A program made the translations under genes and the position numbers. The notes beneath the pieces were generated by a model that searched no databases, had not been told where the DNA came from, and saw only the letters and a list, made by a program, of their open reading frames with translations. From an uncultured Arthrobacter sp. (GTDB taxonomy: Bacteria > Actinomycetota > Actinomycetes > Actinomycetales > Micrococcaceae), in contig NZ_CANLXP010000010.1 of assembly GCF_947495145.1 (NCBI RefSeq), positions 1-64,000 of the forward strand: a stretch of 64,000 nucleotides of DNA, read 5' to 3'. This document shows positions 1 to 64,000 of this stretch, piece by piece; position 1 is the stretch's first letter, and every line of letters begins with the position of its first letter.

Positions 1-15
1 AGGCTAACCCATTCG

Positions 16-72
16 CGGGCATTCCTACCTGAGGCACCGATCAACTTTCACGGGCATATTGACTTGAGGCAC
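16..72. repeat. Pair of imperfect 22-bp direct repeats
   Basis: Two copies of a 22-bp unit (16-37 and 51-72) start with CGGGCAT and end with TTGAGGCAC or CTGAGGCAC. They match at 17 of 22 positions and are spaced 35 bp start to start. The repeat lies at the left edge, downstream of the pullulanase gene, so more copies could lie outside the window. No function is evident. Confidence 0.5.
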
Positions 73-102
73 TACGCACCGGCGCGTTCCGCCACGCGGA
101 AA

Positions 103-133
103 GGCCGGAACAGCGTGCTCTGCTGTTCCGGCC
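103..133 (-). terminator. Hairpin downstream of pullulanase
   Basis: A perfect 12-bp inverted repeat (GGCCGGAACAGC and its complement) with a 7-nt loop starts 23 bp past the pullulanase stop. There is no clear U-tract on the minus strand, so it may be a weak terminator or an RNA-stabilising hairpin. Confidence 0.6.
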
Positions 134-155
134 CTTCCGCTCTGATCAGTTGTTC

Positions 156-3100
156 CTACTTCGCCTCGAAGACCGCGACCGTGAGCGGCGGGACGGTGAA
201 GCTGCCTGTCGCGGGATCAAAGGATGCACCCTTCACCACGTCATCCGGTCCGTCGAGCTGGACCGGATGCAGCCCGAAGGGCTGCCCTTCCGCTGCGGGA
301 ACCGTTTGCGTGGCGGCAGTATCGGACGCATTGAAAACGACGACGACGCCGGTCCGCTCGCTATCCATGTCCGGTCCGGTGGTGTCATCAATGTGCATCA
401 CGATCACGCCCGGAGTCTGTTCAGGGCCACTGGTGGGGAACGACACCTTCTGCTGCACCAGCTCGGCCGTACCCAGGTGGAACAGCGGCGTGCTCCTGCG
501 AATTTCCAGCAGGGACAGGGCCTGATCGCGAGCCGAAGCGATCTCCACCGGCGCGGGCTTGAGTGCAGGGTCCGCCAGCAGCGGCAACATGTACCCGTAC
601 TTGTCAGCGTTATCCGCACGCGGCGGAAGACCACGGGCAAAGCCGTTGTCGGTGCCGGTGTGGTCCAGGAGGTTGAACCAGTCACCGGAGTCGTAGCTGT
701 TGCGGTCAAGCGACTTGCTCCGCAGCGCCTCTCCCCCGGCGTGCCAGAAGGAAATGCCCTGTCCGAATGCCGTGGTGCTGAGCGAGAGGGTCTGGAACCG
801 GATGCGGTCGGCCATCGATGTTCCGGGCGCCAGCTTGAACGCAAGGCTGTCGAACAGTGTCTCGTTGTCGTGGGCCTCGACGTAGGTGATGGCTTCCTGC
901 GGATCGGCGGTGTAGCCGGCGGGGCTGCCGTTGTAGTCGACGTCCACGCCGGTCACCTCTTTTCCGGTGCGGTCGATGAACGTGTAGTCCCGCAGGTTCC
1001 CGGTCAGCCCCACCTTGATCTGATCCTGGTTCAGCAGCAGGCGGGCGCGCTGTTCCTCGGCAGTGCCGTTGGCCTCGGCGCCGTTGGGCTGGGTCCAGAG
1101 TCCGGACCCGAAGCCCTGCACGCGAGGGTCCTCATCGAAGGGTCCGCCGCCGCGCACGGCGTCACGAAGCCTGTCATTGAAGGTACCGATGCCCGTGCCG
1201 GCCATGTTCAGCTGGGTGGCCTGTTCGAAGCGGGCGTTGTCGGCCACCTCGCCGAAGTTCCAGCCTTCGCCGTAGACGTAGATGCTCTTGCCGTCGACGC
1301 CGTCTTTCTTGAGCGTCAGTGCATCGAGCGCCGCGCGAACATCGAGCATGTTCTGTTTGCTGTGATGACCCATGAGGTCAAACCGGAAGCCGTCCAGCTT
1401 GTAGGTGCGCGCGAGGGTCACGATGGAGTCAACCATGAGCTTGCCCATCATGGCGTTCTCGGTTGCCGTATTGGGGCAGCAGGTCGAGGTCTCGACTGCT
1501 CCGCTGGCCGGGTTCAACCGGTGGTAGTACCCGGGTACGATCCGGTCCAGGTTGTTGGTCGAGGTCTGGCCGGCGCCGGCGGTGTGGTTGTAGACCACGT
1601 CCTGGATCACCCTCAGGCCCGTGTTGTTCAGGCCGGCGACCATGTCGCGGAATTCGCGGATGCGGGTGGCGTCCTCGGGATTGGTGGAGTACGAGCCTTC
1701 CGGCGTGGTGTAGTGCAGCGGGTCGTAGCCCCAGTTGAAGCCATCCTTGCCCGCGACGGCGGAGACACAGGCCTGCTGTTCCTCGCTGTCAGGAGCGAAG
1801 CTCTCCAGATCACACTGCGGCTCGGCCTGGACGTCGCGGCGTTCCTCAATGGTTCCGATGTCATTCACCGGCAGGAGGTGCACGGCGTTCAGCCCGGCAT
1901 CCGCCAGGTCTGCGAGCCGCTTCATTCCATCGCTGTCCGGTTCCGCGAAGGCTGCGTACGTGCCGCGGCGCTCCGCCGGCACTGTGGTGTCGGAAATCGA
2001 GAAATCCCGGACGTGCAGTTCATACAGTGAAAGGTCTTCGGGCTGCGCAAGGGCGGGCTTCTCGATCGACTTCCAGTCGGATGGTGCGAGTGCCGGATCG
2101 TCCAGATCAACGATCAGGCTGCGCTCGGAATTAGTGGAGAGGCCAACACTGTAGGGGTCGGTGACGAGGTTGCGCTCCACTGCCCCCGTTTCCGGCACGT
2201 AGACCTCCACTTCGTAGAGGTAGTAGGCGTTTTTCCAGTCCTTTTCGCCGAGAAGTGACCACACGCCGTCGTGCCCTTCTTTCAGGGGAACGGTGGCCAG
2301 GGCTTCGCCGCCGGATCCCTCGCGGTACACGTGGAGGTTCACCTGACGGGCCGTCGGCGCCCACAGGTCGAAGCGCGGGCGTGGGCCCTTCCAGCTCAGA
2401 CCGAGGGTGCGCTTGAGGGCTTTCGGGTACAGCGCGTCCAGCACGCGAGGAACCTGCACGCCGGTGGCCTGCAGGACCGTTCCGTCTGCACCGATTTGTA
2501 CAGCAAGCAACTCACCCTTGAGCAGGTCCTTTGCCTGGCGCGCGGCCTTTTTCGGAAGGGTCAGGGTGTCGAAGGAGGTCAGGTGCGGGGAAGCGGCTGC
2601 CAGCTCGGCGCCGAGGGAGTCGGAACTGCGTTCCAGGTCGATGTACTCACCATTCGGAACGGCGCCGTCAACCACTTCCAGGCCGCCGTCCGGCGCGTAG
2701 TAGAGGCGGTAGGACGCGCCTTCCGGGGCATCTGTCAGATCCCACGCCAGGACACCGGGCGCCAGCCAGTGCGCTGCAGCACCGGAGACCAGCGAAGCCG
2801 GAACGTCGCTGGTCATCACGTGGGTGCTGTGGTCGTAGGTGAAGGTAATCTGCCCTCCCTGGGACGTCAAGGCGATATCGGCACCACCCGCCGCGCCGCC
2901 GTCGCCGTAGTTCTCGGTCCAGGTGCCATTGAGGGCTGCCTTGTAAGCGTAATCCCCGGCCGGAACATCAAAAGTGCCGCTGTAGGTGCCGGGCGCACCA
3001 TCGACTTCGGTCAGGGCCGATGCCGTGCACTCGGGCTGCCAGTCGCCGGGGCAGCCGAGCTCGGATTGAAGCGAGCCCACAAGGGTCACGGAGGTTGGAG

Positions 3101-3224
3101 TTGCGCTGTGGTCGGCGAGCGCCGGAACAGGCACCAGGCTGACGAGCAGCGGTACGGCAAGGACACCGGCGGCCAGCCCGGCGGCGCGCCGTCGGCCGCG
3201 GTGAACAGATGAAGCGGTGAGCAT
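156..3224 (-). CDS. pulA: Secreted pullulanase-type alpha-1,6-glucosidase
   Basis: Extracellular debranching enzyme that cleaves alpha-1,6 bonds in pullulan, glycogen or starch fragments. The chosen ATG follows a GAGGAGG ribosome site and opens a Sec signal peptide (RGRRR, hydrophobic core, cleavage near ALA). An N-terminal starch-binding X25-like module (about 40-120) precedes a CBM48-like domain (about 285-380) and the GH13 barrel. Visible GH13 features are the pullulanase signature FNWGYDP, nucleophile Asp616 in GFRFDLMG, acid/base Glu653 in YGEGWNFG and Asp786 in EAHDNETL. The 1022 aa length fits actinobacterial pullulanases. It is divergent from the LacI-type regulator at 3371, and the shared intergenic region holds a tandem operator-like sequence, so repression by that regulator is likely. 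The enzyme class is confident; the exact substrate is inferred. Confidence 0.93.
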
Positions 3225-3316
3225 AAATCCTCCTCGACGTGCCACAGTGCACGTCCGGTCTTGGTAGTAGGCGCTTCTCACCCTAGGAAGTAGTCGTAAG
3301 CCGGTCAATAGCTTGC

Positions 3317-3340
3317 TGAAAGTTTCATGAAAGTTTTCAC
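3317..3340. promoter_or_regulatory. Tandem LacI-type operator candidates
   Basis: TGAAAGTTTCA (3317-3327) is a perfect inverted repeat around a central G. It is followed at once by a near copy, TGAAAGTTTTCA (3328-3339). The 11-bp phase puts both on one DNA face. They lie between the divergent pullulanase and LacI-type genes and resemble GAAA/TTTC half-sites of actinobacterial LacI-family sugar regulators. Assignment to the adjacent regulator is inferred. Confidence 0.5.
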
Positions 3341-3370
3341 TCGCCGCTCGCGGCCGGATACGATGGACCC

Positions 3371-4402
3371 GTGACCCTTTCTCCGCTAACCGACAAGCCC
3401 CGACTGGAGGATGTAGCGCGCCACGCCGGAGTCAGTGTGCCTACGGTTTCGCGGGTGCTCAACGGGCGGAGCGGGGCGTCGAGGGAAACGCGCCAGGCCG
3501 TACTGACCGCCATGGATGACCTCGGCTATGAACGGCCCGACCGCCTGTCGGGCAGAGCCAAGGGGCAGATCGGCATTGTGGTGCCTGATCTGGTCAACCC
3601 GATCTTTCCCGCCTTCGCCGGCGCGATCAGCGCTTTGGTTGCTCCAAACGACTACATTCCCGCGCTCTGCACGCTGCCCGGCGGCGGCGTTCCCGAGGAC
3701 GAGTACGTTTCCCTTCTCCTCGATCAGGGGGCGCGCGGTCTGATCTTCGTATGCGCGGCCCACGCAGACGGCCGTGCAAGCGTCGAGCGGTATCAGCGGC
3801 TGCGTGCGCGCGGCATCCCTTTTGTGCTGGTCAACGGAACACGGGCGGAGATTGACGCCCCGGCCATCGCCACTGACGATTCCATCGCCATCCAGACCGC
3901 CGTCCGTCACCTCGCCTCCCTGGGGCACCGCAAAATCGGTTTCGCCACCGGCCCGGAGCATTTCATTCCCAGCCGCCGGAAGGCGGAAGGGTTCCGTGCC
4001 GGCCTGGACCAGCAGCTCGGCCAGGCCGATCCCACGGAACACACCGCCGTCACCATGTTCAGCATCGAGGGTGGCCACAGCGCCGCCGTCGAACTGTTGG
4101 AATCCGGCCACACCGGCATCGTCTGCGCCTCGGACGTGATGGCCCTCGGCGCGATCCGTGCCGCACGCTCCCGGGGGTTGCGCGTACCGGAGGACGTGTC
4201 GATCGTCGGCTTTGATGATTCACCCCTGATGGCCTTCACTGACCCGCCGCTGACAACGCTTCGGCAACCCGTCTCCGCCATGGCCGAAGCCGCGGTCCAG
4301 GCGCTGCTCACAGAGCTGTCCGGCGAACGCAGCAGCCGCACGGAGGTTTTGTTCGAGTCGGACCTGATTGTCCGGGGATCCACCACGGCCGCTCCCAGCT
4401 GA
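3371..4402 (+). CDS. LacI-family transcriptional regulator
   Basis: Predicted sugar-responsive DNA-binding regulator of 343 aa, starting at GTG. The N-terminal HTH (LEDVARHAGVSVPTVSRVLNG, about 11-31) and hinge helix are followed by a periplasmic-binding-protein-like sensor domain. That domain opens with IGIVVPDLVNPIFPAF and ends with the typical DDSPLMAFTDPPLTTLRQP stretch. It is divergent from pullulanase, with two TGAAAGTTT repeats between them, which suggests it controls alpha-glucan use and probably itself. The ligand cannot be read from sequence; maltose-type sugars are a guess from context. Confidence 0.9.
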   Translation: MTLSPLTDKPRLEDVARHAGVSVPTVSRVLNGRSGASRETRQAVLTAMDDLGYERPDRLSGRAKGQIGIVVPDLVNPIFPAFAGAISALVAPNDYIPALCTLPGGGVPEDEYVSLLLDQGARGLIFVCAAHADGRASVERYQRLRARGIPFVLVNGTRAEIDAPAIATDDSIAIQTAVRHLASLGHRKIGFATGPEHFIPSRRKAEGFRAGLDQQLGQADPTEHTAVTMFSIEGGHSAAVELLESGHTGIVCASDVMALGAIRAARSRGLRVPEDVSIVGFDDSPLMAFTDPPLTTLRQPVSAMAEAAVQALLTELSGERSSRTEVLFESDLIVRGSTTAAPS

Positions 4403-4448
4403 CCTTCCCGTCGCTCAGGCAGCCGCGGCCCTCTGGCAGGATGGAGCC

Positions 4449-6620
4449 ATGACTTCCACCCCTCCCGTTGCCAAGAAGGTCCCGACCGAACGCACCCACC
4501 ACGGCGACACTGTGGTCGACCCGTACGAATGGCTGCGCACCAAGGACAACCCCGAGGTCGTCGAGCACCTCAAGGCCGAGAACGCCTACACCGAGGCTGT
4601 CACGGCGGGGCAGGAACAGCTCCGCCAGGACATCTTCAGCGAGATCAAGAACCGCACACAGGAAACGGATCTGTCCGTCCCCGCCCGAAAGAAGGACTGG
4701 TGGTACTACTCCCGCACCGAGGAGGGAAAGCAGTACAGCATCCACTGCCGTGTGCGCGCAGTGGATACCGGCGACGTCGCGCGTGACTGGACACCCCCTG
4801 AGGTTGTGCCCGGGCAGCCGGTCGAGGGCGAACAGGTACTCCTTGACAGCAACGCCGAGGCGGAGGGAAAGCCCTTCTTCTCTCTCGGCGGTCTCACGGT
4901 CAGCGAGGACGGGAACCTGCTGGCCTTCAGCGTGGACAACGCCGGGGATGAGCGATTCACCCTGCGCATCAAGAACCTGTCCACCGGCGAGCTCCTTCCG
5001 GATGAGATCCCCAACGTCTTCTACGGCCTGACATTCTCACCGGCCGGATCCCAGGTGTTCTACACCGTCGTCGATGACAGCTGGCGCCCCTACCAGGTGA
5101 AATCGCACCGGCTTGGCACCGACGTCGAGCAGGATGTGCTGGTCTACCAGGAAGACGACGTCGCGATGTGGACCGGCTTCGACCTGTCAGCGGACCGCAC
5201 GCAGCTGCTCATCGGCATCGGCTGCTCCGAGTACAGCGAGTACCGGGTGCTTGACCTCGAGAACCAGGAGGCCGGCCTCACCACACTGATCCCGCGTTCG
5301 GATCGCGTCCTCTACGAACCGGAGCCGCTGCGCGTCGAGGGCCGTCTGCACTACCTGCTCACCCATGACCGCGGAGCGAAGAACTCGATGGTGAGCCTCG
5401 TGGCCGCGGAGCAGTTCCAGCGCCCGCTCGCGGAGCAGGAGTGGTTGCCGGTAGTTGAGCACGACGACGCCGTCCGCGTCCACGGTGCCACCGTCACCGC
5501 TACGCACGTTCTGGTTTCGGTACGCAAGGACACCACCATGCGCGTGCAAATCCTGCCGCGGGAAGGCCTCGGCACGCCCGCACAGCCGGCTCCGCTCGAG
5601 CCTGCCTTCGACGAGGCGCTGTACACCTGCAACCTGGCCGGCGCCGAGTTCGAAGCCCCGGTGATTCGACTTTCCTACGCCTCCTACTTCACCCCGCCGC
5701 GTGTGTATGACTATCTGCTCGACGGCGGTGTACTCACCCTGCGCAAAGAGACCGAGGTGCGCGGGGGGTACCGGTCCGAGGACTACATCGCCGAGCGCCA
5801 GTGGGCGACGGCGGCGGACGGCACCCGGATCCCGCTCTCCGTACTTCGGCGGCGGGACCTGCAGCAGGACGGCACCAACCCGGCCGTCGTCTATGCCTAC
5901 GGCAGCTATGAGATCAGCATGGACCCGGCGTTCTCCATCTCCCGTCTGTCGCTGCTGGACCGCGGCGTGATTTTCGTCGTGGCACATATCCGCGGCGGCG
6001 GGGAAATGGGACGGACCTGGTATGAAAAGGGCAAGAAGCTCGAGAAGAAGAACACCTTCACGGACTTCGTCGACGCCACCACTTATCTGGCCGGGTCAGG
6101 CTGGGTGGACGCCAGCAGGATTGCCGCTATCGGAGGTTCCGCAGGCGGGCTCCTGATGGGCGCCGTGGCAAACCTGGCTCCCGAGAAGTACTGCGCCATC
6201 GTGGCGCAGGTCCCCTTCGTGGATGCGCTGACCACCATCCTTGATCCGGAGCTGCCCCTCTCCGCACTGGAGTGGGAGGAGTGGGGCAATCCCATCACGG
6301 ACGCCGATGTCTACCGGTACATGAAGGAATACACCCCATACGAGAACATCCGCGCAGCCGCGTACCCGCGGATCGCCGCGGTGACGAGCTTCAACGACAC
6401 CCGCGTGCTCTACGTGGAGCCCGCCAAGTGGGTGGCGAGGCTCCGTGAACTAACAACGGGCAGCGAACCCATTGTCCTCAAGACCGAGATGGACGGCGGC
6501 CACGGCGGCGCCAGCGGACGGTACGAGCAGTGGAAGGATGTCGCCTGGGACTACGCCTTCGTGGCCGACGCGCTGCGCGCCACAAAAGTGCTCTCGGGGG
6601 CGGGCAGTATCGCGGGGTAA
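4449..6620 (+). CDS. ptrB: S9 family peptidase, oligopeptidase B-like
   Basis: Cytosolic prolyl-oligopeptidase-family serine peptidase (723 aa) expected to cleave short peptides, typically after basic residues in oligopeptidase B. An N-terminal beta-propeller region (from DPYEWLRTKDNPEV) is followed by an alpha/beta-hydrolase domain. The catalytic triad is visible: Ser564 in GGSAGG, Asp650 in FNDTRV and His685 in GGHGGASGR. ATG 4449 was chosen because homologues begin near this point and an AGGATGGAG ribosome site precedes it. There is no signal peptide. It lies 46 bp after the LacI-type gene and is convergent with gamma-glutamyltransferase, with only 8 bp between stops. The family is clear; substrate preference is inferred. 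Confidence 0.92.
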   Translation: MTSTPPVAKKVPTERTHHGDTVVDPYEWLRTKDNPEVVEHLKAENAYTEAVTAGQEQLRQDIFSEIKNRTQETDLSVPARKKDWWYYSRTEEGKQYSIHCRVRAVDTGDVARDWTPPEVVPGQPVEGEQVLLDSNAEAEGKPFFSLGGLTVSEDGNLLAFSVDNAGDERFTLRIKNLSTGELLPDEIPNVFYGLTFSPAGSQVFYTVVDDSWRPYQVKSHRLGTDVEQDVLVYQEDDVAMWTGFDLSADRTQLLIGIGCSEYSEYRVLDLENQEAGLTTLIPRSDRVLYEPEPLRVEGRLHYLLTHDRGAKNSMVSLVAAEQFQRPLAEQEWLPVVEHDDAVRVHGATVTATHVLVSVRKDTTMRVQILPREGLGTPAQPAPLEPAFDEALYTCNLAGAEFEAPVIRLSYASYFTPPRVYDYLLDGGVLTLRKETEVRGGYRSEDYIAERQWATAADGTRIPLSVLRRRDLQQDGTNPAVVYAYGSYEISMDPAFSISRLSLLDRGVIFVVAHIRGGGEMGRTWYEKGKKLEKKNTFTDFVDATTYLAGSGWVDASRIAAIGGSAGGLLMGAVANLAPEKYCAIVAQVPFVDALTTILDPELPLSALEWEEWGNPITDADVYRYMKEYTPYENIRAAAYPRIAAVTSFNDTRVLYVEPAKWVARLRELTTGSEPIVLKTEMDGGHGGASGRYEQWKDVAWDYAFVADALRATKVLSGAGSIAG

Positions 6621-6628
6621 CTTCTGGA

Positions 6629-8473
6629 TTATTCATCGAGCGGCAGGACGACGCCGCTGGCCGTCTCGTTGCGCGGTTCAGCGCCGATCTGGGCAGCGGT
6701 GCCGTCCTCGTTGAGCGCGATCATGTTGGCGGTGCCGAAAATTCCCTGGCCTATTGCGATGTTGTGTCCGCGTGAGCGCAATTCAGAGATGGCGGCGGGC
6801 GCGAAGCTTGTCTCCACGTGCAGGATGTTGTCCGCCGGGTAAGGGAAGATCGATTGCGGGAACGACGTGCTCACGAAGCGGGGCTGTGCAACCGCTTCCT
6901 GCGGAGAGAGACCGAACGCCACCACGTTCATGAACTGCTGAAGCTGCGCCTGCGGTTGGGTATCGACGCCGGTGTTCCCACCCAACAGGTACGGCCGGCC
7001 GTCGCGCAGCACCATGTACGGGTTGGATGTATGACGCACGGTTGCGCCCGGCGCCACGACGTTCACGTTGTCCGGGTCCACTGACATGAACTTCATGCGC
7101 TCGTTGATATGGATGCCGGTCTCCCCCACCACCAGGAACTGCCCGCCGAGGCTGGTGGTGACGGCGGCTGCATTCCCCTCGGTATCCGTGACGTGGAACG
7201 TGGTGGTGTCGGTTGATTGTCGGTCCAACCCTGCCTCGATCGGCCATTGCGCCGCGGCGTCCATATCAATCCGGGTGCGTTGCGCGGCCGCGTAGTCGTC
7301 GGACAGTAGTTCCTCCACAGGTATGTCGGTTCGCTCGGGATCCCCGACGTACGCAAACCGGTCCGCGTACGCAAGCTTCACCGCTTCGACCTGCCGGTGG
7401 ACGACATCCGGGTCCGAGGGCGATCTGCCCGACCAGTCCTCGCTCTTCAGGATGTTCAACGCCTGAAGCATCGCTATGCCCTGGCTGTTCGGGGGGTTCT
7501 GCAACACCTCGAGTCCGCCGCCCCAGTCGATGGAAATCGGCTCCACCAACTCCGCCTCGTACCCGGCGAAGTCGTCCAGGGTGAAATAGCCGTCGAACTC
7601 GTCCGAGTACTGGACGATAGCCTGCGCGAGCGGGCCCCGGTAGAAGTAGTCCCGCGCCGCCTCGATGCCGGCCGCGTGTGAAGCCGCCGCGTCACCGGCG
7701 CTGGCGGCGCCGTCGTCGTACGCGGTTGCCAGGGCTTCGAGGGTGTTGGCGAGGTCCGGCTGGGTGACGGTCTGGCCGGTGGCGACCAGGCCGCCGTCGC
7801 GCAGGTAGAGCTCGCGAAGTTTCGGGTTGTTCCGGATGTTCTGTTCCTGCTGGGTGAGCCAGAAAGTCATTTCACTGCTGACCGGGTAGCCGGCGCGCGC
7901 AATTTCGATGGCAGGAGCAAGGATCTCCCGCAGCGGCAGGTCTCCGTGATCCCGCAGCCAGAGCATCCAGCCATCCCACGCGCCGGGCAGGATTGCCTGG
8001 TGCATGCCGTATTCGCCGGCGCGAGAAGCGTAGTCCTCGAGCGTTGCCTTGCTGCCTACCGGCCCCACCCCGTTGAGGCTGGTGACATCCTGGCTGCCGG
8101 CGTCGTAGTAGAGCGCCCAGGTGTCACCGCCCAGCACGCTTGAGTAGAAGGGCTCAACGACGGTCAGGACTGCTGCGACGGCGACGGCTGCGTCCGCTGC
8201 CGACCCACCGTCGTCGAGAATCTGCGCGCCCGCGTCCGTTGCTCGCGAGTTCGACGAAACGACGGCCTCGACGTGCGGCTCCCGCTCCGGCTGCCTCGTC
8301 GGGCTGGTGGACGACGGCGACGGCGACGGCGATACGGTTTCGGGCACCGGTTGGGAGGTCTGCGCCTGGACAGTTGTTGGCGTGCTCTCCGGCGTCGCCG
8401 GGCCGGAACAGGCCGTGAGCGCACTCCCAAGGCAGAGGGGAGTAGCGAGGAACCGGAGCATTGGCTGTCGCAA
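6629..8473 (-). CDS. ggt: Gamma-glutamyltransferase, predicted lipoprotein
   Basis: Extracytoplasmic enzyme that transfers or hydrolyses the gamma-glutamyl group of glutathione-like compounds. The 614 aa precursor begins at TTG, chosen because GGAAGG lies 7 nt upstream while the ATG four codons later lacks a ribosome site. A lipoprotein signal with lipobox LTAC is followed by a low-complexity Ser/Pro/Thr linker and the Ntn-hydrolase fold. The autoprocessing nucleophile is probably Thr424, the first Thr of TTFHVTD. The downstream GGNTGVDTQPQAQ segment is also typical. Micrococcaceae generally rely on mycothiol, so the natural substrate is uncertain. Confidence 0.92.
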   Translation of the reverse strand: MRQPMLRFLATPLCLGSALTACSGPATPESTPTTVQAQTSQPVPETVSPSPSPSSTSPTRQPEREPHVEAVVSSNSRATDAGAQILDDGGSAADAAVAVAAVLTVVEPFYSSVLGGDTWALYYDAGSQDVTSLNGVGPVGSKATLEDYASRAGEYGMHQAILPGAWDGWMLWLRDHGDLPLREILAPAIEIARAGYPVSSEMTFWLTQQEQNIRNNPKLRELYLRDGGLVATGQTVTQPDLANTLEALATAYDDGAASAGDAAASHAAGIEAARDYFYRGPLAQAIVQYSDEFDGYFTLDDFAGYEAELVEPISIDWGGGLEVLQNPPNSQGIAMLQALNILKSEDWSGRSPSDPDVVHRQVEAVKLAYADRFAYVGDPERTDIPVEELLSDDYAAAQRTRIDMDAAAQWPIEAGLDRQSTDTTTFHVTDTEGNAAAVTTSLGGQFLVVGETGIHINERMKFMSVDPDNVNVVAPGATVRHTSNPYMVLRDGRPYLLGGNTGVDTQPQAQLQQFMNVVAFGLSPQEAVAQPRFVSTSFPQSIFPYPADNILHVETSFAPAAISELRSRGHNIAIGQGIFGTANMIALNEDGTAAQIGAEPRNETASGVVLPLDE

Positions 8474-8595
8474 GGGCGTACCTTCCGCTTCAGCGGCGTG
8501 TGTGCGGAAAGACTAGCACCAGAGCCGTCCGGGCGGCAGTGCCGGCTCCCTCCGCTTCGCGGACCACAGGGAATCGCCACAATGCCTTCATATGC

Positions 8596-8641
8596 TTGAC
8601 AGTCGTAGTCGTTGCGGTATTACCTAATGAACGATCGGTAA
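8596..8641 (+). promoter_or_regulatory. paaI promoter with overlapping PaaR box
   Basis: A consensus -35 TTGACA (8596-8601) is followed 16 bp later by a -10-like TATTAC (8618-8623). A 22-bp inverted repeat, TTACC-N12-GGTAA (8620-8641), overlaps the -10. It matches the box upstream of paaZ at 17 of 22 positions, placing a repressor directly on the promoter. Binding by the TetR-family protein at 10556 is inferred. Confidence 0.65.
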
Positions 8642-8660
8642 ATAATTCTGAGAGGCCTCC

Positions 8661-9149
8661 ATGAAGGACACTGACGTCCGCCCTGCGCATCCCATCCTTG
8701 AACAGGATCACGCCTCTCGCTGGATGGGGATTGAAGTGCTCCGCCTCGCTGACGGGCACGCCACCATTACCATGCGCCTGCGCGAGGAGATGCTCAACGG
8801 CTTCGGGATCGCGCACGGCGGCATGGTCTTTGCATTCGCGGACTCCGCTTTCGCCCTGGCCTGCAATCCGCCCGGCGAATCGGAGACCATTACCGTTGCC
8901 TCCGGCGTCGACATCAACTTCCTTGCCCCCGCCCTGCCCGGTGACGTGCTGACCGCTGTAGCGGACCGGAGGGCCTCTGCCGGCCGGAGCGGCCTCTATG
9001 ACATTGCAATCACTGCTGCAAACGACGACGGCGACAGTCGCCTGATCGCGGAGTTCCGGGGCCGTTCACGCACCGTGCCCAACAAGAGCAGCCGCGGCGC
9101 TTCCGCCAAGAACCAGTCCGACAACCGGCCCGAGAAGGGGACTTCATGA
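8661..9149 (+). CDS. paaI: PaaI-type hotdog-fold acyl-CoA thioesterase
   Basis: Predicted hydroxyphenylacetyl-CoA thioesterase (162 aa) that rescues free CoA from dead-end or toxic CoA esters during phenylacetate degradation. A single hotdog domain carries the family signature FGIAHGGMVFAFADSAFALACN (about 48-69) and VASGVDINFLAP. The last 30 residues are a polar, probably disordered tail. ATG 8661 follows AGAGG. The stop overlaps the paaK start by 4 nt (ATGA), indicating translational coupling. The promoter carries a PaaR-type box over the -10. It is closer to PaaI than the second hotdog protein at 14601. Confidence 0.88.
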   Translation: MKDTDVRPAHPILEQDHASRWMGIEVLRLADGHATITMRLREEMLNGFGIAHGGMVFAFADSAFALACNPPGESETITVASGVDINFLAPALPGDVLTAVADRRASAGRSGLYDIAITAANDDGDSRLIAEFRGRSRTVPNKSSRGASAKNQSDNRPEKGTS

Positions 9150-10477
9150 GCACCACGGCCATCAAGGCGACCGCAGCGGACGCAGCCACCTGGGATCCCG
9201 AGGAGAGCTACGACCGGGGGCGCATCGAGGAGCTTCAGCTCGAACGCCTGCAGTGGACGGTGAAATATGCGTACGAGAACGTGGACCTCTACCGCCGCAA
9301 GTTCGATGACGCCGGTGTCCACCCCGATGACCTTCGGGAGCTTTCCGACCTCGCCAAGTTCCCCTACACCACCAAGGAGGACCTGCGGCAGACCTATCCC
9401 TTTGGGATGTTCGCGGTTCCGCAGGAGCGCGTGGCCCGCATTCACGCGTCCTCGGGCACCACCGGGCGGCCCACGGTCGTTGGTTACACATCCGGGGATC
9501 TTGACCGGTGGGCGTCGCTGGTTGCACGCTGCCTGCGGGCGAGCGGGGTCAAGAAAGGCGATAAGGTCCACAACGCCTACGGCTACGGACTCTTCACGGG
9601 TGGGCTGGGAGCACACTTCGGCGCCGAGAAGCTTGGCTGCACCGTCATTCCGATTTCCGGAGGGCAGACCGAACGGCAGGTGCAGCTCATTCAGGATTTC
9701 GAGCCGGACGCCATCCTGAGCACTCCCACCTACCTGCTGACCATTCTCGATGCAATGGTGGCTGCCGGCGTTGACCCGAAAGGTACATCGCTCAAGACTG
9801 CCGTGCTCGGCGCTGAACCGTGGACCGACCAGATGCGTTACGAGCTGGAGCAGCGCATGGGATTCGACGCCTGCGACATCTACGGGCTGTCCGAGGTTAT
9901 GGGCCCCGGTGTCGCGGGTGAATGCGTCGAGACGAAGGATGGCTCGCACATCTGGGAGGACCATTTCCGGCCGGAGATCATCGATCCCTTCACTGACGCA
10001 GTGCTCGACGACGGCCAGTCCGGTGAGCTTGTCTTCACCTCACTAACCAAGGAGGCGCTGCCGATCATCCGGTACCGCACGCACGACCTGACCCGGCTTC
10101 TTCCCGGTACAGCCCGACCCGGCATGCGCCGAATGGACCGCATCACCGGGCGCAGCGACGACATGATCATTCTGCGCGGAGTCAACCTCTTCCCAACCCA
10201 GATCGAGGAGATCGCTCTTCGGATCCCTGCGCTGAGCCCGCATTTCCAGTTGGAACTCACGCGTCCTGAGGGGCAACGGATGGACCAGCTGACCGTCCGG
10301 ATTGAACCGCGCGAAGGGGTTAGTGCAGATGAGGCTGCAGCGGCCGCTTCGGAGTTGAGCAGGCAGATCAAGATTCACATCGGGTCAAGCTGCGGCATCA
10401 CAATCGTGGAGAGCGGTTCGCTGGCGCGCTCAAGCGGGAAGCTGAAACGGATCTACGACCTGCGGCCGAAGGTGTAG
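9146..10477 (+). CDS. paaK: Phenylacetate-CoA ligase
   Basis: Activates phenylacetate to phenylacetyl-CoA with ATP and CoA, the entry step of the aerobic phenylacetate pathway, in the cytosol. The 443 aa protein belongs to the ANL adenylating superfamily. It has the phosphate loop HASSGTTGRPT (about 95-110), DIYGLSEVMGPG (about 246) and a C-terminal lid with the RSDDMIILRGVNLFPTQIE hinge typical of PaaK. Its start overlaps the paaI stop by 4 nt. The length is normal for the family and the assignment is strong. Confidence 0.95.
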   Translation: MSTTAIKATAADAATWDPEESYDRGRIEELQLERLQWTVKYAYENVDLYRRKFDDAGVHPDDLRELSDLAKFPYTTKEDLRQTYPFGMFAVPQERVARIHASSGTTGRPTVVGYTSGDLDRWASLVARCLRASGVKKGDKVHNAYGYGLFTGGLGAHFGAEKLGCTVIPISGGQTERQVQLIQDFEPDAILSTPTYLLTILDAMVAAGVDPKGTSLKTAVLGAEPWTDQMRYELEQRMGFDACDIYGLSEVMGPGVAGECVETKDGSHIWEDHFRPEIIDPFTDAVLDDGQSGELVFTSLTKEALPIIRYRTHDLTRLLPGTARPGMRRMDRITGRSDDMIILRGVNLFPTQIEEIALRIPALSPHFQLELTRPEGQRMDQLTVRIEPREGVSADEAAAAASELSRQIKIHIGSSCGITIVESGSLARSSGKLKRIYDLRPKV

Positions 10478-10525
10478 CTGTATGGTGCATGCTGTGTGGC
10501 CTGATGGGCCGGCCGCGGTGGGGCC

Positions 10526-10547
10526 TGACCGAACGTTCATGCGAAAA
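10526..10547. promoter_or_regulatory. Weak PaaR-type box upstream of paaR
   Basis: The sequence TGACCGAACGTTCATGCGAA matches the strong left half of the paa inverted repeat (ACCGAACGT) but has a degenerate right half, about 14 of 22 positions overall. It lies 9 bp before the TetR-family start, where an autoregulatory site would be expected. Weak on its own; supported by three better copies nearby. Confidence 0.35.
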
Positions 10548-10555
10548 TAGCCCGT

Positions 10556-11161
10556 ATGCCCAGCTCACAGGCCGCTACCCGCCGCGGACGCCCCGGATAC
10601 GACCAGCAGACCGTCCTCAACATCGCCGTCGATGTCTTCAACCGGCACGGCTACGAGGCCACGTCCATGGGCGTTCTCGCGGAGAACCTGGGTATCAGCA
10701 AGTCGGCGATCTACCACCACGTTCCGTCGAAGGGTGACCTGCTGCGCCTCGCGCTGGACCATGCACTCGGAGGACTCGAAGCCGTACTGACACACGCGAA
10801 TGCAACGTCAGGCAAGGCGGACCAGCGGCTCGAGTACGTGTTGCGCGGCACCATCGCCGTCCTGACCGAGCGCCTGCCCTTCGTAACGCTCCTGCTGCGG
10901 CTGCGCGGCAATACGGAGGTTGAGCGCGAAGCCCTTGAGCGCCGTCGTACCTTTGATCATCAAGTGGCGTCGCTGGTGGAGGCTGCGCGGTCCGAGGGTT
11001 CCATCCGTAAGGACATCGATCCGCGCACCACGACGAGGCTGCTGTTCGGCACAATCAACTCGGTGGTCGAGTGGTACAAGCCCGGGGGTCCGCTGACGCC
11101 GGAGAAGCTCGCTGACGACGTCATTGCCATGGTCTTTGAGGGCCTGCACCACCACGCCTAA
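10556..11161 (+). CDS. paaR: TetR-family regulator, probable PaaR
   Basis: Predicted repressor of the phenylacetate genes, normally released by phenylacetyl-CoA in PaaR proteins. The 201 aa protein has an N-terminal TetR HTH (TVLNIAVDVFNRHGYEATSMGVLAENLGISKSAIYHHVPSKGDLL, written here only as its region, about 17-62) and an all-helical ligand domain. It begins at ATG 78 bp after the paaK stop, preceded by a degenerate paa box. Three good copies of the 22-bp box occur before paaI, between paaZ and the 14601 thioesterase, and before paaJ. Family is certain; target and ligand rest on context. Confidence 0.82.
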   Translation: MPSSQAATRRGRPGYDQQTVLNIAVDVFNRHGYEATSMGVLAENLGISKSAIYHHVPSKGDLLRLALDHALGGLEAVLTHANATSGKADQRLEYVLRGTIAVLTERLPFVTLLLRLRGNTEVEREALERRRTFDHQVASLVEAARSEGSIRKDIDPRTTTRLLFGTINSVVEWYKPGGPLTPEKLADDVIAMVFEGLHHHA

Positions 11162-11261
11162 CGGTTCTCGACCCGCCTTCTCCTGCGCCTTTCCACCCGC
11201 ATGCTTTCCCCTGCCGCCCGGCCCCGCCACCTCGCCACCCGCCACTCGCGACCCACACTCC

Positions 11262-11331
11262 GTCCCATTGGATCCTCGTTTTGACTGGGAATGTCTAGAC
11301 ATTCCCAGTCAAAACCTCGATTCGGTGGGAG
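11262..11331. repeat. 70-bp palindromic repeat, copy 1
   Basis: The core 11278-11315 is a perfect 38-bp palindrome centred on TCTAGA with arms containing ACTGGGAATGTC. Imperfect outer arms (GTCCCATTGGATC and GATTCGGTGGGAG) extend it to 70 bp. It begins about 100 bp after paaR and ends 6 bp before the stop codon of the AbiEi-like gene. Copy 2, in inverted orientation, lies just upstream of that gene. Confidence 0.85.
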
Positions 11332-11337
11332 CTAGCA

Positions 11338-12150
11338 CTAGCGACGTACCTTTTGGTGAACCAGTACAGCACGTTGTACCTGCTGGAGATAAGCCCTTGG
11401 ACGCTCAACAACTTGGCCGCGAGTCACTCTGAGTACAGGAACACCGCCAACAGTGAGCAGGTTCCAGCGCCGACGGTCTTCCTCGAACTCCGTCGCGCCG
11501 CTGTGGTACTCGCGCCCGTCAGCCTCAATCCCGAGAACGCCCTCGACAAAGAGATCCAGTCGACCAACACCTTTGACATATACCTGGGATTGCACTGCGA
11601 GCCCGGCTTCCTGAAGCGGATAGCGAGCGGCGGTCTCGAGAATGGATTGGGAGTGCGGGTCGATCAGAGCGATGATACGGCGGAGAGGTCCATCATGCTT
11701 GCCGCCGGCACTGCCGCGGAGCTCCTCAAGGGAGACGAGACGCTTCACCACTGCCGACTCCACGATGCACAGTGCGTCGAGTTCAGGGAGACACCGCATC
11801 ACCTGCAGGCAGATAAGAAGAGTCGTGACGGGGCGTGCCGCTCGATGTATGCGCACGGAAGAGGCGGTGCGGCGTCCGTGATCCAAGCACACGTGAAGAA
11901 GCCTGGGGGAACGAAGGACCCACAATCCACGGTGTGCCGCAGCGCTGATGCAGGCCAGCTCACCGCCCAGTTCCGCCGCCTCAATGAGCCGACGGTCGGC
12001 GTCGGGCAGTGCATAAATCCCTCGTCCCAGCCTGACTACTCGCCCGTCGTCACGCGCGCGCTGCAACTGGGCGGCACTGACCCCACCGCTGACGAGTTCT
12101 CTGCGGCGGGCAACCCCTCCCTGCAGGGTGAGGACGTCAACAACGTTCAT
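11338..12150 (-). CDS. AbiEi-like winged-helix plus DUF559 endonuclease-fold protein
   Basis: The 270 aa protein has an N-terminal winged-helix region like the AbiEi antitoxin domain (about 1-50, QGGVARRRELVSGGVSAAQLQ ending RGIYALPDADRR). A middle AbiEi-like region follows, then a C-terminal DUF559/Vsr-like nuclease fold (about 180-270) with LDLFVEGVLGIEADGREYH and a conserved EEDRRRWN helix. Such proteins are common and often duplicated in actinobacteria; I do not know a tested function. No AbiEii nucleotidyltransferase partner is adjacent. It lies between two inverted 70-bp palindromic repeats and splits paaR from paaZ, which suggests insertion as a unit. Domain calls are moderately sure; function is open. 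Confidence 0.75.
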   Translation of the reverse strand: MNVVDVLTLQGGVARRRELVSGGVSAAQLQRARDDGRVVRLGRGIYALPDADRRLIEAAELGGELACISAAAHRGLWVLRSPRLLHVCLDHGRRTASSVRIHRAARPVTTLLICLQVMRCLPELDALCIVESAVVKRLVSLEELRGSAGGKHDGPLRRIIALIDPHSQSILETAARYPLQEAGLAVQSQVYVKGVGRLDLFVEGVLGIEADGREYHSGATEFEEDRRRWNLLTVGGVPVLRVTRGQVVERPRAYLQQVQRAVLVHQKVRR

Positions 12151-12246
12151 GCTTTACATGGTTATCGAGGTTGCCGGCATCGAGGTCTCCGATCGCCAGG
12201 ATGTGGAAAACTTCAGGCACGCTCGGGCAGGCGCCCACAGCAAAAC

Positions 12247-12316
12247 GTCCCACCAGATCGCAGCTTTCGCTGGGGATGTCTAGACATTCCCAGCGAAACC
12301 GCTGATCCAGTGGGAC
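12247..12316. repeat. 70-bp palindromic repeat, copy 2 (inverted)
   Basis: The core 12265-12298 is a 34-bp palindrome with one mismatch, centred on TCTAGA, with arms reading GCTGGG(A/G)ATGTC. The outer arms are GTCCCACCAGATC and GATCCAGTGGGAC. Its reverse complement matches copy 1 at about 55 of 70 positions over exactly the same length. Several differences are compensatory: GA/TC in copy 1 becomes CG/CG in copy 2, which preserves pairing. Confidence 0.85.
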
Positions 12317-12396
12317 GTAGTGTCCACAGACCGGGAGGGGATAAGGCCGCACAGGGTCCGTGAGACGAGCGTCAGGGCAGCTAAATGGGCGCGGGG

Positions 12397-14481
12397 CTAT
12401 TTCTCCACGAGGGTCAGGACGTCATAGGTTGCCACGATCTCGTCGTTCTGGTTCGTGAGCACTGCATCCCAGGACACCTCGCCGTACTCCTCATCCTCGC
12501 GCGGCGTGATGCGCTTCGCCGTCAGGGTCACGCGGATTGAATCCCCGGCGGCCACCGGCGTGATGAACCGCAGGTTCTCCAGCCCATAGTTGGCCAGAAC
12601 CGGCCCCGGAGCAGGCTCCACAAACAGCCCGGCACCCCAGGACAGCAGCAGGTACCCATGAGCCACAATGCCGGGGAAGAACGGGTTCGCCGCCGCGGCT
12701 TCCTCGTTGGTGTGCGCGTAGAACTTGTCGCCGGTCTCGTTCGCGAACGCCGTGATGTCCTCAAGCGTCACCTGGCGCAGGTCGGAGCGCACTGCGTCCC
12801 CGATTCGCAGAGTCGCGAGATTCTTGCGGAACGGATGCTCCTCGTCGAAGTTCCGGTCGGCACCGGTGTGCCAAACACCCGTCACGGCGGTCAGCATGTT
12901 CGGCGAGCCCTGCAGGGCGGTGCGCTGCATGTGATGCAGCACTGAGCGGATACCGCCGAGCTCCTCGCCGCCGCCGGCGCGGCCGGGACCGCCATGCACG
13001 AGATGCGGAACGGGCGAACCATGTCCGGTTGAGGACCGCGCATCCTCACGGTTCAGCATCAGGATGCGGCCATGATGCGCGGCGATGCCCATCACCAGGT
13101 CGCGCGCAATGGCTGGATCGTTGGTGCAGACCGTCGCAACAAGCGAACCCTCGCCCATCGCGGCAAGCCGCACGGCGTGTGCAGTGTCGTCGTATCCCAC
13201 CACCGAGGCGACAGGGCCGAACGCCTCCACCGTGTGAAGCTCGACGGCGTCCGCGTTCTCCCATGTGAGAAGCACCGGCGACATAAAGGCACCGCCCTCG
13301 ACGACGTCGACAGTGCCGTCGGCCTGGGTCACACGGGGAGAGTCGAGCGTTCCGTATGCGAGCTCACCGCCCGCCGCAAGCATGGACTCGACGGCAGCGC
13401 GGACGTCGCGCAACTGCCCGACCGAGGCAAGCGCGCCCATGGTGACGCCATCAGCGCGCGGGTCGCCGAGAGTGACGCGCTGTTCAATGCGTTCGCGGGC
13501 GGCAGCAACGACGTCGTTCACTAAACTTTTTGGGACCAGCGTGCGGCGGATACTCGTGCACTTCTGGCCGGCCTTCACCGTGATCTCCGTGACGAGGGAC
13601 TTGATGAACGCATCGAACTCCGGCGTACCGGGCACTGCATCTTCGCCGAGGATTGCGGCGTTGAGCGAGTCGGTCTCGGACGAGAAACGCACGCCGCCGG
13701 TCGTCACGTTCTCGTGGGACTTCAGCTTGTTCGCTGTCGATGCTGAGCCGGTGAACAGGACGAGGTCGCGGTAGTCGAGGTGGTCCAGAATGTCGCGGGC
13801 AGGACCGGAGATGAGCTGCAGGGATCCGGCGGGCAGAATGTTCGACTCGATGATGAGCTTCACGACGGCGGCGGTCAGGTAGCCCGTGGGCGTTGCCGGC
13901 TTCACGATCGTCGGCACGCCTGCCAGAAACGCCGGCGCGAGCTTCTCCAGCATTCCCCACACCGGAAAGTTGAAAGCGTTGATCTGCACGGCCACACCGG
14001 GAATGCGCGTGTAAATGTGCTCGCCGATGAAGGAACCGTCCTTCGACAGCACCTCCACAGGTCCATCAATGACAACCTGTGAGTTGGGCAGTTCCCGCCG
14101 GCCCTTCGAACCGAACGTGAACAGGACGCCGATCCCGCCGTCGATATCCACCAGCGAGTCAATCTTCGTTGCGCCGGTTCGCGCGGACAGCTCGTAGAGG
14201 TGCTCCCGCTGCCCGTTCAGAAATTGCGCCAGCGCCTTGAGCTTCAGCGCGCGCTGGTGGAACGTAAACTCCCCCAGCGCGGTCTGACCTGTGGTCCGCG
14301 CATAGTCAACGACGTCGGCAGTATCCAGGCCGCTGGTGCTTACCATCGCAAGCAGCTCGCCGGTGCTGGCATCCCGGACTTCAGTGGCGTTGTCTTCAGA
14401 CAACGTGTGCTGGTCAGGGGTCCACCAGGCGTCGCGGATGAAGCTGGGGACAATGTCCACGCTGAGGGCGGTCGAAGTCAT
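12397..14481 (-). CDS. paaZ: PaaZ bifunctional oxepin-CoA hydrolase / semialdehyde dehydrogenase
   Basis: Opens the oxepin-CoA ring and oxidises the resulting 3-oxo-5,6-dehydrosuberyl-CoA semialdehyde in phenylacetate catabolism. The 694 aa protein combines an N-terminal aldehyde dehydrogenase domain (about 1-525) and a C-terminal MaoC-type hydratase domain (about 550-690). Dehydrogenase residues are Glu269 in FSSETDSLN and Cys308 in GQKCTSI. Hydratase residues are Asp585 and His590 in TGDKFYAH, spaced by five as in the E. coli enzyme. Both active sites look intact. It is transcribed alone, divergent from the thioesterase at 14601, with a PaaR-type box between. Confidence 0.96.
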
Positions 14482-14523
14482 CGTTGACCTTTCGCGTTTG
14501 GGTGCTCAAGAAACAAGGCAAAC

Positions 14524-14547
14524 ATTACTGAACGGACGTTCGGTAAT
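14524..14547. promoter_or_regulatory. PaaR-type box between paaZ and 14601 thioesterase
   Basis: ATTACTGAACG-GA-CGTTCGGTAAT is a 24-bp inverted repeat with a single mismatch, the best copy in the window. It lies in the divergent intergenic region, 42 bp from the paaZ ATG and 53 bp from the thioesterase GTG, so one bound repressor could control both directions. Confidence 0.75.
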
Positions 14548-14600
14548 ATGTCCAGAGTACATGAACGCATGATTCCTCCACACCCCACTAGGAGCCTTCA

Positions 14601-14999
14601 GTGACCGGCGAAGCCTGGCAGATTACCCTCGGCGAACTCGACGAGAAGATGGGTGTGAAGATCCTCGAGCAGTCAGTCGAGCGGGTCGTCGCCACGATGC
14701 CTGTTGAGGGCAACCGGCAGTCCTTCGGTCTCCTGCACGGCGGGGCATCGCTTGCGGTCGGTGAAGCCGTTGGCTCCTGGGCAGCCGTGATCCATGCAAG
14801 CACGCTGGGCAAGACTGCTGTGGGCGTGGACGTGTCCGCGACCCATCACAAGTCAGCGCGCAGCGGCACCATCACCATCACAGCCACGCCCATCCACCTG
14901 GGGCGCACCCTCACCACGCATGAAGTACTGCTGACCAACGACGACGGCGGCCGCCTCTGCACCCTGCGCATCACCAACCTGCTGCTTGAGAAGAAGTAG
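14601..14999 (+). CDS. Hotdog-fold thioesterase (PaaI/YdiI family)
   Basis: Predicted acyl-CoA thioesterase of 132 aa with a single hotdog domain. LLHGGASLAVGEAVGSWAAV (about 44-63) and VGVDVSATHHKSARSG match the YdiI/EntH/MenI branch of the PaaI superfamily. GTG 14601 follows AGGAG at a good distance. It is divergent from paaZ and shares its PaaR-type box, so it probably responds to phenylacetyl-CoA. The menaquinone genes at 25 kb make a dihydroxynaphthoyl-CoA hydrolase (MenI) role possible, but the operator argues for phenylacetate metabolism. Substrate is undecided. Confidence 0.82.
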   Translation: MTGEAWQITLGELDEKMGVKILEQSVERVVATMPVEGNRQSFGLLHGGASLAVGEAVGSWAAVIHASTLGKTAVGVDVSATHHKSARSGTITITATPIHLGRTLTTHEVLLTNDDGGRLCTLRITNLLLEKK

Positions 15000-15002
15000 G
15001 CC

Positions 15003-15752
15003 CTACGAGGTCAACTTCGCCCGGACCGCCGCTATCTCTTCCCCGGACAAACCGGCGTCCCGGAGGTAGGCCGCTGCGTCGAGGCTGTCCAGCAGCTCCA
15101 GCAGATGCGCCCGGGTGTGCATGACCCACTCGTGCAATTCCTCGGGCGACTTCGGCGTCTCGTGCGGCTTCTCCAGCCCAACGTTGTGCTCGTTGATACC
15201 GTGCACCGCGAGCGCATAGTCATCGGCGATGTCGTCGTGAGGAATACCCGCGAGGGCCAGCAGTACCGCGGTTACCATGCCGGTGCGGTCCCGTCCCGCT
15301 GCGCAGTGCACGACGACGGCGCCCTCCGACTCTGCGACGGCCCGCACCACTTTGGCAATCTTCTCCGGCCACCGGCGCAGGTTTTCCCGGTAGTACTCGG
15401 GCGAGTTCAAATAAGGTCCGACCAGCTGCATGAACTCCTCATCGGACTGGTCCTCGGTAGGGCAGTTCACTACCCGAAACCGTTCCAGGACGGCGGTGTT
15501 CAGGACCGGATCCGTTTCCCGGCGTCCACGTTCATCAGGGTTCCTCAGGTCAACAACGGTGCGGACGCCGTCGTCGTACGCCTGCTGCCAACCGGCGTCC
15601 GTGAGCCACTCATGCCGCCCCATCCGGTACAGCCGGCCCGCCCTGATTCGAGGACTGATGCCGCCAAGATCCCGCGCATTCACCGCCCCGTCCCAGGAAA
15701 CATTCCGGTGCTTGCCGTTTCGATGCAGGAGGTCCAGGTCGATCGAAGCCAT
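15003..15752 (-). CDS. Tyrosine-protein phosphatase (MptpB/LipA-like)
   Basis: Predicted cytosolic phosphatase of 249 aa acting on phosphotyrosine or possibly phosphoinositide-like substrates. The P-loop HCAAGRDRTG has nucleophile Cys150 and Arg156, and the N-terminal NARDLGGI motif is typical of the bacterial Y_phosphatase3 family. The Asp in the P-loop (CxxGxDRTG form) is seen in dual-specificity members such as MptpB. No signal peptide is visible. It is convergent with the 14601 thioesterase (3 bp between stops). No kinase partner is nearby; the target is unknown. Confidence 0.88.
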   Translation of the reverse strand: MASIDLDLLHRNGKHRNVSWDGAVNARDLGGISPRIRAGRLYRMGRHEWLTDAGWQQAYDDGVRTVVDLRNPDERGRRETDPVLNTAVLERFRVVNCPTEDQSDEEFMQLVGPYLNSPEYYRENLRRWPEKIAKVVRAVAESEGAVVVHCAAGRDRTGMVTAVLLALAGIPHDDIADDYALAVHGINEHNVGLEKPHETPKSPEELHEWVMHTRAHLLELLDSLDAAAYLRDAGLSGEEIAAVRAKLTS

Positions 15753-15784
15753 GTGCCTCAGGGTAACAACCGGAGAGAAGGCCG

Positions 15785-16846
15785 TCAGGGCAACAACTCG
15801 TAGAAGCGGAAGAACCCGAAACCCTCGATGGGCAGAACCCGGACATCGCGGAATCCTGCGGCCAACGCATACCCGCTCAGGGTGGCCCGTCGCATGACGG
15901 TTCCGGTAGCGGCGCTGTTCGGATGCGACATGCCGTCGGGCAGGCAGATCAGCAGGCTGAATCCATACATGAGCCGTTCAACGTCATCACACGGCGGTTG
16001 GAAGGCATCGGCCACGGCCTCATCCATCACGACGACGGTGCCGCCCGTCCGAAGCGATTGCCGTGCGCTGGCCAGCACCTCCACCGGGTAGGGCAGATCG
16101 TGGATGCACTCGAACGCGAACACCGCGTCGAAGCGATCCGCGGGCAGTCCTGCCGCGTCGATGTGCTCGAATTCGACTGCGCTGCCCGAATCCGCGGCGT
16201 TGACCCGCGCAAGGTCGATCGACGCTGCGTCGACGTCGAATCCGGTCACCTTCGCTGTAGGGAACCTCCGGGCCAGAGAGATCGTGGACCAGCCGGCGCC
16301 GCACCCGATGTCCGCGATCGTGGTCTCTTCCGCCTGCAACCGGGACACCAGGTCCGGCGCCTGGTTCAACGCGCGCTCCAGCTCGCGATGGAACCACGGG
16401 CGGTTCATGTCCGCCTGGGACTGGAGAACGTCTTCACCGAAGTCTGACCAGCCCACCCCTGTGCCGGCGCGATAGGCGTCCAGGAGCGCAGGCATCTGCA
16501 CGGCCGCTCCTGCGAACATCCGAGCCAGCGGCGCAAGGTAGTTGAGGCTGTTGCTGTCGGTCAGTACCTCCGCCGCAGCGGCGGGGAGGGTGAAGCGGCG
16601 GGTGTCGCCGTCGTCGTTCAAGACCAGGATGCCCGTGATGGCCTGTTGCTCGAGCCACTCCCGCGCATAGCGCTCACTCGTGTTGGTGCGGACGGCCAAT
16701 TCCGACGACGACGCCGGTCCCTCGCCGGCAAGGCTCCGGTACCAGCCGAGCCTGTCGCCGAGATGGACAGCGAGGAGGTCGATGGTGCCCAGCGCCGCCT
16801 GGAGGATGCGCTCCGCGACGGCATCGGCGTTCGGCTCAGGGGTCAC
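15785..16846 (-). CDS. Winged-helix-containing class I SAM methyltransferase
   Basis: Predicted S-adenosylmethionine-dependent methyltransferase, 353 aa. An N-terminal helical winged-helix region resembles dimerisation domains of O-methyltransferases. The Rossmann domain has motif I IADIGCGAGWSTISLA (about 175-190), an acidic residue in VTGFDVDAASI, and a post-I DAVFAFECIHDLP. GTG 16846 is preferred over the GTG four codons upstream because GGAGG lies 5 nt before it. It resembles actinobacterial Rv2258c-type proteins of unknown substrate. It is divergent from the SGNH hydrolase at 16962. Confidence 0.8.
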   Translation of the reverse strand: MTPEPNADAVAERILQAALGTIDLLAVHLGDRLGWYRSLAGEGPASSSELAVRTNTSERYAREWLEQQAITGILVLNDDGDTRRFTLPAAAAEVLTDSNSLNYLAPLARMFAGAAVQMPALLDAYRAGTGVGWSDFGEDVLQSQADMNRPWFHRELERALNQAPDLVSRLQAEETTIADIGCGAGWSTISLARRFPTAKVTGFDVDAASIDLARVNAADSGSAVEFEHIDAAGLPADRFDAVFAFECIHDLPYPVEVLASARQSLRTGGTVVVMDEAVADAFQPPCDDVERLMYGFSLLICLPDGMSHPNSAATGTVMRRATLSGYALAAGFRDVRVLPIEGFGFFRFYELLP

Positions 16847-16961
16847 TTCTTCCTCCACAGTGGCGTGCGGTTGTGATCAAGAATGGACCTGCTCAGGTGC
16901 CCGGACAAGACGTGTTCGCGGACCTATGGTCGAAACTGCCGAACAGGAGTATCTTGATGCG

Positions 16962-17861
16962 ATGAAACTCCTCCGAATTGCCGCCAGCACACTTCTGGCT
17001 TCGGGTCTCATCGCAGGTTCAGCGGTTCTTCCAGCTTCGGCAGGCGACCGCGGAACTACTCACTATGTCGCCCTCGGCGACTCGTACGCGGCCGGCGTCG
17101 GGGCCGGCCCTCTCGGCTTCTGTGGGCAATCACCGCTCGGGTACCCTGAGCTGCTCGATGAACGAAAAAGAATCGACCTAGTCGCGAACGTGACGTGTGC
17201 GGGTGCACAATCCCTGGAAGTGCTGCAGGACCCCAATGTGCCTGATGTCCCCACACAGATTGCTCAACTTGTCCCTGCGGTGCTGAATGATAAGACGGAC
17301 CTCGTGACCCTTACAGTCGGCGGCAACGACGTCGGGTATCAGACCGTGATCGCTGCGTGCGGTTACGGAACGGCTGTATGCACCCAAGCCGTCAACAAAA
17401 CCGTGCTCTTCGCTCAAAACATTCTTTCCGTCCGGCTCGATGCGCTGTACGACGAGATCGACGCCAGAGCACGGAAGGCCGAGGTGGTCGTGACCGGCTA
17501 CCCGCACCTGTTCTCACCCAATTACGGCGCTACTTTCTTCGTCCCCGCCATAGACCTGGAAACAGGTCTTCCCCTCCAAGACCAGTCCGGCGCCCCAGTT
17601 CCGCCGCTGCCGCTCACCCCAGCCGAGCAGCAGATTATCAATGCCGGTACAGACGAGCTCAACAAGGTGATTCGCGCAGAAGCGAAGAAAGCCGGCTTCA
17701 CCTACGTCGACGTCGTCAAGCGGTTCAACAACCACGGCCTCGGTTCACCGCAGCCCTGGATCCAGCCGTTTACGAACGCCGGCGCGCTGCACCCCACGGC
17801 GAAGGGCTACAAGAACGGCTACCTGCACGAAATCCGGCAGGCTATAAAGCACCTCGACTAA
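16962..17861 (+). CDS. Secreted SGNH/GDSL-family hydrolase
   Basis: Predicted extracellular esterase or lipase of 299 aa. A Sec signal peptide (MKLLRIAAS start, cleavage after PASA) precedes an SGNH domain. Block I is ALGDSYAAG with Ser41, block III is VGGND, and block V is GALHPTAKGY with His277. Asp is not at the usual DxxHP position, as in actinobacterial Ser-His dyad lipases. Paired Cys residues suggest disulphides, fitting export. ATG 16962 gives the cleanest signal peptide, but AGGAG is 13 nt away; ATG 16926 is possible. The stop overlaps that of the convergent EEP protein by 4 nt. Confidence 0.88.
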   Translation: MKLLRIAASTLLASGLIAGSAVLPASAGDRGTTHYVALGDSYAAGVGAGPLGFCGQSPLGYPELLDERKRIDLVANVTCAGAQSLEVLQDPNVPDVPTQIAQLVPAVLNDKTDLVTLTVGGNDVGYQTVIAACGYGTAVCTQAVNKTVLFAQNILSVRLDALYDEIDARARKAEVVVTGYPHLFSPNYGATFFVPAIDLETGLPLQDQSGAPVPPLPLTPAEQQIINAGTDELNKVIRAEAKKAGFTYVDVVKRFNNHGLGSPQPWIQPFTNAGALHPTAKGYKNGYLHEIRQAIKHLD

Positions 17862-18697
17862 TCGACAGTAATAATCGCCTGCACCGGCGTGTGGTCCGAG
17901 GGCCACGCGCCGTTGTAGCGCGTGGTGTTGATGCCCGTTTCCAGTACGGTGACACCAGGATTCACCATCAGCCAGTCGATCCGCTTGCGCCCCTGCTTCG
18001 GCGCGCGGTAGTGCGGAAACGTCCCCCACAAGTCGGTCAGCCGCTCCTGCGCCTCGTCCCACGCATCGGCGAGCACCTCACCGCTGGTCATCGCCTCGTA
18101 GGGCTGTGACGCGGCTCCAGTATTGAAGTCACCCATCACGACGACGGCGCTTTCCATCCGCGCGACCAGCGAACGTATTGCCTCCGCAGACCGCTGGCGC
18201 GACTTGCGGGACATGTGGTCGAGATGGGTGTTGACCGCCGTGAGCTCTTTACCTGTTTCCCGGTCGCGAAAGCGAGCCGTCACAACGATCCGTGGAATCA
18301 GGTTGCCCCAATCATTCGATCCGGGCGTGTTGGGCGTGTTGGACAACGCGTCCTGGTCCCACTCCAACAGTTCCAGCCGGTCGGCGTCGTACACGATCGG
18401 GCATTGCTCGCCGCCGCCATCGGCGTTACGGCCGCGTCCGATGCTGCTGTAACGCTCGCCCAGACCCTCGCAGATCGCCGGCATCTGGTCCGGCAGCGCT
18501 TCCTGCACACCCAGAATTGTAGGCTGCTCGGCCGCAAGCAGACGGCGGACCAGCGGTTCGCGGCGACCCCAGAAGTCATGGCTCCAGCGGTTGACATGAG
18601 CAACCCGGCGCCTGATGTTGTAGGTCATGATGTGCAGCTGCGGTGCCTCAACGGGTCCGATCAACGGCCTGTCTGCCACAGTGGTCCGCTCGCTCAT
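17858..18697 (-). CDS. Endonuclease/exonuclease/phosphatase family protein
   Basis: Predicted metal-dependent phosphohydrolase of the EEP fold, 279 aa, cytosolic (no signal peptide). Visible motifs in order are MTYNIRR (about 24), VQEAL with the metal-binding Glu, NTHLDHMS (about 155), VVMGDFNTGA (about 187), RIDWLMV and WPSDHTPV with the terminal catalytic Asp-His. All core residues are present. The fold covers nucleases, sphingomyelinases and phosphatases; the compact form is common in actinobacteria, and substrate cannot be assigned. Confidence 0.86.
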   Translation of the reverse strand: MSERTTVADRPLIGPVEAPQLHIMTYNIRRRVAHVNRWSHDFWGRREPLVRRLLAAEQPTILGVQEALPDQMPAICEGLGERYSSIGRGRNADGGGEQCPIVYDADRLELLEWDQDALSNTPNTPGSNDWGNLIPRIVVTARFRDRETGKELTAVNTHLDHMSRKSRQRSAEAIRSLVARMESAVVVMGDFNTGAASQPYEAMTSGEVLADAWDEAQERLTDLWGTFPHYRAPKQGRKRIDWLMVNPGVTVLETGINTTRYNGAWPSDHTPVQAIITVD

Positions 18698-18760
18698 GAA
18701 AAAACCTTAGCCCTTTTGCACCCATCGCGGGACCGAGGGCGCGTTGCCGTTCCCGAGTCA

Positions 18761-18785
18761 ATTGTTACACAATTTGTGCTACAAT
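18761..18785. promoter_or_regulatory. Autoregulatory operator/promoter of the TA pair
   Basis: A 25-bp imperfect inverted repeat (ATTGTTACACAA, central T, TTGTGCTACAAT; 10 of 12 pairs) ends in TACAAT (18780-18785), a good -10 element 6 bp before the antitoxin ATG. Antitoxin or antitoxin-toxin binding here would block its own promoter, as is usual for Phd/VapB systems. The adjacent -10 and ATG suggest a leaderless transcript. Confidence 0.6.
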
Positions 18786-18791
18786 CTGGCC

Positions 18792-19091
18792 ATGACAGCA
18801 CACATTCTGAAGACCGTCGGTGTCCGGGAGTTGCGTCAAAACGCTTCCAGTATCCTCGAGGAAGCACTGCGAACGGGAGAAAGCGTACTTATCACCAACC
18901 ATGGCCGGCCGATGGCTACGCTGCAGCCGATGACTGCGGACCTTGCCTGGCGTGAGGAGCTCATCGCGAAGGGGACACTGATTCCTGCAACGAACCCCGG
19001 CTCGCTAGCTGACATCGAGCCAGTCAAGTTGCCACCGGGAGGGCCCAGCATGGCTGAGATTCTGGAGGAGATGCGAGCGGATCGCTCGTGA
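18792..19091 (+). CDS. Phd/YefM-family antitoxin
   Basis: Predicted antitoxin of 99 aa. The N-terminal Phd/YefM fold reads VGVRELRQNASSILEEALRTGESVLITNHGRPMATLQPM (region about 8-46), and the C-terminal tail would wrap the toxin. It binds DNA through the N-terminal domain and neutralises the PIN toxin through the C-terminus. The stop overlaps the toxin start by 4 nt (GTGA). ATG 18792 sits just after a TACAAT -10 inside an inverted repeat. Confidence 0.9.
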   Translation: MTAHILKTVGVRELRQNASSILEEALRTGESVLITNHGRPMATLQPMTADLAWREELIAKGTLIPATNPGSLADIEPVKLPPGGPSMAEILEEMRADRS

Positions 19092-19483
19092 TCTACGTGG
19101 ACACCTCTGCGCTGGCCAAGATCATTGTGCCGGAACGGGAGTCGGAACAGCTGCGCCGGTTCTTCGGAACGACCGAGAATGATCGCCTCGCAACCTCGCA
19201 CCTCACCGTCGTTGAGCTGCATCGCACTGCATTGCGCCACCCTCAGGTCGCGCTTACCCAAACGATCGCATCCGTCTTATCGCACCTCAACACAACCGCG
19301 ATGACACAGGAGATTGTGAATCGGGCAGCTGCCCTCAAGCCCGCAGCATTGCGGGCCCTCGACGCCATTCATGTGGCGACCGCCCTCGAAATACGCGCCG
19401 ATCTGCTCGTTACTTATGATCGGCGCATGGTCGAAGCGTGCCAAGCGAACAACTTGGAGGTGGTGTCTCCTGGGGCAAGCTAA
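19088..19483 (+). CDS. vapC: PIN-domain toxin, VapC-like ribonuclease
   Basis: Predicted Mg-dependent endoribonuclease toxin of 131 aa. The PIN acidic residues are all visible: Asp in MIYVDTSALAK (about position 5), Glu in TVVELHR, Asp in LDAIHVATA and Asp in VTYDRRM. It starts at GTG overlapping the antitoxin stop, typical of a cotranslated type II toxin-antitoxin pair. It is convergent with paaH, with stops adjacent (19483/19484). The pair separates parts of the paa regulon. The RNA target is unknown. Confidence 0.9.
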   Translation: MIYVDTSALAKIIVPERESEQLRRFFGTTENDRLATSHLTVVELHRTALRHPQVALTQTIASVLSHLNTTAMTQEIVNRAAALKPAALRALDAIHVATALEIRADLLVTYDRRMVEACQANNLEVVSPGAS

Positions 19484-20353
19484 TCACCGGTCCCACGTGA
19501 AGAAGCCCTGGCCCGACTTCCGCCCCAATTCTCCCCTGGCAACCTTGTCCCGGAGGACCTGCGGCGGCGCAAAACGCTCCCCCAGCGTCGACTCGAGATA
19601 TTCGGCGATTCCGAGCCGCACATCCAGCCCCACAATGTCGGTTGTCCGCAACGGGCCGACTGGGTGCTTGTAGCCGAGAACCATCGCCGTATCGATGTCC
19701 TCAGCGGACGCCACTCCCTCCTCGACCATGCGCATGGCCTCCAGGGCGATTGCGACCCCAAGCCGCGAACTGGCGAAGCCCGGTGCATCCTTGACCACCA
19801 CGGGAGTCTTGCCGAGCGCTACAGCCCATCCGCGCGCCTTGTCGGCCAGCTCGGCCGAGGTAGAAGGCGCAAGCACAACCTCGATCAGCGTTGACGCCGG
19901 TACCGGGTTGAAGAAGTGCAAACCGCAGAACCGGTCGGGCCGCTGAAGGACGCCGGCCAGCTCGCCGACGGACAGCGAGGAGGTATTCGTCGCGAGCCAG
20001 GCGCCGCCGTCGAGCTGTTCCTCCACTCCGCGCAGCGCGGCCGTCTTGAGGGCCAAATCCTCCGGCACAGCTTCGACCACCAGGCCGCACGAAGCGAAAG
20101 CAGAGTAGTCCGTGCTCACCTGCAGCCGCGCGGACAGCGCGTCGAGGCTCTCCTGAGTGGTCCCCTTCGCGATGCTGCGGTCGAGCGCCGCGGTGATCCT
20201 TCCGCGCGCAGCCTTCGCCGCGTCGTCGTTCTGTTCAACGACGACGACGGCGGCACCGGCCACACAAAAAGCGTGCGCGATACCCGCACCCATCCGCCCG
20301 CCACCGAGAACGCCGACAGTCTCCGGAACACTGTTGGTACCCAATAGGCTCAC
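19484..20353 (-). CDS. paaH: 3-hydroxyacyl-CoA dehydrogenase (PaaH)
   Basis: NAD-dependent oxidation of 3-hydroxyadipyl-CoA to 3-oxoadipyl-CoA in lower phenylacetate catabolism. The 289 aa protein has an N-terminal Rossmann fold with GVLGGGRMGAGIAHAF (about 14-29), Glu in VVEAVPED, catalytic His in GLHFFNPVP, and the helical C-terminal domain ending KSGQGFFTW. GTG 20353 overlaps the paaF stop (GTGA). It is the last gene of the paaJ-paaF-paaH operon. A FadB2-like hydroxybutyryl-CoA role is possible by sequence alone; operon and operator favour PaaH. Confidence 0.88.
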   Translation of the reverse strand: MSLLGTNSVPETVGVLGGGRMGAGIAHAFCVAGAAVVVVEQNDDAAKAARGRITAALDRSIAKGTTQESLDALSARLQVSTDYSAFASCGLVVEAVPEDLALKTAALRGVEEQLDGGAWLATNTSSLSVGELAGVLQRPDRFCGLHFFNPVPASTLIEVVLAPSTSAELADKARGWAVALGKTPVVVKDAPGFASSRLGVAIALEAMRMVEEGVASAEDIDTAMVLGYKHPVGPLRTTDIVGLDVRLGIAEYLESTLGERFAPPQVLRDKVARGELGRKSGQGFFTWDR

Positions 20354-21102
20354 TTCTTCTTCTCCCGGTCGGTGTCTTTCCTCGTTAGGAATGCCTGCAT
20401 GCGCTCAAACTTTGCCTCCGACTCGAACAGGATGCCCTGCGCGAGCTGATCGATTACAGGGTGCGCCTCAGGTGGTGCATGGAAGACGCTCTTGGTGATT
20501 CGGGTTGCGAGCGGATCCTGGCGAGCGATCCGATCAGCGAGCCGGTGTGCTGCCGGGAGTAGATCGTCTGCGGGGTGGATTTCGGTAATGAGCCGGGCGG
20601 TGAGGGCTTCATCGGCGTTGAGCACGCGGCCCGCGAGCAGGATCTCCTTGGCGAGGGGTTCACCGACAAGCTCCCGCAAACGCCAGGTTGCGCCGGCCGC
20701 CGGCAGGATGCCGAGCCCCGTTTCCGGGTTGCCGATCTTCAGCGCGGGTGTCCCGATCCGGAAGTCTGCGGCGAAGGCGAGCTCCGCACCGCCGCCGAGT
20801 GCGTAGCCGTCCAACGCCGCGATCACGGGCATCGGGAGCTTCGCGATTCGGGAGAACAGTGTCGAGTTGATTCCGGCAAGGGCGTCGTCACGCCGTCGTT
20901 CTCTCAGCTGTGCGATGTCTGCGCCGGAGGCGAAGACGCCACCTGTTCCGGAGAGCACAAGGATTCGAGGGTTGCGCTCAAGGTCAGCGCACACCTCGTG
21001 AAGTTCGTCGACCATCTGCTGGTCGATGGCATTGCGCACCTCAGGGCGGTTGAGCTGGACGCTGAGGCGGTTACCGCCGTCGTCGATCTTGAGGGTCTTC
21101 AC
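20350..21102 (-). CDS. paaF: Enoyl-CoA hydratase (PaaF-type)
   Basis: Predicted 2,3-dehydroadipyl-CoA hydratase of 250 aa, crotonase superfamily. The oxyanion-hole and catalytic Glu regions are visible: GVFASGADIAQL, YALGGGAELAFAADF and NPETGLGILP (both catalytic Glu present). GTG 21102 overlaps the thiolase TAG by one base, so translation is coupled; upstream in-frame starts would lie inside the thiolase. A separate PaaG isomerase is absent from the window, so this or a distant protein must cover that step. Confidence 0.87.
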   Translation of the reverse strand: MKTLKIDDGGNRLSVQLNRPEVRNAIDQQMVDELHEVCADLERNPRILVLSGTGGVFASGADIAQLRERRRDDALAGINSTLFSRIAKLPMPVIAALDGYALGGGAELAFAADFRIGTPALKIGNPETGLGILPAAGATWRLRELVGEPLAKEILLAGRVLNADEALTARLITEIHPADDLLPAAHRLADRIARQDPLATRITKSVFHAPPEAHPVIDQLAQGILFESEAKFERMQAFLTRKDTDREKKK

Positions 21103-22298
21103 TACACGCGCTCCAGAAGCAGAGCGGTTCCCTGCCCGACACCGACGCACATGGTCGCGAGTCCCAGGCTCCCGCCTTCACGCTCCAGCCGGCCCATGAG
21201 GGTGATGGCGATGCGCGAGCCAGAGGACCCCAACGGGTGCCCCAGGGCGATGGCGCCGCCGTCGCGGTTGACGATGTCCTCGTCGAGGCCGAGCCTGCGG
21301 ATGGATGCAAGGGACTGGGTGGCGAAGGCTTCGTTGAGTTCGACGGCGTCGAGGTCGCCGATGGAGCGGCCGGCGAGCTTGAGGACCTTCTGCGTGGCCG
21401 GGACGGGTCCGATACCCATGATTTCCGGCGGCACTCCGGCAGAGGCGCCCGTGACGATGCGGGCGCGCGGGGTCAGGCCTAGCCGGGTGAGTGCGGCTTC
21501 GGACGCGACGATCACGGCGGAGGCACCGTCATTGAGTGAGCTCGAGTTGCCGGCTGTCACCACGCCGCCCTTCGCTACGACCGGCTTCAGCCCCGCGAGC
21601 ACCTCAAGCGTGGTGTCGCGCCTGGGTCCCTCGTCCGTGTCAACGGTGACGTTCTTCTTGCGGTGCGCGGTGTTCACCGGAACGATCTCATCTTTGAAAT
21701 GTCCGGCGTTTATCGCGGCAATGGCCCGCTGGTGGGATCGGAGCGCGAAGGCATCGGCGTCATCCCGGGAGATGCCGTCCACGCGGGCAACCTCCTCGGC
21801 CGTCTCCGGCATCGAGAACGTGGTCTTCTCCTGGGCCGCGAAGGTGGGGTTGGTGAAGCGCCAACCGATCGAGGTGTCGAAGGCAGCACCCGGCTTGGCG
21901 AACGCCGTCGTCGGCTTCTCCATGACCCACGGCGCGCGGCTCATTGACTCGACACCACCGGCAATAACGACGTCGGCCGCTCCGGCCTTGATCATGTGCG
22001 AGGCCATGATGATGGCGGACAGGCCCGATGCGCACAGCCGATTCACGGTGATCCCGGGGATGGTGTTGGGCAGGCCTGCGAGCAGGGTGGCCATGCGGGC
22101 GACATTCCGGTTTTCTTCACCGGCGCCGTTCGCGTTGCCGAGGATGACTTCGTCAATCGTCTCGGGGTCCAGACCGGTGCGGTGCACCAGTTCGCGGAGA
22201 GTCAGAGCCGCCAGGTCATCGGGGCGGACCGCCGAAAGCGCGCCGCCGTACCGTCCCACCGGGGTACGAACCCCACCAACCAGAAAAGCCTCGGCCAT
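21102..22298 (-). CDS. paaJ: Acetyl-CoA acyltransferase / thiolase (PaaJ-type)
   Basis: Thiolytic cleavage of 3-oxoadipyl-CoA, and probably 3-oxo-5,6-dehydrosuberyl-CoA, to acetyl-CoA and succinyl-CoA. The 398 aa thiolase has nucleophile Cys89 in VNRLCASGLSAI, the GGVESMSRAPW segment, His in ALGHPLGSSGSR and a second Cys in MCVGVGQG. ATG 22298 was chosen because CGGAGA lies just upstream and homologues start here; ATG 22313 is in frame. It leads the paaJ-paaF-paaH operon, preceded 55 bp upstream by a PaaR-type box. Confidence 0.9.
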   Translation of the reverse strand: MAEAFLVGGVRTPVGRYGGALSAVRPDDLAALTLRELVHRTGLDPETIDEVILGNANGAGEENRNVARMATLLAGLPNTIPGITVNRLCASGLSAIIMASHMIKAGAADVVIAGGVESMSRAPWVMEKPTTAFAKPGAAFDTSIGWRFTNPTFAAQEKTTFSMPETAEEVARVDGISRDDADAFALRSHQRAIAAINAGHFKDEIVPVNTAHRKKNVTVDTDEGPRRDTTLEVLAGLKPVVAKGGVVTAGNSSSLNDGASAVIVASEAALTRLGLTPRARIVTGASAGVPPEIMGIGPVPATQKVLKLAGRSIGDLDAVELNEAFATQSLASIRRLGLDEDIVNRDGGAIALGHPLGSSGSRIAITLMGRLEREGGSLGLATMCVGVGQGTALLLERV

Positions 22299-22352
22299 GC
22301 CAGTCTCCGTCATCGTCGTCGTAATCAGCGAGGTGAATTGAGGGCGGCACAA

Positions 22353-22374
22353 TTACCGACCGTTCGTTCTATAA
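22353..22374. promoter_or_regulatory. PaaR-type box upstream of paaJ
   Basis: TTACCGACCGT-TCGTTCTATAA matches the paaZ box (read in reverse complement) at 18 of 22 positions, with a good left half and weaker right half. It lies 55-76 bp before the paaJ ATG and links this operon to the 8.6 and 14.5 kb promoters. Confidence 0.65.
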
Positions 22375-22517
22375 AGAATCGCATGGGGCGTCGAAGCGGT
22401 CAACCGGCGTTACGCCGGCTCCCCGTACCGTTTCTCGCAGCTTTGCGGCTCAGAACCGTGTGTCGGCCGGGGACACGCCGCGAAAACGGCGGGTCCGGCG
22501 GGCAAACCTGCACGGAA

Positions 22518-22543
22518 TCGCTCGGGGGGCTCGCTCGGGGGGC
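22518..22543. repeat. Tandem 13-bp duplication
   Basis: TCGCTCGGGGGGC occurs twice head to tail (22518-22530, 22531-22543) just beyond the ABC-F stop codon. It looks like a replication-slippage product with no clear function. Confidence 0.6.
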
Positions 22544-22548
22544 TAAGG

Positions 22549-24174
22549 TCACGCCGCGCGCAGCCGGACCACCTGCCCGGCGTCCAGCCGCAGCTCCGAC
22601 CCGCCGAGGTCCGCGAACCAGCGGCGCAGCGCCCGGTCGTGACTTGCGATGATAAGGGTCCCTGCGGACCCTGCCAGCGCTTCTTCGAGCTCACCGCTCA
22701 GTACCGGCGACAGGTGGTTGGTGGGTTCGTCGAAAAGGAGCACGTCGTACTGGCCTACGAGCAGCCGAGCCAATGCCACCCGGCGGTGCTGGCCGGCGGA
22801 AAGTCCGCCGACGGGCACCAGGAAGTCGGCAGATTTGAACAAGCCGAGGTTCAGCAGCCTGTCGGCGAGCTCATCAATGTCACCGCGCAGCCCGTCCGCG
22901 AATGCGGGCAGCAACCGCTGGGACGGATTCACCGGCGGATCCAGTTCTTGCGGAAGGTAACCGAGCCGGCCACGCTGCCGCACAGATCCGGCGTCGATCT
23001 GCCCGTTTCCGGCGATGGCGTTCAACAGGGTCGTCTTTCCTGCTCCGTTCGGTCCGGTGATGAGCAATCTCTCGCCCGCGGCCACCGTCAGCGACGGAAC
23101 GGCCAGACGGGCGTCCACCCGCAGGCCCGAGACCGTGATGACATCGCCGCGTAGGGAACGCCCGCCGAAGCGTGCGGACAGCGCCAGCGGCTGCGGCGGC
23201 CGGTCGACCGGGTTCTCCTCCAGTCTGCGCAGCCGTTCGAGCGCGTTCCGCTTCTGGCTCGTTACCGCTTTCTGGACGGTTCCCTGCTTGAAGTCGTAGC
23301 CCATCTTGTCGCCGTCGTGGACCCGTGCATAGCCCATGTGCTGCTCGACCGCCGCGGCTTTCGAACGCTCAATCTCCTGAGCATCAAGCCACTGCTGGTA
23401 CTGCTGTTCCCACCGCCGTCGCTCTGCTTGTTTCGCGAGCAGATAGCCCTCGTATCCGTTGCCGTAGCGCTGCAGCTTTCGCCGGTCGCCATCGAGCTCA
23501 ACGATGTCGGTCGCGAAGGTGCGCAGGAAATCCCGGTCGTGGGACACAGCGAGAACAGCACCCCGGTGCGAGGTGAGCCGTCGTTCAAGCCAGGTGACGG
23601 CGTCGTCGTCCAGGTGGTTGGTGGGCTCATCGAGCATGAGGATCGCAGCCGAGTCGGCGAGCAGGCATGCGAGCGCAAGCCGCTCCTGCTCTCCGCCCGA
23701 GAGAGAGGACAGCGGCCGATTACGGGTGACGTCTCCCAGCCCCAGGTGCTGCATGGCTGAGCCGACGCGCGCGTCTGCGTCGTAACCGCCGTGGAGCGCG
23801 AAGCGAGTCTGAAGGTCTCCATACCGGGCCAGTTCAGCGGCGCCGGCCGAGCCCAGACCTGCTTCGAGGGTCCGCATTTCCGCCTCCAGCCAGCGGATGC
23901 CGGCGAGCGCCGCATCAATGACCTGACGGACAGTGTCCGACGGCGGATGGTTCAGTGTCTGCGCCAGGTAACCGATTGTGCCGCTGGCCGTCACCGTCCC
24001 GACGTCGGGCGCAACCTGTCCGGACAGCAGACGCAGCAGCGTGGACTTTCCGGAGCCGTTTTCGCCGACAAGTGCGATGCGTTCACCGCTGGTGAGGGTG
24101 AGGCTGACGTCGTCGAGCAGGAGTTTGTCACCGTGCCCGTGGGACACGTTGGTCAGGCGGATGTGGTCGGTCAC
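22549..24174 (-). CDS. ABC-F family ATP-binding protein
   Basis: Cytosolic duplicated ATPase (541 aa) of the ABC-F class, which acts on ribosomes in translation or antibiotic protection rather than transport. Two nucleotide-binding domains are present, with Walker A GENGSGKST (about 40) and GPNGAGKTT (about 350), signatures LSGGEQERLALA and LSAGQHRRVALA, and a charged interdomain linker (about 245-310). No membrane segments occur. GTG 24174 is preferred because CGAGG lies 5 nt upstream. The subfamily (housekeeping or resistance) cannot be settled by eye. The 171 bp upstream hold a GC-rich stretch but no recognisable leader peptide. Confidence 0.87.
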   Translation of the reverse strand: MTDHIRLTNVSHGHGDKLLLDDVSLTLTSGERIALVGENGSGKSTLLRLLSGQVAPDVGTVTASGTIGYLAQTLNHPPSDTVRQVIDAALAGIRWLEAEMRTLEAGLGSAGAAELARYGDLQTRFALHGGYDADARVGSAMQHLGLGDVTRNRPLSSLSGGEQERLALACLLADSAAILMLDEPTNHLDDDAVTWLERRLTSHRGAVLAVSHDRDFLRTFATDIVELDGDRRKLQRYGNGYEGYLLAKQAERRRWEQQYQQWLDAQEIERSKAAAVEQHMGYARVHDGDKMGYDFKQGTVQKAVTSQKRNALERLRRLEENPVDRPPQPLALSARFGGRSLRGDVITVSGLRVDARLAVPSLTVAAGERLLITGPNGAGKTTLLNAIAGNGQIDAGSVRQRGRLGYLPQELDPPVNPSQRLLPAFADGLRGDIDELADRLLNLGLFKSADFLVPVGGLSAGQHRRVALARLLVGQYDVLLFDEPTNHLSPVLSGELEEALAGSAGTLIIASHDRALRRWFADLGGSELRLDAGQVVRLRAA

Positions 24175-24345
24175 GGAAACCTCGAATACCTCGCAAAGTC
24201 GAAGAAGCGCCGGCGGAGCCGCCCCGGGATATGCGCATCGGGGCCAGCTCAACGCCGACGAGAAGACTGGTGCGGGTTAGGACCACATAGGAAACAGACT
24301 GCCCGTGTTATTGGATTTCGTCAACGGTCTGGTCCCGGCCGCCGT

Positions 24346-24555
24346 TCAGTCCTCCAGGCGGAAGCCCAGCTTGACGGTCACCTGCCAGTCAGCGACGGCG
24401 CCATCAACCAGGTGCCCGCGGATTTCCTTGACCTCGAACCAATCGAGGTTTCGAAGTGTCTTGGAAGCCTGGGTCACTGCGTTGGTCACTGCCGCGTCCA
24501 CCCCATCCGGCGACGTGCCGACGACCTCGGAAATGCTGTAAGTATGGTTCGCCAT
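24346..24555 (-). CDS. Dodecin family protein
   Basis: Small flavin-binding storage or buffering protein (69 aa) that forms hollow dodecamers. The sequence has the dodecin pattern: SISEVVGTSPDGVDAAVTNAV, then LRNLDWFEVKEIRG with the flavin-stacking Trp, and VADWQVTVKLGFRLE at the end. Length matches the family. ATG is preceded by GGAGAAGAAGG. It lies alone between the ABC-F gene and a divergent VOC gene. Confidence 0.93.
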   Translation of the reverse strand: MANHTYSISEVVGTSPDGVDAAVTNAVTQASKTLRNLDWFEVKEIRGHLVDGAVADWQVTVKLGFRLED

Positions 24556-24739
24556 CCTTCTTCTCCTTCGAGTCAGGCCGGTGTGGGCTGCCTTTGCTAC
24601 CGGCGGGTGGATGTCACGCTAGTCCTGTCCGCTGTTCCGGTCCAGACCCTTCGTACGTCCGGTGATCGTTTCTATCGCGGACAACATCTGACCGGAATAC
24701 TCTGGATCAGCGTTGCAAACGTCCCTACGCTGTGGACCC

Positions 24740-25177
24740 ATGACGTACAGCATTCAGGTAGTGATTGACAGCGAAGATCCCCATAGTCAGGCAGATTGGT
24801 GGGCCGAGACACTGGACTGGAGGGTGGAGCCGACTGACCAGGACTTCATCGACAAGATGCTCGCCGAGGGTTACGCCAAGGAGAGCGATGTGATCGAGCA
24901 CAACGGCATCCGCGTCTGGAGCACAGGTGAGGCGGTGTGTCGTCCGGATGAGGAGGGTCAGAAGGGGCGCCAGCGCATCCTTTTCGTGAAAGTCCCGGAG
25001 CCGAAGACGGTGAAGAACCGCACCCACCTCGACATTCGCCTGGACGGTGATGACAAGGACGCGGTTCGTGCAGCCCTGGAAAAGCGGGGCGCACGCTTCC
25101 TGTACCAGGGCAGCGAGGGACCACACATCTGGTACACCATGGCAGACCCGGAGGGAAATGAGTTCTGTGTGAGTTAG
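24740..25177 (+). CDS. VOC (glyoxalase-fold) superfamily protein
   Basis: A 145 aa protein with two beta-alpha-beta-beta-beta repeats of the vicinal-oxygen-chelate fold: IQVVIDSEDPHSQADWWAETLDW at the start, HLDIRLDGDD in the middle and WYTMADPEGNEFCV at the end. It resembles the Glyoxalase_6 group common in actinobacteria. Members bind or modify small molecules; no substrate can be assigned. ATG 24740 fits the fold start. It lies 48 bp upstream of menB, probably with a separate promoter. Confidence 0.82.
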   Translation: MTYSIQVVIDSEDPHSQADWWAETLDWRVEPTDQDFIDKMLAEGYAKESDVIEHNGIRVWSTGEAVCRPDEEGQKGRQRILFVKVPEPKTVKNRTHLDIRLDGDDKDAVRAALEKRGARFLYQGSEGPHIWYTMADPEGNEFCVS

Positions 25178-25225
25178 TCTCCCCCGCTTTGAAGTCACCC
25201 CCGTGTCCAAAGCTAGACTCGATTG

Positions 25226-26197
25226 GTGACCACAGATCTCCCACCCCAGGTATCCGATATCTTCGACCCTGCCCGCTGGCGGCTCGTGGAGGGATTTGAG
25301 GATCTTCAGGACATCACCTACCACCGGGAGGTCGAACGCAGTCAGGTAGACCGCAGCCAGAACGACGGCGCCCCGTTCCGCGATCTCCCGACTGTCCGCA
25401 TCGCATTCAACCGGCCGGAGGTGCGCAACGCCTTCCGCCCGGGCACGGTTGATGAGCTCTACCGCGTGATGGACCACGCGCGCATGACACCGGACGTTGC
25501 AACGGTCCTCCTGACTGGCAACGGTCCATCACCCAAGGACGGCGGACACTCCTTCTGCTCCGGCGGTGACCAGCGGATCCGCGGGCGGGATGGGTACAAG
25601 TACGCAGAGGGAGAGACCAAGGAAACCATTGACCCGGCACGCGCGGGCCGGCTCCACATCCTCGAGGTTCAGCGGCTGATACGGACCATGCCGAAGGTGG
25701 TCATCGCCGTCGTCAATGGCTGGGCTGCGGGCGGCGGTCACAGCCTGCATGTTGTGGCGGACCTGACGATCGCCTCCCGCCAACACGGCAAGTTCAAGCA
25801 GACCGATGCAACGGTTGGCAGCTTCGACGCCGGCTATGGCTCGGCGCTCCTCGCCCGGCAGATCGGGCAGAAGCGAGCGCGAGAGATTTTCTTCCTCGCC
25901 CGGGAGTACTCGGCCGAGGATATGGTCGCCATGGGAGCGGTGAACGAAGCCGTCGACCATAAGCGGCTCGAGGAGGTAGCCCTTGAGTACGCCGCAGACA
26001 TCGCGAATCAAAGCCCGCAGGCAATCCGCATGCTCAAGTTCGCGTTCAACCTCGCCGATGACGGTCTGGCCGGTCAGCAGGTGTTCGCCGGCGAAGCCAC
26101 CCGCATGGCTTATATGACCGACGAAGCGGTCGAGGGCAAGGAAGCGTTCCTCGAGAAACGCAGCCCCGACTGGTCCAGCTTCCCCTACTACTTCTAG
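25226..26197 (+). CDS. menB: 1,4-dihydroxy-2-naphthoyl-CoA synthase
   Basis: Crotonase-fold enzyme that cyclises o-succinylbenzoyl-CoA in menaquinone synthesis. The 323 aa protein has the long actinobacterial N-terminus, then RIAFNRPEVRNAFRPGTVDEL, the HSFCSGGDQRIRGRDGYKY loop specific to MenB, NGWAAGGGHSLHVVADLT and TVGSFDAGYGS. GTG 25226 is chosen because TAGACT (25214-25219) sits 6 bp before it, a layout typical of leaderless actinobacterial genes; TTG 25223 is the alternative. menE follows after 6 bp. Confidence 0.95.
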   Translation: MTTDLPPQVSDIFDPARWRLVEGFEDLQDITYHREVERSQVDRSQNDGAPFRDLPTVRIAFNRPEVRNAFRPGTVDELYRVMDHARMTPDVATVLLTGNGPSPKDGGHSFCSGGDQRIRGRDGYKYAEGETKETIDPARAGRLHILEVQRLIRTMPKVVIAVVNGWAAGGGHSLHVVADLTIASRQHGKFKQTDATVGSFDAGYGSALLARQIGQKRAREIFFLAREYSAEDMVAMGAVNEAVDHKRLEEVALEYAADIANQSPQAIRMLKFAFNLADDGLAGQQVFAGEATRMAYMTDEAVEGKEAFLEKRSPDWSSFPYYF

Positions 26198-26203
26198 GCG
26201 CCG

Positions 26204-27337
26204 ATGGAACTTCTTCCCGTTCACACCCCGCAGGGCTTCGATCCGCACACGCTCCTTGCCCCGCTCGCGGCAGCTCTTGCAGGCGAAGGTCCTGCAGTGG
26301 CACCGCACGCCGAGGAGCATCAAAGCTTCGACGGCGAACTGTCGAATGACGAGATCGCCGCGGTGCTCAGCACGTCGGGCTCCACAGGTACCCCGAAGCA
26401 GACCATGCTCAGCGTCGACGCGCTTGCCGCTTCGGCCATGGGCACCGCGTACGCATTGAAGTCCGAGGGCCAGTGGCTGCTCACCCTGCCGGTGCACTAC
26501 GTAGCCGGATTCCAGATGCTGGTGCGTTCGCTCTATGCGGGCACAAGGCCGTGGGCCATGGACCTGACCGGCAGCTTCAGCCCCGAGCGGTTCACGGAGG
26601 CGGCGGCAGAACTGACCGACAAGGTCCGTTTCACGTCACTGGTACCCACCCAGCTTCACCGCCTGCTGGAGGACCCTTCACCGGAAACGATCAAGGTACT
26701 GCAGCGGTTCAACGCAATCCTGCTCGGCGGCGCGGCCGTCACCGACGCTCTCCGGAGCAGGGCCCGCGCGCACGGCCTGAAGATCGTCCGCACCTACGGC
26801 ATGAGTGAAACCTGCGGCGGCTGCGTGTACGACGGCGTTCCCCTCGAAGGCGTGGAACTCACCAAGGACAACGGCCGGCTCTGGATCAGCGGCCCGGTTC
26901 TCGCCGATGGCTACCTGGGCCAACCGGAGCTGACCCGGGAAAAGTTTCCGTTCAACTCCGGCCGACGCTGGTTCCGCACAGACGACGACGGCACCATTGA
27001 CGACGGCGTCCTCACCGTTCACGGGCGCGTGGACGACGTCATTATCACCGGCGGCCTCAAAGTATCAGCGGTCGCGGTCTCCAGCGTTATTGAAGGCATG
27101 CCGGGAGTCAGCGAAGCGCTGGTGCTGGGGGTTTCCCACCCGGAGTGGGGCGCCCAGGTGGCTGCCGCCGTCGTCGGCTCAGTTAATCCGGAGGCGGTGC
27201 GGCAGCATGCGCAAGAGCATCTGGGCTCGCATGCGGCACCGAAAATCGTGCTGACGCTGGACAAGCTTCCGCTGCTGCCCAACGGCAAACCCGACCGGCT
27301 GGCGCTTCGTGCGCTGTTCGAGCAGTCAGCGTTGTAA
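26204..27337 (+). CDS. menE: o-Succinylbenzoate-CoA ligase
   Basis: Adenylating enzyme that makes o-succinylbenzoyl-CoA, the MenB substrate. At 377 aa it is of the short actinobacterial MenE type. ANL motifs present are LSTSGSTGTPKQTML (about 55-69), RTYGMSETCGG (about 198), WFRTDDDG, a GRVDDVIITGGLKVS hinge and the catalytic Lys motif PNGKPDR near the C-terminus. It starts 6 bp after the menB stop, so the two are cotranscribed. Confidence 0.94.
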   Translation: MELLPVHTPQGFDPHTLLAPLAAALAGEGPAVAPHAEEHQSFDGELSNDEIAAVLSTSGSTGTPKQTMLSVDALAASAMGTAYALKSEGQWLLTLPVHYVAGFQMLVRSLYAGTRPWAMDLTGSFSPERFTEAAAELTDKVRFTSLVPTQLHRLLEDPSPETIKVLQRFNAILLGGAAVTDALRSRARAHGLKIVRTYGMSETCGGCVYDGVPLEGVELTKDNGRLWISGPVLADGYLGQPELTREKFPFNSGRRWFRTDDDGTIDDGVLTVHGRVDDVIITGGLKVSAVAVSSVIEGMPGVSEALVLGVSHPEWGAQVAAAVVGSVNPEAVRQHAQEHLGSHAAPKIVLTLDKLPLLPNGKPDRLALRALFEQSAL

Positions 27338-27411
27338 CGCTCTGCGCAGTTCAGGCGTCAAGCATCCACGCACAACAAGTACTAACACCGTAGATAACCG
27401 GAGGAAACACC

Positions 27412-28296
27412 GTGGCAACAGCTGCGCAGTGGGTAGAAGGGGCGCGTCCCCGAACGCTTCCTATGGCGGTGGCGCCCGTCATCATCGGGTGCGCTGCAGC
27501 CTTTGACCTCGGAGCGTTCAAGCCGGTGAACGCGTTGCTGGCGGCGATTGTGGCCGTTCTGCTGCAGGTGGGCGTGAACTACGCGAACGACTACTCCGAC
27601 GGTATCCGCGGCACGGACAATGAGCGCGTGGGTCCCTTGCGGCTGACCGGCTCCGGCGCCGCTGAGCCCTCACAGGTGAAGTGGGCGGCGTTCGGATGCT
27701 TTGCACTGGCCATGGTTGCCGGCATTGCCCTAATTGTGCTCTCCCAGGCGTGGTTCCTGCTGCTCGTCGGAATCGGCTGCGTTGCGGCTGCCTGGGGATA
27801 TACGGGCGGACGCAACCCGTATGGGTACATGGGCCTCGGTGACCTGTTCGTTTTCGTCTTCTTCGGCCTGGTGGCGACCCTTGGCACCACCTATACCCAG
27901 GCGGGCCAGCTCAGCGGACCGGCATGGGTAGGCGCGGTGAGCACCGGAATCATCGCCATGGCCCTGCTGATGGCCAACAACGTACGCGACATCCCGACTG
28001 ACCGCGAGGCCGGCAAACTGACCCTCGCAGTCCGCCTCGGAGACACCGCCGCCCGCATCAGCTACGTCATGATGCTCACGGTCGCGCTGTTGTTGCCGCT
28101 GTTTCTGGTCTACGACTACCCGTGGGTGCTGCTGGTCCTGCTGCTGATCCCGCTGTGCCTGATGCCTAGTTGGCTGATGCTCAAGGGCAAGAAGAGACGC
28201 AGCCTGATTCCGGTCCTGAAGCAGACCAGCATCATCAACCTTGGTTTTAGTGTGCTGTTCGGCGCCGGCGTGGTGCTCTCAGGAGTGCTGTCCTAG
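27412..28296 (+). CDS. menA: 1,4-dihydroxy-2-naphthoate polyprenyltransferase
   Basis: Membrane UbiA-family prenyltransferase (294 aa) that attaches the isoprenoid tail in menaquinone synthesis. Eight to nine hydrophobic segments are visible. The first Asp-rich motif is NYANDYSDGIRGTD (about 62-75) and the second DIPTDREAGKLTLA (about 190). GTG 27412 follows GGAGG. It lies 74 bp after menE in the same direction; menC, menD and menF are not in the window. Confidence 0.95.
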   Translation: MATAAQWVEGARPRTLPMAVAPVIIGCAAAFDLGAFKPVNALLAAIVAVLLQVGVNYANDYSDGIRGTDNERVGPLRLTGSGAAEPSQVKWAAFGCFALAMVAGIALIVLSQAWFLLLVGIGCVAAAWGYTGGRNPYGYMGLGDLFVFVFFGLVATLGTTYTQAGQLSGPAWVGAVSTGIIAMALLMANNVRDIPTDREAGKLTLAVRLGDTAARISYVMMLTVALLLPLFLVYDYPWVLLVLLLIPLCLMPSWLMLKGKKRRSLIPVLKQTSIINLGFSVLFGAGVVLSGVLS

Positions 28297-28317
28297 CAGT
28301 AGCCCGAACACGGCGGG

Positions 28318-28611
28318 TTACGGCCGGCGGCGATCTGCGTTCACGTGGGTATTGGGGTCCAGACTGTCTTCGGCGTCAGCATCGCGGAGCTCACTGGCGG
28401 AGCGGACCGGCGGCGCGCCATCACGGAATCGGCGCTGGAGGGATGCTGCTGCTTCGTTACGCAGGCCGCGGAAAAACAGGTACGTGACGCACCAGGCCAT
28501 GACGGCTGCGGCGATCACCGAGAAAATTGCCCCGACACCGAGGGAATAGCAGATCACGAAGAACACCGCGACGAAGCCGAGGCGCAAAGCAGTGAATTTG
28601 AGGAAGGGCAC
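28318..28611 (-). CDS. DUF4229 small membrane protein
   Basis: A 97 aa protein with two hydrophobic segments (about 8-27 and 29-48) followed by a charged cytosolic tail rich in Arg and Asp. The layout and FFRGLRNEAAASLQRRF match DUF4229 proteins found beside menaquinone genes in actinobacteria, as here (convergent with menA, 21 bp apart). Function unknown. It starts at GTG without a clear ribosome site. Confidence 0.75.
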   Translation of the reverse strand: MPFLKFTALRLGFVAVFFVICYSLGVGAIFSVIAAAVMAWCVTYLFFRGLRNEAAASLQRRFRDGAPPVRSASELRDADAEDSLDPNTHVNADRRRP

Positions 28612-28641
28612 GACCCAAGTTTACTCGCCTACAATTGATGC

Positions 28642-29028
28642 ATGCCCCGCCTGTTGCTGTTCCTCGTGATCCTGGGGATCGCCGTCATTGTTTACGCGCT
28701 GTTCGACTGCATCATGAGCCGGGCAGAATCGGTGCGCAGCATCTCGAAACCAGCCTGGTTCTTCACCATCCTTCTCGTTCCCCTTCTGGGCGCCGGCCTC
28801 TGGTTCCTTTTCGGGCGGCCAGGCAGAGACGACCGCCCCAGCCAGCGCCAGAAGCGCGGTCCTACAGCCCCGGACGATGACCCTCAGTTCCTGCGCAACC
28901 TTGAGATGAGGCGGCGCCAGGAAGCCCGCGACGCCGAGCAGCGCAGGCGTGAAGCCGAGAAACGGGCCCGTGACGCGGAGAAGAAAAAGAACGACGAGGG
29001 AACAGCCAGCGACGGCAAGACCGCCTGA
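28642..29028 (+). CDS. PLDc_N domain membrane protein
   Basis: A 128 aa protein with two N-terminal transmembrane segments (LLLFLVILGIAVIVYALFDC region and FFTILLVPLLGAGLWFLFG region), forming the phospholipase-D-nuclease N-terminal-like (cardiolipin synthase N) domain. A highly charged Arg/Glu/Lys tail (about 60-128) looks like a coiled coil. No nuclease domain follows, so it is not an enzyme. TACAAT (28630-28635) lies 6 bp before the ATG, suggesting a leaderless mRNA. Function unknown. Confidence 0.78.
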   Translation: MPRLLLFLVILGIAVIVYALFDCIMSRAESVRSISKPAWFFTILLVPLLGAGLWFLFGRPGRDDRPSQRQKRGPTAPDDDPQFLRNLEMRRRQEARDAEQRRREAEKRARDAEKKKNDEGTASDGKTA

Positions 29029-29174
29029 GTAGGTACTTCGGCGGTCCTGCCCGGGCGCTTCGGTGTCCTTGTGGGACTCCTGACACGGATGCTGGGTTGA
29101 TGTGCCCTGCCACCGCGGCCCGTGCTGCAGGGATGGTGTCCCTTCAGCACTCTTATGCCACCCATTTGACCCTG

Positions 29175-29192
29175 TGTGCGAAGATTTGCACA
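29175..29192. promoter_or_regulatory. Inverted repeat upstream of Lrp/AsnC gene
   Basis: TGTGC-GAAGATTT-GCACA is a short dyad with an AT-rich centre, a typical Lrp/AsnC-site architecture, about 100 bp before the regulator start. Autoregulation is inferred. The remaining intergenic sequence (29029-29295) shows nothing else recognisable. Confidence 0.4.
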
Positions 29193-29295
29193 ACAGCCTG
29201 ATGATCGGGTGGTCGAAATGACTACGCTGACCGAATGGCTGGCGACAATAGTGGTCAATCTGACCAGCCCCCTGTCCGGAGAAGGGCCGCGAGCC

Positions 29296-29778
29296 ATGAA
29301 CAAGGAATCACGCCACACCAGAGACGGAATTGACCGGGCTGTGCTCGAGGCACTCGACCACGAGCCGCGGATGACCATCCTCGCCATCGCCCAACGGACC
29401 GGCCTGGCCCGGGGCACCGTGCAGGCTCGCCTTGACCGGTTCGAGCGCGAGGGAGTTCTGAGGCCGCACAGTGTGCGGATCGATCCCGAAGCGCTTGGGA
29501 TGGGTATCTCCGCACATGTCGCTGCAGAACTGGATCAGCACCGCATCGATCTCGCCGTTGAGGGTTTGCGAGCCATACCGGAGGTCATCGAGTGTCTCGC
29601 CCCGGCCGGCGAAACAGATCTGCTGTGCCGGGTGGTGGCCCGGGACCCTGATGACCTGTACCGGGTCTCCGAGGAAATCCGCCTGTGCCCGGGGATTCTG
29701 CGGACCAGGACCAGCATGTTTCTACGCCAACCCATCCCCTACCGGATGGCGCCGCTGTTGGGGACAATCGGAGGCTGA
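29296..29778 (+). CDS. Lrp/AsnC-family transcriptional regulator
   Basis: Predicted DNA-binding regulator of 160 aa responding to an amino acid or related ligand. The N-terminal HTH (IDRAVLEALDHEPRMTILAIAQRTGLARGTVQARLDRF region, about 10-47) is followed by a RAM/AsnC domain (about 70-150, ending in PGILRTRTSMFLRQPIPYR). ATG 29296 is preferred because homologues start near it; in-frame upstream starts exist. It stands alone and is convergent with the ABC ATPase, a palindromic repeat lying between them. Targets unknown. Confidence 0.86.
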   Translation: MNKESRHTRDGIDRAVLEALDHEPRMTILAIAQRTGLARGTVQARLDRFEREGVLRPHSVRIDPEALGMGISAHVAAELDQHRIDLAVEGLRAIPEVIECLAPAGETDLLCRVVARDPDDLYRVSEEIRLCPGILRTRTSMFLRQPIPYRMAPLLGTIGG

Positions 29779-29801
29779 ATCACCCCTGCCCCCCTCCGTT
29801 G

Positions 29802-29855
29802 ATTTGGCACGACACGCCCCTTATGCCATCGCATTCGGGGCGTGTCCTGCCAAAT
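29802..29855. repeat. Palindromic repeat family 2, copy A
   Basis: A 19-bp stem (ATTTGGCACGACACGCCCC and near-complement, one mismatch) closes a loop with an inner ATGC/GCAT stem. It lies between the convergent ends of the Lrp and ABC ATPase genes and probably serves as a bidirectional terminator. Its reverse complement is nearly the same 60-bp sequence as copy B at 33.8 kb. Confidence 0.8.
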
Positions 29856-29867
29856 GAACGTGGGAGT

Positions 29868-30575
29868 TCAGGCGCGCACCGGAGTTGGTGAGTGCAGCAT
29901 GCCGTCGGTCATCGTGACGACGGCATCGGTCAGCGGAACAAACTCCGTGTCGTGAGTGACCATCACGGTGGCCAACTGCTGGTCGCGGGTCACCTTGCAC
30001 AGCAGCCGGACAACCGACTCGGAACGTGCCTTGTCCAGTGCGGCCGTCGGTTCATCCACCAGCAGGACGGTGGGCTCGCCCATGAGTGCCCTCGCAATGT
30101 TTACCCGTTGGCGCTGTCCGCCGGAAAGCTGGTGCGGACGCTTGTTGCCCGCCCCGGCGAGGCCGACGACGTCGAGCAGTTCCAGCGCCCGGAACCGCGC
30201 CGCCTTCGGCGCCCCACCGCGAAGATGCTCACCGATGAGCAGCTGCTCCACCGCGGTGAGCGACGGCAGTAAATTGGGCTGCTGGAACACGATGCCCACT
30301 TCTTTCCGTCGCAGCGCTGTCCGCTGCCTGTCTTCCAGGCCCGTCACGTCCACACCACCGATTTGGATCTCGCCACTGGTGGGGCGCACAAGGGTGGCAG
30401 CGACGGCGAGCAGACTGGACTTGCCCGAGCCGGACGGCCCCACAACCGAAGTAACGGTTCCTGAGTCAACGCTCAGAGTGACGCCATCAAGGGCAGTGAT
30501 GGTGCCGGCGTCGCCGTCGGGATAGGAAAGGGAAACGTTGACGAGGTTCAGGGCGGGTACTGGATTCATGGTCAT
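29868..30575 (-). CDS. ABC transporter ATPase (MacB/LolD type)
   Basis: Nucleotide-binding subunit of 235 aa pairing with the FtsX-type permease upstream. Walker A is GPSGSGKSS (about 46-54), the Q-loop FQQPN, the signature LSGGQRQRV, Walker B VLLVDEPTAALD and the H-loop VTHD. This is the MacB/LolD/YbbA subclass, which powers export or mechanotransmission at the membrane. ATG 30575 follows AAGGA 7 nt away. It lies 28 bp after the permease stop. A two-component system is divergent from the pair, suggesting stress- or antibiotic-induced expression. Confidence 0.9.
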   Translation of the reverse strand: MTMNPVPALNLVNVSLSYPDGDAGTITALDGVTLSVDSGTVTSVVGPSGSGKSSLLAVAATLVRPTSGEIQIGGVDVTGLEDRQRTALRRKEVGIVFQQPNLLPSLTAVEQLLIGEHLRGGAPKAARFRALELLDVVGLAGAGNKRPHQLSGGQRQRVNIARALMGEPTVLLVDEPTAALDKARSESVVRLLCKVTRDQQLATVMVTHDTEFVPLTDAVVTMTDGMLHSPTPVRA

Positions 30576-30603
30576 GCGATGTCCTTCGTAAAAAGTTCGG
30601 GTT

Positions 30604-31686
30604 CTAGTTGCCGCCGAGGGCCAGCAGCGGATCGATCCTGGTGACGCCGCGGACGGCGAGGGCCGACCCCGCCAGCCCGAGGAGCACAATGCCGGCGAAC
30701 GGCCCGACGACGGTCACACCGGAGATCAGGAACGGCGCCACTGTCGCGGCGAGATAGCCGCCGCCGAGACCGAGTGCCGCGCCGACCGCGGCACCGATGA
30801 TGAGCACGATGGCGGCCTGGCTGAGCGCGTCCCGCAGTATGTAGCCATTGGATCCGCCGAGGGCCTTGAGCACCGCGATGTCGCGGGTGCGCTGGATGGT
30901 CCACACGGTGAGAAACGCAACGATCACCAGCGCCGAAATCCCATAGAGGAAGCCCTGCATCATGGTGAGCGAGCCGTTCTCGGATCCGAAGGACGCCAGA
31001 GCGCCGTAGCTGCCGGTACGCGTTGTGCTGACGGTCCCGGCCGCGGCGTCAATCTCCTCGCGGCTCTGCGCACCGGGCGCTTCGTCGGTGGTGGTTGACG
31101 CGAGGACCGTACCGACCACGTCCGGATCGGACACGTGCGCGGTTGCCCGCCAATCGGCCAATGTGGCCCACACCACCGGCGTGTGGCTGTACCACTGGTC
31201 GTCGATGATGCCGGCCACTCGGAGCGCCGTCCCGCTGATGCTCGCGGTATCACCGACGGACAGCGACAGCGCCTCGGCCACCGTGCGGCTCACCACAAGT
31301 CCGCCGTCTGTCAGGCTATCGGGGGCAAGCACGCCGTCCGTGGCTGCTCCGAACACCGCGACCGTCGCGGTACCGCCGGCCTCGAGGCGTGTCTGGCCGA
31401 TGCCCAGTGCTTCGGCGTGGGAAACTCCCTCGGCCTGACGCCACACCTCGAGTTGGTCCTCGTCCACCTGGGATTCAGGATAGGAAGCAGCGGGCTCATT
31501 GCCTTCAGGTGCTCCGAAGACGATGGTGTTGGCGTTCAGAGCAGCTATTGCCGACGTCGACTGGTTGGCCAGCCCCGCGGTCAGACCGGACAGCATGACC
31601 AGCAGGAAGGTAATAAGCCCGACGACGGTTCCCATCAGGGCGAACCGCCCCTTCGCAAACCTGAGGTCCCGTAAAGCTAAGTACAT
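30604..31686 (-). CDS. ABC transporter permease (FtsX/MacB type)
   Basis: Membrane subunit of 360 aa with the FtsX/MacB layout: one N-terminal transmembrane segment (about 14-40), a large extracytoplasmic domain (about 45-240) and three C-terminal transmembrane segments (about 245-355). ATG 31686 follows AGAGGACG. It is the first gene of the operon, followed by the ATPase. Such pairs export peptides or macrolides or act in lipoprotein handling; the substrate is not readable. Confidence 0.87.
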   Translation of the reverse strand: MYLALRDLRFAKGRFALMGTVVGLITFLLVMLSGLTAGLANQSTSAIAALNANTIVFGAPEGNEPAASYPESQVDEDQLEVWRQAEGVSHAEALGIGQTRLEAGGTATVAVFGAATDGVLAPDSLTDGGLVVSRTVAEALSLSVGDTASISGTALRVAGIIDDQWYSHTPVVWATLADWRATAHVSDPDVVGTVLASTTTDEAPGAQSREEIDAAAGTVSTTRTGSYGALASFGSENGSLTMMQGFLYGISALVIVAFLTVWTIQRTRDIAVLKALGGSNGYILRDALSQAAIVLIIGAAVGAALGLGGGYLAATVAPFLISGVTVVGPFAGIVLLGLAGSALAVRGVTRIDPLLALGGN

Positions 31687-31802
31687 CGTTTCGTCCTCTG
31701 TATGGCTGGAAAACGGAGTGAGCGACTCTTTGCCGCTCAGCTTCAACTGTCCGCGTTCGGTGCCGCCGACACATCGGGGCTACGGTTGATCTGCTTGGCT
31801 CC

Positions 31803-31835
31803 CATCGGTTGGTCCGCCGGTCAACCGATCGGTTG
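31803..31835. promoter_or_regulatory. Inverted-repeat operator between ABC and two-component genes
   Basis: CAACCGATCGGTTG (31822-31835) is a perfect 14-bp palindrome, and a further half-site ATCGGTTG lies at 31804-31811. The three TCGGTTG-type half-sites sit in the 184-bp divergent region between the permease and histidine kinase, the expected target of the adjacent response regulator. Assignment is inferred. Confidence 0.5.
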
Positions 31836-31870
31836 ATGTCGCGGTGGATGCGCGCGGCTAGGGTTGCTGT

Positions 31871-33163
31871 ATGCGAGACTCCGCGAGCCCGGCCGGATAC
31901 CTGGCCGCCCCGGCCGTTCTGCGGATGCTCCGGATCACCCTGCACGCCGGTTTTCTGGCACTGCTCCTGGTTGGAGTGGCGGCGACACTGGCGTCAGAAC
32001 CCGGCCCCGCCGTCATGTATCCGGTTCTACTGGTCTCGCTGTGCCTCGGCGGGCTGTACCTGGCCGGGACCATCAGCGAGAAGCGGGCTGCGGAGCGGCA
32101 GGTGGCGCCGTCGTCGTCGCGTGGAACCCGCTACGCGGGATTGTGGCTGGCCGGGATGACCGGTCTCTGGGTTGTCCTCATGGTTCTCAGCGCCGACTTC
32201 TCCTGGCTGGCATTCGCCCTGTTCTTCCTGCACCTGCACCTGCTCAGTACCAGGCACGCCGTGGCCGTGATCGTCCTGCTGACCGGCGTCGTCATTGCGG
32301 CCCAGTGGAACCGCGAAGGGGAGCTCCAGGCGCCGATGATCCTCGGGCCGACGTTCGGTGCGGTTTTCGCCGTGGTCATGACGATCGTCTACCAGAGCCT
32401 CTACCTCGAGGGCGTCAACCAGCGGCAGGCGCTCGAGGAACTTCGGCGTACACGCTCCGAGCTTGCCACCACCCAGCATCAGGCCGGCGTCGCCACCGAG
32501 CGGGAGCGTCTGGCCCGCGAGATCCACGACACGCTGGCACAGGGCCTGTCCAGCATCGTCCTCATCTCACGGGCAGCGGAAGCGTCGCTGAACGCAGGAG
32601 CAATCGAGACAGCACGTGAACGCATCCGCACTGTGCAGCAGACGGCGTCTGACAATCTCGCCGACGCGCGGCGTTTTGTGCGCGGGTTAAGTGCGGCGGA
32701 GGGCGATCCCGAGTTCCTCGTCGGCAGCCTGCGCCGAACCTGTGCCAGCGTTGAGCAGCAGGCGGCGGCCCAGGGCATCGGCCTGCGCTGCCGGTTTGAG
32801 CTCGACGGCACCCCCGTGCGGATGCCGGCTCCGTACGAGGTTGCACTGCTACGTGCAGCGCAGTCGGCCCTGTCGAACTCCCTGCGGCACTCCGGTGCCG
32901 GCACCGCGGTCGTCACACTCACCTTCGTGGGATCGGAGGTGGCGCTCGACATCTATGACAACGGCAGGGGGTTCGATGTGGATGCGGCACTGGCCTCTGC
33001 GATCGAGCGGACCGATGGCACCGGGTTTGGGCTGAGGGTCCTACGGGAGCGGATCAGCGCGTTGGGCGGAGCCATTGACATCGAATCCGAGGCCGGTGAG
33101 GGCACCGTTGTCAGCGTCCGTTTGCCCCTGCTGCCGTTCGATGGCGGGACACCGGATGACTGA
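31871..33163 (+). CDS. Sensor histidine kinase (NarL/LiaS-type, HisKA_3)
   Basis: Membrane sensor kinase of 430 aa. The N-terminal half contains about four to five hydrophobic segments with short loops and no large extracytoplasmic domain. The dimerisation domain carries the phospho-acceptor His219 in AREIHDTLAQGLSS, and the ATPase domain has SNSLRHSGAG (N box), YDNGRGFD and GFGLRVLRERI. It belongs with kinases that sense cell-envelope stress or membrane ligands. Its stop overlaps the response regulator by 8 nt. Divergent from the ABC exporter, which it probably controls. Confidence 0.9.
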   Translation: MRDSASPAGYLAAPAVLRMLRITLHAGFLALLLVGVAATLASEPGPAVMYPVLLVSLCLGGLYLAGTISEKRAAERQVAPSSSRGTRYAGLWLAGMTGLWVVLMVLSADFSWLAFALFFLHLHLLSTRHAVAVIVLLTGVVIAAQWNREGELQAPMILGPTFGAVFAVVMTIVYQSLYLEGVNQRQALEELRRTRSELATTQHQAGVATERERLAREIHDTLAQGLSSIVLISRAAEASLNAGAIETARERIRTVQQTASDNLADARRFVRGLSAAEGDPEFLVGSLRRTCASVEQQAAAQGIGLRCRFELDGTPVRMPAPYEVALLRAAQSALSNSLRHSGAGTAVVTLTFVGSEVALDIYDNGRGFDVDAALASAIERTDGTGFGLRVLRERISALGGAIDIESEAGEGTVVSVRLPLLPFDGGTPDD

Positions 33164-33800
33164 GATCCGGGTCCTTCTGGTGGACGACCATCCGGTTGTC
33201 CGAGCCGGGCTGCGGGCAATGCTCAACGATTTCGACGGCGTCTGGGTAGCCGGCGACGTGGCAGACGGTGCCGCCGCCGTGGCGGAGGTGCGGAAACTGG
33301 CTGCCCTCGGCCAGCCGGTGCAGGTTGTGCTCATGGACCTGCAGATGGGCGAGGGCATGGACGGCGTCACCGCGACCAGAACCATCCGCGCGCTGGAAGA
33401 CCCGCCGCAGGTGCTGATCCTGACCACTTATGACACCGATGCTGACATCATCGCGGCCGTCGAGGCCGGTGCGGGCGGCTATCTTTTGAAAGACGCTCCG
33501 CCGGAGGAGATCCGCCGGGCTGTCCAGTCAGCAGCACGGGGACAAACCGCCCTCGCGCCGGAGGTAGCCGCGCGCTTGATGGGCCGCATCTCGAGCCCGA
33601 CGACGTCCCTGAGCGCCCGCGAAATCCAGCTGCTGGAACTCCTTGCAACCGGCATGCCGAACCGGCGTATCGCGAAGGAGCTGTTCATCAGCGAGGCAAC
33701 GGTGAAGACCCATCTGGTTCACATCTACGACAAGCTCGGCGTGGATAACCGCACCGCCGCTATTTCAGCGGCGAGGCAGCAGCGCATCATCAGGCGCTGA
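33156..33800 (+). CDS. NarL/FixJ-family response regulator
   Basis: DNA-binding response regulator of 214 aa. The receiver domain has the acidic pocket VDDHP, phospho-acceptor Asp61 in VLMDLQMGEG, Thr in ILTTYD and Lys in YLLKDAPP. The LuxR-type C-terminal HTH (about 148-210) reads LSAREIQLLELLATGMPNRRIAKEL and onward. ATG 33156 overlaps the kinase stop. It is predicted to bind the palindrome at 31803-31835 and regulate the ABC genes and its own operon. Confidence 0.92.
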   Translation: MTEIRVLLVDDHPVVRAGLRAMLNDFDGVWVAGDVADGAAAVAEVRKLAALGQPVQVVLMDLQMGEGMDGVTATRTIRALEDPPQVLILTTYDTDADIIAAVEAGAGGYLLKDAPPEEIRRAVQSAARGQTALAPEVAARLMGRISSPTTSLSAREIQLLELLATGMPNRRIAKELFISEATVKTHLVHIYDKLGVDNRTAAISAARQQRIIRR

Positions 33801-33819
33801 CAGCTTAACTTTTGCGTTC

Positions 33820-33874
33820 AATTCGCAGGACACGCCCCTTATGCGTAGCCATAAAGGGCGTGTCCTGCCAAATC
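33820..33874. repeat. Palindromic repeat family 2, copy B
   Basis: The stem GCAGGACACGCCCCTTATG pairs with CATAAAGGGCGTGTCCTGC around a 6-nt loop (one G-T mismatch). It lies between the convergent ends of the response regulator and ccsB. It shares GTTCA, GGACACGCCCC, GGGCGTGTC and TGCCAAATC with copy A in inverted orientation. It is probably a bidirectional terminator and dispersed repeat. Confidence 0.8.
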
Positions 33875-33884
33875 AACTATGGGA

Positions 33885-34916
33885 TCAGACGCCGGCGTAG
33901 CTGTGCAGTCCCGAGAAGTAGATGTTCACGATCGTGAAGTTGAAGACGATGCACAGGTAACCGACGATCGAGAGCCAGGCTGCCCTCGTCCCGGTCCAGC
34001 CGCGGGTTGCACGGGCATGCAGGTACCCGGCGTAAACCACCCAGATCACGAACGTCCAGACTTCCTTGGTGTCCCAACCCCAATACCGGCCCCAGGCCTT
34101 CTCCGCCCAGATGGCACCGGCCATGAGGGTGAAGGTCCACAGCACGAAGGCGATCGCGTTGATGCGGTAGGAGAGGTTCTCGAGGCTCAGGGCCGAGGGA
34201 ACCAATCGCATGAACGGCAGCCGGTCATCTCCGCCGGAGGCAAGGCGCGCCACCCGGCTGGCCTGCATCAGCTGCAGCACCGACATCGCGAAGGTCAGGG
34301 TGAAGAGGGCTGACGCGGCGACGGCCACGGACACGTGGATGATCAGCCAGTAGCTCTGCAGGGCAGGCACGAGGTTGGCCACCGGCGTCGGGAATCCAAT
34401 GGTGGCCGCGCACAGCATGACCACCACGAGCCCAATCACGAAGGTGCCGAGGAAGCGCAGGTCCTTGCGGGTGAGCACGACCAGGAAGACGACGGCTACG
34501 ACCAGCCCGCCGGTAGTGCAGAACTCGTACATGTTGCCCCACGGCACGCGGCCGGCGGCGACGCCGCGGCTGACGACGGCCACGGCATGGATCGCTGCAG
34601 CCACGATGGTGAGTGCGACGGCGATGCGCGCGACGGAGCGCCGCTCGCCCCGGTAGTTCATGGCGTCGTCGGCGGTAGATCCCGCTGGAGCGCCGTCGCC
34701 GGCCGCTTTTCCGCGCTTACCGCCGGCTACAGCGCCGGCAAGTACAAGCTCCCGCTCCTTGGCGGACTCGGCAAGACCTGCTTCCATCTCGCGGATCCGC
34801 CGGCTGCTCTTGACGAGGTCCCAGGTGAAGGCGAGGAACGCCGCCGTGTAGGCCAGGGCAGCGAGCAGCATGAACAGCTCGCTGTACTGCCCAAGGGTCT
34901 GGTTTATGTTCTGCAT
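33885..34916 (-). CDS. ccsB: System II cytochrome c biogenesis protein CcsB/CcsA
   Basis: Membrane heme handler (343 aa) that, with ResB, delivers heme to apocytochrome c outside the membrane. Multiple hydrophobic segments are visible, with the tryptophan-rich heme motif WGRYWGWDTKEVW (about 280-292) and conserved His residues in external loops. A charged cytosolic loop lies at about 35-95. Its ATG overlaps the resB stop (TGATG), so translation is coupled. It is the last gene of the resA-ccdA-resB-ccsB operon. Confidence 0.94.
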   Translation of the reverse strand: MQNINQTLGQYSELFMLLAALAYTAAFLAFTWDLVKSSRRIREMEAGLAESAKERELVLAGAVAGGKRGKAAGDGAPAGSTADDAMNYRGERRSVARIAVALTIVAAAIHAVAVVSRGVAAGRVPWGNMYEFCTTGGLVVAVVFLVVLTRKDLRFLGTFVIGLVVVMLCAATIGFPTPVANLVPALQSYWLIIHVSVAVAASALFTLTFAMSVLQLMQASRVARLASGGDDRLPFMRLVPSALSLENLSYRINAIAFVLWTFTLMAGAIWAEKAWGRYWGWDTKEVWTFVIWVVYAGYLHARATRGWTGTRAAWLSIVGYLCIVFNFTIVNIYFSGLHSYAGV

Positions 34917-36604
34917 CAGTTGTCCTTACCGCTTCCGGGCGCCGACGCTCCCGCATGCGCTGTCTCATTCTCGTCGTCTTCAGTGCTGCCCGCCAGCCAA
35001 CGCTCGCGCAGCAGTTTCTCGATCGCTGCCCCTTCGCCGGCCAAACGGTGGTCCTCACCGCGCGCCAGCAGACCGTACTCCACCGAAATGCTGCTGTCCG
35101 TGCCGGTGCCGGTCCGAACCCAGACCCGCCGGCGGCCGATGAACAGGGACGCGCTCAACCCGGCAAGCGCCAGGGAGGAGAACACCAGGGCGCCGAGCTC
35201 AGCCGGGTCATGCGTGATGTCCAGGGCGGCGTAGCGGCGCAGTCCGTCGAAGGTGATTGAGCCCTTGCCCTCGGGCAGTTCGAACGTTTCTCCGGCGTCG
35301 AGCACAATGCCGCCGGCTTCGCTGTTCCGGCTGTTCAGCTCGGTCAGGGTGTCAGTGTCAAGCACGTACACGTTCTGCGGATCACCGTCGTCCAGTCCGA
35401 GGTCACCGTAGTAGGAGTTGAGGTTCAACTGGGGCAGGAACGGGTCGGGGTCTCGGGAGAAGGAAACCCCGTTCTCGTCGATGGCAGCTGTCGGCAGGAA
35501 GAAGCCGACAAAGCCCAGCTGGTCCGGCTGTGCGTCGGGTACCTTCAGCACCATCAGGGAGGTGAACAGCCCGTCCTGCGGGATCGATACCACGGGGCCC
35601 TGGTGCGCGATGTTACCTTCACCGTCGCGCACTGTCACTACGGGCGCGTAGCCGTTGCCGACGAGGTACACACTGGTGCCGCCGATGGTCAGCGGCTCAT
35701 TGACCTTCAGGATTTGCTGCTCCGGTGAGTCCCCGGGAGCGGTCTTGGTGGTCATGGTCGCCGTGAAGTCAATGGGTTGACCGTAATGCGTGAGCTGGCG
35801 GTCAAACTGCACATCGAAGTTCTCGAGCGTAATGGAGTACGGATCCAGGTTGTCCTCGGAGAAGTTGGTGCCCGGTGTGAAGGAGTCGTATCCCACGAGC
35901 GTGTTCACGAAGGTCTCCCCCTCAACCAGAATCTTCTGGCCGCGGTAGCCGAACAGCCCTCCCACAGCCACGGACACCAGCACACCGATCAGGGACAGGT
36001 GGAACACAAGGTTCCCCAGTTCCTTGAGGAAGCCGCGCTCGGCACCGACGGAGGGACGCGCCCCGTTCTCGTCACGCACATCCACCCGGTAGCCGCGCTT
36101 CTTCAGGGCGGCAGCAGCATCGACGACGGCGGCACTGGCCGACGCCGGACGCCCGCCTTCCGGCCCGCTGGGCTGGTATTCCTGCCCGCCCGGCAGGGTA
36201 AAAGCCCCGTGGACCGGCATGCGTGAGAGCCTGCTCGGGGTGCGCGGCGGTTTGGAACGCCATGCGCGGCCGTGAGCGATTGCCCGCGGAATCACGCACC
36301 CGATCAGCGAGATGAACAGGAGCAGGTAGATCGCTGAGAACCAGACGGACGAGTAGACATCGAACAGCTGAAACCAGTCCAGGATGGGCCCGGTCTCAGG
36401 GTTGTCCTGAATGTACTGGGTGACAACGGCAGGGTTGGCCGGGCGCTGCGGGAAGAGCGAACCCGGTACCGCCGCGACGGCAAGCAGAAGCAGCAGAAAC
36501 AGGGCGGTGCGCATGCTGGTGAGCTGCGTCCAGATCCAGCGCAAGGTGCCGAGGACGCCAAGAGCGGGGAGCGCGACGCTGTCTTCGCGGTCCTTCGTTG
36601 CCAT
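34916..36604 (-). CDS. resB: Cytochrome c biogenesis protein ResB
   Basis: Partner of CcsB in the System II heme ligation complex. The 562 aa protein has three N-terminal hydrophobic segments (about 30-50, 85-110, 190-210), a large extracytoplasmic domain (about 215-490) and a C-terminal membrane segment (about 500-520). ATG 36604 is preferred because GGAAG lies 5-6 nt upstream; ATG 36640, 12 codons earlier, has no ribosome site but is possible. It follows ccdA with a short gap. Confidence 0.92.
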   Translation of the reverse strand: MATKDREDSVALPALGVLGTLRWIWTQLTSMRTALFLLLLLAVAAVPGSLFPQRPANPAVVTQYIQDNPETGPILDWFQLFDVYSSVWFSAIYLLLFISLIGCVIPRAIAHGRAWRSKPPRTPSRLSRMPVHGAFTLPGGQEYQPSGPEGGRPASASAAVVDAAAALKKRGYRVDVRDENGARPSVGAERGFLKELGNLVFHLSLIGVLVSVAVGGLFGYRGQKILVEGETFVNTLVGYDSFTPGTNFSEDNLDPYSITLENFDVQFDRQLTHYGQPIDFTATMTTKTAPGDSPEQQILKVNEPLTIGGTSVYLVGNGYAPVVTVRDGEGNIAHQGPVVSIPQDGLFTSLMVLKVPDAQPDQLGFVGFFLPTAAIDENGVSFSRDPDPFLPQLNLNSYYGDLGLDDGDPQNVYVLDTDTLTELNSRNSEAGGIVLDAGETFELPEGKGSITFDGLRRYAALDITHDPAELGALVFSSLALAGLSASLFIGRRRVWVRTGTGTDSSISVEYGLLARGEDHRLAGEGAAIEKLLRERWLAGSTEDDENETAHAGASAPGSGKDN

Positions 36605-36647
36605 TGAGTCTTCCTTCGATTCAGCCTTCGATTTATCCATCAGTCGA

Positions 36648-37157
36648 TCAGATCGGTAACGTCACGCCGCCGAGCCACTGCTGAAGCTCGTTGATCCACA
36701 GGTTCCAGACACCGGAGGCCATGAGCACTCCGACCAGTATCAGCATCCCTCCGCCTGAGCGCTGCAGCAGCAACCGGTGGCGCCGGAAGAATTTCATGGC
36801 CCCCATGCCCCGCCGCAGACCGAGGGCAATCAGCAGGAACGGCAGTCCGAGTCCGAGACAGTACACAAAGGTGAGGAGCGCGCCCTTCGCCGCGCTGGCG
36901 CCGTCGTTCGAAAAAGCGAGCAGCTGCACGGCGGAAAGCGTCGGCCCAATGCAGGGCGCCCAGCCGAGTCCGAAGGTGAGCCCCAGCAGCGGCGCCCCCC
37001 AGAGACCGCTCGGCACGCGGGCATGGAGCTTCCGGTCCTGCTGGAACCAGGAGAAACCGCCCATGAAGACGATTCCGAGCACAATCACCACCAGGCCGTT
37101 CCCCGCCGGCGCCAGAGCTACAACTGAGCCGAGTGGGAGGGAGGTGGTCACAGCCAC
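36648..37157 (-). CDS. ccdA: CcdA-like thiol transporter, N-terminal half missing
   Basis: CcdA passes electrons from cytosolic thioredoxin to extracytoplasmic thiol proteins using two membrane Cys residues. Here only 169 aa remain. The C-terminal half is well conserved (VFMGGFSWFQQDRKLHA, GLGWAPCIGPTLSAV with one Cys, YCLGLGLPFLLIALGLRRG, HRLLLQRSGGGML). The usual first about 80-90 residues, including the SPCVLP Cys, are absent. GTG 37157 overlaps the resA-like stop by one base (TAGTG), leaving no room upstream. Either a real internal deletion created a shortened, perhaps inactive protein, or bases are missing from the assembly. Confidence 0.75.
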   Translation of the reverse strand: MAVTTSLPLGSVVALAPAGNGLVVIVLGIVFMGGFSWFQQDRKLHARVPSGLWGAPLLGLTFGLGWAPCIGPTLSAVQLLAFSNDGASAAKGALLTFVYCLGLGLPFLLIALGLRRGMGAMKFFRRHRLLLQRSGGGMLILVGVLMASGVWNLWINELQQWLGGVTLPI

Positions 37158-37777
37158 TACTCCGCGAGGGCGGAGTCGATGAGCGCGCTGAGCGTTCCCT
37201 TGTCCGCGAGGCCCAGGATGCGGGCCGAGACGCGTCCCTCCTTGTCGAGCACCAGGGTAGTCGGCACTGCCTGCGGCGGTACGTAACTTGTCATGGACAG
37301 GAGGACGCCGCCGTCGGCGTCGTTGAAACTTGGGTACGGGATGCCGAAATTACGCTCAAACGCCTCGGCGTTCTGCTGGCCGTCCCGGATGTTGACGCCG
37401 TAGAACTGCACGCCCTGCGGCTGGTACTCCTCGTGCAGCGCGACGAGGTCCGGAGCTTCCTCCCGGCAGGGGGCGCAGGCGGCGTACCAGAAATTGAGAA
37501 CCGTCACTTCGCCAGGCCACGCGGATGAGGAAACAGTCTCGCCGTTGTAGAGCTCCCCCTCGATCTGAACGGGCTCACCGCGTTCGGCAGCGGCGTACTC
37601 GGTGACTGAGCCGTCGCCTGCAATGTAGTTCTTATTGCTGCCTTCGGCTGCCTGCTGGGCCAGAGGGTCCTGGGCCGCACAGCCCGAAAGGACGACGACG
37701 GCGGCGAGCACCGACGCAGCAAGGCGCATCAGCGCGCGGCCAGGGCGGCGGCGCGGGACAGCTTTAGTTTGAATCAC
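37157..37777 (-). CDS. resA: TlpA/ResA-like thiol-disulfide lipoprotein
   Basis: Extracytoplasmic thioredoxin-fold reductant of apocytochrome c thiols, 206 aa. A lipoprotein signal with lipobox LSGC anchors it outside. The active site is WYAACAPCREEAP (Cys-Ala-Pro-Cys), and the cis-Pro is in VPTTLVLD. GTG 37777 is preferred because GGAAG lies 5 nt upstream; GTG 37789 is in frame. It heads the cytochrome c operon. Its reductant would normally be CcdA, which is truncated in this window. Confidence 0.9.
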   Translation of the reverse strand: MIQTKAVPRRRPGRALMRLAASVLAAVVVLSGCAAQDPLAQQAAEGSNKNYIAGDGSVTEYAAAERGEPVQIEGELYNGETVSSSAWPGEVTVLNFWYAACAPCREEAPDLVALHEEYQPQGVQFYGVNIRDGQQNAEAFERNFGIPYPSFNDADGGVLLSMTSYVPPQAVPTTLVLDKEGRVSARILGLADKGTLSALIDSALAE

Positions 37778-37794
37778 AACGGCTTCCACGGGTT

Positions 37795-37819
37795 CTACAA
37801 CGTGTAGTAATTGTATTAC
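37795..37819 (-). promoter_or_regulatory. Promoter region of the cytochrome c operon
   Basis: On the minus strand TACAAT (37815-37810) is a good -10 element 32 bp before the preferred resA GTG. It sits within overlapping dyads CTACA-ACG-TGTAG (37795-37807) and GTAAT-TGT-ATTAC (37807-37819), which could bind a regulator. The -35 would lie within the neighbouring phosphatase gene and is not clear. Confidence 0.45.
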
Positions 37820-38481
37820 GCTCCCGGGAGGTTCTTCGCTCTGGGCAGAAGGTCAGCGCATGGCTCCTCATACCGCACGCCGGTGAGCTGCTCGCCTTCG
37901 AAGTAGAGCGAGGTTACTGAGCTCAGCGTGCATCGGCGCTGGCGCGGATCGTGCCACAGACGCTTCTTTTCAGCCGCCAGCCGTGCAACCCAGATCGGCA
38001 GTTGATGGCTGACCATAATCGCTTCAGCATCCTTGCCGCCGGTGGCCTCAAGAGCCGCGCGGCGCGCATCGTGAACAGCTGCCATGACCCGCTCAACCTG
38101 CGCACTGTACGGTTCGCCCCAGGAAGGGGTGAATGGGTTCCGCAAGGATTTCCAGTGCTTTGGGTGCCTGAGCTGCTGGGCAACCTGTGCCATTCCCTCG
38201 AACCGGTTCTCCGCTTCGATGATGCGTTCTTCGGTCACGATTGTGAGACCGAGCTCCCGAGCCGTCGGTTCTGCGGTTTCCTGTGCACGTGTCAGCGGTG
38301 AGGCCGCGAGATGCACTATGTCGGCGCCGTCGTTCCTGCGCTCCGCAAAGTACGTTGCCACGCGCTCGGCCATCTCTCGGCCAAGCTCTGACAGGTGAAA
38401 CTCGGGCAGGCGCCCATAGAGGATCCCGTCCGGGTTATGGACTTCGCCGTGTCGCACGAGATGAACGGTGGCTGTGGGCAT
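37816..38481 (-). CDS. Histidine phosphatase (phosphoglycerate mutase-like)
   Basis: A 221 aa phosphatase of the branch-1 histidine phosphatase superfamily, cytosolic. The catalytic RHG motif is HLVRHGEVHNP at the N-terminus (about 7-17). Phosphate-binding Arg in SPLTRAQETAEP and the second His in VSHQLPIW complete the site. ATG 38481 places the RHG motif at the usual distance; longer in-frame starts lack homology. In M. tuberculosis a similar gene (Rv0525) lies upstream of the cytochrome c genes (recalled), which agrees with this order. Substrate unknown. Confidence 0.87.
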   Translation of the reverse strand: MPTATVHLVRHGEVHNPDGILYGRLPEFHLSELGREMAERVATYFAERRNDGADIVHLAASPLTRAQETAEPTARELGLTIVTEERIIEAENRFEGMAQVAQQLRHPKHWKSLRNPFTPSWGEPYSAQVERVMAAVHDARRAALEATGGKDAEAIMVSHQLPIWVARLAAEKKRLWHDPRQRRCTLSSVTSLYFEGEQLTGVRYEEPCADLLPRAKNLPGA

Positions 38482-38682
38482 GAATCCAGTTTCGCATCCC
38501 ATCCAGCAGAGGGCTAAATCGGCCCGGATTGCCGGTTCGTTCGCGGCAGTCGGGAAAAAACATTTGAAGATTGAAGCAATATCTGGAATAAAAGATGCAA
38601 ATGCATGTTTATTACATGTACATGCCCGTTCGGCCATCCGGCGGCAGCATCAACCCAAGCACTGCAGATCAGGAGAAACACC

Positions 38683-39234
38683 ATGGCTATTCCCACCGGA
38701 CTCACCCAGGGCAACTGGAACTTCGACGGCTCACACAGCGAGGTCGGCTTCAGCGTCCGGCACGCAGGCATCAGCAAGGTGCGCGGCAACTTCGACACCG
38801 TCGATGCCACCCTGCAGATCGGATCCTCCCTTGAGGACTCCAAGGTTGCGGCGACAATCAAGACCGAATCCTTCAACTCCAACGACGAGAACCGCGACGC
38901 CCACGTACGCGGCGGCGACTTCTTCGATGTCGAGCAGTTCCCCGAGATGACCTTCGAGTCGAAGCGCATCGAAGGCGCGGGCGAGACCTACAAGCTCATC
39001 GGTGATCTCACCATCCGCGGCATCACCAAGGAAGTTGTCATCGACACCGAGTTCAACGGCGTAGCAGTCGATCCCTTCGGTGCCACGCGCGCCGGGTTCT
39101 CCGGCCAGACCGTGATCTCCCGCAAGGAGTTTGGCCTGACCTGGAACGCAGCCCTCGAGGCCGGCGGTGTCCTGGTGGGCGACAAGGTGACCATTAACCT
39201 TGACGCGGCTTTCGTGGCACCCTCAGCCAACTAG
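38683..39234 (+). CDS. YceI family protein
   Basis: A 183 aa lipocalin-like beta-barrel predicted to bind isoprenoid or polar lipid ligands. It reads GNWNFDGSHSEVGFSVRHAGISKVRGNF at the N-terminus and ends with GVLVGDKVTINLDAAF, typical of YceI. No signal peptide is visible, as usual for actinobacterial members. ATG 38683 follows AGGAG. The 200 bp upstream are AT-rich and contain CATGT-TTATT-ACATG, a possible MarR-type operator. A strong terminator follows. Confidence 0.9.
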   Translation: MAIPTGLTQGNWNFDGSHSEVGFSVRHAGISKVRGNFDTVDATLQIGSSLEDSKVAATIKTESFNSNDENRDAHVRGGDFFDVEQFPEMTFESKRIEGAGETYKLIGDLTIRGITKEVVIDTEFNGVAVDPFGATRAGFSGQTVISRKEFGLTWNAALEAGGVLVGDKVTINLDAAFVAPSAN

Positions 39235-39267
39235 GCTTCCTCGTCAGCACCCCCTTCAATAGGGCGG

Positions 39268-39313
39268 AAACAGTAGGGCGTACCGGGCTAACCGGTACGC
39301 CCTACTGTTTTTC
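39268..39313 (+). terminator. Intrinsic terminator after yceI
   Basis: A perfect 19-bp stem (AAACAGTAGGGCGTACCGG and complement) with loop GCTAA is followed by a run of T. It is a textbook Rho-independent terminator 34 bp past the yceI stop. Two copies of TTCAGCGGCACCG follow at about 39331 and 39346. Confidence 0.9.
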
Positions 39314-39414
39314 AACCGCACCGCGTCATTCAGCGGCACCGGACTTTTCAGCGGCACCGTTTTCTCAGCCCTGAACCCCCGCTGTCCACGCATTTGGGCG
39401 GTACGCTGGGTCGC

Positions 39415-40083
39415 ATGAGCACGCCATCACACGAGCCGACAGACCGCGATCCGCATCAGCTCTCCGGAACTGACCCCCTGAATCCCGCAGAGCCAGGGCC
39501 AACCCAGAACTCGGGAGCCGGCCTGTCTCCGGAGCCACAGAAACCTGCGTCGCCGTACTCCTATCAGTCAGCCCAGCCAGCGGGATATGCCTACCCCAGC
39601 TCGGCGAGCATGCCCGAAGCAGCAAAGCCGCCGATGCCCCGGGAAGTAAATCTTGCTTTCTGGCTGATCATTGCAGCGGGAGTGTTGAACTTCATCAGCA
39701 CACTCATGGGATCAGGCAACACCGGCGGGCCGGCGGGAGCTGCTGCAATCGGTGTCGGCATCGGGATCGTTGTAGGCATCCTCACCACCGGCGTGTACGT
39801 ACTGCTGGCCGTCTTCATCCGTAAAGGACACAACTGGGCGCGCATCACCGCAACTGTTCTCGCGGGAATCTCCATTCTGCTCATGATCATGAGTTGGGTA
39901 ACGCTCGCCGCACTGCAGGGCAACGCCGAAATACAGGCACAGCTGGATGGACAGAGCCTGGAGCCAAGCGGGTTCTCGATCGCACTGAACGTCCTCGTGG
40001 TGCTGCTTGGTGTCGCCGGAGTAGTGCTGTGCTGGCTCAAGCCCTCCAATGCCTACTTCAAGCGGCAGCAGATCACGCACTAG
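39415..40083 (+). CDS. Proline-rich, multi-pass membrane protein
   Basis: A 222 aa protein with an N-terminal Pro/Gln/Ser-rich cytosolic segment (about 1-75) and four hydrophobic segments (about 80-100, 112-135, 142-162, 188-208). It resembles small actinobacterial four-TM proteins of unknown function. TACGCT lies 7 bp before ATG 39415, suggesting leaderless expression. It is convergent with rex. Confidence 0.7.
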   Translation: MSTPSHEPTDRDPHQLSGTDPLNPAEPGPTQNSGAGLSPEPQKPASPYSYQSAQPAGYAYPSSASMPEAAKPPMPREVNLAFWLIIAAGVLNFISTLMGSGNTGGPAGAAAIGVGIGIVVGILTTGVYVLLAVFIRKGHNWARITATVLAGISILLMIMSWVTLAALQGNAEIQAQLDGQSLEPSGFSIALNVLVVLLGVAGVVLCWLKPSNAYFKRQQITH

Positions 40084-40135
40084 CAGGGGGTTGCCGCTGA
40101 CCGGCGGGTCACAGCACTGGCTGGGCTTGCTTCGT

Positions 40136-40852
40136 TTACTGGACCGCGCGGGCGCCGGGACCGGATTCAATGTCCGGGTCCTGCGCCCGCTGTGCGTGGT
40201 AGGCAAGAATCTGGAGCTCCGTTGCCATGTCCACCTTGCGCAACTGCACGTGGTCCGGAACCTGGAGTACAACCGGGGCGAAACTCAGGATGCTCGTGAT
40301 GCCGGATTCAACGAGCTCATCGCACAACTCCTGGGCGACGCCTGCCGGCACCGCCAGGACAGCCATGTTGGCGCGGGTCCGGTGCAGCACCGTCGCGAGC
40401 TCCCGCACGGGGCTCACTCGGAGCCAACCCACTTCGGTCCCCACCACCATCTGGTCAGCATCGAACAGCGCAACCACTTCAAAGCCGCGCGACTGGAAGC
40501 CCGAGTAGCCCGCGAGAGCACGGCCCAGGTTACCTGCGCCTACAATCGCTACCCGCCAGTCCTGGGTCAGCCCGAGAGCCGTGGAGATCTGGCTGTTGAG
40601 GTACTGCACGTCGTAGCCCACGCCGCGGGTTCCATAAGAGCCGAGATAAGAGAGATCCTTGCGGAGCATCGGTGAATTCACGCCCGCCGCGTCAGCAAGC
40701 TCCTCGGAGGAGACTCGTTCAATACCCTCTGCCAGCAGGGAGTTCAGCGCACGCAGGTAGATCGTCAGCCGCGCCAGGGATGCAGGCGGAATCTGCCTGC
40801 CGTGCTGGTCGCTGGTAGCCGCCTGCAGCCCGGGAATCTCCGACATGGTCAC
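40136..40852 (-). CDS. rex: Redox-sensing transcriptional repressor Rex
   Basis: NADH/NAD ratio sensor that represses respiratory and fermentative genes when NAD is high. The 238 aa protein has an N-terminal winged helix (about 20-85, RVSSEELADAAGVNSPMLRKDLSYLG) and a Rossmann NAD domain with AIVGAGNLGRALAGY (about 101-115) and a C-terminal swapped helix. GTG 40852 is used because GGAG lies upstream; ATG 40846 is possible. hemA, often next to rex in actinobacteria, is not adjacent. I found no clear Rex operator in its short upstream region. Confidence 0.93.
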   Translation of the reverse strand: MTMSEIPGLQAATSDQHGRQIPPASLARLTIYLRALNSLLAEGIERVSSEELADAAGVNSPMLRKDLSYLGSYGTRGVGYDVQYLNSQISTALGLTQDWRVAIVGAGNLGRALAGYSGFQSRGFEVVALFDADQMVVGTEVGWLRVSPVRELATVLHRTRANMAVLAVPAGVAQELCDELVESGITSILSFAPVVLQVPDHVQLRKVDMATELQILAYHAQRAQDPDIESGPGARAVQ

Positions 40853-41005
40853 TGATTCATCGCTCCATCACTGTTCACCGGCGGCCATGAGCTGCTCGGC
40901 CCGCCCGCCGGAGGATGACGGCGGATACTCCCACTTTAGGTCCCGTGGCAAAGCGCTCAAAGTTCGATACCGGATGGGTTGCGGGAACCCGGGAGTTGCG
41001 CACAC

Positions 41006-41275
41006 CTAGGACAGGAGCCTGCGCAGCCGCGCCTCGTCGATTGTCCAGAAGTCCCGCTGGACGCCATCGAGAAGCAGTACAGGCACCTCTTCAGAGAATC
41101 GCTCCAGCAATTCGGGGTGGTCCGCGATGGATTCTTCCTGCCAACTGACGCCCAGGTCGCCGGTGACGCGCGCCACCGTTTCGCGTGCGGCCTGGCAGAG
41201 GTGGCAGTCCGGGCGGGTCACCAGGACAAGGCCGGAGGTCCAGTTCCCCGCTGTTCGGTGGGTCTGCTCATTCAT
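41006..41275 (-). CDS. Glutaredoxin-like (DUF836) thioredoxin-fold protein
   Basis: An 89 aa thioredoxin-fold protein with redox motif RPDCHLCQAA (Cys-His-Leu-Cys) near residue 24, then VPVLLLDGVQRDFW with the cis-Pro. It is of the DUF836/glutaredoxin-2 group. ATG 41275 follows AGGAACC. It is divergent from the HAD phosphatase gene, an order also found, from memory, near M. tuberculosis serB1. Partner proteins unknown. Confidence 0.83.
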   Translation of the reverse strand: MNEQTHRTAGNWTSGLVLVTRPDCHLCQAARETVARVTGDLGVSWQEESIADHPELLERFSEEVPVLLLDGVQRDFWTIDEARLRRLLS

Positions 41276-41360
41276 GGTTCCTAAGCCTACTGGGCGGGGG
41301 CTCCGGCAGAGTTCCCACGGACGCACCGCAAGCGGGCCAAGCTGTGATTAGACTCGTGCT

Positions 41361-42203
41361 ATGTCCGCAGCCAGCCTCCGACCCGCCGTCGAGCCCGGAT
41401 CTTCCGCGGAAACTGCGCCCGCTGAAGCGGCGCCGCTGGGCGGTTCCGCTGGAGAAGCGGCCTTCTTCGACGTCGACAACACCATGATGCGCGGAGCCAG
41501 TCTCTTCCATGTAGCACGCAAGATGTATCAGCGGCGGGCTTTCACGCTTCGTTTCGCTGCAGGGCTGGCCTGGAAGCAACTGCGGTTCGTCATGCGCGGC
41601 GAGAACATGACGGACATTCACGCTGTCCGGGACGCCGCGCTCGCTTTCGCAATCGGCATCGCCCACGAGGATATTCTTGCCCTCGGCGAAGAGGTCTATG
41701 ACGAAATGATCGCGTCAAAGATCTGGCCGGGAGCGCGTGCCCTCGCAGAGCAGCACCTCCGGAACGGGCGTCGCGTCTGGCTGGTCACCGGAACCCCGGT
41801 CGAGGTGGCCAGCGTCATCGCCAACCGTCTCGGGCTCACAGGAGCGCTAGGCACTGTCGGAGAGGTGTCTGAGGGTTTCTACACAGGCAAGCTGGTGGGC
41901 GATTTCCTCCACGGTCCTGCAAAAGCCACCGCCGTACGCGAACTTGCTGCCAATGAGGGCCTGGACCTGTCGCGTTGCTGGGCATACAGCGATTCCTACA
42001 ACGACGTCCCGCTGCTCAGCATGGTTGGCCATCCGGTTGCGATCAACCCGGACCACCGTCTCCGCAAACATGCCCGCGATTCCAACTGGCCCATCTACGA
42101 TTTCCGGAGCGGCCGCCGCGCTGCCACCCTGGGGCTCAAGGCAGCAACCGGGGCCGGGGCCATTTACGGTCTGTGGCGCGGCTTCACACGGATGCGGGGC
42201 TAG
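41361..42203 (+). CDS. HAD-IB family hydrolase
   Basis: Predicted phosphatase of 280 aa of the HAD-IB (SerB1/CicA-like) group. Motif I is FFDVDNTMM (about 35-43), motif II WLVTGTP (about 137), motif III Lys in GPAKATAV, motif IV YSDSYNDVPLLS (about 211). An Ala/Pro-rich N-terminus and a C-terminal tail with a weak hydrophobic segment flank the domain. Candidate substrates include phosphoserine or lipid phosphates. TAGACT lies 6 bp before the ATG, indicating leaderless expression. Confidence 0.87.
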   Translation: MSAASLRPAVEPGSSAETAPAEAAPLGGSAGEAAFFDVDNTMMRGASLFHVARKMYQRRAFTLRFAAGLAWKQLRFVMRGENMTDIHAVRDAALAFAIGIAHEDILALGEEVYDEMIASKIWPGARALAEQHLRNGRRVWLVTGTPVEVASVIANRLGLTGALGTVGEVSEGFYTGKLVGDFLHGPAKATAVRELAANEGLDLSRCWAYSDSYNDVPLLSMVGHPVAINPDHRLRKHARDSNWPIYDFRSGRRAATLGLKAATGAGAIYGLWRGFTRMRG

Positions 42204-42218
42204 CCCTTAAATGCAAAA

Positions 42219-42243
42219 CCGGCCCGCCTCAGTGGCGGACCGG
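42219..42243. terminator. Hairpin between convergent HAD and bS22 genes
   Basis: CCGGCCCGCC, a 5-nt loop and GGCGGACCGG form a 10-bp stem with one mismatch. It follows AAAA on the left, so it could terminate transcription towards the minus strand; it lies 8 bp from the end of the bS22 gene. Confidence 0.6.
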
Positions 42244-42251
42244 ATGCGGTT

Positions 42252-42350
42252 CTACTTCTTGTTGCGGCGCTGGTGGCGGGTCTTGCGAAGCAGTTTGCGG
42301 TGCTTCTTCTTCGCCATCCGCTTGCGGCGCTTCTTGATTACTGAACCCAT
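42252..42350 (-). CDS. Small ribosomal protein bS22 (AURKAIP1/COX24 domain)
   Basis: A 32 aa, strongly basic protein that begins MGSVIKKRRKRMAKKKHRK and continues LLRKTRHQRRNKK. This matches the actinobacterial ribosomal protein bS22, seen in mycobacterial 30S structures near the decoding region. ATG 42350 is preceded by GAGGA. A perfect hairpin CCGCAG-GAA-CTGCGG lies 44 bp upstream (42394-42408). The neighbouring HTH gene upstream is a conserved partner (Rv0500A/Rv0500B order in M. tuberculosis, recalled). Confidence 0.95.
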   Translation of the reverse strand: MGSVIKKRRKRMAKKKHRKLLRKTRHQRRNKK

Positions 42351-42548
42351 AGAGTCCTCACAAACTATTCATTCCGGTTCCGGGCAACCTCCACCGCAGG
42401 AACTGCGGCAGGGACGCTCGAATCTGACAAAAGACGTACATCGCGCTGATGCACATCGTGCGGCCGCGCGATACGACCGCGTACGCAAAACGCTTCTTAA
42501 CAGAGTACCCGCTCGAACCGGTCTTCCCGACCGGCCAGGGCCGGACTC

Positions 42549-42761
42549 CTAGCCGGTACCCGACTCACCCTCGACGGACGCGGAGCGCAAGTACTGCTGC
42601 ACGGCCGATTCAGGCACCCGATAAGAGCGTCCAAACTGGACAGCCGGCATCTCACCGGAGTGAACCAGACGGTAAACCGTCATCTTCGATACCCGCATCA
42701 GTGCGGCCACCTCGGCAACCGTCAGGAAGCGCACGTCAGAGAAGTTACTCCCGCTCGTCAT
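42549..42761 (-). CDS. Excisionase-like small HTH protein
   Basis: A 70 aa DNA-binding protein with a MerR/excisionase-type winged helix: RFLTVAEVAALMRVSKMTVY, then RLVHSGEMPAVQFGRSYRVPESAV. Despite the family name it is a conserved chromosomal actinobacterial protein (Rv0500A-like, from memory), not evidence of a mobile element. ATG 42761 is chosen by homology; an ATG 16 codons upstream is in frame. It precedes bS22 by about 200 bp on the same strand. Targets unknown. Confidence 0.85.
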   Translation of the reverse strand: MTSGSNFSDVRFLTVAEVAALMRVSKMTVYRLVHSGEMPAVQFGRSYRVPESAVQQYLRSASVEGESGTG

Positions 42762-42914
42762 CCCACCACTGTCCTTTTCTCCGAGCACATCCCGGGATGC
42801 ACCTCCCACCGTTCCTGCTCGACATCGGACGGCGTGTCGGCTTGAAACCTGTGGATTATCCGTCTAGAGAGACACTCTAGTGGTTGATGTGACCAAAGTG
42901 AAAGCACGCTATGG

Positions 42915-43994
42915 TCACGAACCACCACCATTACGACGACGGCGCGCGCCCCTGGCGAGGTCGCCGAGCACCCCGGCAGTGACACCCCAACCCATGCAGG
43001 CATCAGTGACGCTTTGGCCGTAGGAAAGTTTCCTTGGGGCGCTCACGTCCAACTTCTGTGAACCTTCCATAAGGAAGCTCTCCAGCATCACCCCGGCTAT
43101 CCCATCCGAGTCCGCAAGAGCATCCGCCAGTTCGCGTGCGACGTCGGCCTGCCGCAGGTGATCCTTGCCGCTGTTCGCATGGCTTGCATCCACAATCAGC
43201 TTCTGGTTCAGGCCTGCTGCAGCCAGTCTCGCCGATGCCTTTGCCACGTCCGCAGGACCGTAGTTCGGACCGTCCGTTCCACCGCGCAGGATCAGATGGG
43301 TATCCGGGTTCCCGGTAGTCGAGACGAGCGCTGCCCGGCCGTCGTCGTCGACGCCCAGGAACGTCTGGGGTGCGCTTGCGGCAGCACAGGCATCGAGCGC
43401 CACGGTGATGCCGCCGTCGGTTCCGTTCTTGAACCCCACCGGCATTGACAGGCCGGAGGACAACTGGCGATGGATCTGGCTTTCGGTGGTCCGGGCTCCG
43501 ATCGCACCCCAACTGACGAGATCCGCAATGTACTGGGGGCTGATCGGCTCCAGGAATTCAGTAGCCAGCGGAAGCCCGAGGGTAGCGGCATCATGGAGGA
43601 ACTTCCGGGCGGTGCGCAGGCCGGAGACGATGTCATGACTACCGTCGAGATGCGGGTCGTTGATCAGCCCCTTCCAACCGACGGTGGTTCGGGGCTTCTC
43701 GAAGTACGCCCGCATGACCACCAGCAGGTCTTCGCTGTGCAGTTGCGCCTCGTCGGCAAGCAGGCGCGCGTACTCGATGCCGGCGTCGGGATCATGAATG
43801 GAACATGAGCCAACGATGACGAGGAGTCGGTCATCCACGCCATTGAGGACGGCCCTGATCTCTTCGCGGGAGCGGCGGATCGAAGCGGCCAGCTCGTCGG
43901 AGCCCGGCAGTTCTGCGAGCACCGTAGAGGGCGTCGGCAGCGTATCCATCCGGCGGACATTGAGGTTGGACGATGCGGTGGTGAGGGTTTCCAT
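42915..43994 (-). CDS. aroG: 3-deoxy-7-phosphoheptulonate (DAHP) synthase, class I
   Basis: Condenses phosphoenolpyruvate and erythrose 4-phosphate, the first step of aromatic amino acid synthesis. At 359 aa it is a class I AroF/G/H-type enzyme: LLVIVGSCSIHDP (about 58-70), MRAYFEKPRTTVGWKGLINDP (region about 93-113), VGFKNGTDG, LILRGGTDGPNYGP, DASHANSGKDH and LMEGSQ metal/PEP motifs. ATG 43994 is preceded by a 120-nt leader with a Trp/Tyr-rich peptide and a terminator, so attenuation is likely. An extended C-terminus ends in RRRRNGGGS. Confidence 0.95.
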   Translation of the reverse strand: METLTTASSNLNVRRMDTLPTPSTVLAELPGSDELAASIRRSREEIRAVLNGVDDRLLVIVGSCSIHDPDAGIEYARLLADEAQLHSEDLLVVMRAYFEKPRTTVGWKGLINDPHLDGSHDIVSGLRTARKFLHDAATLGLPLATEFLEPISPQYIADLVSWGAIGARTTESQIHRQLSSGLSMPVGFKNGTDGGITVALDACAAASAPQTFLGVDDDGRAALVSTTGNPDTHLILRGGTDGPNYGPADVAKASARLAAAGLNQKLIVDASHANSGKDHLRQADVARELADALADSDGIAGVMLESFLMEGSQKLDVSAPRKLSYGQSVTDACMGWGVTAGVLGDLARGARRRRNGGGS

Positions 43995-44062
43995 GGGTCC
44001 CGTCTTTCGAAGAAGATTCTTCGCCGGGACTGTCCTGCAGAACCCGCCGAAGAAACGACGAA

Positions 44063-44154
44063 GGGCAGGAAAGGATTCCTGCCCTGTTGGCTCTGAAGGT
44101 GTTGGTCAGCGTATTAGTTGATCTGCCCCTTACGGGATACCTCCAGAGCCAACA
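44063..44154 (-). promoter_or_regulatory. Transcription attenuator of aroG
   Basis: Minus-strand leader RNA. Segment 44154-44139 (inside the leader peptide, just after its Trp-Tyr-Ala-Tyr codons) can pair with 44100-44085 (15 of 16). Then comes a 9-bp hairpin GGGCAGGAA / TTCCTGCCC (44084-44063) followed by UUCGUCGUUUCUUC. The peptide codons AAGGGGCAG (44131-44123) can alternatively pair with the hairpin's 3-prime arm CTGCCCTT. Stalling at Trp/Tyr codons could favour the alternative pairing and read-through; completion would favour termination. Confidence 0.72.
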
Positions 44155-44182
44155 CAAGATACGCATACCAACGGGTTGTCAT
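44114..44182 (-). CDS. aroG leader peptide with Trp-Tyr-Ala-Tyr
   Basis: A 22-codon open frame begins MTTRWYAYLVLALEV and ends SRKGQIN before TAA. One Trp and two Tyr codons fall within four positions. The ATG lies 7 nt after a TACGCT -10 (44195-44190), so the mRNA is probably leaderless. It overlaps the folding segments of the attenuator and ends 119 bp before the aroG start. Function as a Trp/Tyr sensor is inferred from codon content and RNA structure. Confidence 0.72.
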   Translation of the reverse strand: MTTRWYAYLVLALEVSRKGQIN

Positions 44183-44189
44183 GGCATCG

Positions 44190-44217
44190 AGCGTAACCGG
44201 CATGCCGGCCATTGCAA
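44190..44217 (-). promoter_or_regulatory. aroG leader promoter
   Basis: On the minus strand TTGCAA (44217-44212), 16 bp and TACGCT (44195-44190) form a plausible housekeeping promoter. The -10 ends 7 nt before the leader-peptide ATG, as in leaderless actinobacterial transcripts. A CCGGCATGCCGG palindrome lies in the spacer. Confidence 0.5.
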
Positions 44218-44289
44218 ACTGCGGTACCGGTTTGTGACTGCCGTCCCTTCGGGCTATCACCAATCCCAGCTGTCTGGCATGGAATGCAA

Positions 44290-44736
44290 CTACTCCTTAC
44301 GGCGGCGGAGCTTCGGGAACTGGGACAGAAGATCCGCAGCACGCTCCGCAGCCCTTCCAACAGTGCGCCCAAACGGCTGTGAACCATCGGCTTGCGCAAG
44401 TCCCGGCGTCACTGTGACCAGTTCACCGAGTTCAGGTTCGACGACGGCAGGCGCAAGGGAGTTGCCCTGCGGAGTGGGTAACTGAAACTCTGCGAGCCAG
44501 GAGGCGACATACTGCAACGGTTCGGAATTGAGTGAATAGAAGCGCTTTTGGCCCTGCGCGCGCATGGTGACAAGCCCTGCTTCCCGCAAAACTTTTAGGT
44601 GCTTGGATACGGTTGGCTGACTCACTTCAAGCTCCTGCACCAACTCGCCTACCGCTTTGTCCCCATCCCGCAGCGAACCCAGAATCTGGCGACGGGTGGC
44701 TTCAGCGATGACGGCGAACACATCATCCATGACCAT
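44290..44736 (-). CDS. ArsR-family winged-helix regulator
   Basis: A 148 aa protein with an ArsR-type winged helix: VFAVIAEATRRQILGSLRDG, AVGELVQELEVSQPTVSKHLKVLREAGLVTMRAQGQKRFYSL (region about 7-70). No Cys-rich metal site is visible, so it is probably a non-metal ArsR regulator. The C-terminal half is unique, with a basic end KLRRRKE. In actinobacteria such proteins often sit near division or aromatic amino acid genes. It lies upstream of aroG on the same strand; targets unknown. Confidence 0.82.
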   Translation of the reverse strand: MVMDDVFAVIAEATRRQILGSLRDGDKAVGELVQELEVSQPTVSKHLKVLREAGLVTMRAQGQKRFYSLNSEPLQYVASWLAEFQLPTPQGNSLAPAVVEPELGELVTVTPGLAQADGSQPFGRTVGRAAERAADLLSQFPKLRRRKE

Positions 44737-44789
44737 CCCATTACCATAACCGTATATATCGAAAGCGGCATCCCTTGCGTCATCGCAAG

Positions 44790-46004
44790 TCAGTCGAACC
44801 AGGGGTCCAGCCCGTGTAGAGGAAAAACGGCCCTGCGCGTCGCCATGATGGAACGGTCAAGGTTCTCATTCGGATCGAACCCGGCTTCCCACGACTGCCA
44901 CCAGATGTCGGAACCATCGCCCAGGAATTCCGGTGCGTACCGTCCGAAGCGCTCGGCAACGTACGTTCGCCAGGGTGCGGGCACCGGCGTCGTGAGCGTG
45001 ATGTCCGCTCCGGCGGCAACTGCGGTGAGGAGCGTCCATGAGCGCGGCACCACCGAGGTGATGTTGTAGCCGCCGCCGCCGGTGGCGATCCAGCGTCCAC
45101 CGCAATGCTCGGAGGCAAGGTCGCGGACAGCAACAGCAGCGGCGTGCTGCGCGTCAACGGTATAGCGCAGGTTGGTGAGCGGATCATCTGCGTGATTGTC
45201 ACAACCGTGCTGGCTGACGACAACTTCGGGCTTGAACGCAGCAGTCAGTTGCGGAACCACAGCGTGGAAAGCGCGCAGGAAGCCGGCGTCGCCCGTGGTG
45301 GTGGGAAGAGCGACGTTCACTGCATAGCCCGAAGCCGACGCACCGCCGATCTCGTTCGAGAAGCCGGTCCCGGGAAACAGGCTCATTCCCGTCTCATGCA
45401 GGGAGATGGTCATGACCCGCTTGTCATCCCAGAAAATTTCCTGGGTGCCGTCGCCATGGTGGGCGTCGACGTCGATATACAGGACACGCTGCACTCCCCG
45501 GTCGAGCAGCCTCTGAACGGCGGCGGCGGCGTCGTTATAGATGCAGAATCCGCTGGCCCGGGCGCGGCCGGCGTGGTGCATTCCGCCACCGAAATTCACT
45601 GCGTGTTGGGCGGCACCCGACAACACGGCGTCGGCCGCGGCGAGTGAACCGCCAACGAGCCGAGCACTCGCCGAATGCATGCCGGCAAAAGCCGGGGTGT
45701 CGTCAGTTCCGAACCCAGCCGTTCCGTCCGCCGACTCGGGATCGGCGTCAGCTGCCCTGACCGCCCGAACATAACCGGCGTCGTGAACGGTCTGCAGACT
45801 GGCGTCATCGGCCACCTCCGGCACCTCGACCGAAACCTGCGGAAGGTCGAACAAACCCAGTTCACGGACAAGGCGGGCGGTCAGGTTCAGCCGCTCGGGG
45901 TTCATCGGGTGATGGGCGCCGAAGTTGTACGCGAGCATGGAGTCATCCCACACCACTGCCGTTGCAAAGGCAGTTGCAAGGGCGGGATCGGAGGTACTGG
46001 CCAC
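44790..46004 (-). CDS. acuC: AcuC-like acetoin utilization / histone-deacetylase-family protein
   Basis: Predicted Zn-dependent lysine deacetylase of 404 aa; in Bacillus AcuC deacetylates acetyl-CoA synthetase. Family motifs include FGAHHPMNPERL (about 28), GGMHHAGRARASGFCIYND (about 140-158), YIDVDAHHGDGTQ (about 176-188, metal ligands), SQHGCDNHADDPLTN and ATGGGGYN. The start is GTG 46004 with TAGCCT 6 nt upstream, suggesting leaderless mRNA. It lies between ArsR and the divergent trkH. Confidence 0.9.
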   Translation of the reverse strand: MASTSDPALATAFATAVVWDDSMLAYNFGAHHPMNPERLNLTARLVRELGLFDLPQVSVEVPEVADDASLQTVHDAGYVRAVRAADADPESADGTAGFGTDDTPAFAGMHSASARLVGGSLAAADAVLSGAAQHAVNFGGGMHHAGRARASGFCIYNDAAAAVQRLLDRGVQRVLYIDVDAHHGDGTQEIFWDDKRVMTISLHETGMSLFPGTGFSNEIGGASASGYAVNVALPTTTGDAGFLRAFHAVVPQLTAAFKPEVVVSQHGCDNHADDPLTNLRYTVDAQHAAAVAVRDLASEHCGGRWIATGGGGYNITSVVPRSWTLLTAVAAGADITLTTPVPAPWRTYVAERFGRYAPEFLGDGSDIWWQSWEAGFDPNENLDRSIMATRRAVFPLHGLDPWFD

Positions 46005-46109
46005 CCAAGCAGGCTACGCGATCCGCACCGGTCCTGCCCACGGCCGGTGTGTGGAAGTGGTTTACTACTCTTCAGGACGCAGCAGGAGAAACGGAGCGGA
46101 TCAGCAAGC

Positions 46110-47522
46110 ATGGCACGAACACACCCCTTCTGGTCAGGAGGGGAAGACCGGGTTCATCTGCAGCTGCTTGGCAGGGCGCGCGATTTCATCGACAGCGTGG
46201 TGAACAGTTCACCCGCCCGCGTAGCCCTGCTGGTCTTTGCCCTGGTTGTCCTGATCTTTACCGCGCTGCTCAGCCTTCCGTTTGCCAGTAGCTCCGGTGA
46301 GTTCACTCCCCTGCACGATGCCATGTTCACTGCTGTCTCAGCGGTCTGCGTAGTGGGGTTGACCGTCGTGTCCACCGCAGCCTACTGGTCCTTCTTCGGG
46401 CAGCTGGTCATTCTCATCGGCATCTTCGTCGGCGGTCTCGGAACCCTCACGCTGGCTTCGCTGCTGGCCCTGGTAGTCAGCAAGCGGCTTGGTGTCCGCG
46501 GTAAATTGCTGGCGCAATCAGCGCTGAATAATGCCAGCCGCCTCGGTGAGGTCGGTACGTTGCTTCGCATTGTCATCACCACCTCAGTGTTGGTCGAACT
46601 GGTGCTGGCCCTGGCCCTCATTCCACGGTTCATGATCCTCGGCGAACCGTTCTGGCTCGCTGTCTGGCATGGCTTTTTCTACTCCATCTCGGCCTTCAAC
46701 AACGCAGGCTTCACTCCGCACTCCGATGGCCTCGTCCCCTACGACACAGACCTGTGGATCCTGGTGCCGCTGATGGTGGGTGTGTTCGTCGGGAGCCTCG
46801 GCTTCCCGGTCATCCTCATTCTCGTGCAATTCCGCCACCACGTCCGGAAATGGAGCCTGCATACCAAACTCACCATCAATGTGTCCCTCATCCTGCTGTT
46901 CGCCGGGATGGTGCTGTGGGGGTTGATGGAATGGTCCAACACCAGGACCATTGGTGGACTAAGCGGCAACGACAAGGTCATCCACGCGCTCTTCGCCTCC
47001 GTGATGACCCGCTCCGGCGGCTTCAATCTCGTGGACCAGGGCCAGATGGAGCCGACGACCATGCTCCTGACGGATGCGCTCATGTTCGCCGGCGGCGGGT
47101 CGGCCTCCACGGCCGGCGGCATCAAGGTCACAACTATTGCAGTGATGTTTCTTGCCATCCTCGCTGAAGCCCGCGGCGACTCCGACGTCAGCGTCTACGG
47201 ACGCAAGATTCCGCAGGGGGCCATGCGGGTGGCCATTTCAGTGATCTTCACGGGTGCGACAATTGTGCTTGTCGGTACCGGTCTGCTCCTGTGGATCTCC
47301 GGGGAGGAATTGAACCGGGTGCTCTTCGAGGTCATCTCGGCGTTCGCCACCTGCGGCCTCAGCACCAACCTCAGCGCTGAACTCCCGCCCGAGGGCAAGT
47401 ACGTACTGTCGGCACTCATGTTCGCCGGGCGCCTCGGAACCATTACCGTTGCTTCTGCACTTGCTCTGCGCCAGCGCAGTACGCTCTACCACTACCCGGA
47501 AGAGAGGCCAATCATTGGCTGA
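46110..47522 (+). CDS. trkH: TrkH/KtrB-type potassium transporter subunit
   Basis: Integral membrane K+ (possibly Na+-coupled) uptake subunit, 470 aa, with about eight transmembrane segments and four pore-loop repeats. Selectivity-loop Gly residues are seen in AVSAVCVVGLTVV, SISAFNNAGFTPH, SVMTRSGGFNLVD and AFATCGLSTNL. This is the shorter KtrB-like class, working with a single RCK protein. ATG 46110 is the likely start, though GGAG is 13 nt away. The following trkA overlaps by 8 nt. Confidence 0.93.
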   Translation: MARTHPFWSGGEDRVHLQLLGRARDFIDSVVNSSPARVALLVFALVVLIFTALLSLPFASSSGEFTPLHDAMFTAVSAVCVVGLTVVSTAAYWSFFGQLVILIGIFVGGLGTLTLASLLALVVSKRLGVRGKLLAQSALNNASRLGEVGTLLRIVITTSVLVELVLALALIPRFMILGEPFWLAVWHGFFYSISAFNNAGFTPHSDGLVPYDTDLWILVPLMVGVFVGSLGFPVILILVQFRHHVRKWSLHTKLTINVSLILLFAGMVLWGLMEWSNTRTIGGLSGNDKVIHALFASVMTRSGGFNLVDQGQMEPTTMLLTDALMFAGGGSASTAGGIKVTTIAVMFLAILAEARGDSDVSVYGRKIPQGAMRVAISVIFTGATIVLVGTGLLLWISGEELNRVLFEVISAFATCGLSTNLSAELPPEGKYVLSALMFAGRLGTITVASALALRQRSTLYHYPEERPIIG

Positions 47523-48183
47523 GAGACCAGCACACAACGCGCCTGTACTTGTGATTGGGCTCGGACGGTTCGGTTCCGCGACGGCTGAACAACTGGTGAA
47601 GCAGGGGCGCGAAGTCCTGGCGATCGAAAAGGACCAGCAGCTGGTCCAGAAATGGTCCGGGACGCTAACTCACGTCGTGGAGGCCGACGCCACCAACATC
47701 GACGCCCTCCGCCAGCTTGGCGCGCAGGAATTCCCCGCCGCCGTCGTCGGTGTCGGCACATCCATCGAGGCAAGCGTGCTCATCACCGCCAACCTGGTTG
47801 ACCTCAATATCGACAACCTCTGGGTCAAGGCCATCACGCCGTCGCACGGGAAAATCCTCAAGCGCATCGGTGCGAACCACGTCATCTACCCGGAGGCCGA
47901 CGCCGGCCAGCGCGCCGCCCACCTGGTGGGCGGCCGGATGTTGGACTTCATCGAGTTCGACGACGGTTTCGCCATCGTGAAGATGTTCCCGCCGAAGGAA
48001 ACGCAGGGGTTTACCCTCGGCGAGTCAGCAGTGCGCTCAAAGTACGGCGTCACTGTGGTCGGCGTAAAGTCCCCGGGCGAGGACTTCACCTACGCCCGGC
48101 CGGACACGAGGGTGACGAGCCGCGACATGCTGATCGTTTCGGGGCACGTGGATCTTCTCGAACGGTTCGCTGCGCGCCCCTGA
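47515..48183 (+). CDS. trkA: TrkA/KtrA-type RCK gating protein
   Basis: Cytosolic ring-forming regulator of the K+ transporter, 222 aa. RCK-N has LVIGLGRFGSATAEQL (about 11-26) for nucleotide binding, and RCK-C (about 140-220) binds a second ligand. Start is TTG 47515 overlapping the trkH stop by 8 nt, supported by AGAGAGG 7 nt upstream and by homology; longer in-frame starts lie within trkH. Cotranslated with trkH. Confidence 0.93.
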   Translation: MAERPAHNAPVLVIGLGRFGSATAEQLVKQGREVLAIEKDQQLVQKWSGTLTHVVEADATNIDALRQLGAQEFPAAVVGVGTSIEASVLITANLVDLNIDNLWVKAITPSHGKILKRIGANHVIYPEADAGQRAAHLVGGRMLDFIEFDDGFAIVKMFPPKETQGFTLGESAVRSKYGVTVVGVKSPGEDFTYARPDTRVTSRDMLIVSGHVDLLERFAARP

Positions 48184-48237
48184 ACGGGTTACGCGCCCTC
48201 AACGAGACATACGCACCCTGGGGTCACGTCCGAAAGC

Positions 48238-49083
48238 TCAGCCGCCCAGTTCACGGGTGATGGCAGCGGCACGTTCCGCCGCCGCACGTGCTCCGGCAGC
48301 AACGATGTCCCGCAGGCCTTGCTCGTCGAAAGTGGCGATCGCGCGCTCGGTTGTCCCGTTCGGACTTGTTACGGCCTTTCGGAGGGCGGTTGCGTCGGCG
48401 CCCTCCTCCGCGAGCATGAACCCGGCACCGGCCACCGTCTCGGTAGCCAGGAGCTTCGCCAGCTCCTCGTCGAGGCCCAGCTTCACCCCGGCGGCGGCCA
48501 TGGCCTCTGCGAGGTAGAACGCATAAGCGGGACCGGAACCGCTCACCGCGGAGAGCGCGTCCACCTGCTCCTCAGGAATTTCGACGACGGTGCCCGCTGC
48601 TCCCAGAATGGCACGCGCCTGATCCATCAGCTCTGATGTGGCACTGGTCCCAGCCGAGATCGAAAGGACCCCTCGCCCAAGACTGGAAGGCGTATTCGGC
48701 ATGCTTCGGATAACCGGCTGGCCCTCGGGCAGCGCCGCCTCGAGCATTTCGATGGAGATGGCTGCTGCGACGCTGATCACAACGGTTCCCGGCTTCAGCG
48801 CGGGGGAAATTTCCCGGGCAAGATCAAGAGTACCGACCGGCTTCACTCCCAGCAGTATGACGTCGGCCTCCGCCGCCGCGGCCCGGTTGGCGCTCGTATC
48901 CTCAGTGGAGGACAACACGGAGATACCGTGCTGCCTGGAGAGACTGGACGCCTTTTCGGGGTTGCGTACGGTTGCTGTCACTTGTGCCGCCGGGAGCCCT
49001 GCAGCAAGCAAACCCGTGAGGATTGCACCATTCATGGAGCCGCAGCCGAGGAAGGAAATGTGCTGTGGAATGTTGATAGCCAT
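48238..49083 (-). CDS. proC: Pyrroline-5-carboxylate reductase
   Basis: Last step of proline synthesis, NAD(P)H-dependent, cytosolic. The 281 aa protein has an N-terminal ISFLGCGSMNGAIL dinucleotide motif (about 9-22), LGVKP, SMPNTPSSLGRGV (about 128-140) and the C-terminal signature ALSAVSGSGPAYAFYLAEAM. The length and fold match ProC. It is convergent with trkA (54 bp). The 272 bp upstream hold its promoter and a candidate RNA on the other strand. Confidence 0.95.
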   Translation of the reverse strand: MAINIPQHISFLGCGSMNGAILTGLLAAGLPAAQVTATVRNPEKASSLSRQHGISVLSSTEDTSANRAAAAEADVILLGVKPVGTLDLAREISPALKPGTVVISVAAAISIEMLEAALPEGQPVIRSMPNTPSSLGRGVLSISAGTSATSELMDQARAILGAAGTVVEIPEEQVDALSAVSGSGPAYAFYLAEAMAAAGVKLGLDEELAKLLATETVAGAGFMLAEEGADATALRKAVTSPNGTTERAIATFDEQGLRDIVAAGARAAAERAAAITRELGG

Positions 49084-49196
49084 CGGACCATCGTGTCATG
49101 CCTGATGGATTCCCAGCGTCCTCACAGGCCCTATGGGGTGCAGTTCCCAGAAATAGCAGTACAGTCGTTATTACCTCATAAAGGTGCGAGTGATGA

Positions 49197-49286
49197 GGCC
49201 GGGCTCTCCCTGGCCCGGTCGGTGCCGGTGAGCCGCAGCAGTGTTTCCCCCAATCACGCTGCAGGCTCACCGGCACTACCTTTTTG
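49197..49286 (+). ncRNA. Candidate small RNA with intrinsic terminator
   Basis: No plus-strand gene ends here, yet the plus strand carries two consecutive hairpins and a U-tract. Hairpin 1 is GGCCGGGC / GCCCGGTC (49197-49220). Hairpin 2 (49222-49276) has a 13-bp perfect stem GTGCCGGTGAGCC, continues with GCAGC/GCTGC and GTG/CAC, and ends in an 11-nt loop with five C. TACCTTTTT follows. The C-rich loop recalls actinobacterial 6C RNA, but only one such loop is present. The 5-prime end is undefined (upstream TACAGT and TTATTACC are possible -10 elements). Confidence 0.5.
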
Positions 49287-49355
49287 TCCGCTGCTGGGCC
49301 CTCTCGTCTGCTTCGCGCTCGTGTCCTAGGCGCGGCACGCGGCCGGGGGCCTCAG

Positions 49356-50342
49356 TCAGCGCGTTCCCAGGTGCACGTGCCCGACGCCGACCGACGGCAT
49401 GGGCTCGTCTGCCTCGAACATGAGGGTGTCGAAGCGGCGGAGGATCAGTCCTTCGCGCAGCGCCCACGGACAGATGTCCATCTCCTGCACGTTGAAGACT
49501 TCGAACGCCGCCTCGGCGACCAGTGCACCGGCAAGCACCTGGCGCGCCCGCAGCTCGGAAACGCCGTCGAGATTTGTCCGGTCGCCTACGGGCATGGCCT
49601 CCAGCCGCTTCGCCCACAGGGAGAGGTCCTGACGACGCAGCGTTCGTCGGACAAACGGGCCCGCTGCAGACGGGGCCGCACCGGCAATACGCGCCAGGGA
49701 CCGGAAGGTCTTCGATGTCCCGGCAACCAGGTGTGGTTCGCCGAGGACAGCAAAGGCGCCTGCTGACTCCTTGAGGGTTTGCCGAATGTAGCGGCGCAGG
49801 TTCTTGACGTCGAGCGGCGTCGGCGGATCGCCGGGGAGCCTCTCTCTGGTGAGGCGTCCGGCACCCAGCGGGACCGACCGCGCAACTTCGGGCAGCTCGT
49901 CCTGGCCCATGGCCATCTCAAACGATCCGCCGCCGATGTCCAGGTTGAGAATGGACCCGGTGCTCCACCCGTACCAGCGCCGTACCGCCTGGAAGGTCAT
50001 GGCGGCTTCCTGGTCTCCGGAAAGCTCCTGGAGGACCACCGAGGTCTCAGCCTCAACCCGCCGCAGGACGTCTGCGCCGTTTCCGGATTCCCGGATAGCA
50101 GAGGTGCAGAAGGCGAGGAAGTCTTCCGCGCGATGATCGTTCGCGAAGGCGCGAGCCTGGCGGATGAAACCTACAAGTTCCCGCTGGCCCTCTTCACTGA
50201 TCCGCCCCTCGGCATCCAGGTGGCTCACCAGTTGGAGCGGGCGCTTATGGGAAGCGTAAGGCACCGGCCGCGCCCCTGGGTGCGCATCCACCAGGAGTAG
50301 ATGAACCGTATTGGATCCGATATCAAGGACGCCTAGCCGCAT
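49356..50342 (-). CDS. Ppx/GppA family phosphatase
   Basis: Exopolyphosphatase or pppGpp phosphatase-like protein of 328 aa, sugar-kinase/actin fold. Motifs are LGVLDIGSNTVHLLLVDA at the N-terminus (about 3-20), SAIRESGNG (about 86) and NLDIGGGSFEMAMG (about 132-145). This is the short actinobacterial form (Rv0496/Rv1026-like, recalled) without a C-terminal HD domain. Cytosolic. It precedes proC by about 270 bp on the same strand and follows topA. Exact substrate not decided. Confidence 0.9.
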   Translation of the reverse strand: MRLGVLDIGSNTVHLLLVDAHPGARPVPYASHKRPLQLVSHLDAEGRISEEGQRELVGFIRQARAFANDHRAEDFLAFCTSAIRESGNGADVLRRVEAETSVVLQELSGDQEAAMTFQAVRRWYGWSTGSILNLDIGGGSFEMAMGQDELPEVARSVPLGAGRLTRERLPGDPPTPLDVKNLRRYIRQTLKESAGAFAVLGEPHLVAGTSKTFRSLARIAGAAPSAAGPFVRRTLRRQDLSLWAKRLEAMPVGDRTNLDGVSELRARQVLAGALVAEAAFEVFNVQEMDICPWALREGLILRRFDTLMFEADEPMPSVGVGHVHLGTR

Positions 50343-50386
50343 GAGCCCATTATGTCGCGCAGCGCTTCCACGGTCTCAACCAGCTA

Positions 50387-53146
50387 CTACTTGCGTGCAG
50401 TGGCCTTGCGCTTGGCCGGCGCGCGCCCGCCGGACTTTCGTGGTGCCGGGCCTTTCTCGCGCTTCTCGGCCAAGAGCGCTACGGCGGTTTCCCGGGTCAG
50501 CTCCTCGATAGCGGTAGACCTGGGCACGGTGATGTTCGTGACGCCGTCCGTAATGTACGGACCAAAACGGCCTTCCTTGACCACAATCGGCTTTTCGGAC
50601 ACCGGATCATCACCGAACTCGGCCAGCGGCGGGGTTGCGACCCTTCCGCCACGCTGCTTGGGCTGGGAGTAGATCTCCAGCGCCTGTTCCAGCGTGATGG
50701 TGAAAATCTCCTCCTCCGAACCGATCGAACGCGAGTCCGAGCCCTTCTTGAGGTAGGGACCGAACCGGCCGTTCTGGACAGTGATCTCGTTGCCTTCAGC
50801 GTCCTTGCCCAGAACCCTGGGAAGATTCATCAGCTTCAGTGCGTCCTCAAGCGTGACCGTCTCAACGGTCATCGACTTGAACAGCGAACCGGTACGCGGC
50901 TTGACCTTCACGGGCTTTTTCGGTGGCTTGGGCTTGCCGTTCTTGTAGTACTCGACCGGCTGGTTGGCCAGCTCCTCTGCGGTAGGTTCCGGGATGATCT
51001 CGATGACGTACGGCCCGTAGCGGCCGTCCCGTGCCACGATGGACCGTCCCGTCTCCGGATCGGTTCCCAGGACGCGCTCCTCGGACGCGGGGCTGTTCAT
51101 CAGCTCCACAGCCTTCTCTGCCGTCAGTTCATCGGGAGCGAGGTCCTCGGGGACGTTTGCCCGCTGGGGCTCCGTACCTTCCGGCGCATCCTCGGGCAGC
51201 GGCTTCTCAAGGTACGGGCCGAACTTGCCGACGCGCAGGACTATGCCCTCAGCGATTTCCACCGAGTTGATACGGCGGGCGTCGATCTCCCCGAGATCGT
51301 TCACGATCGTGCTCAGCCCGGTATCCTTGCGGTCCCCGTAGTAGAAGTGGTTCAGCCACTGGACGCGGCTCTCCTCGCCGCGAGCGATGCGGTCGAGGTC
51401 CTCCTCGAGTTCGGCGGTGAAGTCATAGTCCACGTAATCGGTGAAGTGTTCCTCGAGCAGCCGAACCACCGAGAACGCAATCCAGCTTGGAACCAGCGCC
51501 TGACCACGGGAGCGGACGTAACCCCGGTCCATGATGGTGGATATCGTTGCGGCGTAGGTGGAAGGCCTGCCGATACCGCGTTCTTCCATCAACTTCACCA
51601 GGGACGCTTCGGTGTAGCGCGGAGGAGGAGAAGTCTCATGGCCGATCGGTTCGATGGCTTCCGCGCCCAGGGCGTCGCCCGTAGCGAGATTGGGCAGACG
51701 GCCGCCCTGTCCCGACTGACCGTTTCCGCCGGCAGCGTCGTCCTCGTCGCGAGAGGCGTCCCTGCCCTCCTCATACGCGGCCATGAAACCACGGAAGGTG
51801 ATGACAGTACCGGAAGCGGAGAATTCCGCGTCTTTCCCGTCCGGAGTGCTCGCTCCCAGCCGGACTGACGCCGTCGAGCCCTTGGCGTCTGCCATCTGGG
51901 AAGCAACGGTGCGCTTCCAGATCAGCTCGTACATGCGGAACTCGTCACCGCGCAGCTCATTTGCTACCTGGGCGGGTGTCCGGAAAGAGTCGCCGGCGGG
52001 ACGAATCGCTTCGTGGGCTTCCTGGGCGTTCTTGGACTTGCCCTTATAAATGCGGCGGGCGTCCGGGACGTACTCTGCGCCGTACAGCTCGGAAGCCTGG
52101 CGCCGGGCGGCGTCGATTGCCTGGTCGCTCAGCGCAGGCGAATCGGTTCGCATGTACGTGATGTAACCGTTCTCGTACAGGCGCTGGGCTACCTGCATGG
52201 TTACGCGGGAAGAGAAGCGCAGCTTGCGGGCGGATTCCTGCTGCAGCGTGGAGGTGGTGAAGGGCGCCGCAGGACGACGGGTGTATGGCTTTGTGTCTAC
52301 CGAGCGGACCTCGAAGGCAGCCTGCTGAAGCCCCTCGGCCAGGGCCGTTGCGGCCGCTTCGCTCAGCACGGCGACGCTCTGTGACTTCAGCTGGCCGAGG
52401 TCGCTGAAGTCCTTGCCTGTGGCGACCCGGGTTCCGTCCACGGAGATGAGTTTCGCGGTGAAGGACTCACCTTTTGACGTATCTTCCGGCGAGAACGTAC
52501 CCGTCAGATCCCAGTACGACGCCGCACGGAACGCCATGCGCTCACGTTCACGCTCGACCACCAGACGAGTAACTACCGACTGCACGCGGCCGGCGGACAG
52601 CCCGCGGGCAACCTTCCGCCACAGCACCGGGGAAATTTCATAGCCATAGAGGCGGTCGAGAATCCGACGCGTTTCCTGGGCATCCACCATGGGAATGTCG
52701 AGGTCGCGCAACTCCTCCATGGCACGTTGAATGGCCTCGCGCGTGATTTCCGGGAAGGTGAGCCGGTAGACGGGGACCTTCGGCTTCAACACCTCGAGGA
52801 GGTGCCAGGCAATGGCCTCGCCTTCCCTGTCACCGTCAGTTGCGAGGTACAGTTCGGTGGCGTCCTTAAGAGCCGTCTTCAACTCGGCGACACGCTTCTT
52901 CTTATCGGCCGATACCACGTAGTACGGCTCGAAGTCCTTCTCCAGATCCACCGCGAATTTGCCGAGCGAGCTCTTCTTGAGCTCCGCGGGCAAGTCCGAT
53001 GGCTGCGGCAGATCTCGGATATGTCCCATCGATGCGGCGACTTCGAAGCCCTCCCCGAGGTAGCCGGCAATCGTCTTCACCTTGGTCGGAGACTCGACGA
53101 TGACGAGCTTCTTGCCGGGCTTCTTGTTCGTTGCCTTAGCTGGCAC
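50387..53146 (-). CDS. topA: DNA topoisomerase I
   Basis: Type IA topoisomerase (919 aa) that relaxes negative supercoils. The Toprim domain begins KLVIVESPTKVKTIAGYLG (about 13-31) with the ATDGDREGEAIAWHL metal site. Active-site Tyr331 lies in YITYMRTDS. Four C-terminal Topo_C repeats with GRFGPY or GRYGPYV motifs, then a Lys/Arg/Ala-rich tail, replace zinc fingers, as in other actinobacteria. GTG 53146 is preceded by GAGGAG. The 113-bp upstream region has GGGCA/TGCCC dyads. Confidence 0.97.
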   Translation of the reverse strand: MPAKATNKKPGKKLVIVESPTKVKTIAGYLGEGFEVAASMGHIRDLPQPSDLPAELKKSSLGKFAVDLEKDFEPYYVVSADKKKRVAELKTALKDATELYLATDGDREGEAIAWHLLEVLKPKVPVYRLTFPEITREAIQRAMEELRDLDIPMVDAQETRRILDRLYGYEISPVLWRKVARGLSAGRVQSVVTRLVVERERERMAFRAASYWDLTGTFSPEDTSKGESFTAKLISVDGTRVATGKDFSDLGQLKSQSVAVLSEAAATALAEGLQQAAFEVRSVDTKPYTRRPAAPFTTSTLQQESARKLRFSSRVTMQVAQRLYENGYITYMRTDSPALSDQAIDAARRQASELYGAEYVPDARRIYKGKSKNAQEAHEAIRPAGDSFRTPAQVANELRGDEFRMYELIWKRTVASQMADAKGSTASVRLGASTPDGKDAEFSASGTVITFRGFMAAYEEGRDASRDEDDAAGGNGQSGQGGRLPNLATGDALGAEAIEPIGHETSPPPRYTEASLVKLMEERGIGRPSTYAATISTIMDRGYVRSRGQALVPSWIAFSVVRLLEEHFTDYVDYDFTAELEEDLDRIARGEESRVQWLNHFYYGDRKDTGLSTIVNDLGEIDARRINSVEIAEGIVLRVGKFGPYLEKPLPEDAPEGTEPQRANVPEDLAPDELTAEKAVELMNSPASEERVLGTDPETGRSIVARDGRYGPYVIEIIPEPTAEELANQPVEYYKNGKPKPPKKPVKVKPRTGSLFKSMTVETVTLEDALKLMNLPRVLGKDAEGNEITVQNGRFGPYLKKGSDSRSIGSEEEIFTITLEQALEIYSQPKQRGGRVATPPLAEFGDDPVSEKPIVVKEGRFGPYITDGVTNITVPRSTAIEELTRETAVALLAEKREKGPAPRKSGGRAPAKRKATARK

Positions 53147-53259
53147 TTCACTCCTCGATACAGGTGCTTCTTAAAGAGCAGAACAACCGCTCAACCTGAG
53201 CTCAATATCTGAATTGGTGGGCATCCTGCCCTTCTCAGTATGCGGTACGCCTACCTGCA

Positions 53260-54885
53260 CTAGGGTAACGGCTCCGTCGGGGCACCAGAGTCGGGGACGA
53301 GGAAACCATCCTTGACCAGGTTGCGCACTTCCTCCAGCAGCGCGTCGGAGAACGCGTCGTCGTCGCGATTCAGCAGTGCCGAAAGGGCACCGATGATCTG
53401 ACCCGCCGAAAGGTCGCCGTCGCACGCTGAAACGAAGCCGGCCAGCTCCGTGCTTAGCAGCGTGGTGCGTCGGAAACCGGCTCCCTGCCGGAGCAGGATC
53501 ACGCCGGGATGTTCAGCTCCGGGCCGCTGATGCCGCTCCTCGGTGACGTCCTCCGCAACGAGCAGGTGCTGGCCAGGCAGGTCGGCACAATCGCCCAGCC
53601 AGTCGTGCCGCGCAACCGCTGCGCTGACGTGGGGTCCGATTGGCTGCTCAAGGTCGTAGGTAATTTCTTCGAAGCGACGCAGCGTCGCCGGGCCGCCGGT
53701 ATTCCGCAGCCAGACCATACCGAACCCGATGTGCTCGACGGAACGGGACCCGAAGTCAGCGAGGTAGTCGCTGAAGCGCTCAGCGAATCTGGCCGGATCC
53801 CGGTTTTCGGCGGCATCTCGCAGCCACGTCTCGGCGTAGTGGGTAGGAGTGAGCTGCTCGCGCTGAACCACCCAGACATCCGCGGTATCCGGGACCCAGC
53901 CCGCAACTCTCCCGTCCCAGGTCTGACCTTCCGGGATCTCCCAGTTGCCCAGGAGCTGCGCCGTTCCGCCCGGCGAAAGTACTGATGGGATGCCGCCGAG
54001 CAGGGACGACACGATGTCGTCGCCCGCAAGGCCGCCGTCGCGGTAGGTGAACTGGTCCTCCACTCTTTCACCGGTGCTGCGCGGAGTGATCACGAACGGC
54101 GGATTGGACACGATCTGGTCGAACGTCTCCCCCGATACCGGCTCCAGCAAGCTTCCCAACCGAAGACAGACGCGGGCGTCGAGGTCCGCCGGGTCGATCC
54201 CGAGCGCCGACGCGTTGAGCAGCAGATTGAACCGGGTGACGGCGAGCGCCCGTTCGGAGATGTCGGTGGCGGTGATATGGCGGGCGTGGGCCAGGAGGTG
54301 AAAGGTCTGGATTCCGCAGCCGGTGCCCAGGTCGAGTGCCCGGTCCACGGGAGCGCGCGCCGCGAACTGGGCAAGGGTCAGCGATGCCCGCCCGATCCCG
54401 AGCACGTGATCGGTTCGCAGTACCCCGGGCCGGACGTGGGAACCGAGGTCGGAGGCCACCCACACATCGCCGCCGGTGTCCGAAGAATAGGGGCGGAGGT
54501 CCATCAAGGCGCGGACACCGCCGTCGTACTCTTCCACGAGCCCCAACGAAAGCAGGCCGGCGGCACCGGTCGATGGAAATGCGGCATCCAGCGTTGCGGC
54601 GGGTGCGCTCTCGCCGAGCATGAAAACCAGCACGACGGCGGCGAGCCGGCTTTCGGAGCTGTGCTGTCCTTCCTGCTGCTGTCCTTCCCGCTCCTGCGCA
54701 GCGCGCGCGGCAAGCAGAGCCGGCACGGTCTGGTCCCGCTCCAGTGCGGCATAGGCGTCAGTACCGACCAGGTTCGCGACGCCGTCGACCGTGTAATTCA
54801 CAGTTGTCAGATCCGCGGCGAGTCGGTTCAACAGGTCCTGGTCATCGCTCTGCGGGGCATCGGGTACTTCGGCAAAATTCAACAC
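53260..54885 (-). CDS. Class I SAM methyltransferase (HemK/MTS-like)
   Basis: Predicted methyltransferase of 541 aa with an actinobacterial N-terminal helical region (about 1-150) and a central Rossmann domain. Motif I is ALDLGTGCGIQTFHLLAH (about 176-193), motif IV is IVSNPPFV (about 260), the NPPF tetrapeptide typical of N-methyltransferases acting on amide or amino groups. A C-terminal region (about 380-541) has no known domain to my eye. Start GTG 54885 follows TAGGCT by 6 nt (leaderless layout). Target may be protein, rRNA or DNA. It lies 113 bp from topA. Confidence 0.85.
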   Translation of the reverse strand: MLNFAEVPDAPQSDDQDLLNRLAADLTTVNYTVDGVANLVGTDAYAALERDQTVPALLAARAAQEREGQQQEGQHSSESRLAAVVLVFMLGESAPAATLDAAFPSTGAAGLLSLGLVEEYDGGVRALMDLRPYSSDTGGDVWVASDLGSHVRPGVLRTDHVLGIGRASLTLAQFAARAPVDRALDLGTGCGIQTFHLLAHARHITATDISERALAVTRFNLLLNASALGIDPADLDARVCLRLGSLLEPVSGETFDQIVSNPPFVITPRSTGERVEDQFTYRDGGLAGDDIVSSLLGGIPSVLSPGGTAQLLGNWEIPEGQTWDGRVAGWVPDTADVWVVQREQLTPTHYAETWLRDAAENRDPARFAERFSDYLADFGSRSVEHIGFGMVWLRNTGGPATLRRFEEITYDLEQPIGPHVSAAVARHDWLGDCADLPGQHLLVAEDVTEERHQRPGAEHPGVILLRQGAGFRRTTLLSTELAGFVSACDGDLSAGQIIGALSALLNRDDDAFSDALLEEVRNLVKDGFLVPDSGAPTEPLP

Positions 54886-55015
54886 GCAACAAGCCTATTG
54901 GGCTCGAGCCTTCCGTGTTGTTGCCGTGGAGCAGCGGGCAGATGGCCAAACCGGTAAGGCACTACGAAAGCCCCCGGGCGTTCCGCTCGAGAACGTCCTC
55001 GCTTACCATTGACGC

Positions 55016-55087
55016 ATGCACACCAGCCAGCGATTTATCAGCCCCCGGCCGCCTGTCGGCCGTGAGGGCATTGCGCTGCGCGTCTAA
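55016..55087 (+). CDS. Leaderless mini-ORF upstream of the PheS-like gene
   Basis: A 23-codon frame begins MHTSQRFISP and ends REGIALRV before TAA. The ATG lies 6 nt after TACCAT (55004-55009), so it is likely translated from a leaderless mRNA. It ends 75 bp before the PheS-like start. A hairpin GGGGGT-TTCTTC-ACCCCC (55119-55136) lies between. The layout resembles leader-peptide attenuation, but no U-tract or amino-acid codon run is evident. Expression is inferred. Confidence 0.5.
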   Translation: MHTSQRFISPRPPVGREGIALRV

Positions 55088-55118
55088 CTCCAGCTGAGTC
55101 CACACGGTGTCCGCGGTC

Positions 55119-55136
55119 GGGGGTTTCTTCACCCCC
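55119..55136 (+). promoter_or_regulatory. Hairpin in the leader of the PheS-like gene
   Basis: GGGGGT, loop TTCTTC and ACCCCC form a 6-bp GC-rich hairpin 26 bp before the PheS-like ATG and 31 bp after the mini-ORF stop. It might modulate read-through or ribosome access. No competing structure was identified by eye. Confidence 0.4.
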
Positions 55137-55162
55137 TCCCGGCACTCTCCAAAGGACCAGCT

Positions 55163-56278
55163 ATGTACCTCTCCATCCCCCAGCTCACCTCCGCCCTGTC
55201 CATCCGCGACCTGACCGATCCCGGGCAGGGACCCCACGCAATGCAGGAACTGCTCGACGGCGTCGTCAGCCGCTTGGTGCAAACCTGGAATGTCCCCGCT
55301 ACGGTCCACCGCACCACGCCCCTTGTTGCCACGGCCGACAACTATGACCGGCTTGGCTACGCGCACGACGACGTCACGCGGGATGCGCGCTACTCGCGCC
55401 ACGCCAGCCCCACGGTGATGCTTCGAAGTCACACCTCCGCCGGCGTCCCAGCTGTTCTTGACTCGCTGACGGAGATCGGGAACCCGTATGACCGGCTTCA
55501 CGTTCTTCCCGGATTGGTCTACCGCCGCGATGCGGTGGACCGGACGCACGTCGGAACCCCGCATCAGGTGGACCTGTGGCGACTCAAGGCGCGCGGCTTG
55601 CTGGGCGAGGCGGACCTTCACAGTATGGCCGCCGCCGTCGTCGATGCCGTTCTGCCCGGCGCGCGCTGGCGGGCCGTCCCTGCTGCCCATTCCTATACCT
55701 CTCATGGCCTTCAGATAGACGTCGAAACGTCGGCCGGTTGGCTTGAGCTGGCCGAGTGCGGCCTGGTGCACGCCAGGATCCTTCGAAGCGCTGGGCTTGA
55801 TCCTCGGCGCTGGAGCGGCCTTGCACTCGGGATGGGGTTGGACCGTGCTCTGATGCTGCGTAAGGGCGTGGACGACATCCGGCTGCTGCGCTCGCCTGAC
55901 CCCCGCATCGCGGCGCAAATGCTCGACCTTGGACCCTGGCGCCCGGTGTCGCTCATGCCTGCGGTCCGGAGGGATTTATCCATACTGAGCACACCGGAGG
56001 CGGATGCGGAGATCCTTGGAGATGTTGCCCGCGAGGCGCTCGGGAAGGACGCGGATGTGCTGGAGTCACTGGTGATCCGTGCACGGACGCCGGTGGAGCA
56101 GCTGCCGGCTGCCGCGGTCGTCCGTCTTGAAGCACAGCCGGGGCAGGTGAACCTGCTGGTCCGCCTCACGCTTCAGGCGCTGGACCGCACGCTGACCGAC
56201 GGGGAGGCGAACAGGTTGCGGAACCGCGTATACCGCGCGTTGCATCAGGGCCCGGTCCTTGAATTGGCGGCCGGCTGA
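55163..56278 (+). CDS. PheS-like synthetase core fused to FDX-ACB domain
   Basis: A 371 aa class II synthetase-like protein. Residues about 85-240 align with the PheS catalytic core: VMLRSHTSAGVP, motif-2-like YRRDAVDRTHVGTPHQVD (about 119-136), ELAECGLVHARILRSAGLDP, and motif 3 LGMGLDRALMLRKGVDD with Arg228. Residues about 264-371 match the PheT-type ferredoxin-fold anticodon-binding domain (MPAVRRDLSI to RTLTDGEANRLRNR). The FPFTEPS amino-acid loop of PheS is replaced by AAHSYTSHG and the AFG of the pocket by ALG, so the substrate is probably not phenylalanine. I recall the family label PheS-related mystery ligase SrmL. ATG follows AAAGGA. Confidence 0.8.
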   Translation: MYLSIPQLTSALSIRDLTDPGQGPHAMQELLDGVVSRLVQTWNVPATVHRTTPLVATADNYDRLGYAHDDVTRDARYSRHASPTVMLRSHTSAGVPAVLDSLTEIGNPYDRLHVLPGLVYRRDAVDRTHVGTPHQVDLWRLKARGLLGEADLHSMAAAVVDAVLPGARWRAVPAAHSYTSHGLQIDVETSAGWLELAECGLVHARILRSAGLDPRRWSGLALGMGLDRALMLRKGVDDIRLLRSPDPRIAAQMLDLGPWRPVSLMPAVRRDLSILSTPEADAEILGDVAREALGKDADVLESLVIRARTPVEQLPAAAVVRLEAQPGQVNLLVRLTLQALDRTLTDGEANRLRNRVYRALHQGPVLELAAG

Positions 56279-56291
56279 GGGCTGGGCGGTT

Positions 56292-56361
56292 AGGCGGCGC
56301 CGACGGCCGTGGCTGGGTCACGTCCGGGCGGTAAGGTCAGGCGGCGCCGACGGCCGTGGCT
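56292..56361. repeat. 23-bp direct duplication at the trhO 3-prime end
   Basis: AGGCGGCGCCGACGGCCGTGG plus CT occurs at 56292-56314 and again at 56339-56361, 47 bp apart. The second copy contains the last codons of trhO; the first lies beyond its stop. It is a local duplication of the gene end. Confidence 0.85.
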
Positions 56362-57248
56362 TCAGCCTCGTCCGTTTCGCACCCTTGCGGGCAGCGAAGC
56401 GTAGCCGGGTCGGCGGCACACCCGGCGCAGTACAGCGTCAGATTGCGGCAGCTCAGGTTGGAGCAGTTCTCGAACTTGTTGGTGGGAGCGGAGCAGCGGA
56501 CGCATTTGCCGATTGTCTTGGCGTCTTTGGTGAACTCGACGTGCATGCGCTTGTCGAAGACGTAGAGCGAGCCTTCCCAGAGACCCGCGTCCCCGTGTGT
56601 CTCCCCGTAACGCACAATGCCGCCCTGCAGTTGGTACACCTCGTTGAATCCGCGGTTGACCATCAGGCTGGAAAGCACCTCACAGCGGATGCCGCCGGTG
56701 CAATACGTGACCACCGGCTTGTCCTTCAAGTGGTCGTACTTCCCGGAATCGAGCTCGCTCACAAAATCGTGGGTGGTGTTTACATCCGGGACGATCGCGT
56801 TCCGGAACTTCCCAATCTGGGCCTCAAGCGCGTTGCGCCCGTCGAAGAATACGACGTCGTCGCCGCGTTCGTTGACCAGCTGATGCAGTTGTTCGGGCTT
56901 GAGATGAGTGCCGCCGCCGACCACACCGTTCTCGTCCACCTTCAGTTCACCCGGTGCGCCGAAGGACACGATCTCATCGCGGACCTTGATGCTGAGCCGG
57001 GGGAAGTCCTCGGCACCACCCTCGGACCACTTGATGTCCATCTTCTTGAAGGCGGGATACTCCCGGGTTGCCTTTACGTACTGCTTGACGGCGTTGAGTT
57101 CACCGCCGACGGTGCCGTTGATACCGTCCTTCGAGATGAGAATCCTGCCGCGGAGGCCCCATTTTTCACACAGGGCGCGCTGCCATAACCGCACAGCCTC
57201 GGGGTCGGGCAGCGGCGTGAACGCGTAGTAGAGGACGATTCGGTTCAT
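56337..57248 (-). CDS. trhO: tRNA uridine-34 5-hydroxylase TrhO (rhodanese family)
   Basis: Oxygen-dependent hydroxylation of wobble uridine in tRNA (formerly YceA). The 303 aa protein has an N-terminal acylphosphatase-like region ([20 protein letters not shown]), a rhodanese domain with catalytic Cys in [11 protein letters not shown] (about 190), and a C-terminal Cys-rich segment ([25 protein letters not shown]) that probably binds zinc. ATG 57248 is chosen over a longer upstream start by homology. It is divergent from the GNAT gene. Its 3-prime end is partly duplicated. Confidence 0.93.
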
Positions 57249-57352
57249 TGACACGCAATAAAGCGTACCGGCGTGCACGCGAGAGGTCTCAAATCAGCAA
57301 CCTATTCGCCGAGCTATGTCTTTACGGGCGGGCCACCACTATGGTTCCAGTC

Positions 57353-58003
57353 ATGGGAGCCGCTCTTTCTGATCAACTTGTCCGCACGTGGGTTTCGGGC
57401 TGGGCAAAGTGCCGCGGTTATGCGCCACAGGACAACGGGAGCAGCATGTCGGTCCTGCTCACGGACCAACAGGACCACCTCGAGACCATCGTTTATGAAC
57501 CAACTATCGGCGAACTCCTTGATCTCGCCGAAGAGACCCGCGAAGACTCTTATCGCGTGCTCACGGTGATCACCAACCGCGCGCAAGAGCTCCTCGAGGC
57601 GGTGGCTCCGCTTGGGATGCGGGTCACCGATCGCCAGCAGGCTCTGATGTGCGCCGATATGGATGGCCAGGATGTCGAAGACCCTCGCCCACCGGACGAC
57701 GAGTTCAAACTTGAGCACATTCGCGAGGCGGACTGCAGGCGCGTTCTGGTGACTGTGAACGGCGAGGAGGCCGCTCGGGGGTCGGTAGCCAAACAGGATG
57801 AACACGCTGTCTATGACCGCATCATCACTTCGCAGCAGTATCGGCGCCGGGGCTTAGGCAGCTTCGTGATGCGCGCGCTGACGGCCGACATCCTGGGAGA
57901 CGACGTCGAAACCGGCTTGCTGATGGCCTCCGAGGAGGGACGCCAGCTGTACCAATACCTGGGCTGGACGCACCTGGCTGATACCTTTGTGATCCGCCGC
58001 TGA
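57353..58003 (+). CDS. GNAT-family acetyltransferase
   Basis: A 216 aa protein with a C-terminal GNAT fold: ARGSVAKQDEHAVYDRIITSQQYRRRGLGSFVMRAL (about 140-178) contains the acetyl-CoA loop RRRGLG, and QLYQYLGWTHLADTFVIRR is the usual end. The N-terminal half is less conserved. ATG 57353 is preferred because TATGGT lies 7 nt upstream; ATG 57341 is possible. It precedes the helicase by 73 bp. Substrate unknown. Confidence 0.78.
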   Translation: MGAALSDQLVRTWVSGWAKCRGYAPQDNGSSMSVLLTDQQDHLETIVYEPTIGELLDLAEETREDSYRVLTVITNRAQELLEAVAPLGMRVTDRQQALMCADMDGQDVEDPRPPDDEFKLEHIREADCRRVLVTVNGEEAARGSVAKQDEHAVYDRIITSQQYRRRGLGSFVMRALTADILGDDVETGLLMASEEGRQLYQYLGWTHLADTFVIRR

Positions 58004-58076
58004 CGTCAGCTCGCTCGATCCCTTGCTCGAACTGATCGCCCCTAACTGATTTGTGTCGGGGTGACAAAATGGCTGG

Positions 58077-60431
58077 ATGCTTGCTCATGATTCCCTGATT
58101 CCGCTGCTTGGCGGAGTTGATCCTGAGCAACTGGTTCACGTGCGCCAACTTCCGGCCCGCGATGCCGTGCACAGCCCTTGGCCCGAATGGGTTCACCCCG
58201 ATGTGGTTGAGGCCTACCGGTCCCGCGGGATTTCCGAGCCCTGGAAGCATCAGAGCGTTGCAGCGGATGCCGCTCATGCAGGGTCGCACGTCGTCATTGC
58301 CACGGGCACTGCCTCAGGAAAATCACTGAGCTACCAGCTGCCCGTTCTGGACGCAATCCACCGTTCAGCGCTGGCGGAGAAAGTGTCGCTCGAGCCGACC
58401 GGTGCCGTCGCACTGTATCTCTCGCCGACCAAAGCGCTCGCCGCCGACCAGCTTTCCGCCATTTCCTCTCTTGGCCTGGCTACAGTCCGGGCGGACACCT
58501 ACGACGGCGACACCGACTCGGGCGCGCGGCGCTGGATCCGTGATCACGCCAATCTCGTCCTGGCGAACCCGGACATGCTGCACTATGGGATCCTGCCGAA
58601 TCATGCCTGGTGGGCACGGTTTTTCCGGCGCCTCACCTACGTGATTGTGGACGAAGCGCATAGCTACCGCGGCGTTTTCGGGTCGCACGTTGCCAATCTG
58701 CTGCGGAGATTGCGCCGGGTGTGCGCGTACTACGGGGCGAATCCCGTGTTCATCGGTGCGTCAGCGACCTCCGCCGCGCCGGCTGAGTCCTTCGGGAAGC
58801 TGATCGGTGCTCCCGTTCGGGCTTTCACTGAGGACACGTCGCCCCACGGGTCGACGACGGTGGCTTTCTGGGAGCCGCAGTTGACCGATCTTCGGGGGGA
58901 GAACGGCGCCCGGCAACGCAGGACCGTGATTGCCGAGACGTCCGATTTGCTGGCCAATCTGGTGTCGGCACAGGTTCGGACCATCGCCTTCATCAAATCG
59001 CGCCGAGGCGCAGAGAGCATCGCAGCGAACACCAAGCGGCTGCTCAGCGAGGTCGATCCGAAACTGCCAGCGCGCGTCGCAGCCTACCGGTCCGGTTACT
59101 TGCCCGAGGAACGTCGCCAGCTGGAGTCCGCCTTGCGGTCCGGTCGGTTGCTCGGCGTGGCGAGCACGTCCGCGCTGGAGCTGGGGATCGATATTTCAGG
59201 CCTGGACGCGGTTCTGGTGGCCGGCTGGCCGGGTACCCGTGCGTCCCTGCTGCAGCAGATCGGGCGGGCGGGGCGTTCCGGCCAGGACGCGCTTGCCGCC
59301 TTCGTTGCGAGCGACGATCCGCTCGATACCTACCTCGTCCACCACCCTGAAGCAGTGTTCGATGTGGGCGTTGAGGCGACGGTCTTCGATCCCGCCAACC
59401 CCTACGTGCTCGGACCACACCTATGCGCTGCGGCCGCTGAACTACCGCTGACGGTCGAGGATCTGCCGCTTTTCGGGGAAACGGCTCCTGCCCTGCTGGA
59501 TCAGCTGGTGGACCAGGGGCTGCTGCGCAACCGCCCCGCAGGTTGGTTCTGGACTCATCCGCAAAGTGCTGCCGGCATGGTCAACCTGCGTGCGGACGGC
59601 GGAGGCCCGATCAACATCATCGAGAGCGAAACCGGCACGGTACTCGGCACGATGGACTCTCCGCAAAGCCACTATCAGGCTCATGCCGGCGCAATTTATG
59701 TCCACCAGGGCCAGAGCTATGTTGTCGAGGAACTGAACGAGCAGGACCACTGCGCCATCGTGACCCGTTCCAATCCCGACTACTACACGCAAGCGCGGGA
59801 CGTCACCCAGATCGAGGTGATCTCCGAACACCGCAGCGTGCCGTGGGGTCCCATCCGGGTGTGCTTCGGGGAGGTGAAGGTGACAACCCAGGTGATTTCC
59901 TTCCAGCGCAAGGCCTTTGTCTCGAATGAAATCCTCGGTGAGGAACCGCTGGACCTCGGCGCACGGGACCTTTTCACCAAGAGCGTCTGGTTCGAGTGCG
60001 ACAACCGGCTACTCGAAAGCAGCGGAATCAGCGCCGCGGATCTTCCGGGAGCACTCCATGCCGCCGAACATGCCGCGATCGGGCTGCTGCCCCTCGTCGC
60101 GTCGAGTGACCGCTGGGATATCGGCGGAGTGTCGACGGCGCTGCACGCGGACACCGGATTGCCCACCATCTTTGTCTATGACGGCCACCCCGGCGGTGCC
60201 GGCTTCGCCGAGCGGGGTTTCGAGGCGGCGAAGACCTGGCTGGGAGCCACGGCGGAGGCGATCCGATCGTGTGAGTGTGACGCTGGCTGTCCCTCCTGCG
60301 TTCAGTCGCCGAAGTGCGGCAACCGCAACAACCCCCTCAGCAAGGATGGAGCCCTCACGCTGCTCAACATGCTGCTGGCGCAGGCTCCGGACGGTGAGCC
60401 CACGCCAGCCAACGGCATGTCGGACGGGTAA
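58077..60431 (+). CDS. DEAD/DEAH-box helicase with DUF1998 (YprA/MrfA type)
   Basis: Predicted 3'-5' DNA helicase of 784 aa related to YprA/MrfA and Hrq1, linked to repair of mitomycin-type damage. Walker A is ATGTASGKSLSYQLP (about 80-94), the DEAH box is IVDEAHSYRG (about 190), SAT-like GASATSAAP (about 226) and motif VI QIGRAGRSGQ (about 395). The C-terminal DUF1998 zinc site has four Cys in CECDAGCPSCVQSPKCGN (about 733-750), characteristic of the MrfA group. It is convergent with the tad locus (12 bp), an order I recall from mycobacteria (Rv3649 and Rv3654c onward). Confidence 0.93.
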   Translation: MLAHDSLIPLLGGVDPEQLVHVRQLPARDAVHSPWPEWVHPDVVEAYRSRGISEPWKHQSVAADAAHAGSHVVIATGTASGKSLSYQLPVLDAIHRSALAEKVSLEPTGAVALYLSPTKALAADQLSAISSLGLATVRADTYDGDTDSGARRWIRDHANLVLANPDMLHYGILPNHAWWARFFRRLTYVIVDEAHSYRGVFGSHVANLLRRLRRVCAYYGANPVFIGASATSAAPAESFGKLIGAPVRAFTEDTSPHGSTTVAFWEPQLTDLRGENGARQRRTVIAETSDLLANLVSAQVRTIAFIKSRRGAESIAANTKRLLSEVDPKLPARVAAYRSGYLPEERRQLESALRSGRLLGVASTSALELGIDISGLDAVLVAGWPGTRASLLQQIGRAGRSGQDALAAFVASDDPLDTYLVHHPEAVFDVGVEATVFDPANPYVLGPHLCAAAAELPLTVEDLPLFGETAPALLDQLVDQGLLRNRPAGWFWTHPQSAAGMVNLRADGGGPINIIESETGTVLGTMDSPQSHYQAHAGAIYVHQGQSYVVEELNEQDHCAIVTRSNPDYYTQARDVTQIEVISEHRSVPWGPIRVCFGEVKVTTQVISFQRKAFVSNEILGEEPLDLGARDLFTKSVWFECDNRLLESSGISAADLPGALHAAEHAAIGLLPLVASSDRWDIGGVSTALHADTGLPTIFVYDGHPGGAGFAERGFEAAKTWLGATAEAIRSCECDAGCPSCVQSPKCGNRNNPLSKDGALTLLNMLLAQAPDGEPTPANGMSDG

Positions 60432-60443
60432 TCCTCCTTTCGG

Positions 60444-60815
60444 CTAGGGACCTGGTGACGGTGGACCGGCTCGTGCCCGCCCCGATGCCGGGGGAAGTGC
60501 AGGAATGGAATCGACCTCGGTAGAAACTCGAACGATGTGTCCTGATTCTCCCTCGATCAAGCACTCTGTCAGCCGGGCTTCATGAAGGGACGCGACCTCG
60601 GCGGCTACCGCACAGGGGCTCCCGTCGCGGAGCCCGCGTGCGGCGTCAGCCCCCGCGAGTGCAGACAGATCCGCCGCTGTTGCTGCCCTGGATGCTGCCA
60701 CTGACGCCTGCGCGAACAGGACAACAACTGACAGAAGCAGCAGAGCTGCCATGGCGACGCCGGCCATCAGCGCGGTGCCGGCTCCGGATTCCTTGTCCGG
60801 ACCGACGCGCATCAT
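60444..60815 (-). CDS. TadE-like pseudopilin (helicase-neighbourhood type)
   Basis: A 123 aa protein with an N-terminal hydrophobic helix (GAGTALMAGVAMAALLLLSVVVLFA region) after a short basic leader, followed by an Ala-rich extracytoplasmic stalk. This is the small Rv3654c-like TadE-type protein found beside the DUF1998 helicase. ATG overlaps the tadE stop by 4 nt. The C-terminus is Pro/Arg-rich. Role: minor pilin-like component of a Tad/Flp pilus; inferred. Confidence 0.8.
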   Translation of the reverse strand: MMRVGPDKESGAGTALMAGVAMAALLLLSVVVLFAQASVAASRAATAADLSALAGADAARGLRDGSPCAVAAEVASLHEARLTECLIEGESGHIVRVSTEVDSIPALPPASGRARAGPPSPGP

Positions 60816-61180
60816 TCCTGCTCCGGAAGAGCGACGGCACGCGCGGAGAGGTTAACGTCGAGCAGATTCAGGACCGGCACATCAACAGTGGTTGTCACGG
60901 TTACGGTGTTGTAGGAACCCCCGGATTGAACGGCAATATGTGCCTGCTCTCCAGCGATCCTGCGAACGGTGCCATCCACAACAGCGGAAGATTCGCCACG
61001 CATCAGCTCACGTGCCCCGGCCCTTGCCGCTTCCTCTATCCGCAGTTGTGACAGACCGAGCGTCGCAGCGGCAAGAACAACTGCCAGCACCACAATCACC
61101 GCCGGGAATGCGACTGCCGCCTCCGCAGTCACAGCACCATCTTCCCTGCCGCGCACCTTCCGCGGTTCCGTCCGGTCCAC
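60812..61180 (-). CDS. tadE: TadE-family pilus assembly protein
   Basis: A 122 aa pseudopilin with the TadE pattern: EDGAVTAEAAVAFPAVIVVLAVVLAAATL (conserved Glu near the hydrophobic helix, about 13-41) and then a beta-rich extracytoplasmic domain. It resembles Rv3655c. Four-nt overlap with the next gene and 6-bp gap from the DUF4244 gene place it in the operon. A prepilin peptidase is not in the window. Confidence 0.87.
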   Translation of the reverse strand: MDRTEPRKVRGREDGAVTAEAAVAFPAVIVVLAVVLAAATLGLSQLRIEEAARAGARELMRGESSAVVDGTVRRIAGEQAHIAVQSGGSYNTVTVTTTVDVPVLNLLDVNLSARAVALPEQE

Positions 61181-61185
61181 GAGGG

Positions 61186-61473
61186 TCAGCCGAAGCTGAG
61201 CGCGTTGGTGATCAGCGACATGAGCATGCCGCGGATCTCACCGCTCGAAAGGACCGCCACCAGGAGAGCGGCGAAGCCTACAGCTGCGAGCGTGGCAATC
61301 GCGTATTCGGCGGTAGCAAGGCCGGCCTCGGACCGCATCAGTTCACGCCGGGTGCGGCGGTTGGGCTTGGCGGGGGGCGGCTGCAGACGGGTCACGGTGG
61401 CGAGCGGACGATCCTGATTGGGGCATTCCGGCGCGTCCTCGTGAAGGACGGTTGGTGCGATGGAACCTGTCAT
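61186..61473 (-). CDS. DUF4244 protein, Flp pilin-like
   Basis: A 95 aa protein with a charged, Pro-rich leader (about 1-48), then SEAGLATAEYAIATLAAVGFAALL, the Glu-Tyr motif and hydrophobic helix of Flp-type pilins. It is DUF4244 (Rv3656c-like), probably the major pilin. ATG 61473 follows AAGGAG. The 277 bp upstream to tadC show no other gene and probably hold its own promoter, in keeping with high pilin expression. Confidence 0.85.
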   Translation of the reverse strand: MTGSIAPTVLHEDAPECPNQDRPLATVTRLQPPPAKPNRRTRRELMRSEAGLATAEYAIATLAAVGFAALLVAVLSSGEIRGMLMSLITNALSFG

Positions 61474-61750
61474 GACAACTCCTTGGATAGTAACTTTTCC
61501 AGGTGGTCCTGGCTGGACGATCCAGCGGGTGCTGTCTCGTCCGAACCGCTTCAGCGGCTGATTCGAGTCTTCCGCCCGGCTGAGCCTCGGACCGGTGGAG
61601 ATTCAGATAAGTGGAAAAGCGCAGTACTTTCCCTCCGACTGTGGAGTGCGAATGCGAATGCGGGTGCGGCCTGCGGCGGCGGCAACAGACAGGGTGCACG
61701 CAGAGGGACGGGTGAGTTGCCGCAGTCCTGACGCGGTGCGCAACACAAAG

Positions 61751-62314
61751 TCAGGTGAAGGCGGGAAAGAGGCCAACCAGGACGGGGATAACGCCGAGGC
61801 AGACAAAAGCCGGTAACGAACAGAGGCCCAGCGGCACCACCAGCCGCACGCCCAGGGCGGCAGCACGCTGCTCCGCCTCCCGGTTCCTTCTGCGCCTGAA
61901 TTGGGCAGCGTGCGCAGTCACAACGGCGGCGGATGGCGCCCCTGTTGTACCGGCGAACCGCAAGGCGTGACCGAGTTCGTGGGCGGCCTTGCCGCTCCCT
62001 GTGCGCGGAACCGCCGCCCACGCCACTTCCCAGGGCGCACCGAGGTCCAGCGCCGTCTTGACTGCCGTCAGTGCGGCACTCACCGGAGGTGAAGATGACC
62101 GCGCAAGGACGTCGAGGCCCCGGTCCAGGGACGACCCAACCGCGAGCATCGACGCCATAAGGTCCATCATGAGCGCTGGATCGTCCAGCCCCTTCCACTG
62201 GCTATGGGCGGATTCGCCTTGCGAGGAGCTATTCGGGAGGGTTACCAGCGGCGGCGAGCGGTGGAGCAACCAGCAGCCGGCCAGGAGAAGTGCCGCCACA
62301 AACGCACCTGTCAT
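61751..62314 (-). CDS. tadC: TadC-like type II/IV secretion F protein
   Basis: Inner-membrane platform protein of the Tad pilus, 187 aa. It has an N-terminal hydrophobic segment, a cytosolic GspF-like helical domain (DPALMMDLMASMLAVGSSLDRGLDVLA, ELGHALRFAGTTGAPSAAVV) and a C-terminal membrane pair (RLVVPLGLCSLPAFVCLGVIPVLVGLF region). ATG overlaps the tadB stop by 4 nt. Resembles Rv3657c. Confidence 0.87.
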   Translation of the reverse strand: MTGAFVAALLLAGCWLLHRSPPLVTLPNSSSQGESAHSQWKGLDDPALMMDLMASMLAVGSSLDRGLDVLARSSSPPVSAALTAVKTALDLGAPWEVAWAAVPRTGSGKAAHELGHALRFAGTTGAPSAAVVTAHAAQFRRRRNREAEQRAAALGVRLVVPLGLCSLPAFVCLGVIPVLVGLFPAFT

Positions 62315-63036
62315 GCTGAATCTCCTGCGGCTGCCCGAACCAGCCTGCTCGACCAGATCCTGCCTGCAATCATCAGCACGAGTCCAGCGCAGAGTGCCGC
62401 GATGCCCGGCACTGAATCAAGGAGCACCTCAAGCGGATCAACCCCGATCAGGTAGCCCACCGCGAGTCCGAACAGTGGCAGCCAGGAGAGAAGACGGACG
62501 GTAGCCCTGGGTCCGGCGAGCGCGGTATCGCGGGCGGCATCGGAGTCCAGCTGCGACTCACGCTGAACCGCATAGCGGGCAAGGACATCAGCCAGCGGTG
62601 CTCCGCTGCGCTCGGCGACCTCAAGACAGGCGGCCAGATCCTGCCAGAGCGTCCTCAATGCGTGATCCCTGGTGCGGGTCCCGACCTCGCGCAGGACATC
62701 CGGAACGCTCAATCCGAGCTGGGCAGCCTGATGCGCTGAATGGAGCGCCGGCCGGACAGCAACCGAGAATCCGGTGCCGGCACTGCTCCCATGCACTCCA
62801 AGCGCGTCTCCCCACAGTTGGGAAGGCGTTCGTCCCGCCTGAAGCAGGCCCGTCAGCTGGTGGACGAAAAGCGGAATCTCGTGCGAATCAGACTTAACCG
62901 GGCGTTTCGGGAAGCGAGACTTGAGCACGGTGAAGACACCCGATTGCGTCCGAGGCGCAGTGCGCAGCGGGCGACGGGAAAGGGCCAATACCCAGCATGC
63001 TGCGAGGATCAACGCGGCGACGAGTGCGCCGGTCAT
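62311..63036 (-). CDS. tadB: TadB-like type II/IV secretion F protein
   Basis: Second inner-membrane platform protein, 241 aa, with an N-terminal membrane segment, a GspF domain (IPLFVHQLTGLLQAGRTPSQLWGD, LAACLEVAERSGAPLADVLARYA) and C-terminal membrane segments. ATG 63036 is chosen because it starts 2 bp after the tadA stop; a longer in-frame start would overlap tadA by 40 bp. Resembles Rv3658c. It works with TadA and TadC to polymerise Flp pilin. Confidence 0.88.
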   Translation of the reverse strand: MTGALVAALILAACWVLALSRRPLRTAPRTQSGVFTVLKSRFPKRPVKSDSHEIPLFVHQLTGLLQAGRTPSQLWGDALGVHGSSAGTGFSVAVRPALHSAHQAAQLGLSVPDVLREVGTRTRDHALRTLWQDLAACLEVAERSGAPLADVLARYAVQRESQLDSDAARDTALAGPRATVRLLSWLPLFGLAVGYLIGVDPLEVLLDSVPGIAALCAGLVLMIAGRIWSSRLVRAAAGDSA

Positions 63037-63038
63037 GC

Positions 63039-64000
63039 TCACCGCCCCCGATCGAGTTTTGCGGCCAGTGCCTCCCACGCCGGGCCCGGCTCCGATGTAG
63101 CGCCGTTTCGTGCCAGTGCCGTTCTGACCACGAGCTCCCCGTTCCCGGCCGTCTCGAGAACACCAACCTCGGAAACGGTCCGGCCGCCTGCAGTGCGAAT
63201 GACGTGAATGATGACGTCGAGAGCGTTCGCCGCCTGCAGTGCCAACGGGCGAGCCTCCATACCGGCAAGGGCGGCGAGCGCGGAAAGCCGGGCTGGGACG
63301 CTGGCCGCGGAATTCGCATGGATAGTCCCACCCGCGCCGTCGTGCCCTGTGTTCATCGCAGCCAACAGTTCGCGGACCTCAGCACCCCGGCACTCCCCGA
63401 CGATAAGCCTGTCCGGCCGCATCCTGAGCGCCTGACGGACGAGTTCAGCCAAGTCCACAGATCCCCTACCCTCAACGTTGCCGTGCCTGCTCTGCAGCCC
63501 TACAGCATGGGGGTGGGCGGGGCTAAGTTCAGCGGAGTCCTCAACAGTCACCAGGCGTTCGTGGGGTGCACTGAGCGACAAGAGTGCTGCGAGCAGTGTC
63601 GTCTTGCCCGTACCCGTGGCTCCGCTGATGAGGAAGTTCAGCCGCTTGCCGACGATTCCCCTCAGTGCCGCGGACATCCGGAGATCCAGTGCACCGGAGG
63701 ACACGAGTTCCTCGAAGGAGAAATGCCGCTGCCGCTGGATACGGATGGAAAGCAGCGTCCCGGTCGTGGATAACGGTGGAAGAACCGCGTGCACCCGGAA
63801 GCGGTCCAGCCGCACATCGACACACGGATTGCCGTCGTCCAGTCGGCGCCCGCCGGCGGAAACAAGCCGCGTCGCGAGTGCCCGCACGTCGGCATCACTG
63901 GAGAAGGCGAGCTCGGTGCGCTGCAGCCCGCCGCCGTCGTCAATCCAGACCGCGCCCGCACCGTTGACGAGGATGTCCGTCACCGCCGGATCTTCCGCGA
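63039..64000 (-). CDS. tadA: TadA-type pilus assembly ATPase (partial at window edge)
   Basis: Secretion-family hexameric ATPase that drives pilus assembly. The visible 320 residues contain DILVNGAGAVW, Walker A SGATGTGKTTLL, the Asp box VTVEDSAELSP, Walker B PDRLIVGECRGAE and the His box TGHDGAGGTIHANS. The reading frame stays open through position 64000 with coding-like sequence (AEDPAVTDILVNG), so the true start is beyond the right edge; the first in-window start codon is probably internal. Resembles Rv3659c. A CpaE/Ssd gene would be expected further upstream. Confidence 0.92.
   Translation of the reverse strand, partial: AEDPAVTDILVNGAGAVWIDDGGGLQRTELAFSSDADVRALATRLVSAGGRRLDDGNPCVDVRLDRFRVHAVLPPLSTTGTLLSIRIQRQRHFSFEELVSSGALDLRMSAALRGIVGKRLNFLISGATGTGKTTLLAALLSLSAPHERLVTVEDSAELSPAHPHAVGLQSRHGNVEGRGSVDLAELVRQALRMRPDRLIVGECRGAEVRELLAAMNTGHDGAGGTIHANSAASVPARLSALAALAGMEARPLALQAANALDVIIHVIRTAGGRTVSEVGVLETAGNGELVVRTALARNGATSEPGPAWEALAAKLDRGR

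What the first reader, a model, noticed from the sequence alone, without database searches (positions are those of the whole stretch)
55163..56278. PheS catalytic core fused to an FDX-ACB domain with a rewritten amino-acid pocket
Bacterial PheRS is an alpha2-beta2 enzyme; here one 371-residue chain joins a PheS-like core to the anticodon-binding domain normally at the PheT C-terminus, as in mitochondrial PheRS. Motif 2-like RRDAVDRTH and motif 3 Arg228 are kept. The PheS loop FPFTEPS, whose two Phe residues stack on the substrate in the T. thermophilus enzyme, is replaced by AAHSYTSHG, and GFAFG becomes GLALG. This argues for ATP-dependent activation of something other than Phe, perhaps transferred to a tRNA or another acceptor. 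I recall a family label SrmL (PheS-related mystery ligase), so the family may be noted but functionally undescribed.
Basis: partly seen in the sequence, partly recalled or inferred. Interest (0 to 1): 0.78.

Follow-up and report, generated by a model that had tools for sequence, protein, structure and literature searches.

The report
Likely mobile spare phenylalanine-tRNA enzyme
A gene that databases call a 'mystery ligase' looks like a compact, mobile spare version of the enzyme that loads tRNA-Phe, and it carries its own RNA switch with a phenylalanine codon, so a nameless protein family now has a testable job.

Summary
The gene encodes a full-length member of NCBIfam NF051887, 'PheS-related mystery ligase SrmL' (513 bits, cut-off 300), and canonical pheS and pheT lie elsewhere in the genome.

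Two new lines tie SrmL to tRNA-Phe. First, in 51 loci analysed the gene is preceded by a tiny upstream ORF with a conserved Phe codon; two damaged copies lack it. Its RNA has mutually exclusive helices whose strands fit their own partners, as in an attenuator. In 38 related genomes the leader model's strong hits all lie before srmL. Second, SrmL-family genes occur on five very large phage contigs. In one, the nearest tRNA gene on each side is tRNA-Phe(GAA).

Best explanation: a mobile single-chain auxiliary PheRS-type enzyme, made when Phe-tRNA-Phe runs short. Shown: family, leader, mobility, context. Inferred: aminoacylation, the amino acid (Phe likeliest, Tyr possible) and the switch's direction; one equilibrium fold speaks against that direction.

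The parts
55163..56278 (+). srmL: single-chain PheS-type catalytic core plus FDX-ACB-like domain, 371 aa
   Evidence: NF051887 513 bits; 51-sequence alignment A1; AlphaFold pLDDT 93.4; Foldseek best matches are mitochondrial PheRS
55202..55918 (+). class II catalytic core (about residues 14-252): motif 2 RRDAVDRTH, HPYT-type pocket loop (H176, Y178), GLALG, motif 3 R228
55952..56251 (+). FDX-ACB (B8-like, anticodon-binding) domain, about residues 264-363
   Evidence: Pfam 28.9 bits over residues 326-362, under the gathering score of 31.1; invariant R270, D271, S273, N350, H361, G363; whole-length fold match
55004..55009 (+). TACCAT, -10-like hexamer 6 nt before the upstream ORF, suggesting a leaderless upstream ORF
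   Evidence: 48 of 51 leaders have T-A-N-N-N-T ending 4-9 nt before the chosen start (where several starts were possible this hexamer helped choose); the consensus promoter scan found nothing
55016..55087 (+). upstream ORF MHTSQRFISPRPPVGREGIALRV*, a leader peptide with one Phe
   Evidence: found in the 51 loci analysed (sought with an F.{1,3}P pattern, then seen in alignment A2 of 50 rows)
55034..55036 (+). Phe codon TTT after rare Arg codon CGA (55031-55033)
   Evidence: TTT in 48 and TTC in 3 of 51 leaders; TTT is 13% of Phe codons in the called ORFs around
55041..55051 (+). strand 1, GCCCCCGGCCG
   Evidence: pairs with strand 2 and with the downstream G-rich stretch
55057..55069 (+). strand 2, CGGCCGTGAGGGC; pairs with strand 1 (hairpin P1) or strand 3 (antisequestor)
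   Evidence: 1:2 z -5.4, 2:3 z -2.05; P1 96.7% of cells paired, 20 double-change cells against 8.3 in shuffles
55096..55107 (+). strand 3, GAGTCCACACGG: anti-Shine-Dalgarno just after the upstream ORF
   Evidence: 3:4 z -6.8, 0 of 2000 permutations
55114..55123 (+). G-rich stretch CGGTCGGGGG, complementary to strand 1
   Evidence: 1:LR z -4.6; RNAalifold double changes
55151..55158 (+). strand 4: Shine-Dalgarno AAAGGACC of srmL

Best explanation
SrmL is a mobile, single-chain auxiliary PheRS-type aminoacyl-tRNA synthetase that acts on tRNA-Phe. It works beside the housekeeping PheS2T2 enzyme, without an editing domain, like mitochondrial PheRS. It is expressed on demand. A ribosome reading the leaderless upstream ORF pauses at the rare Phe codon (CGA-UUU) when Phe-tRNA-Phe is short and covers strand 1. 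Strand 2 then pairs with strand 3 (the anti-Shine-Dalgarno), the srmL ribosome site is freed, and more enzyme is made. When Phe-tRNA-Phe is plentiful the ribosome runs to the stop codon, 2:3 cannot form, and strand 3 closes the Shine-Dalgarno. Gene and leader move together as a cassette of about 1.4 kb. Shown here: family, architecture, leader, cognate-specific helices, insertion, spread to plasmids and large phages, tRNA-Phe genes beside phage copies. Inferred: aminoacylation, tRNA-Phe as acceptor, Phe as the likeliest amino acid, the direction of the switch, and the benefit (a spare enzyme when PheRS is inhibited or limiting).
For: Leader: F conserved in 51 upstream ORFs while its neighbours change. 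Helices 1:2, 3:4 and 1:LR are cognate-specific in 18 representatives, 0 of 2000 permutations each; 2:3 41 of 2000; controls 2:4 and 2:LR null. In transcripts ending before the Shine-Dalgarno, mean 2:3 paired nt is 8.8 with the ribosome at Phe, 4.3 with none and 0.45 at the stop codon (51 leaders), Phe above stop in 17 of 18 representatives; window 11.0, 0.3 and 1.9. Leader model R1 in 38 genomes (75 candidates scored in each): five hits at E<1e-20, each directly before an srmL gene, including both copies of one genome; next best E 0.004. Azotobacter plasmid: upstream ORF with the same CGA-TTT, then a terminator-like hairpin GCCCCTGGTCCTAGCACCCAGGGGC with T run; before strand 4 is made 2:3 forms at P 0.8 with the ribosome at Phe (also with none) and at 0 at codons 18-21, 0.2-0.3 at the stop. 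Phage LR745206: MNTNTTFNFFFSHKMV* then a hairpin with a T run. Phages: five proteins above the SrmL cut-off; L104 flanked by tRNA-Phe(GAA) on both sides in a 17-tRNA array (chance 0.007); L106 near SerRS and a HisRS-like gene. Single-chain fold. Empty site: 24 of 30 genus loci examined lack srmL between the rhodanese gene and the methyltransferase. Precedent in S. lividans: leader peptides before leuS, trpS (one Trp codon) and thrS, stated as leaderless, and before alaS (PMC8079986 passages); duplicated, inhibitor-resistant TrpRS1 (PMC9437257 passage).
Against: No activity data. Equilibrium folding of full-length RNA hardly moves SD openness (0.31 free, 0.37 at Phe, 0.34 at the stop, 0.42 two codons before the stop; 51 leaders), and in Azotobacter a ribosome at Phe gives P(terminator) 0.97 against 0.001 free and 0.03 at the stop codon, the opposite of the proposed direction. 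A block four codons before Phe opens 2:3 as well as one at Phe, and in 4 of 18 representatives a block at Phe lowers 2:3 relative to free RNA. 2:3 covariation is only suggestive, and control 1:3 reaches z -1.7. For P1 two of five covariation measures do not stand out from shuffles (37 and 200 of 500). Two copies (L024 without its own start codon; L038 with start and Shine-Dalgarno but a disrupted frame) have no leader match. In phage LR745206 the terminator forms in every modelled state. Pocket residues H176, Y178 and P133 differ from the PheRS chains aligned here. 107 bits against the mitochondrial PheRS model, cut-off 258. Of five phage contigs two have tRNA-Phe in the stretch held, one an array without Phe, two no tRNA; for L105 the proximity could be chance (0.16).
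Confidence: 0.6

Rival explanations
1. SrmL charges tRNA-Phe with an amino acid other than Phe, for example Tyr or a hydroxylated or oxidised aromatic, so that ribosomes stalled at Phe codons are relieved by deliberate mistranslation during Phe-tRNA shortage.
For: The pocket has polar aromatic H176/Y178 and T179 invariant, and no Phe at the position of human Phe438 in 51 members (my mapping to residue 202). No editing domain was matched. PheRS misactivates Tyr, and mitochondrial PheRS, which lacks editing and has Thr at the V261 position, attaches Tyr stably (PMC3275996 section 5). Any aminoacyl-tRNA-Phe would relieve the leader stall.
Against: A221, at the position that guards against para-substituted rings (PMC3275996 passage), is invariant. 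Tyr-tRNA-Phe would be open to hydrolysis by the host PheT, which is present. Eukaryotic N-x-Y PheRS selects Phe.
Confidence: 0.17
2. SrmL is a non-translational ligase that passes an activated amino acid to a small molecule, peptide or protein, like other class II synthetase paralogues.
For: Divergent pocket; P133 where PheRS has the adenine-stacking Phe; family named only 'ligase'.
Against: The C-terminal domain is kept over the whole family profile, unlike paralogues that lost tRNA binding (recalled). Apart from srmL no protein cluster occurs in more than 13 of 59 neighbourhoods (three are duplicates, 16 are shorter than 10 kb). Phe-codon leader; phage copies beside tRNA-Phe and synthetase genes.
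Confidence: 0.12
3. The leader senses a ribosome-targeting drug through nascent-peptide arrest near codon 7 (as in erm leaders, recalled), and SrmL is part of a resistance or stress response not specific to Phe.
For: F sits mostly at codon 7-8, after Arg in 41 of 51. The gene is single, mobile and plasmid-borne; on one plasmid it lies next to a Cmx chloramphenicol exporter gene. A block anywhere early in the upstream ORF opens 2:3.
Against: F is the only residue invariant in all 51 (a Pro three codons on is kept in 50), the residue before it changes between R and S, and its position ranges from codon 4 to 10. The rare codon TTT is used in 48 of 51. The phage leader has four Phe codons, FNFFF.
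Confidence: 0.1
4. SrmL is a catalytically dead tRNA-Phe-binding regulator.
For: P133 replaces the adenine-stacking Phe.
Against: R121, R122, D123, D126, Q135, D137 and R228 are invariant in 51 members and in the 13-row alignment with phage and plasmid members.
Confidence: 0.05

Closest known systems
NCBIfam NF051887 'PheS-related mystery ligase SrmL'
   Same: Full-length match far over the cut-off (513 against 300 bits); the Azotobacter plasmid copy and five phage relatives also pass.
   Different: The label names no function; the leader, the phage/tRNA-Phe context and the empty site are not part of it.
Mitochondrial single-chain PheRS (FARS2, TIGR00469)
   Same: Catalytic core plus C-terminal anticodon-binding domain in one chain, no editing domain; whole-length fold match. 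PMC3275996 (passages) calls it a chimera of the alpha-subunit core and B8.
   Different: 107 bits against a cut-off of 258; HPYT instead of FPFT, P133 instead of F216; bacterial, mobile, beside a complete pheST.
Single-chain PheRS of phage contig L108 (IMG/VR 3300043411)
   Same: Same two-domain architecture; 268 bits to SrmL, under its cut-off of 300.
   Different: Canonical FPFTQPS, FHQMEA, GFAFG; passes TIGR00469 (347 bits, cut-off 258).
Duplicated or leader-controlled aaRS of actinobacteria (TrpRS1; trpS, leuS, thrS, alaS with leader peptides)
   Same: Second copy of a synthetase; upstream ORF holding the cognate codon; alternative RNA structures (PMC8079986, PMC9437257 and PMC1262725 passages).
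   Different: [quoted passage not shown] operons' (PMC1262725 passage). Here control appears to act on the Shine-Dalgarno in actinobacteria, with terminator-like hairpins seen in the Azotobacter and LR745206 copies.
Proteobacterial pheST/pheA attenuators
   Same: Phe codons in a leader peptide with competing hairpins (pheST attenuator mentioned in PMC1262725 passage; details recalled).
   Different: One early Phe codon in cellular copies, probably leaderless, Shine-Dalgarno sequestration instead of a terminator.

Membership tests
NCBIfam NF051887 SrmL | whole-protein score over the curated cut-off of 300 bits | tested here: met
   513 bits, residues 14-363, profile 1-349 of 349
Bacterial PheRS alpha subunit (PheS, TIGR00468) | score over the cut-off of 237 bits | tested here: not met
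   90 bits
Bacterial PheRS alpha subunit (PheS) | encoded with pheT as its partner | tested here: not met
   no pheT beside it; the genome's one pheT match lies next to canonical pheS on contig C2
Mitochondrial-type single-chain PheRS (TIGR00469) | score over the cut-off of 258 bits | tested here: not met
   107 bits
Mitochondrial-type single-chain PheRS | catalytic core and C-terminal FDX-ACB in one chain with the same fold | tested here: met
   AlphaFold and Foldseek, whole length, E 3.8e-27; FDX-ACB by Pfam alone is under threshold
Mitochondrial-type single-chain PheRS | FPF-type Phe pocket | tested here: not met
   HPYT, GLALG
PheRS (function) | ATP-dependent Phe activation and tRNA-Phe aminoacylation | not testable with these tools
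   needs purified enzyme
Attenuator-controlled auxiliary aaRS | a second, housekeeping copy in the genome | tested here: met
Attenuator-controlled auxiliary aaRS | upstream ORF with cognate codon and mutually exclusive RNA helices | tested here: met
   2:3 is the weakest (41 of 2000 permutations)
Attenuator-controlled auxiliary aaRS | stall at the cognate codon raises expression | tested here: inconclusive
   supported by truncated-transcript folding, not by equilibrium folding
Attenuator-controlled auxiliary aaRS | resistance to an inhibitor of the housekeeping enzyme | not tested
   no data
Anti-phage defence genes (PADLOC) | match to a defence model | tested here: not met
   0 families for SrmL at E 0.01

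The most novel reading that the evidence does not exclude
SrmL loads tRNA-Phe with an amino acid other than Phe when Phe-tRNA is short, a gene-encoded, self-regulated reassignment of Phe codons that travels between bacteria, plasmids and huge phages.
Probability: 0.15. Interest if true: 0.92.

Novelty: new variant of a known kind. Interest (0 to 1): 0.72.

Why it matters
It gives a labelled but functionless family a concrete, cheaply testable function (tRNA-Phe charging) and a sensor whose input can be read with a reporter. It would be the first Phe-codon leader in actinobacteria known to me (the 2005 survey PMC1262725 found none, passage) and the first inducible auxiliary PheRS known to me. 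Searches aimed at the protein and at such leaders listed no description of either; this rests on listings and on one open-access library. If SrmL resists natural PheRS inhibitors it predicts such compounds in soil; if it loads another amino acid it would be regulated mistranslation. The copies in huge phages near tRNA-Phe and synthetase genes suggest that phages use it to secure Phe decoding.

Tried and rejected
Operon partners: apart from srmL no protein cluster occurs in more than 13 of the 59 neighbourhoods (three duplicates, 16 under 10 kb), so a biosynthetic pathway was dropped. tRNA genes beside cellular copies: 7 tRNA genes on 5 of 53 loci, none Phe; none in the window. T-box or other known RNA: Rfam gave nothing for window 44000-64000 and only two tRNAs for six relatives. 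Defence: PADLOC nothing for SrmL. Recent duplicate of the host's PheS: rejected, 30.6% identity over 206 aa and a separate 25-row group with 100/100 support in a 58-row tree rooted at the midpoint; the place of L108 is unsure (long branch).

The equilibrium SD-opening scan was too weak to fix the direction; the permutation test and truncated transcripts came after it, so the sets disagree in part and both are reported. On checking, the value first taken for 'ribosome at stop' was that of a codon before it; one search gives 0.34 at the stop. Rows left out: the set held 58 loci plus the window; from the leader work I dropped L053, L084, L085 (identical proteins to window, L003, L005), L043 (no upstream), L011 (153 nt upstream), L024 and L052 (no start found), L038 (frame disrupted). 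The model later matched the leader at L052 (84.5 bits) and L011 (42 bits) but not at L024 or L038; L038 has a start and Shine-Dalgarno, so it counts as a copy without the leader. Leaders were sought with an F.{1,3}P pattern, so 51 of 51 is not independent of that pattern; alignment A2 (50 rows; L055 not in it) is the check. In one search the segments of strands 1 and 2 share 2 nt, and the downstream segment was cut short for L046, L049 and L054. P1 is RNAalifold's own structure on that alignment. Scar search at three SrmL-free loci with wide gaps found no remnant. A scan with the LR745206 protein found no further relative; L109 is L104 again.
Full report
What is there. The ORF at 55163-56278 + is 371 aa and belongs to NCBIfam NF051887, 'PheS-related mystery ligase SrmL', at 513 bits over its whole length (cut-off 300). 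It scores 90 bits against PheS, 107 against mitochondrial PheRS and 9 against PheT, all far below their cut-offs. The model from 51 aligned homologues is confident (pLDDT 93.4), and its best solved relatives are human mitochondrial PheRS entries, aligned over the whole chain (E 3.8e-27, 21% identity); bacterial PheS follows for the catalytic part. By Pfam alone the FDX-ACB domain is sub-threshold here (28.9 against 31.1), and of five other SrmL-family proteins scanned only the Azotobacter one passes. The genome has canonical PheS and PheT side by side on another contig.

The pocket. In the alignment with solved bacterial PheS chains FPFTEPS stands over HSYTSHG, so the two Phe residues are replaced by His176 and Tyr178. 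In 51 family members H176, Y178, T179, G182, P133, Q135, D137, A221, R228 and the motif 2 residues R121, R122, D123, D126, R127 are invariant. With phage and plasmid members added (13 rows) all of these hold except R127, which is Lys in two phage rows. Eukaryotic cytosolic PheRS has Asn410 and Tyr412 at the two Phe positions and uses Phe438 as well (PMC12447630 passage; PMC3275996 section 5). SrmL has the Tyr but no Phe at the 438 position in any of 51 rows (my mapping). The loss of FPF therefore does not by itself show another substrate. Against an ordinary PheRS: invariant P133 stands where PheRS has the Phe that stacks on adenine (role recalled).

Spread. SrmL is rare and patchy: over the cut-off in 2 of 396 genomes drawn from the phylum, with one more interrupted copy, and in 6 of 38 genomes of the genus, one of which has two copies. 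The scan of genome contigs gave 50 loci, 49 titled as actinobacteria and one as an Acidobacteria metagenome bin. It also occurs on a Glutamicibacter plasmid (56% identity) and an Azotobacter plasmid (52%), with a partial match on a Corynebacterium diphtheriae plasmid, and in an uncultured huge phage (38%). In the genus, 37 of 37 genomes have the neighbouring rhodanese gene (UPF0176; TrhO is a recalled name). Of the 30 loci given, 6 had SrmL; in the other 24 the gap to the methyltransferase was 9-123 nt in 21 and 533-757 nt in 3. Gene plus leader is thus an insertion of about 1.4 kb. No protein family other than SrmL is shared by more than 13 of 59 neighbourhoods.

The leader. About 150 nt before the SrmL start lies a small ORF that begins 4-9 nt after a TANNNT hexamer in 48 of 51 leaders, so it is probably leaderless. 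All 51 hold a Phe at codon 4-10 (30 at codon 7); 7 of them have a second Phe further on. The early codon is TTT in 48 and TTC in 3, and the preceding codon is CGA in 38, while TTT and CGA are 13% and 7% of Phe and Arg codons in the ORFs around. The residue before Phe switches between Arg (41) and Ser (10) and the one after varies, but F does not. These leaders were sought with a pattern holding F. Of four dropped loci with at least 150 nt upstream the model matched two (L052, L011) and missed two (L024, L038). The Glutamicibacter plasmid copy also has the leader (58 bits). No Rfam family matches.

RNA structure. The window leader folds better than shuffles (z -3.1) into a hairpin inside the upstream ORF and a hairpin that closes the Shine-Dalgarno. 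RNAalifold on 50 leaders pairs the ORF's CCCCCGGC with a downstream GCCGGGGG, with double changes at several pairs. On 23 leaders the ORF hairpin P1 is 96.7% paired, with 20 double-change cells against 8.3 plus or minus 1.9 in shuffles and 0-8 when slid; the counts of pairs with double change (4 against 2.9) and of pair types (8 against 7.3) do not stand out. On 18 representatives under 70% identical I compared each leader's own strands with strands of other leaders: 1:2 z -5.4, 3:4 z -6.8, 1:downstream-G z -4.6 (0 of 2000 permutations each), 2:3 z -2.05 (41 of 2000); controls 2:4 and 2:G z +0.4, 3:G -0.6, 1:3 -1.7. This is the strand logic 1:2 / 2:3 / 3:4 of a ribosome-controlled attenuator, with strand 4 being the Shine-Dalgarno.

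Direction. In transcripts that end before the Shine-Dalgarno, 2:3 holds 8.8 paired nt on average with a ribosome at the Phe codon, 4.3 with none and 0.45 with a ribosome at the stop codon (51 leaders); Phe exceeds stop in 17 of 18 representatives, exceeds free in 11 and falls below it in 4; the window gives 11.0, 0.3 and 1.9. The Azotobacter leader, which ends in a terminator-like hairpin with a T run, gives 2:3 at 0.8 before its last strand is made, free or with the ribosome at Phe, and 0 at codons 18-21, 0.2-0.3 at the stop. Against this, equilibrium folding of full-length RNA gives only small changes of Shine-Dalgarno openness (0.31 free, 0.37 at Phe, 0.34 at the stop) and, for Azotobacter, a terminator at P 0.97 with a ribosome at Phe against 0.03 at the stop codon. 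A block four codons earlier acts like one at Phe. I take 'stall opens SrmL' as likelier because it is the classical logic and folding is co-transcriptional, but the direction is inferred.

Specificity. With the leader model, 38 related genomes gave five hits at E<1e-20, each just before one of the five srmL genes those genomes hold, and three weak ones at E 0.004-0.1 (only 75 candidates per genome were scored, so absence elsewhere is not exhaustive).

Independent sign from phages. Five phage proteins pass the SrmL cut-off (416-443 bits): four from very large IMG/VR contigs (415-578 kb) and the 635 kb LR745206. L104 carries 17 tRNA genes in the stretch held, two of them tRNA-Phe(GAA), and these two are the nearest tRNAs on either side of SrmL (chance about 0.007). 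L105 has 24 tRNAs with tRNA-Phe last but one before SrmL (chance 0.16). L106 has SerRS (440 bits) and a short HisRS-like gene upstream and 18 tRNAs, none Phe. L107 and LR745206 have no tRNA in the stretch held. Upstream of SrmL in LR745206 stands an ORF MNTNTTFNFFFSHKMV* followed by a hairpin with a T run, which resembles a classical Phe leader, though the folding programme found no competing antiterminator. Another phage contig, L108, holds a single-chain PheRS with the ordinary FPF pocket (347 bits to the mitochondrial model), so the architecture occurs in phages with a canonical active site. In a 58-row, midpoint-rooted tree the SrmL rows form one group (100/100), with the 20 cellular and plasmid rows together (97/91) and the five phage rows beside them (95/52).

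Reading. A synthetase-like protein that keeps its anticodon-binding domain, is preceded by a Phe-codon leader in bacteria, and lies beside tRNA-Phe in a phage is most simply a tRNA-Phe charging enzyme. Actinobacteria are known to put leader peptides before synthetase genes, including a leaderless one with a single Trp codon before trpS (PMC8079986 passages), and to keep second, inhibitor-resistant synthetases such as TrpRS1 (PMC9437257 passage; its control by ribosome-mediated attenuation is recalled, the papers were not held). No conserved RNA element for Phe was found in actinobacteria in the 2005 survey (PMC1262725 passage). Ochratoxin A is one natural Phe-like PheRS inhibitor (PMC7916415 passage). 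I searched the paper library ten times and saw in the listings no description of SrmL, of an auxiliary bacterial PheRS or of this leader; only searches were aimed at these. Of the papers I saw passages, plus section 5 of PMC3275996; none was read whole.

Noticed in passing
L108 5869-6879 (IMG/VR 3300043411_000610): A phage contig encodes a single-chain PheRS with canonical FPFTQPS pocket, passing the mitochondrial PheRS model (347 bits).
   Followed up: partly
L095 6856-6966 (LR745206, uncultured phage): Upstream ORF with four Phe codons (FNFFF) and a hairpin with a T run before a SrmL-family gene.
   Followed up: partly
L106 3145-7092 (IMG/VR 3300049793_000366): SerRS, a 211-aa HisRS-like protein and SrmL lie together between tRNA arrays.
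   Followed up: no
L107 4904-5998: A polynucleotide kinase/phosphatase-like gene directly precedes the phage srmL, perhaps RNA repair.
   Followed up: no
G431:C11:18038 and G431:C24:528179: One genome of the genus holds two srmL genes, each with its own leader.
   Followed up: partly
L093 5323-8104 (Glutamicibacter plasmid pGnB68): srmL, annotated as hypothetical protein, lies next to a Cmx/CmrA chloramphenicol exporter gene.
   Followed up: no
L038 8001-9072 (Arthrobacter sp. P2b): A copy with start codon and Shine-Dalgarno but a disrupted frame and no leader.
   Followed up: partly
window 53260-54885 (-): DUF7059/MTS methyltransferase with a match to the PADLOC mad2 model (55 bits); likely a housekeeping neighbour.
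   Followed up: no
L117, L118, L121: Three srmL-free relatives have 533-757 nt between the rhodanese gene and the methyltransferase instead of 9-123; no remnant of leader or gene was found there.
   Followed up: partly
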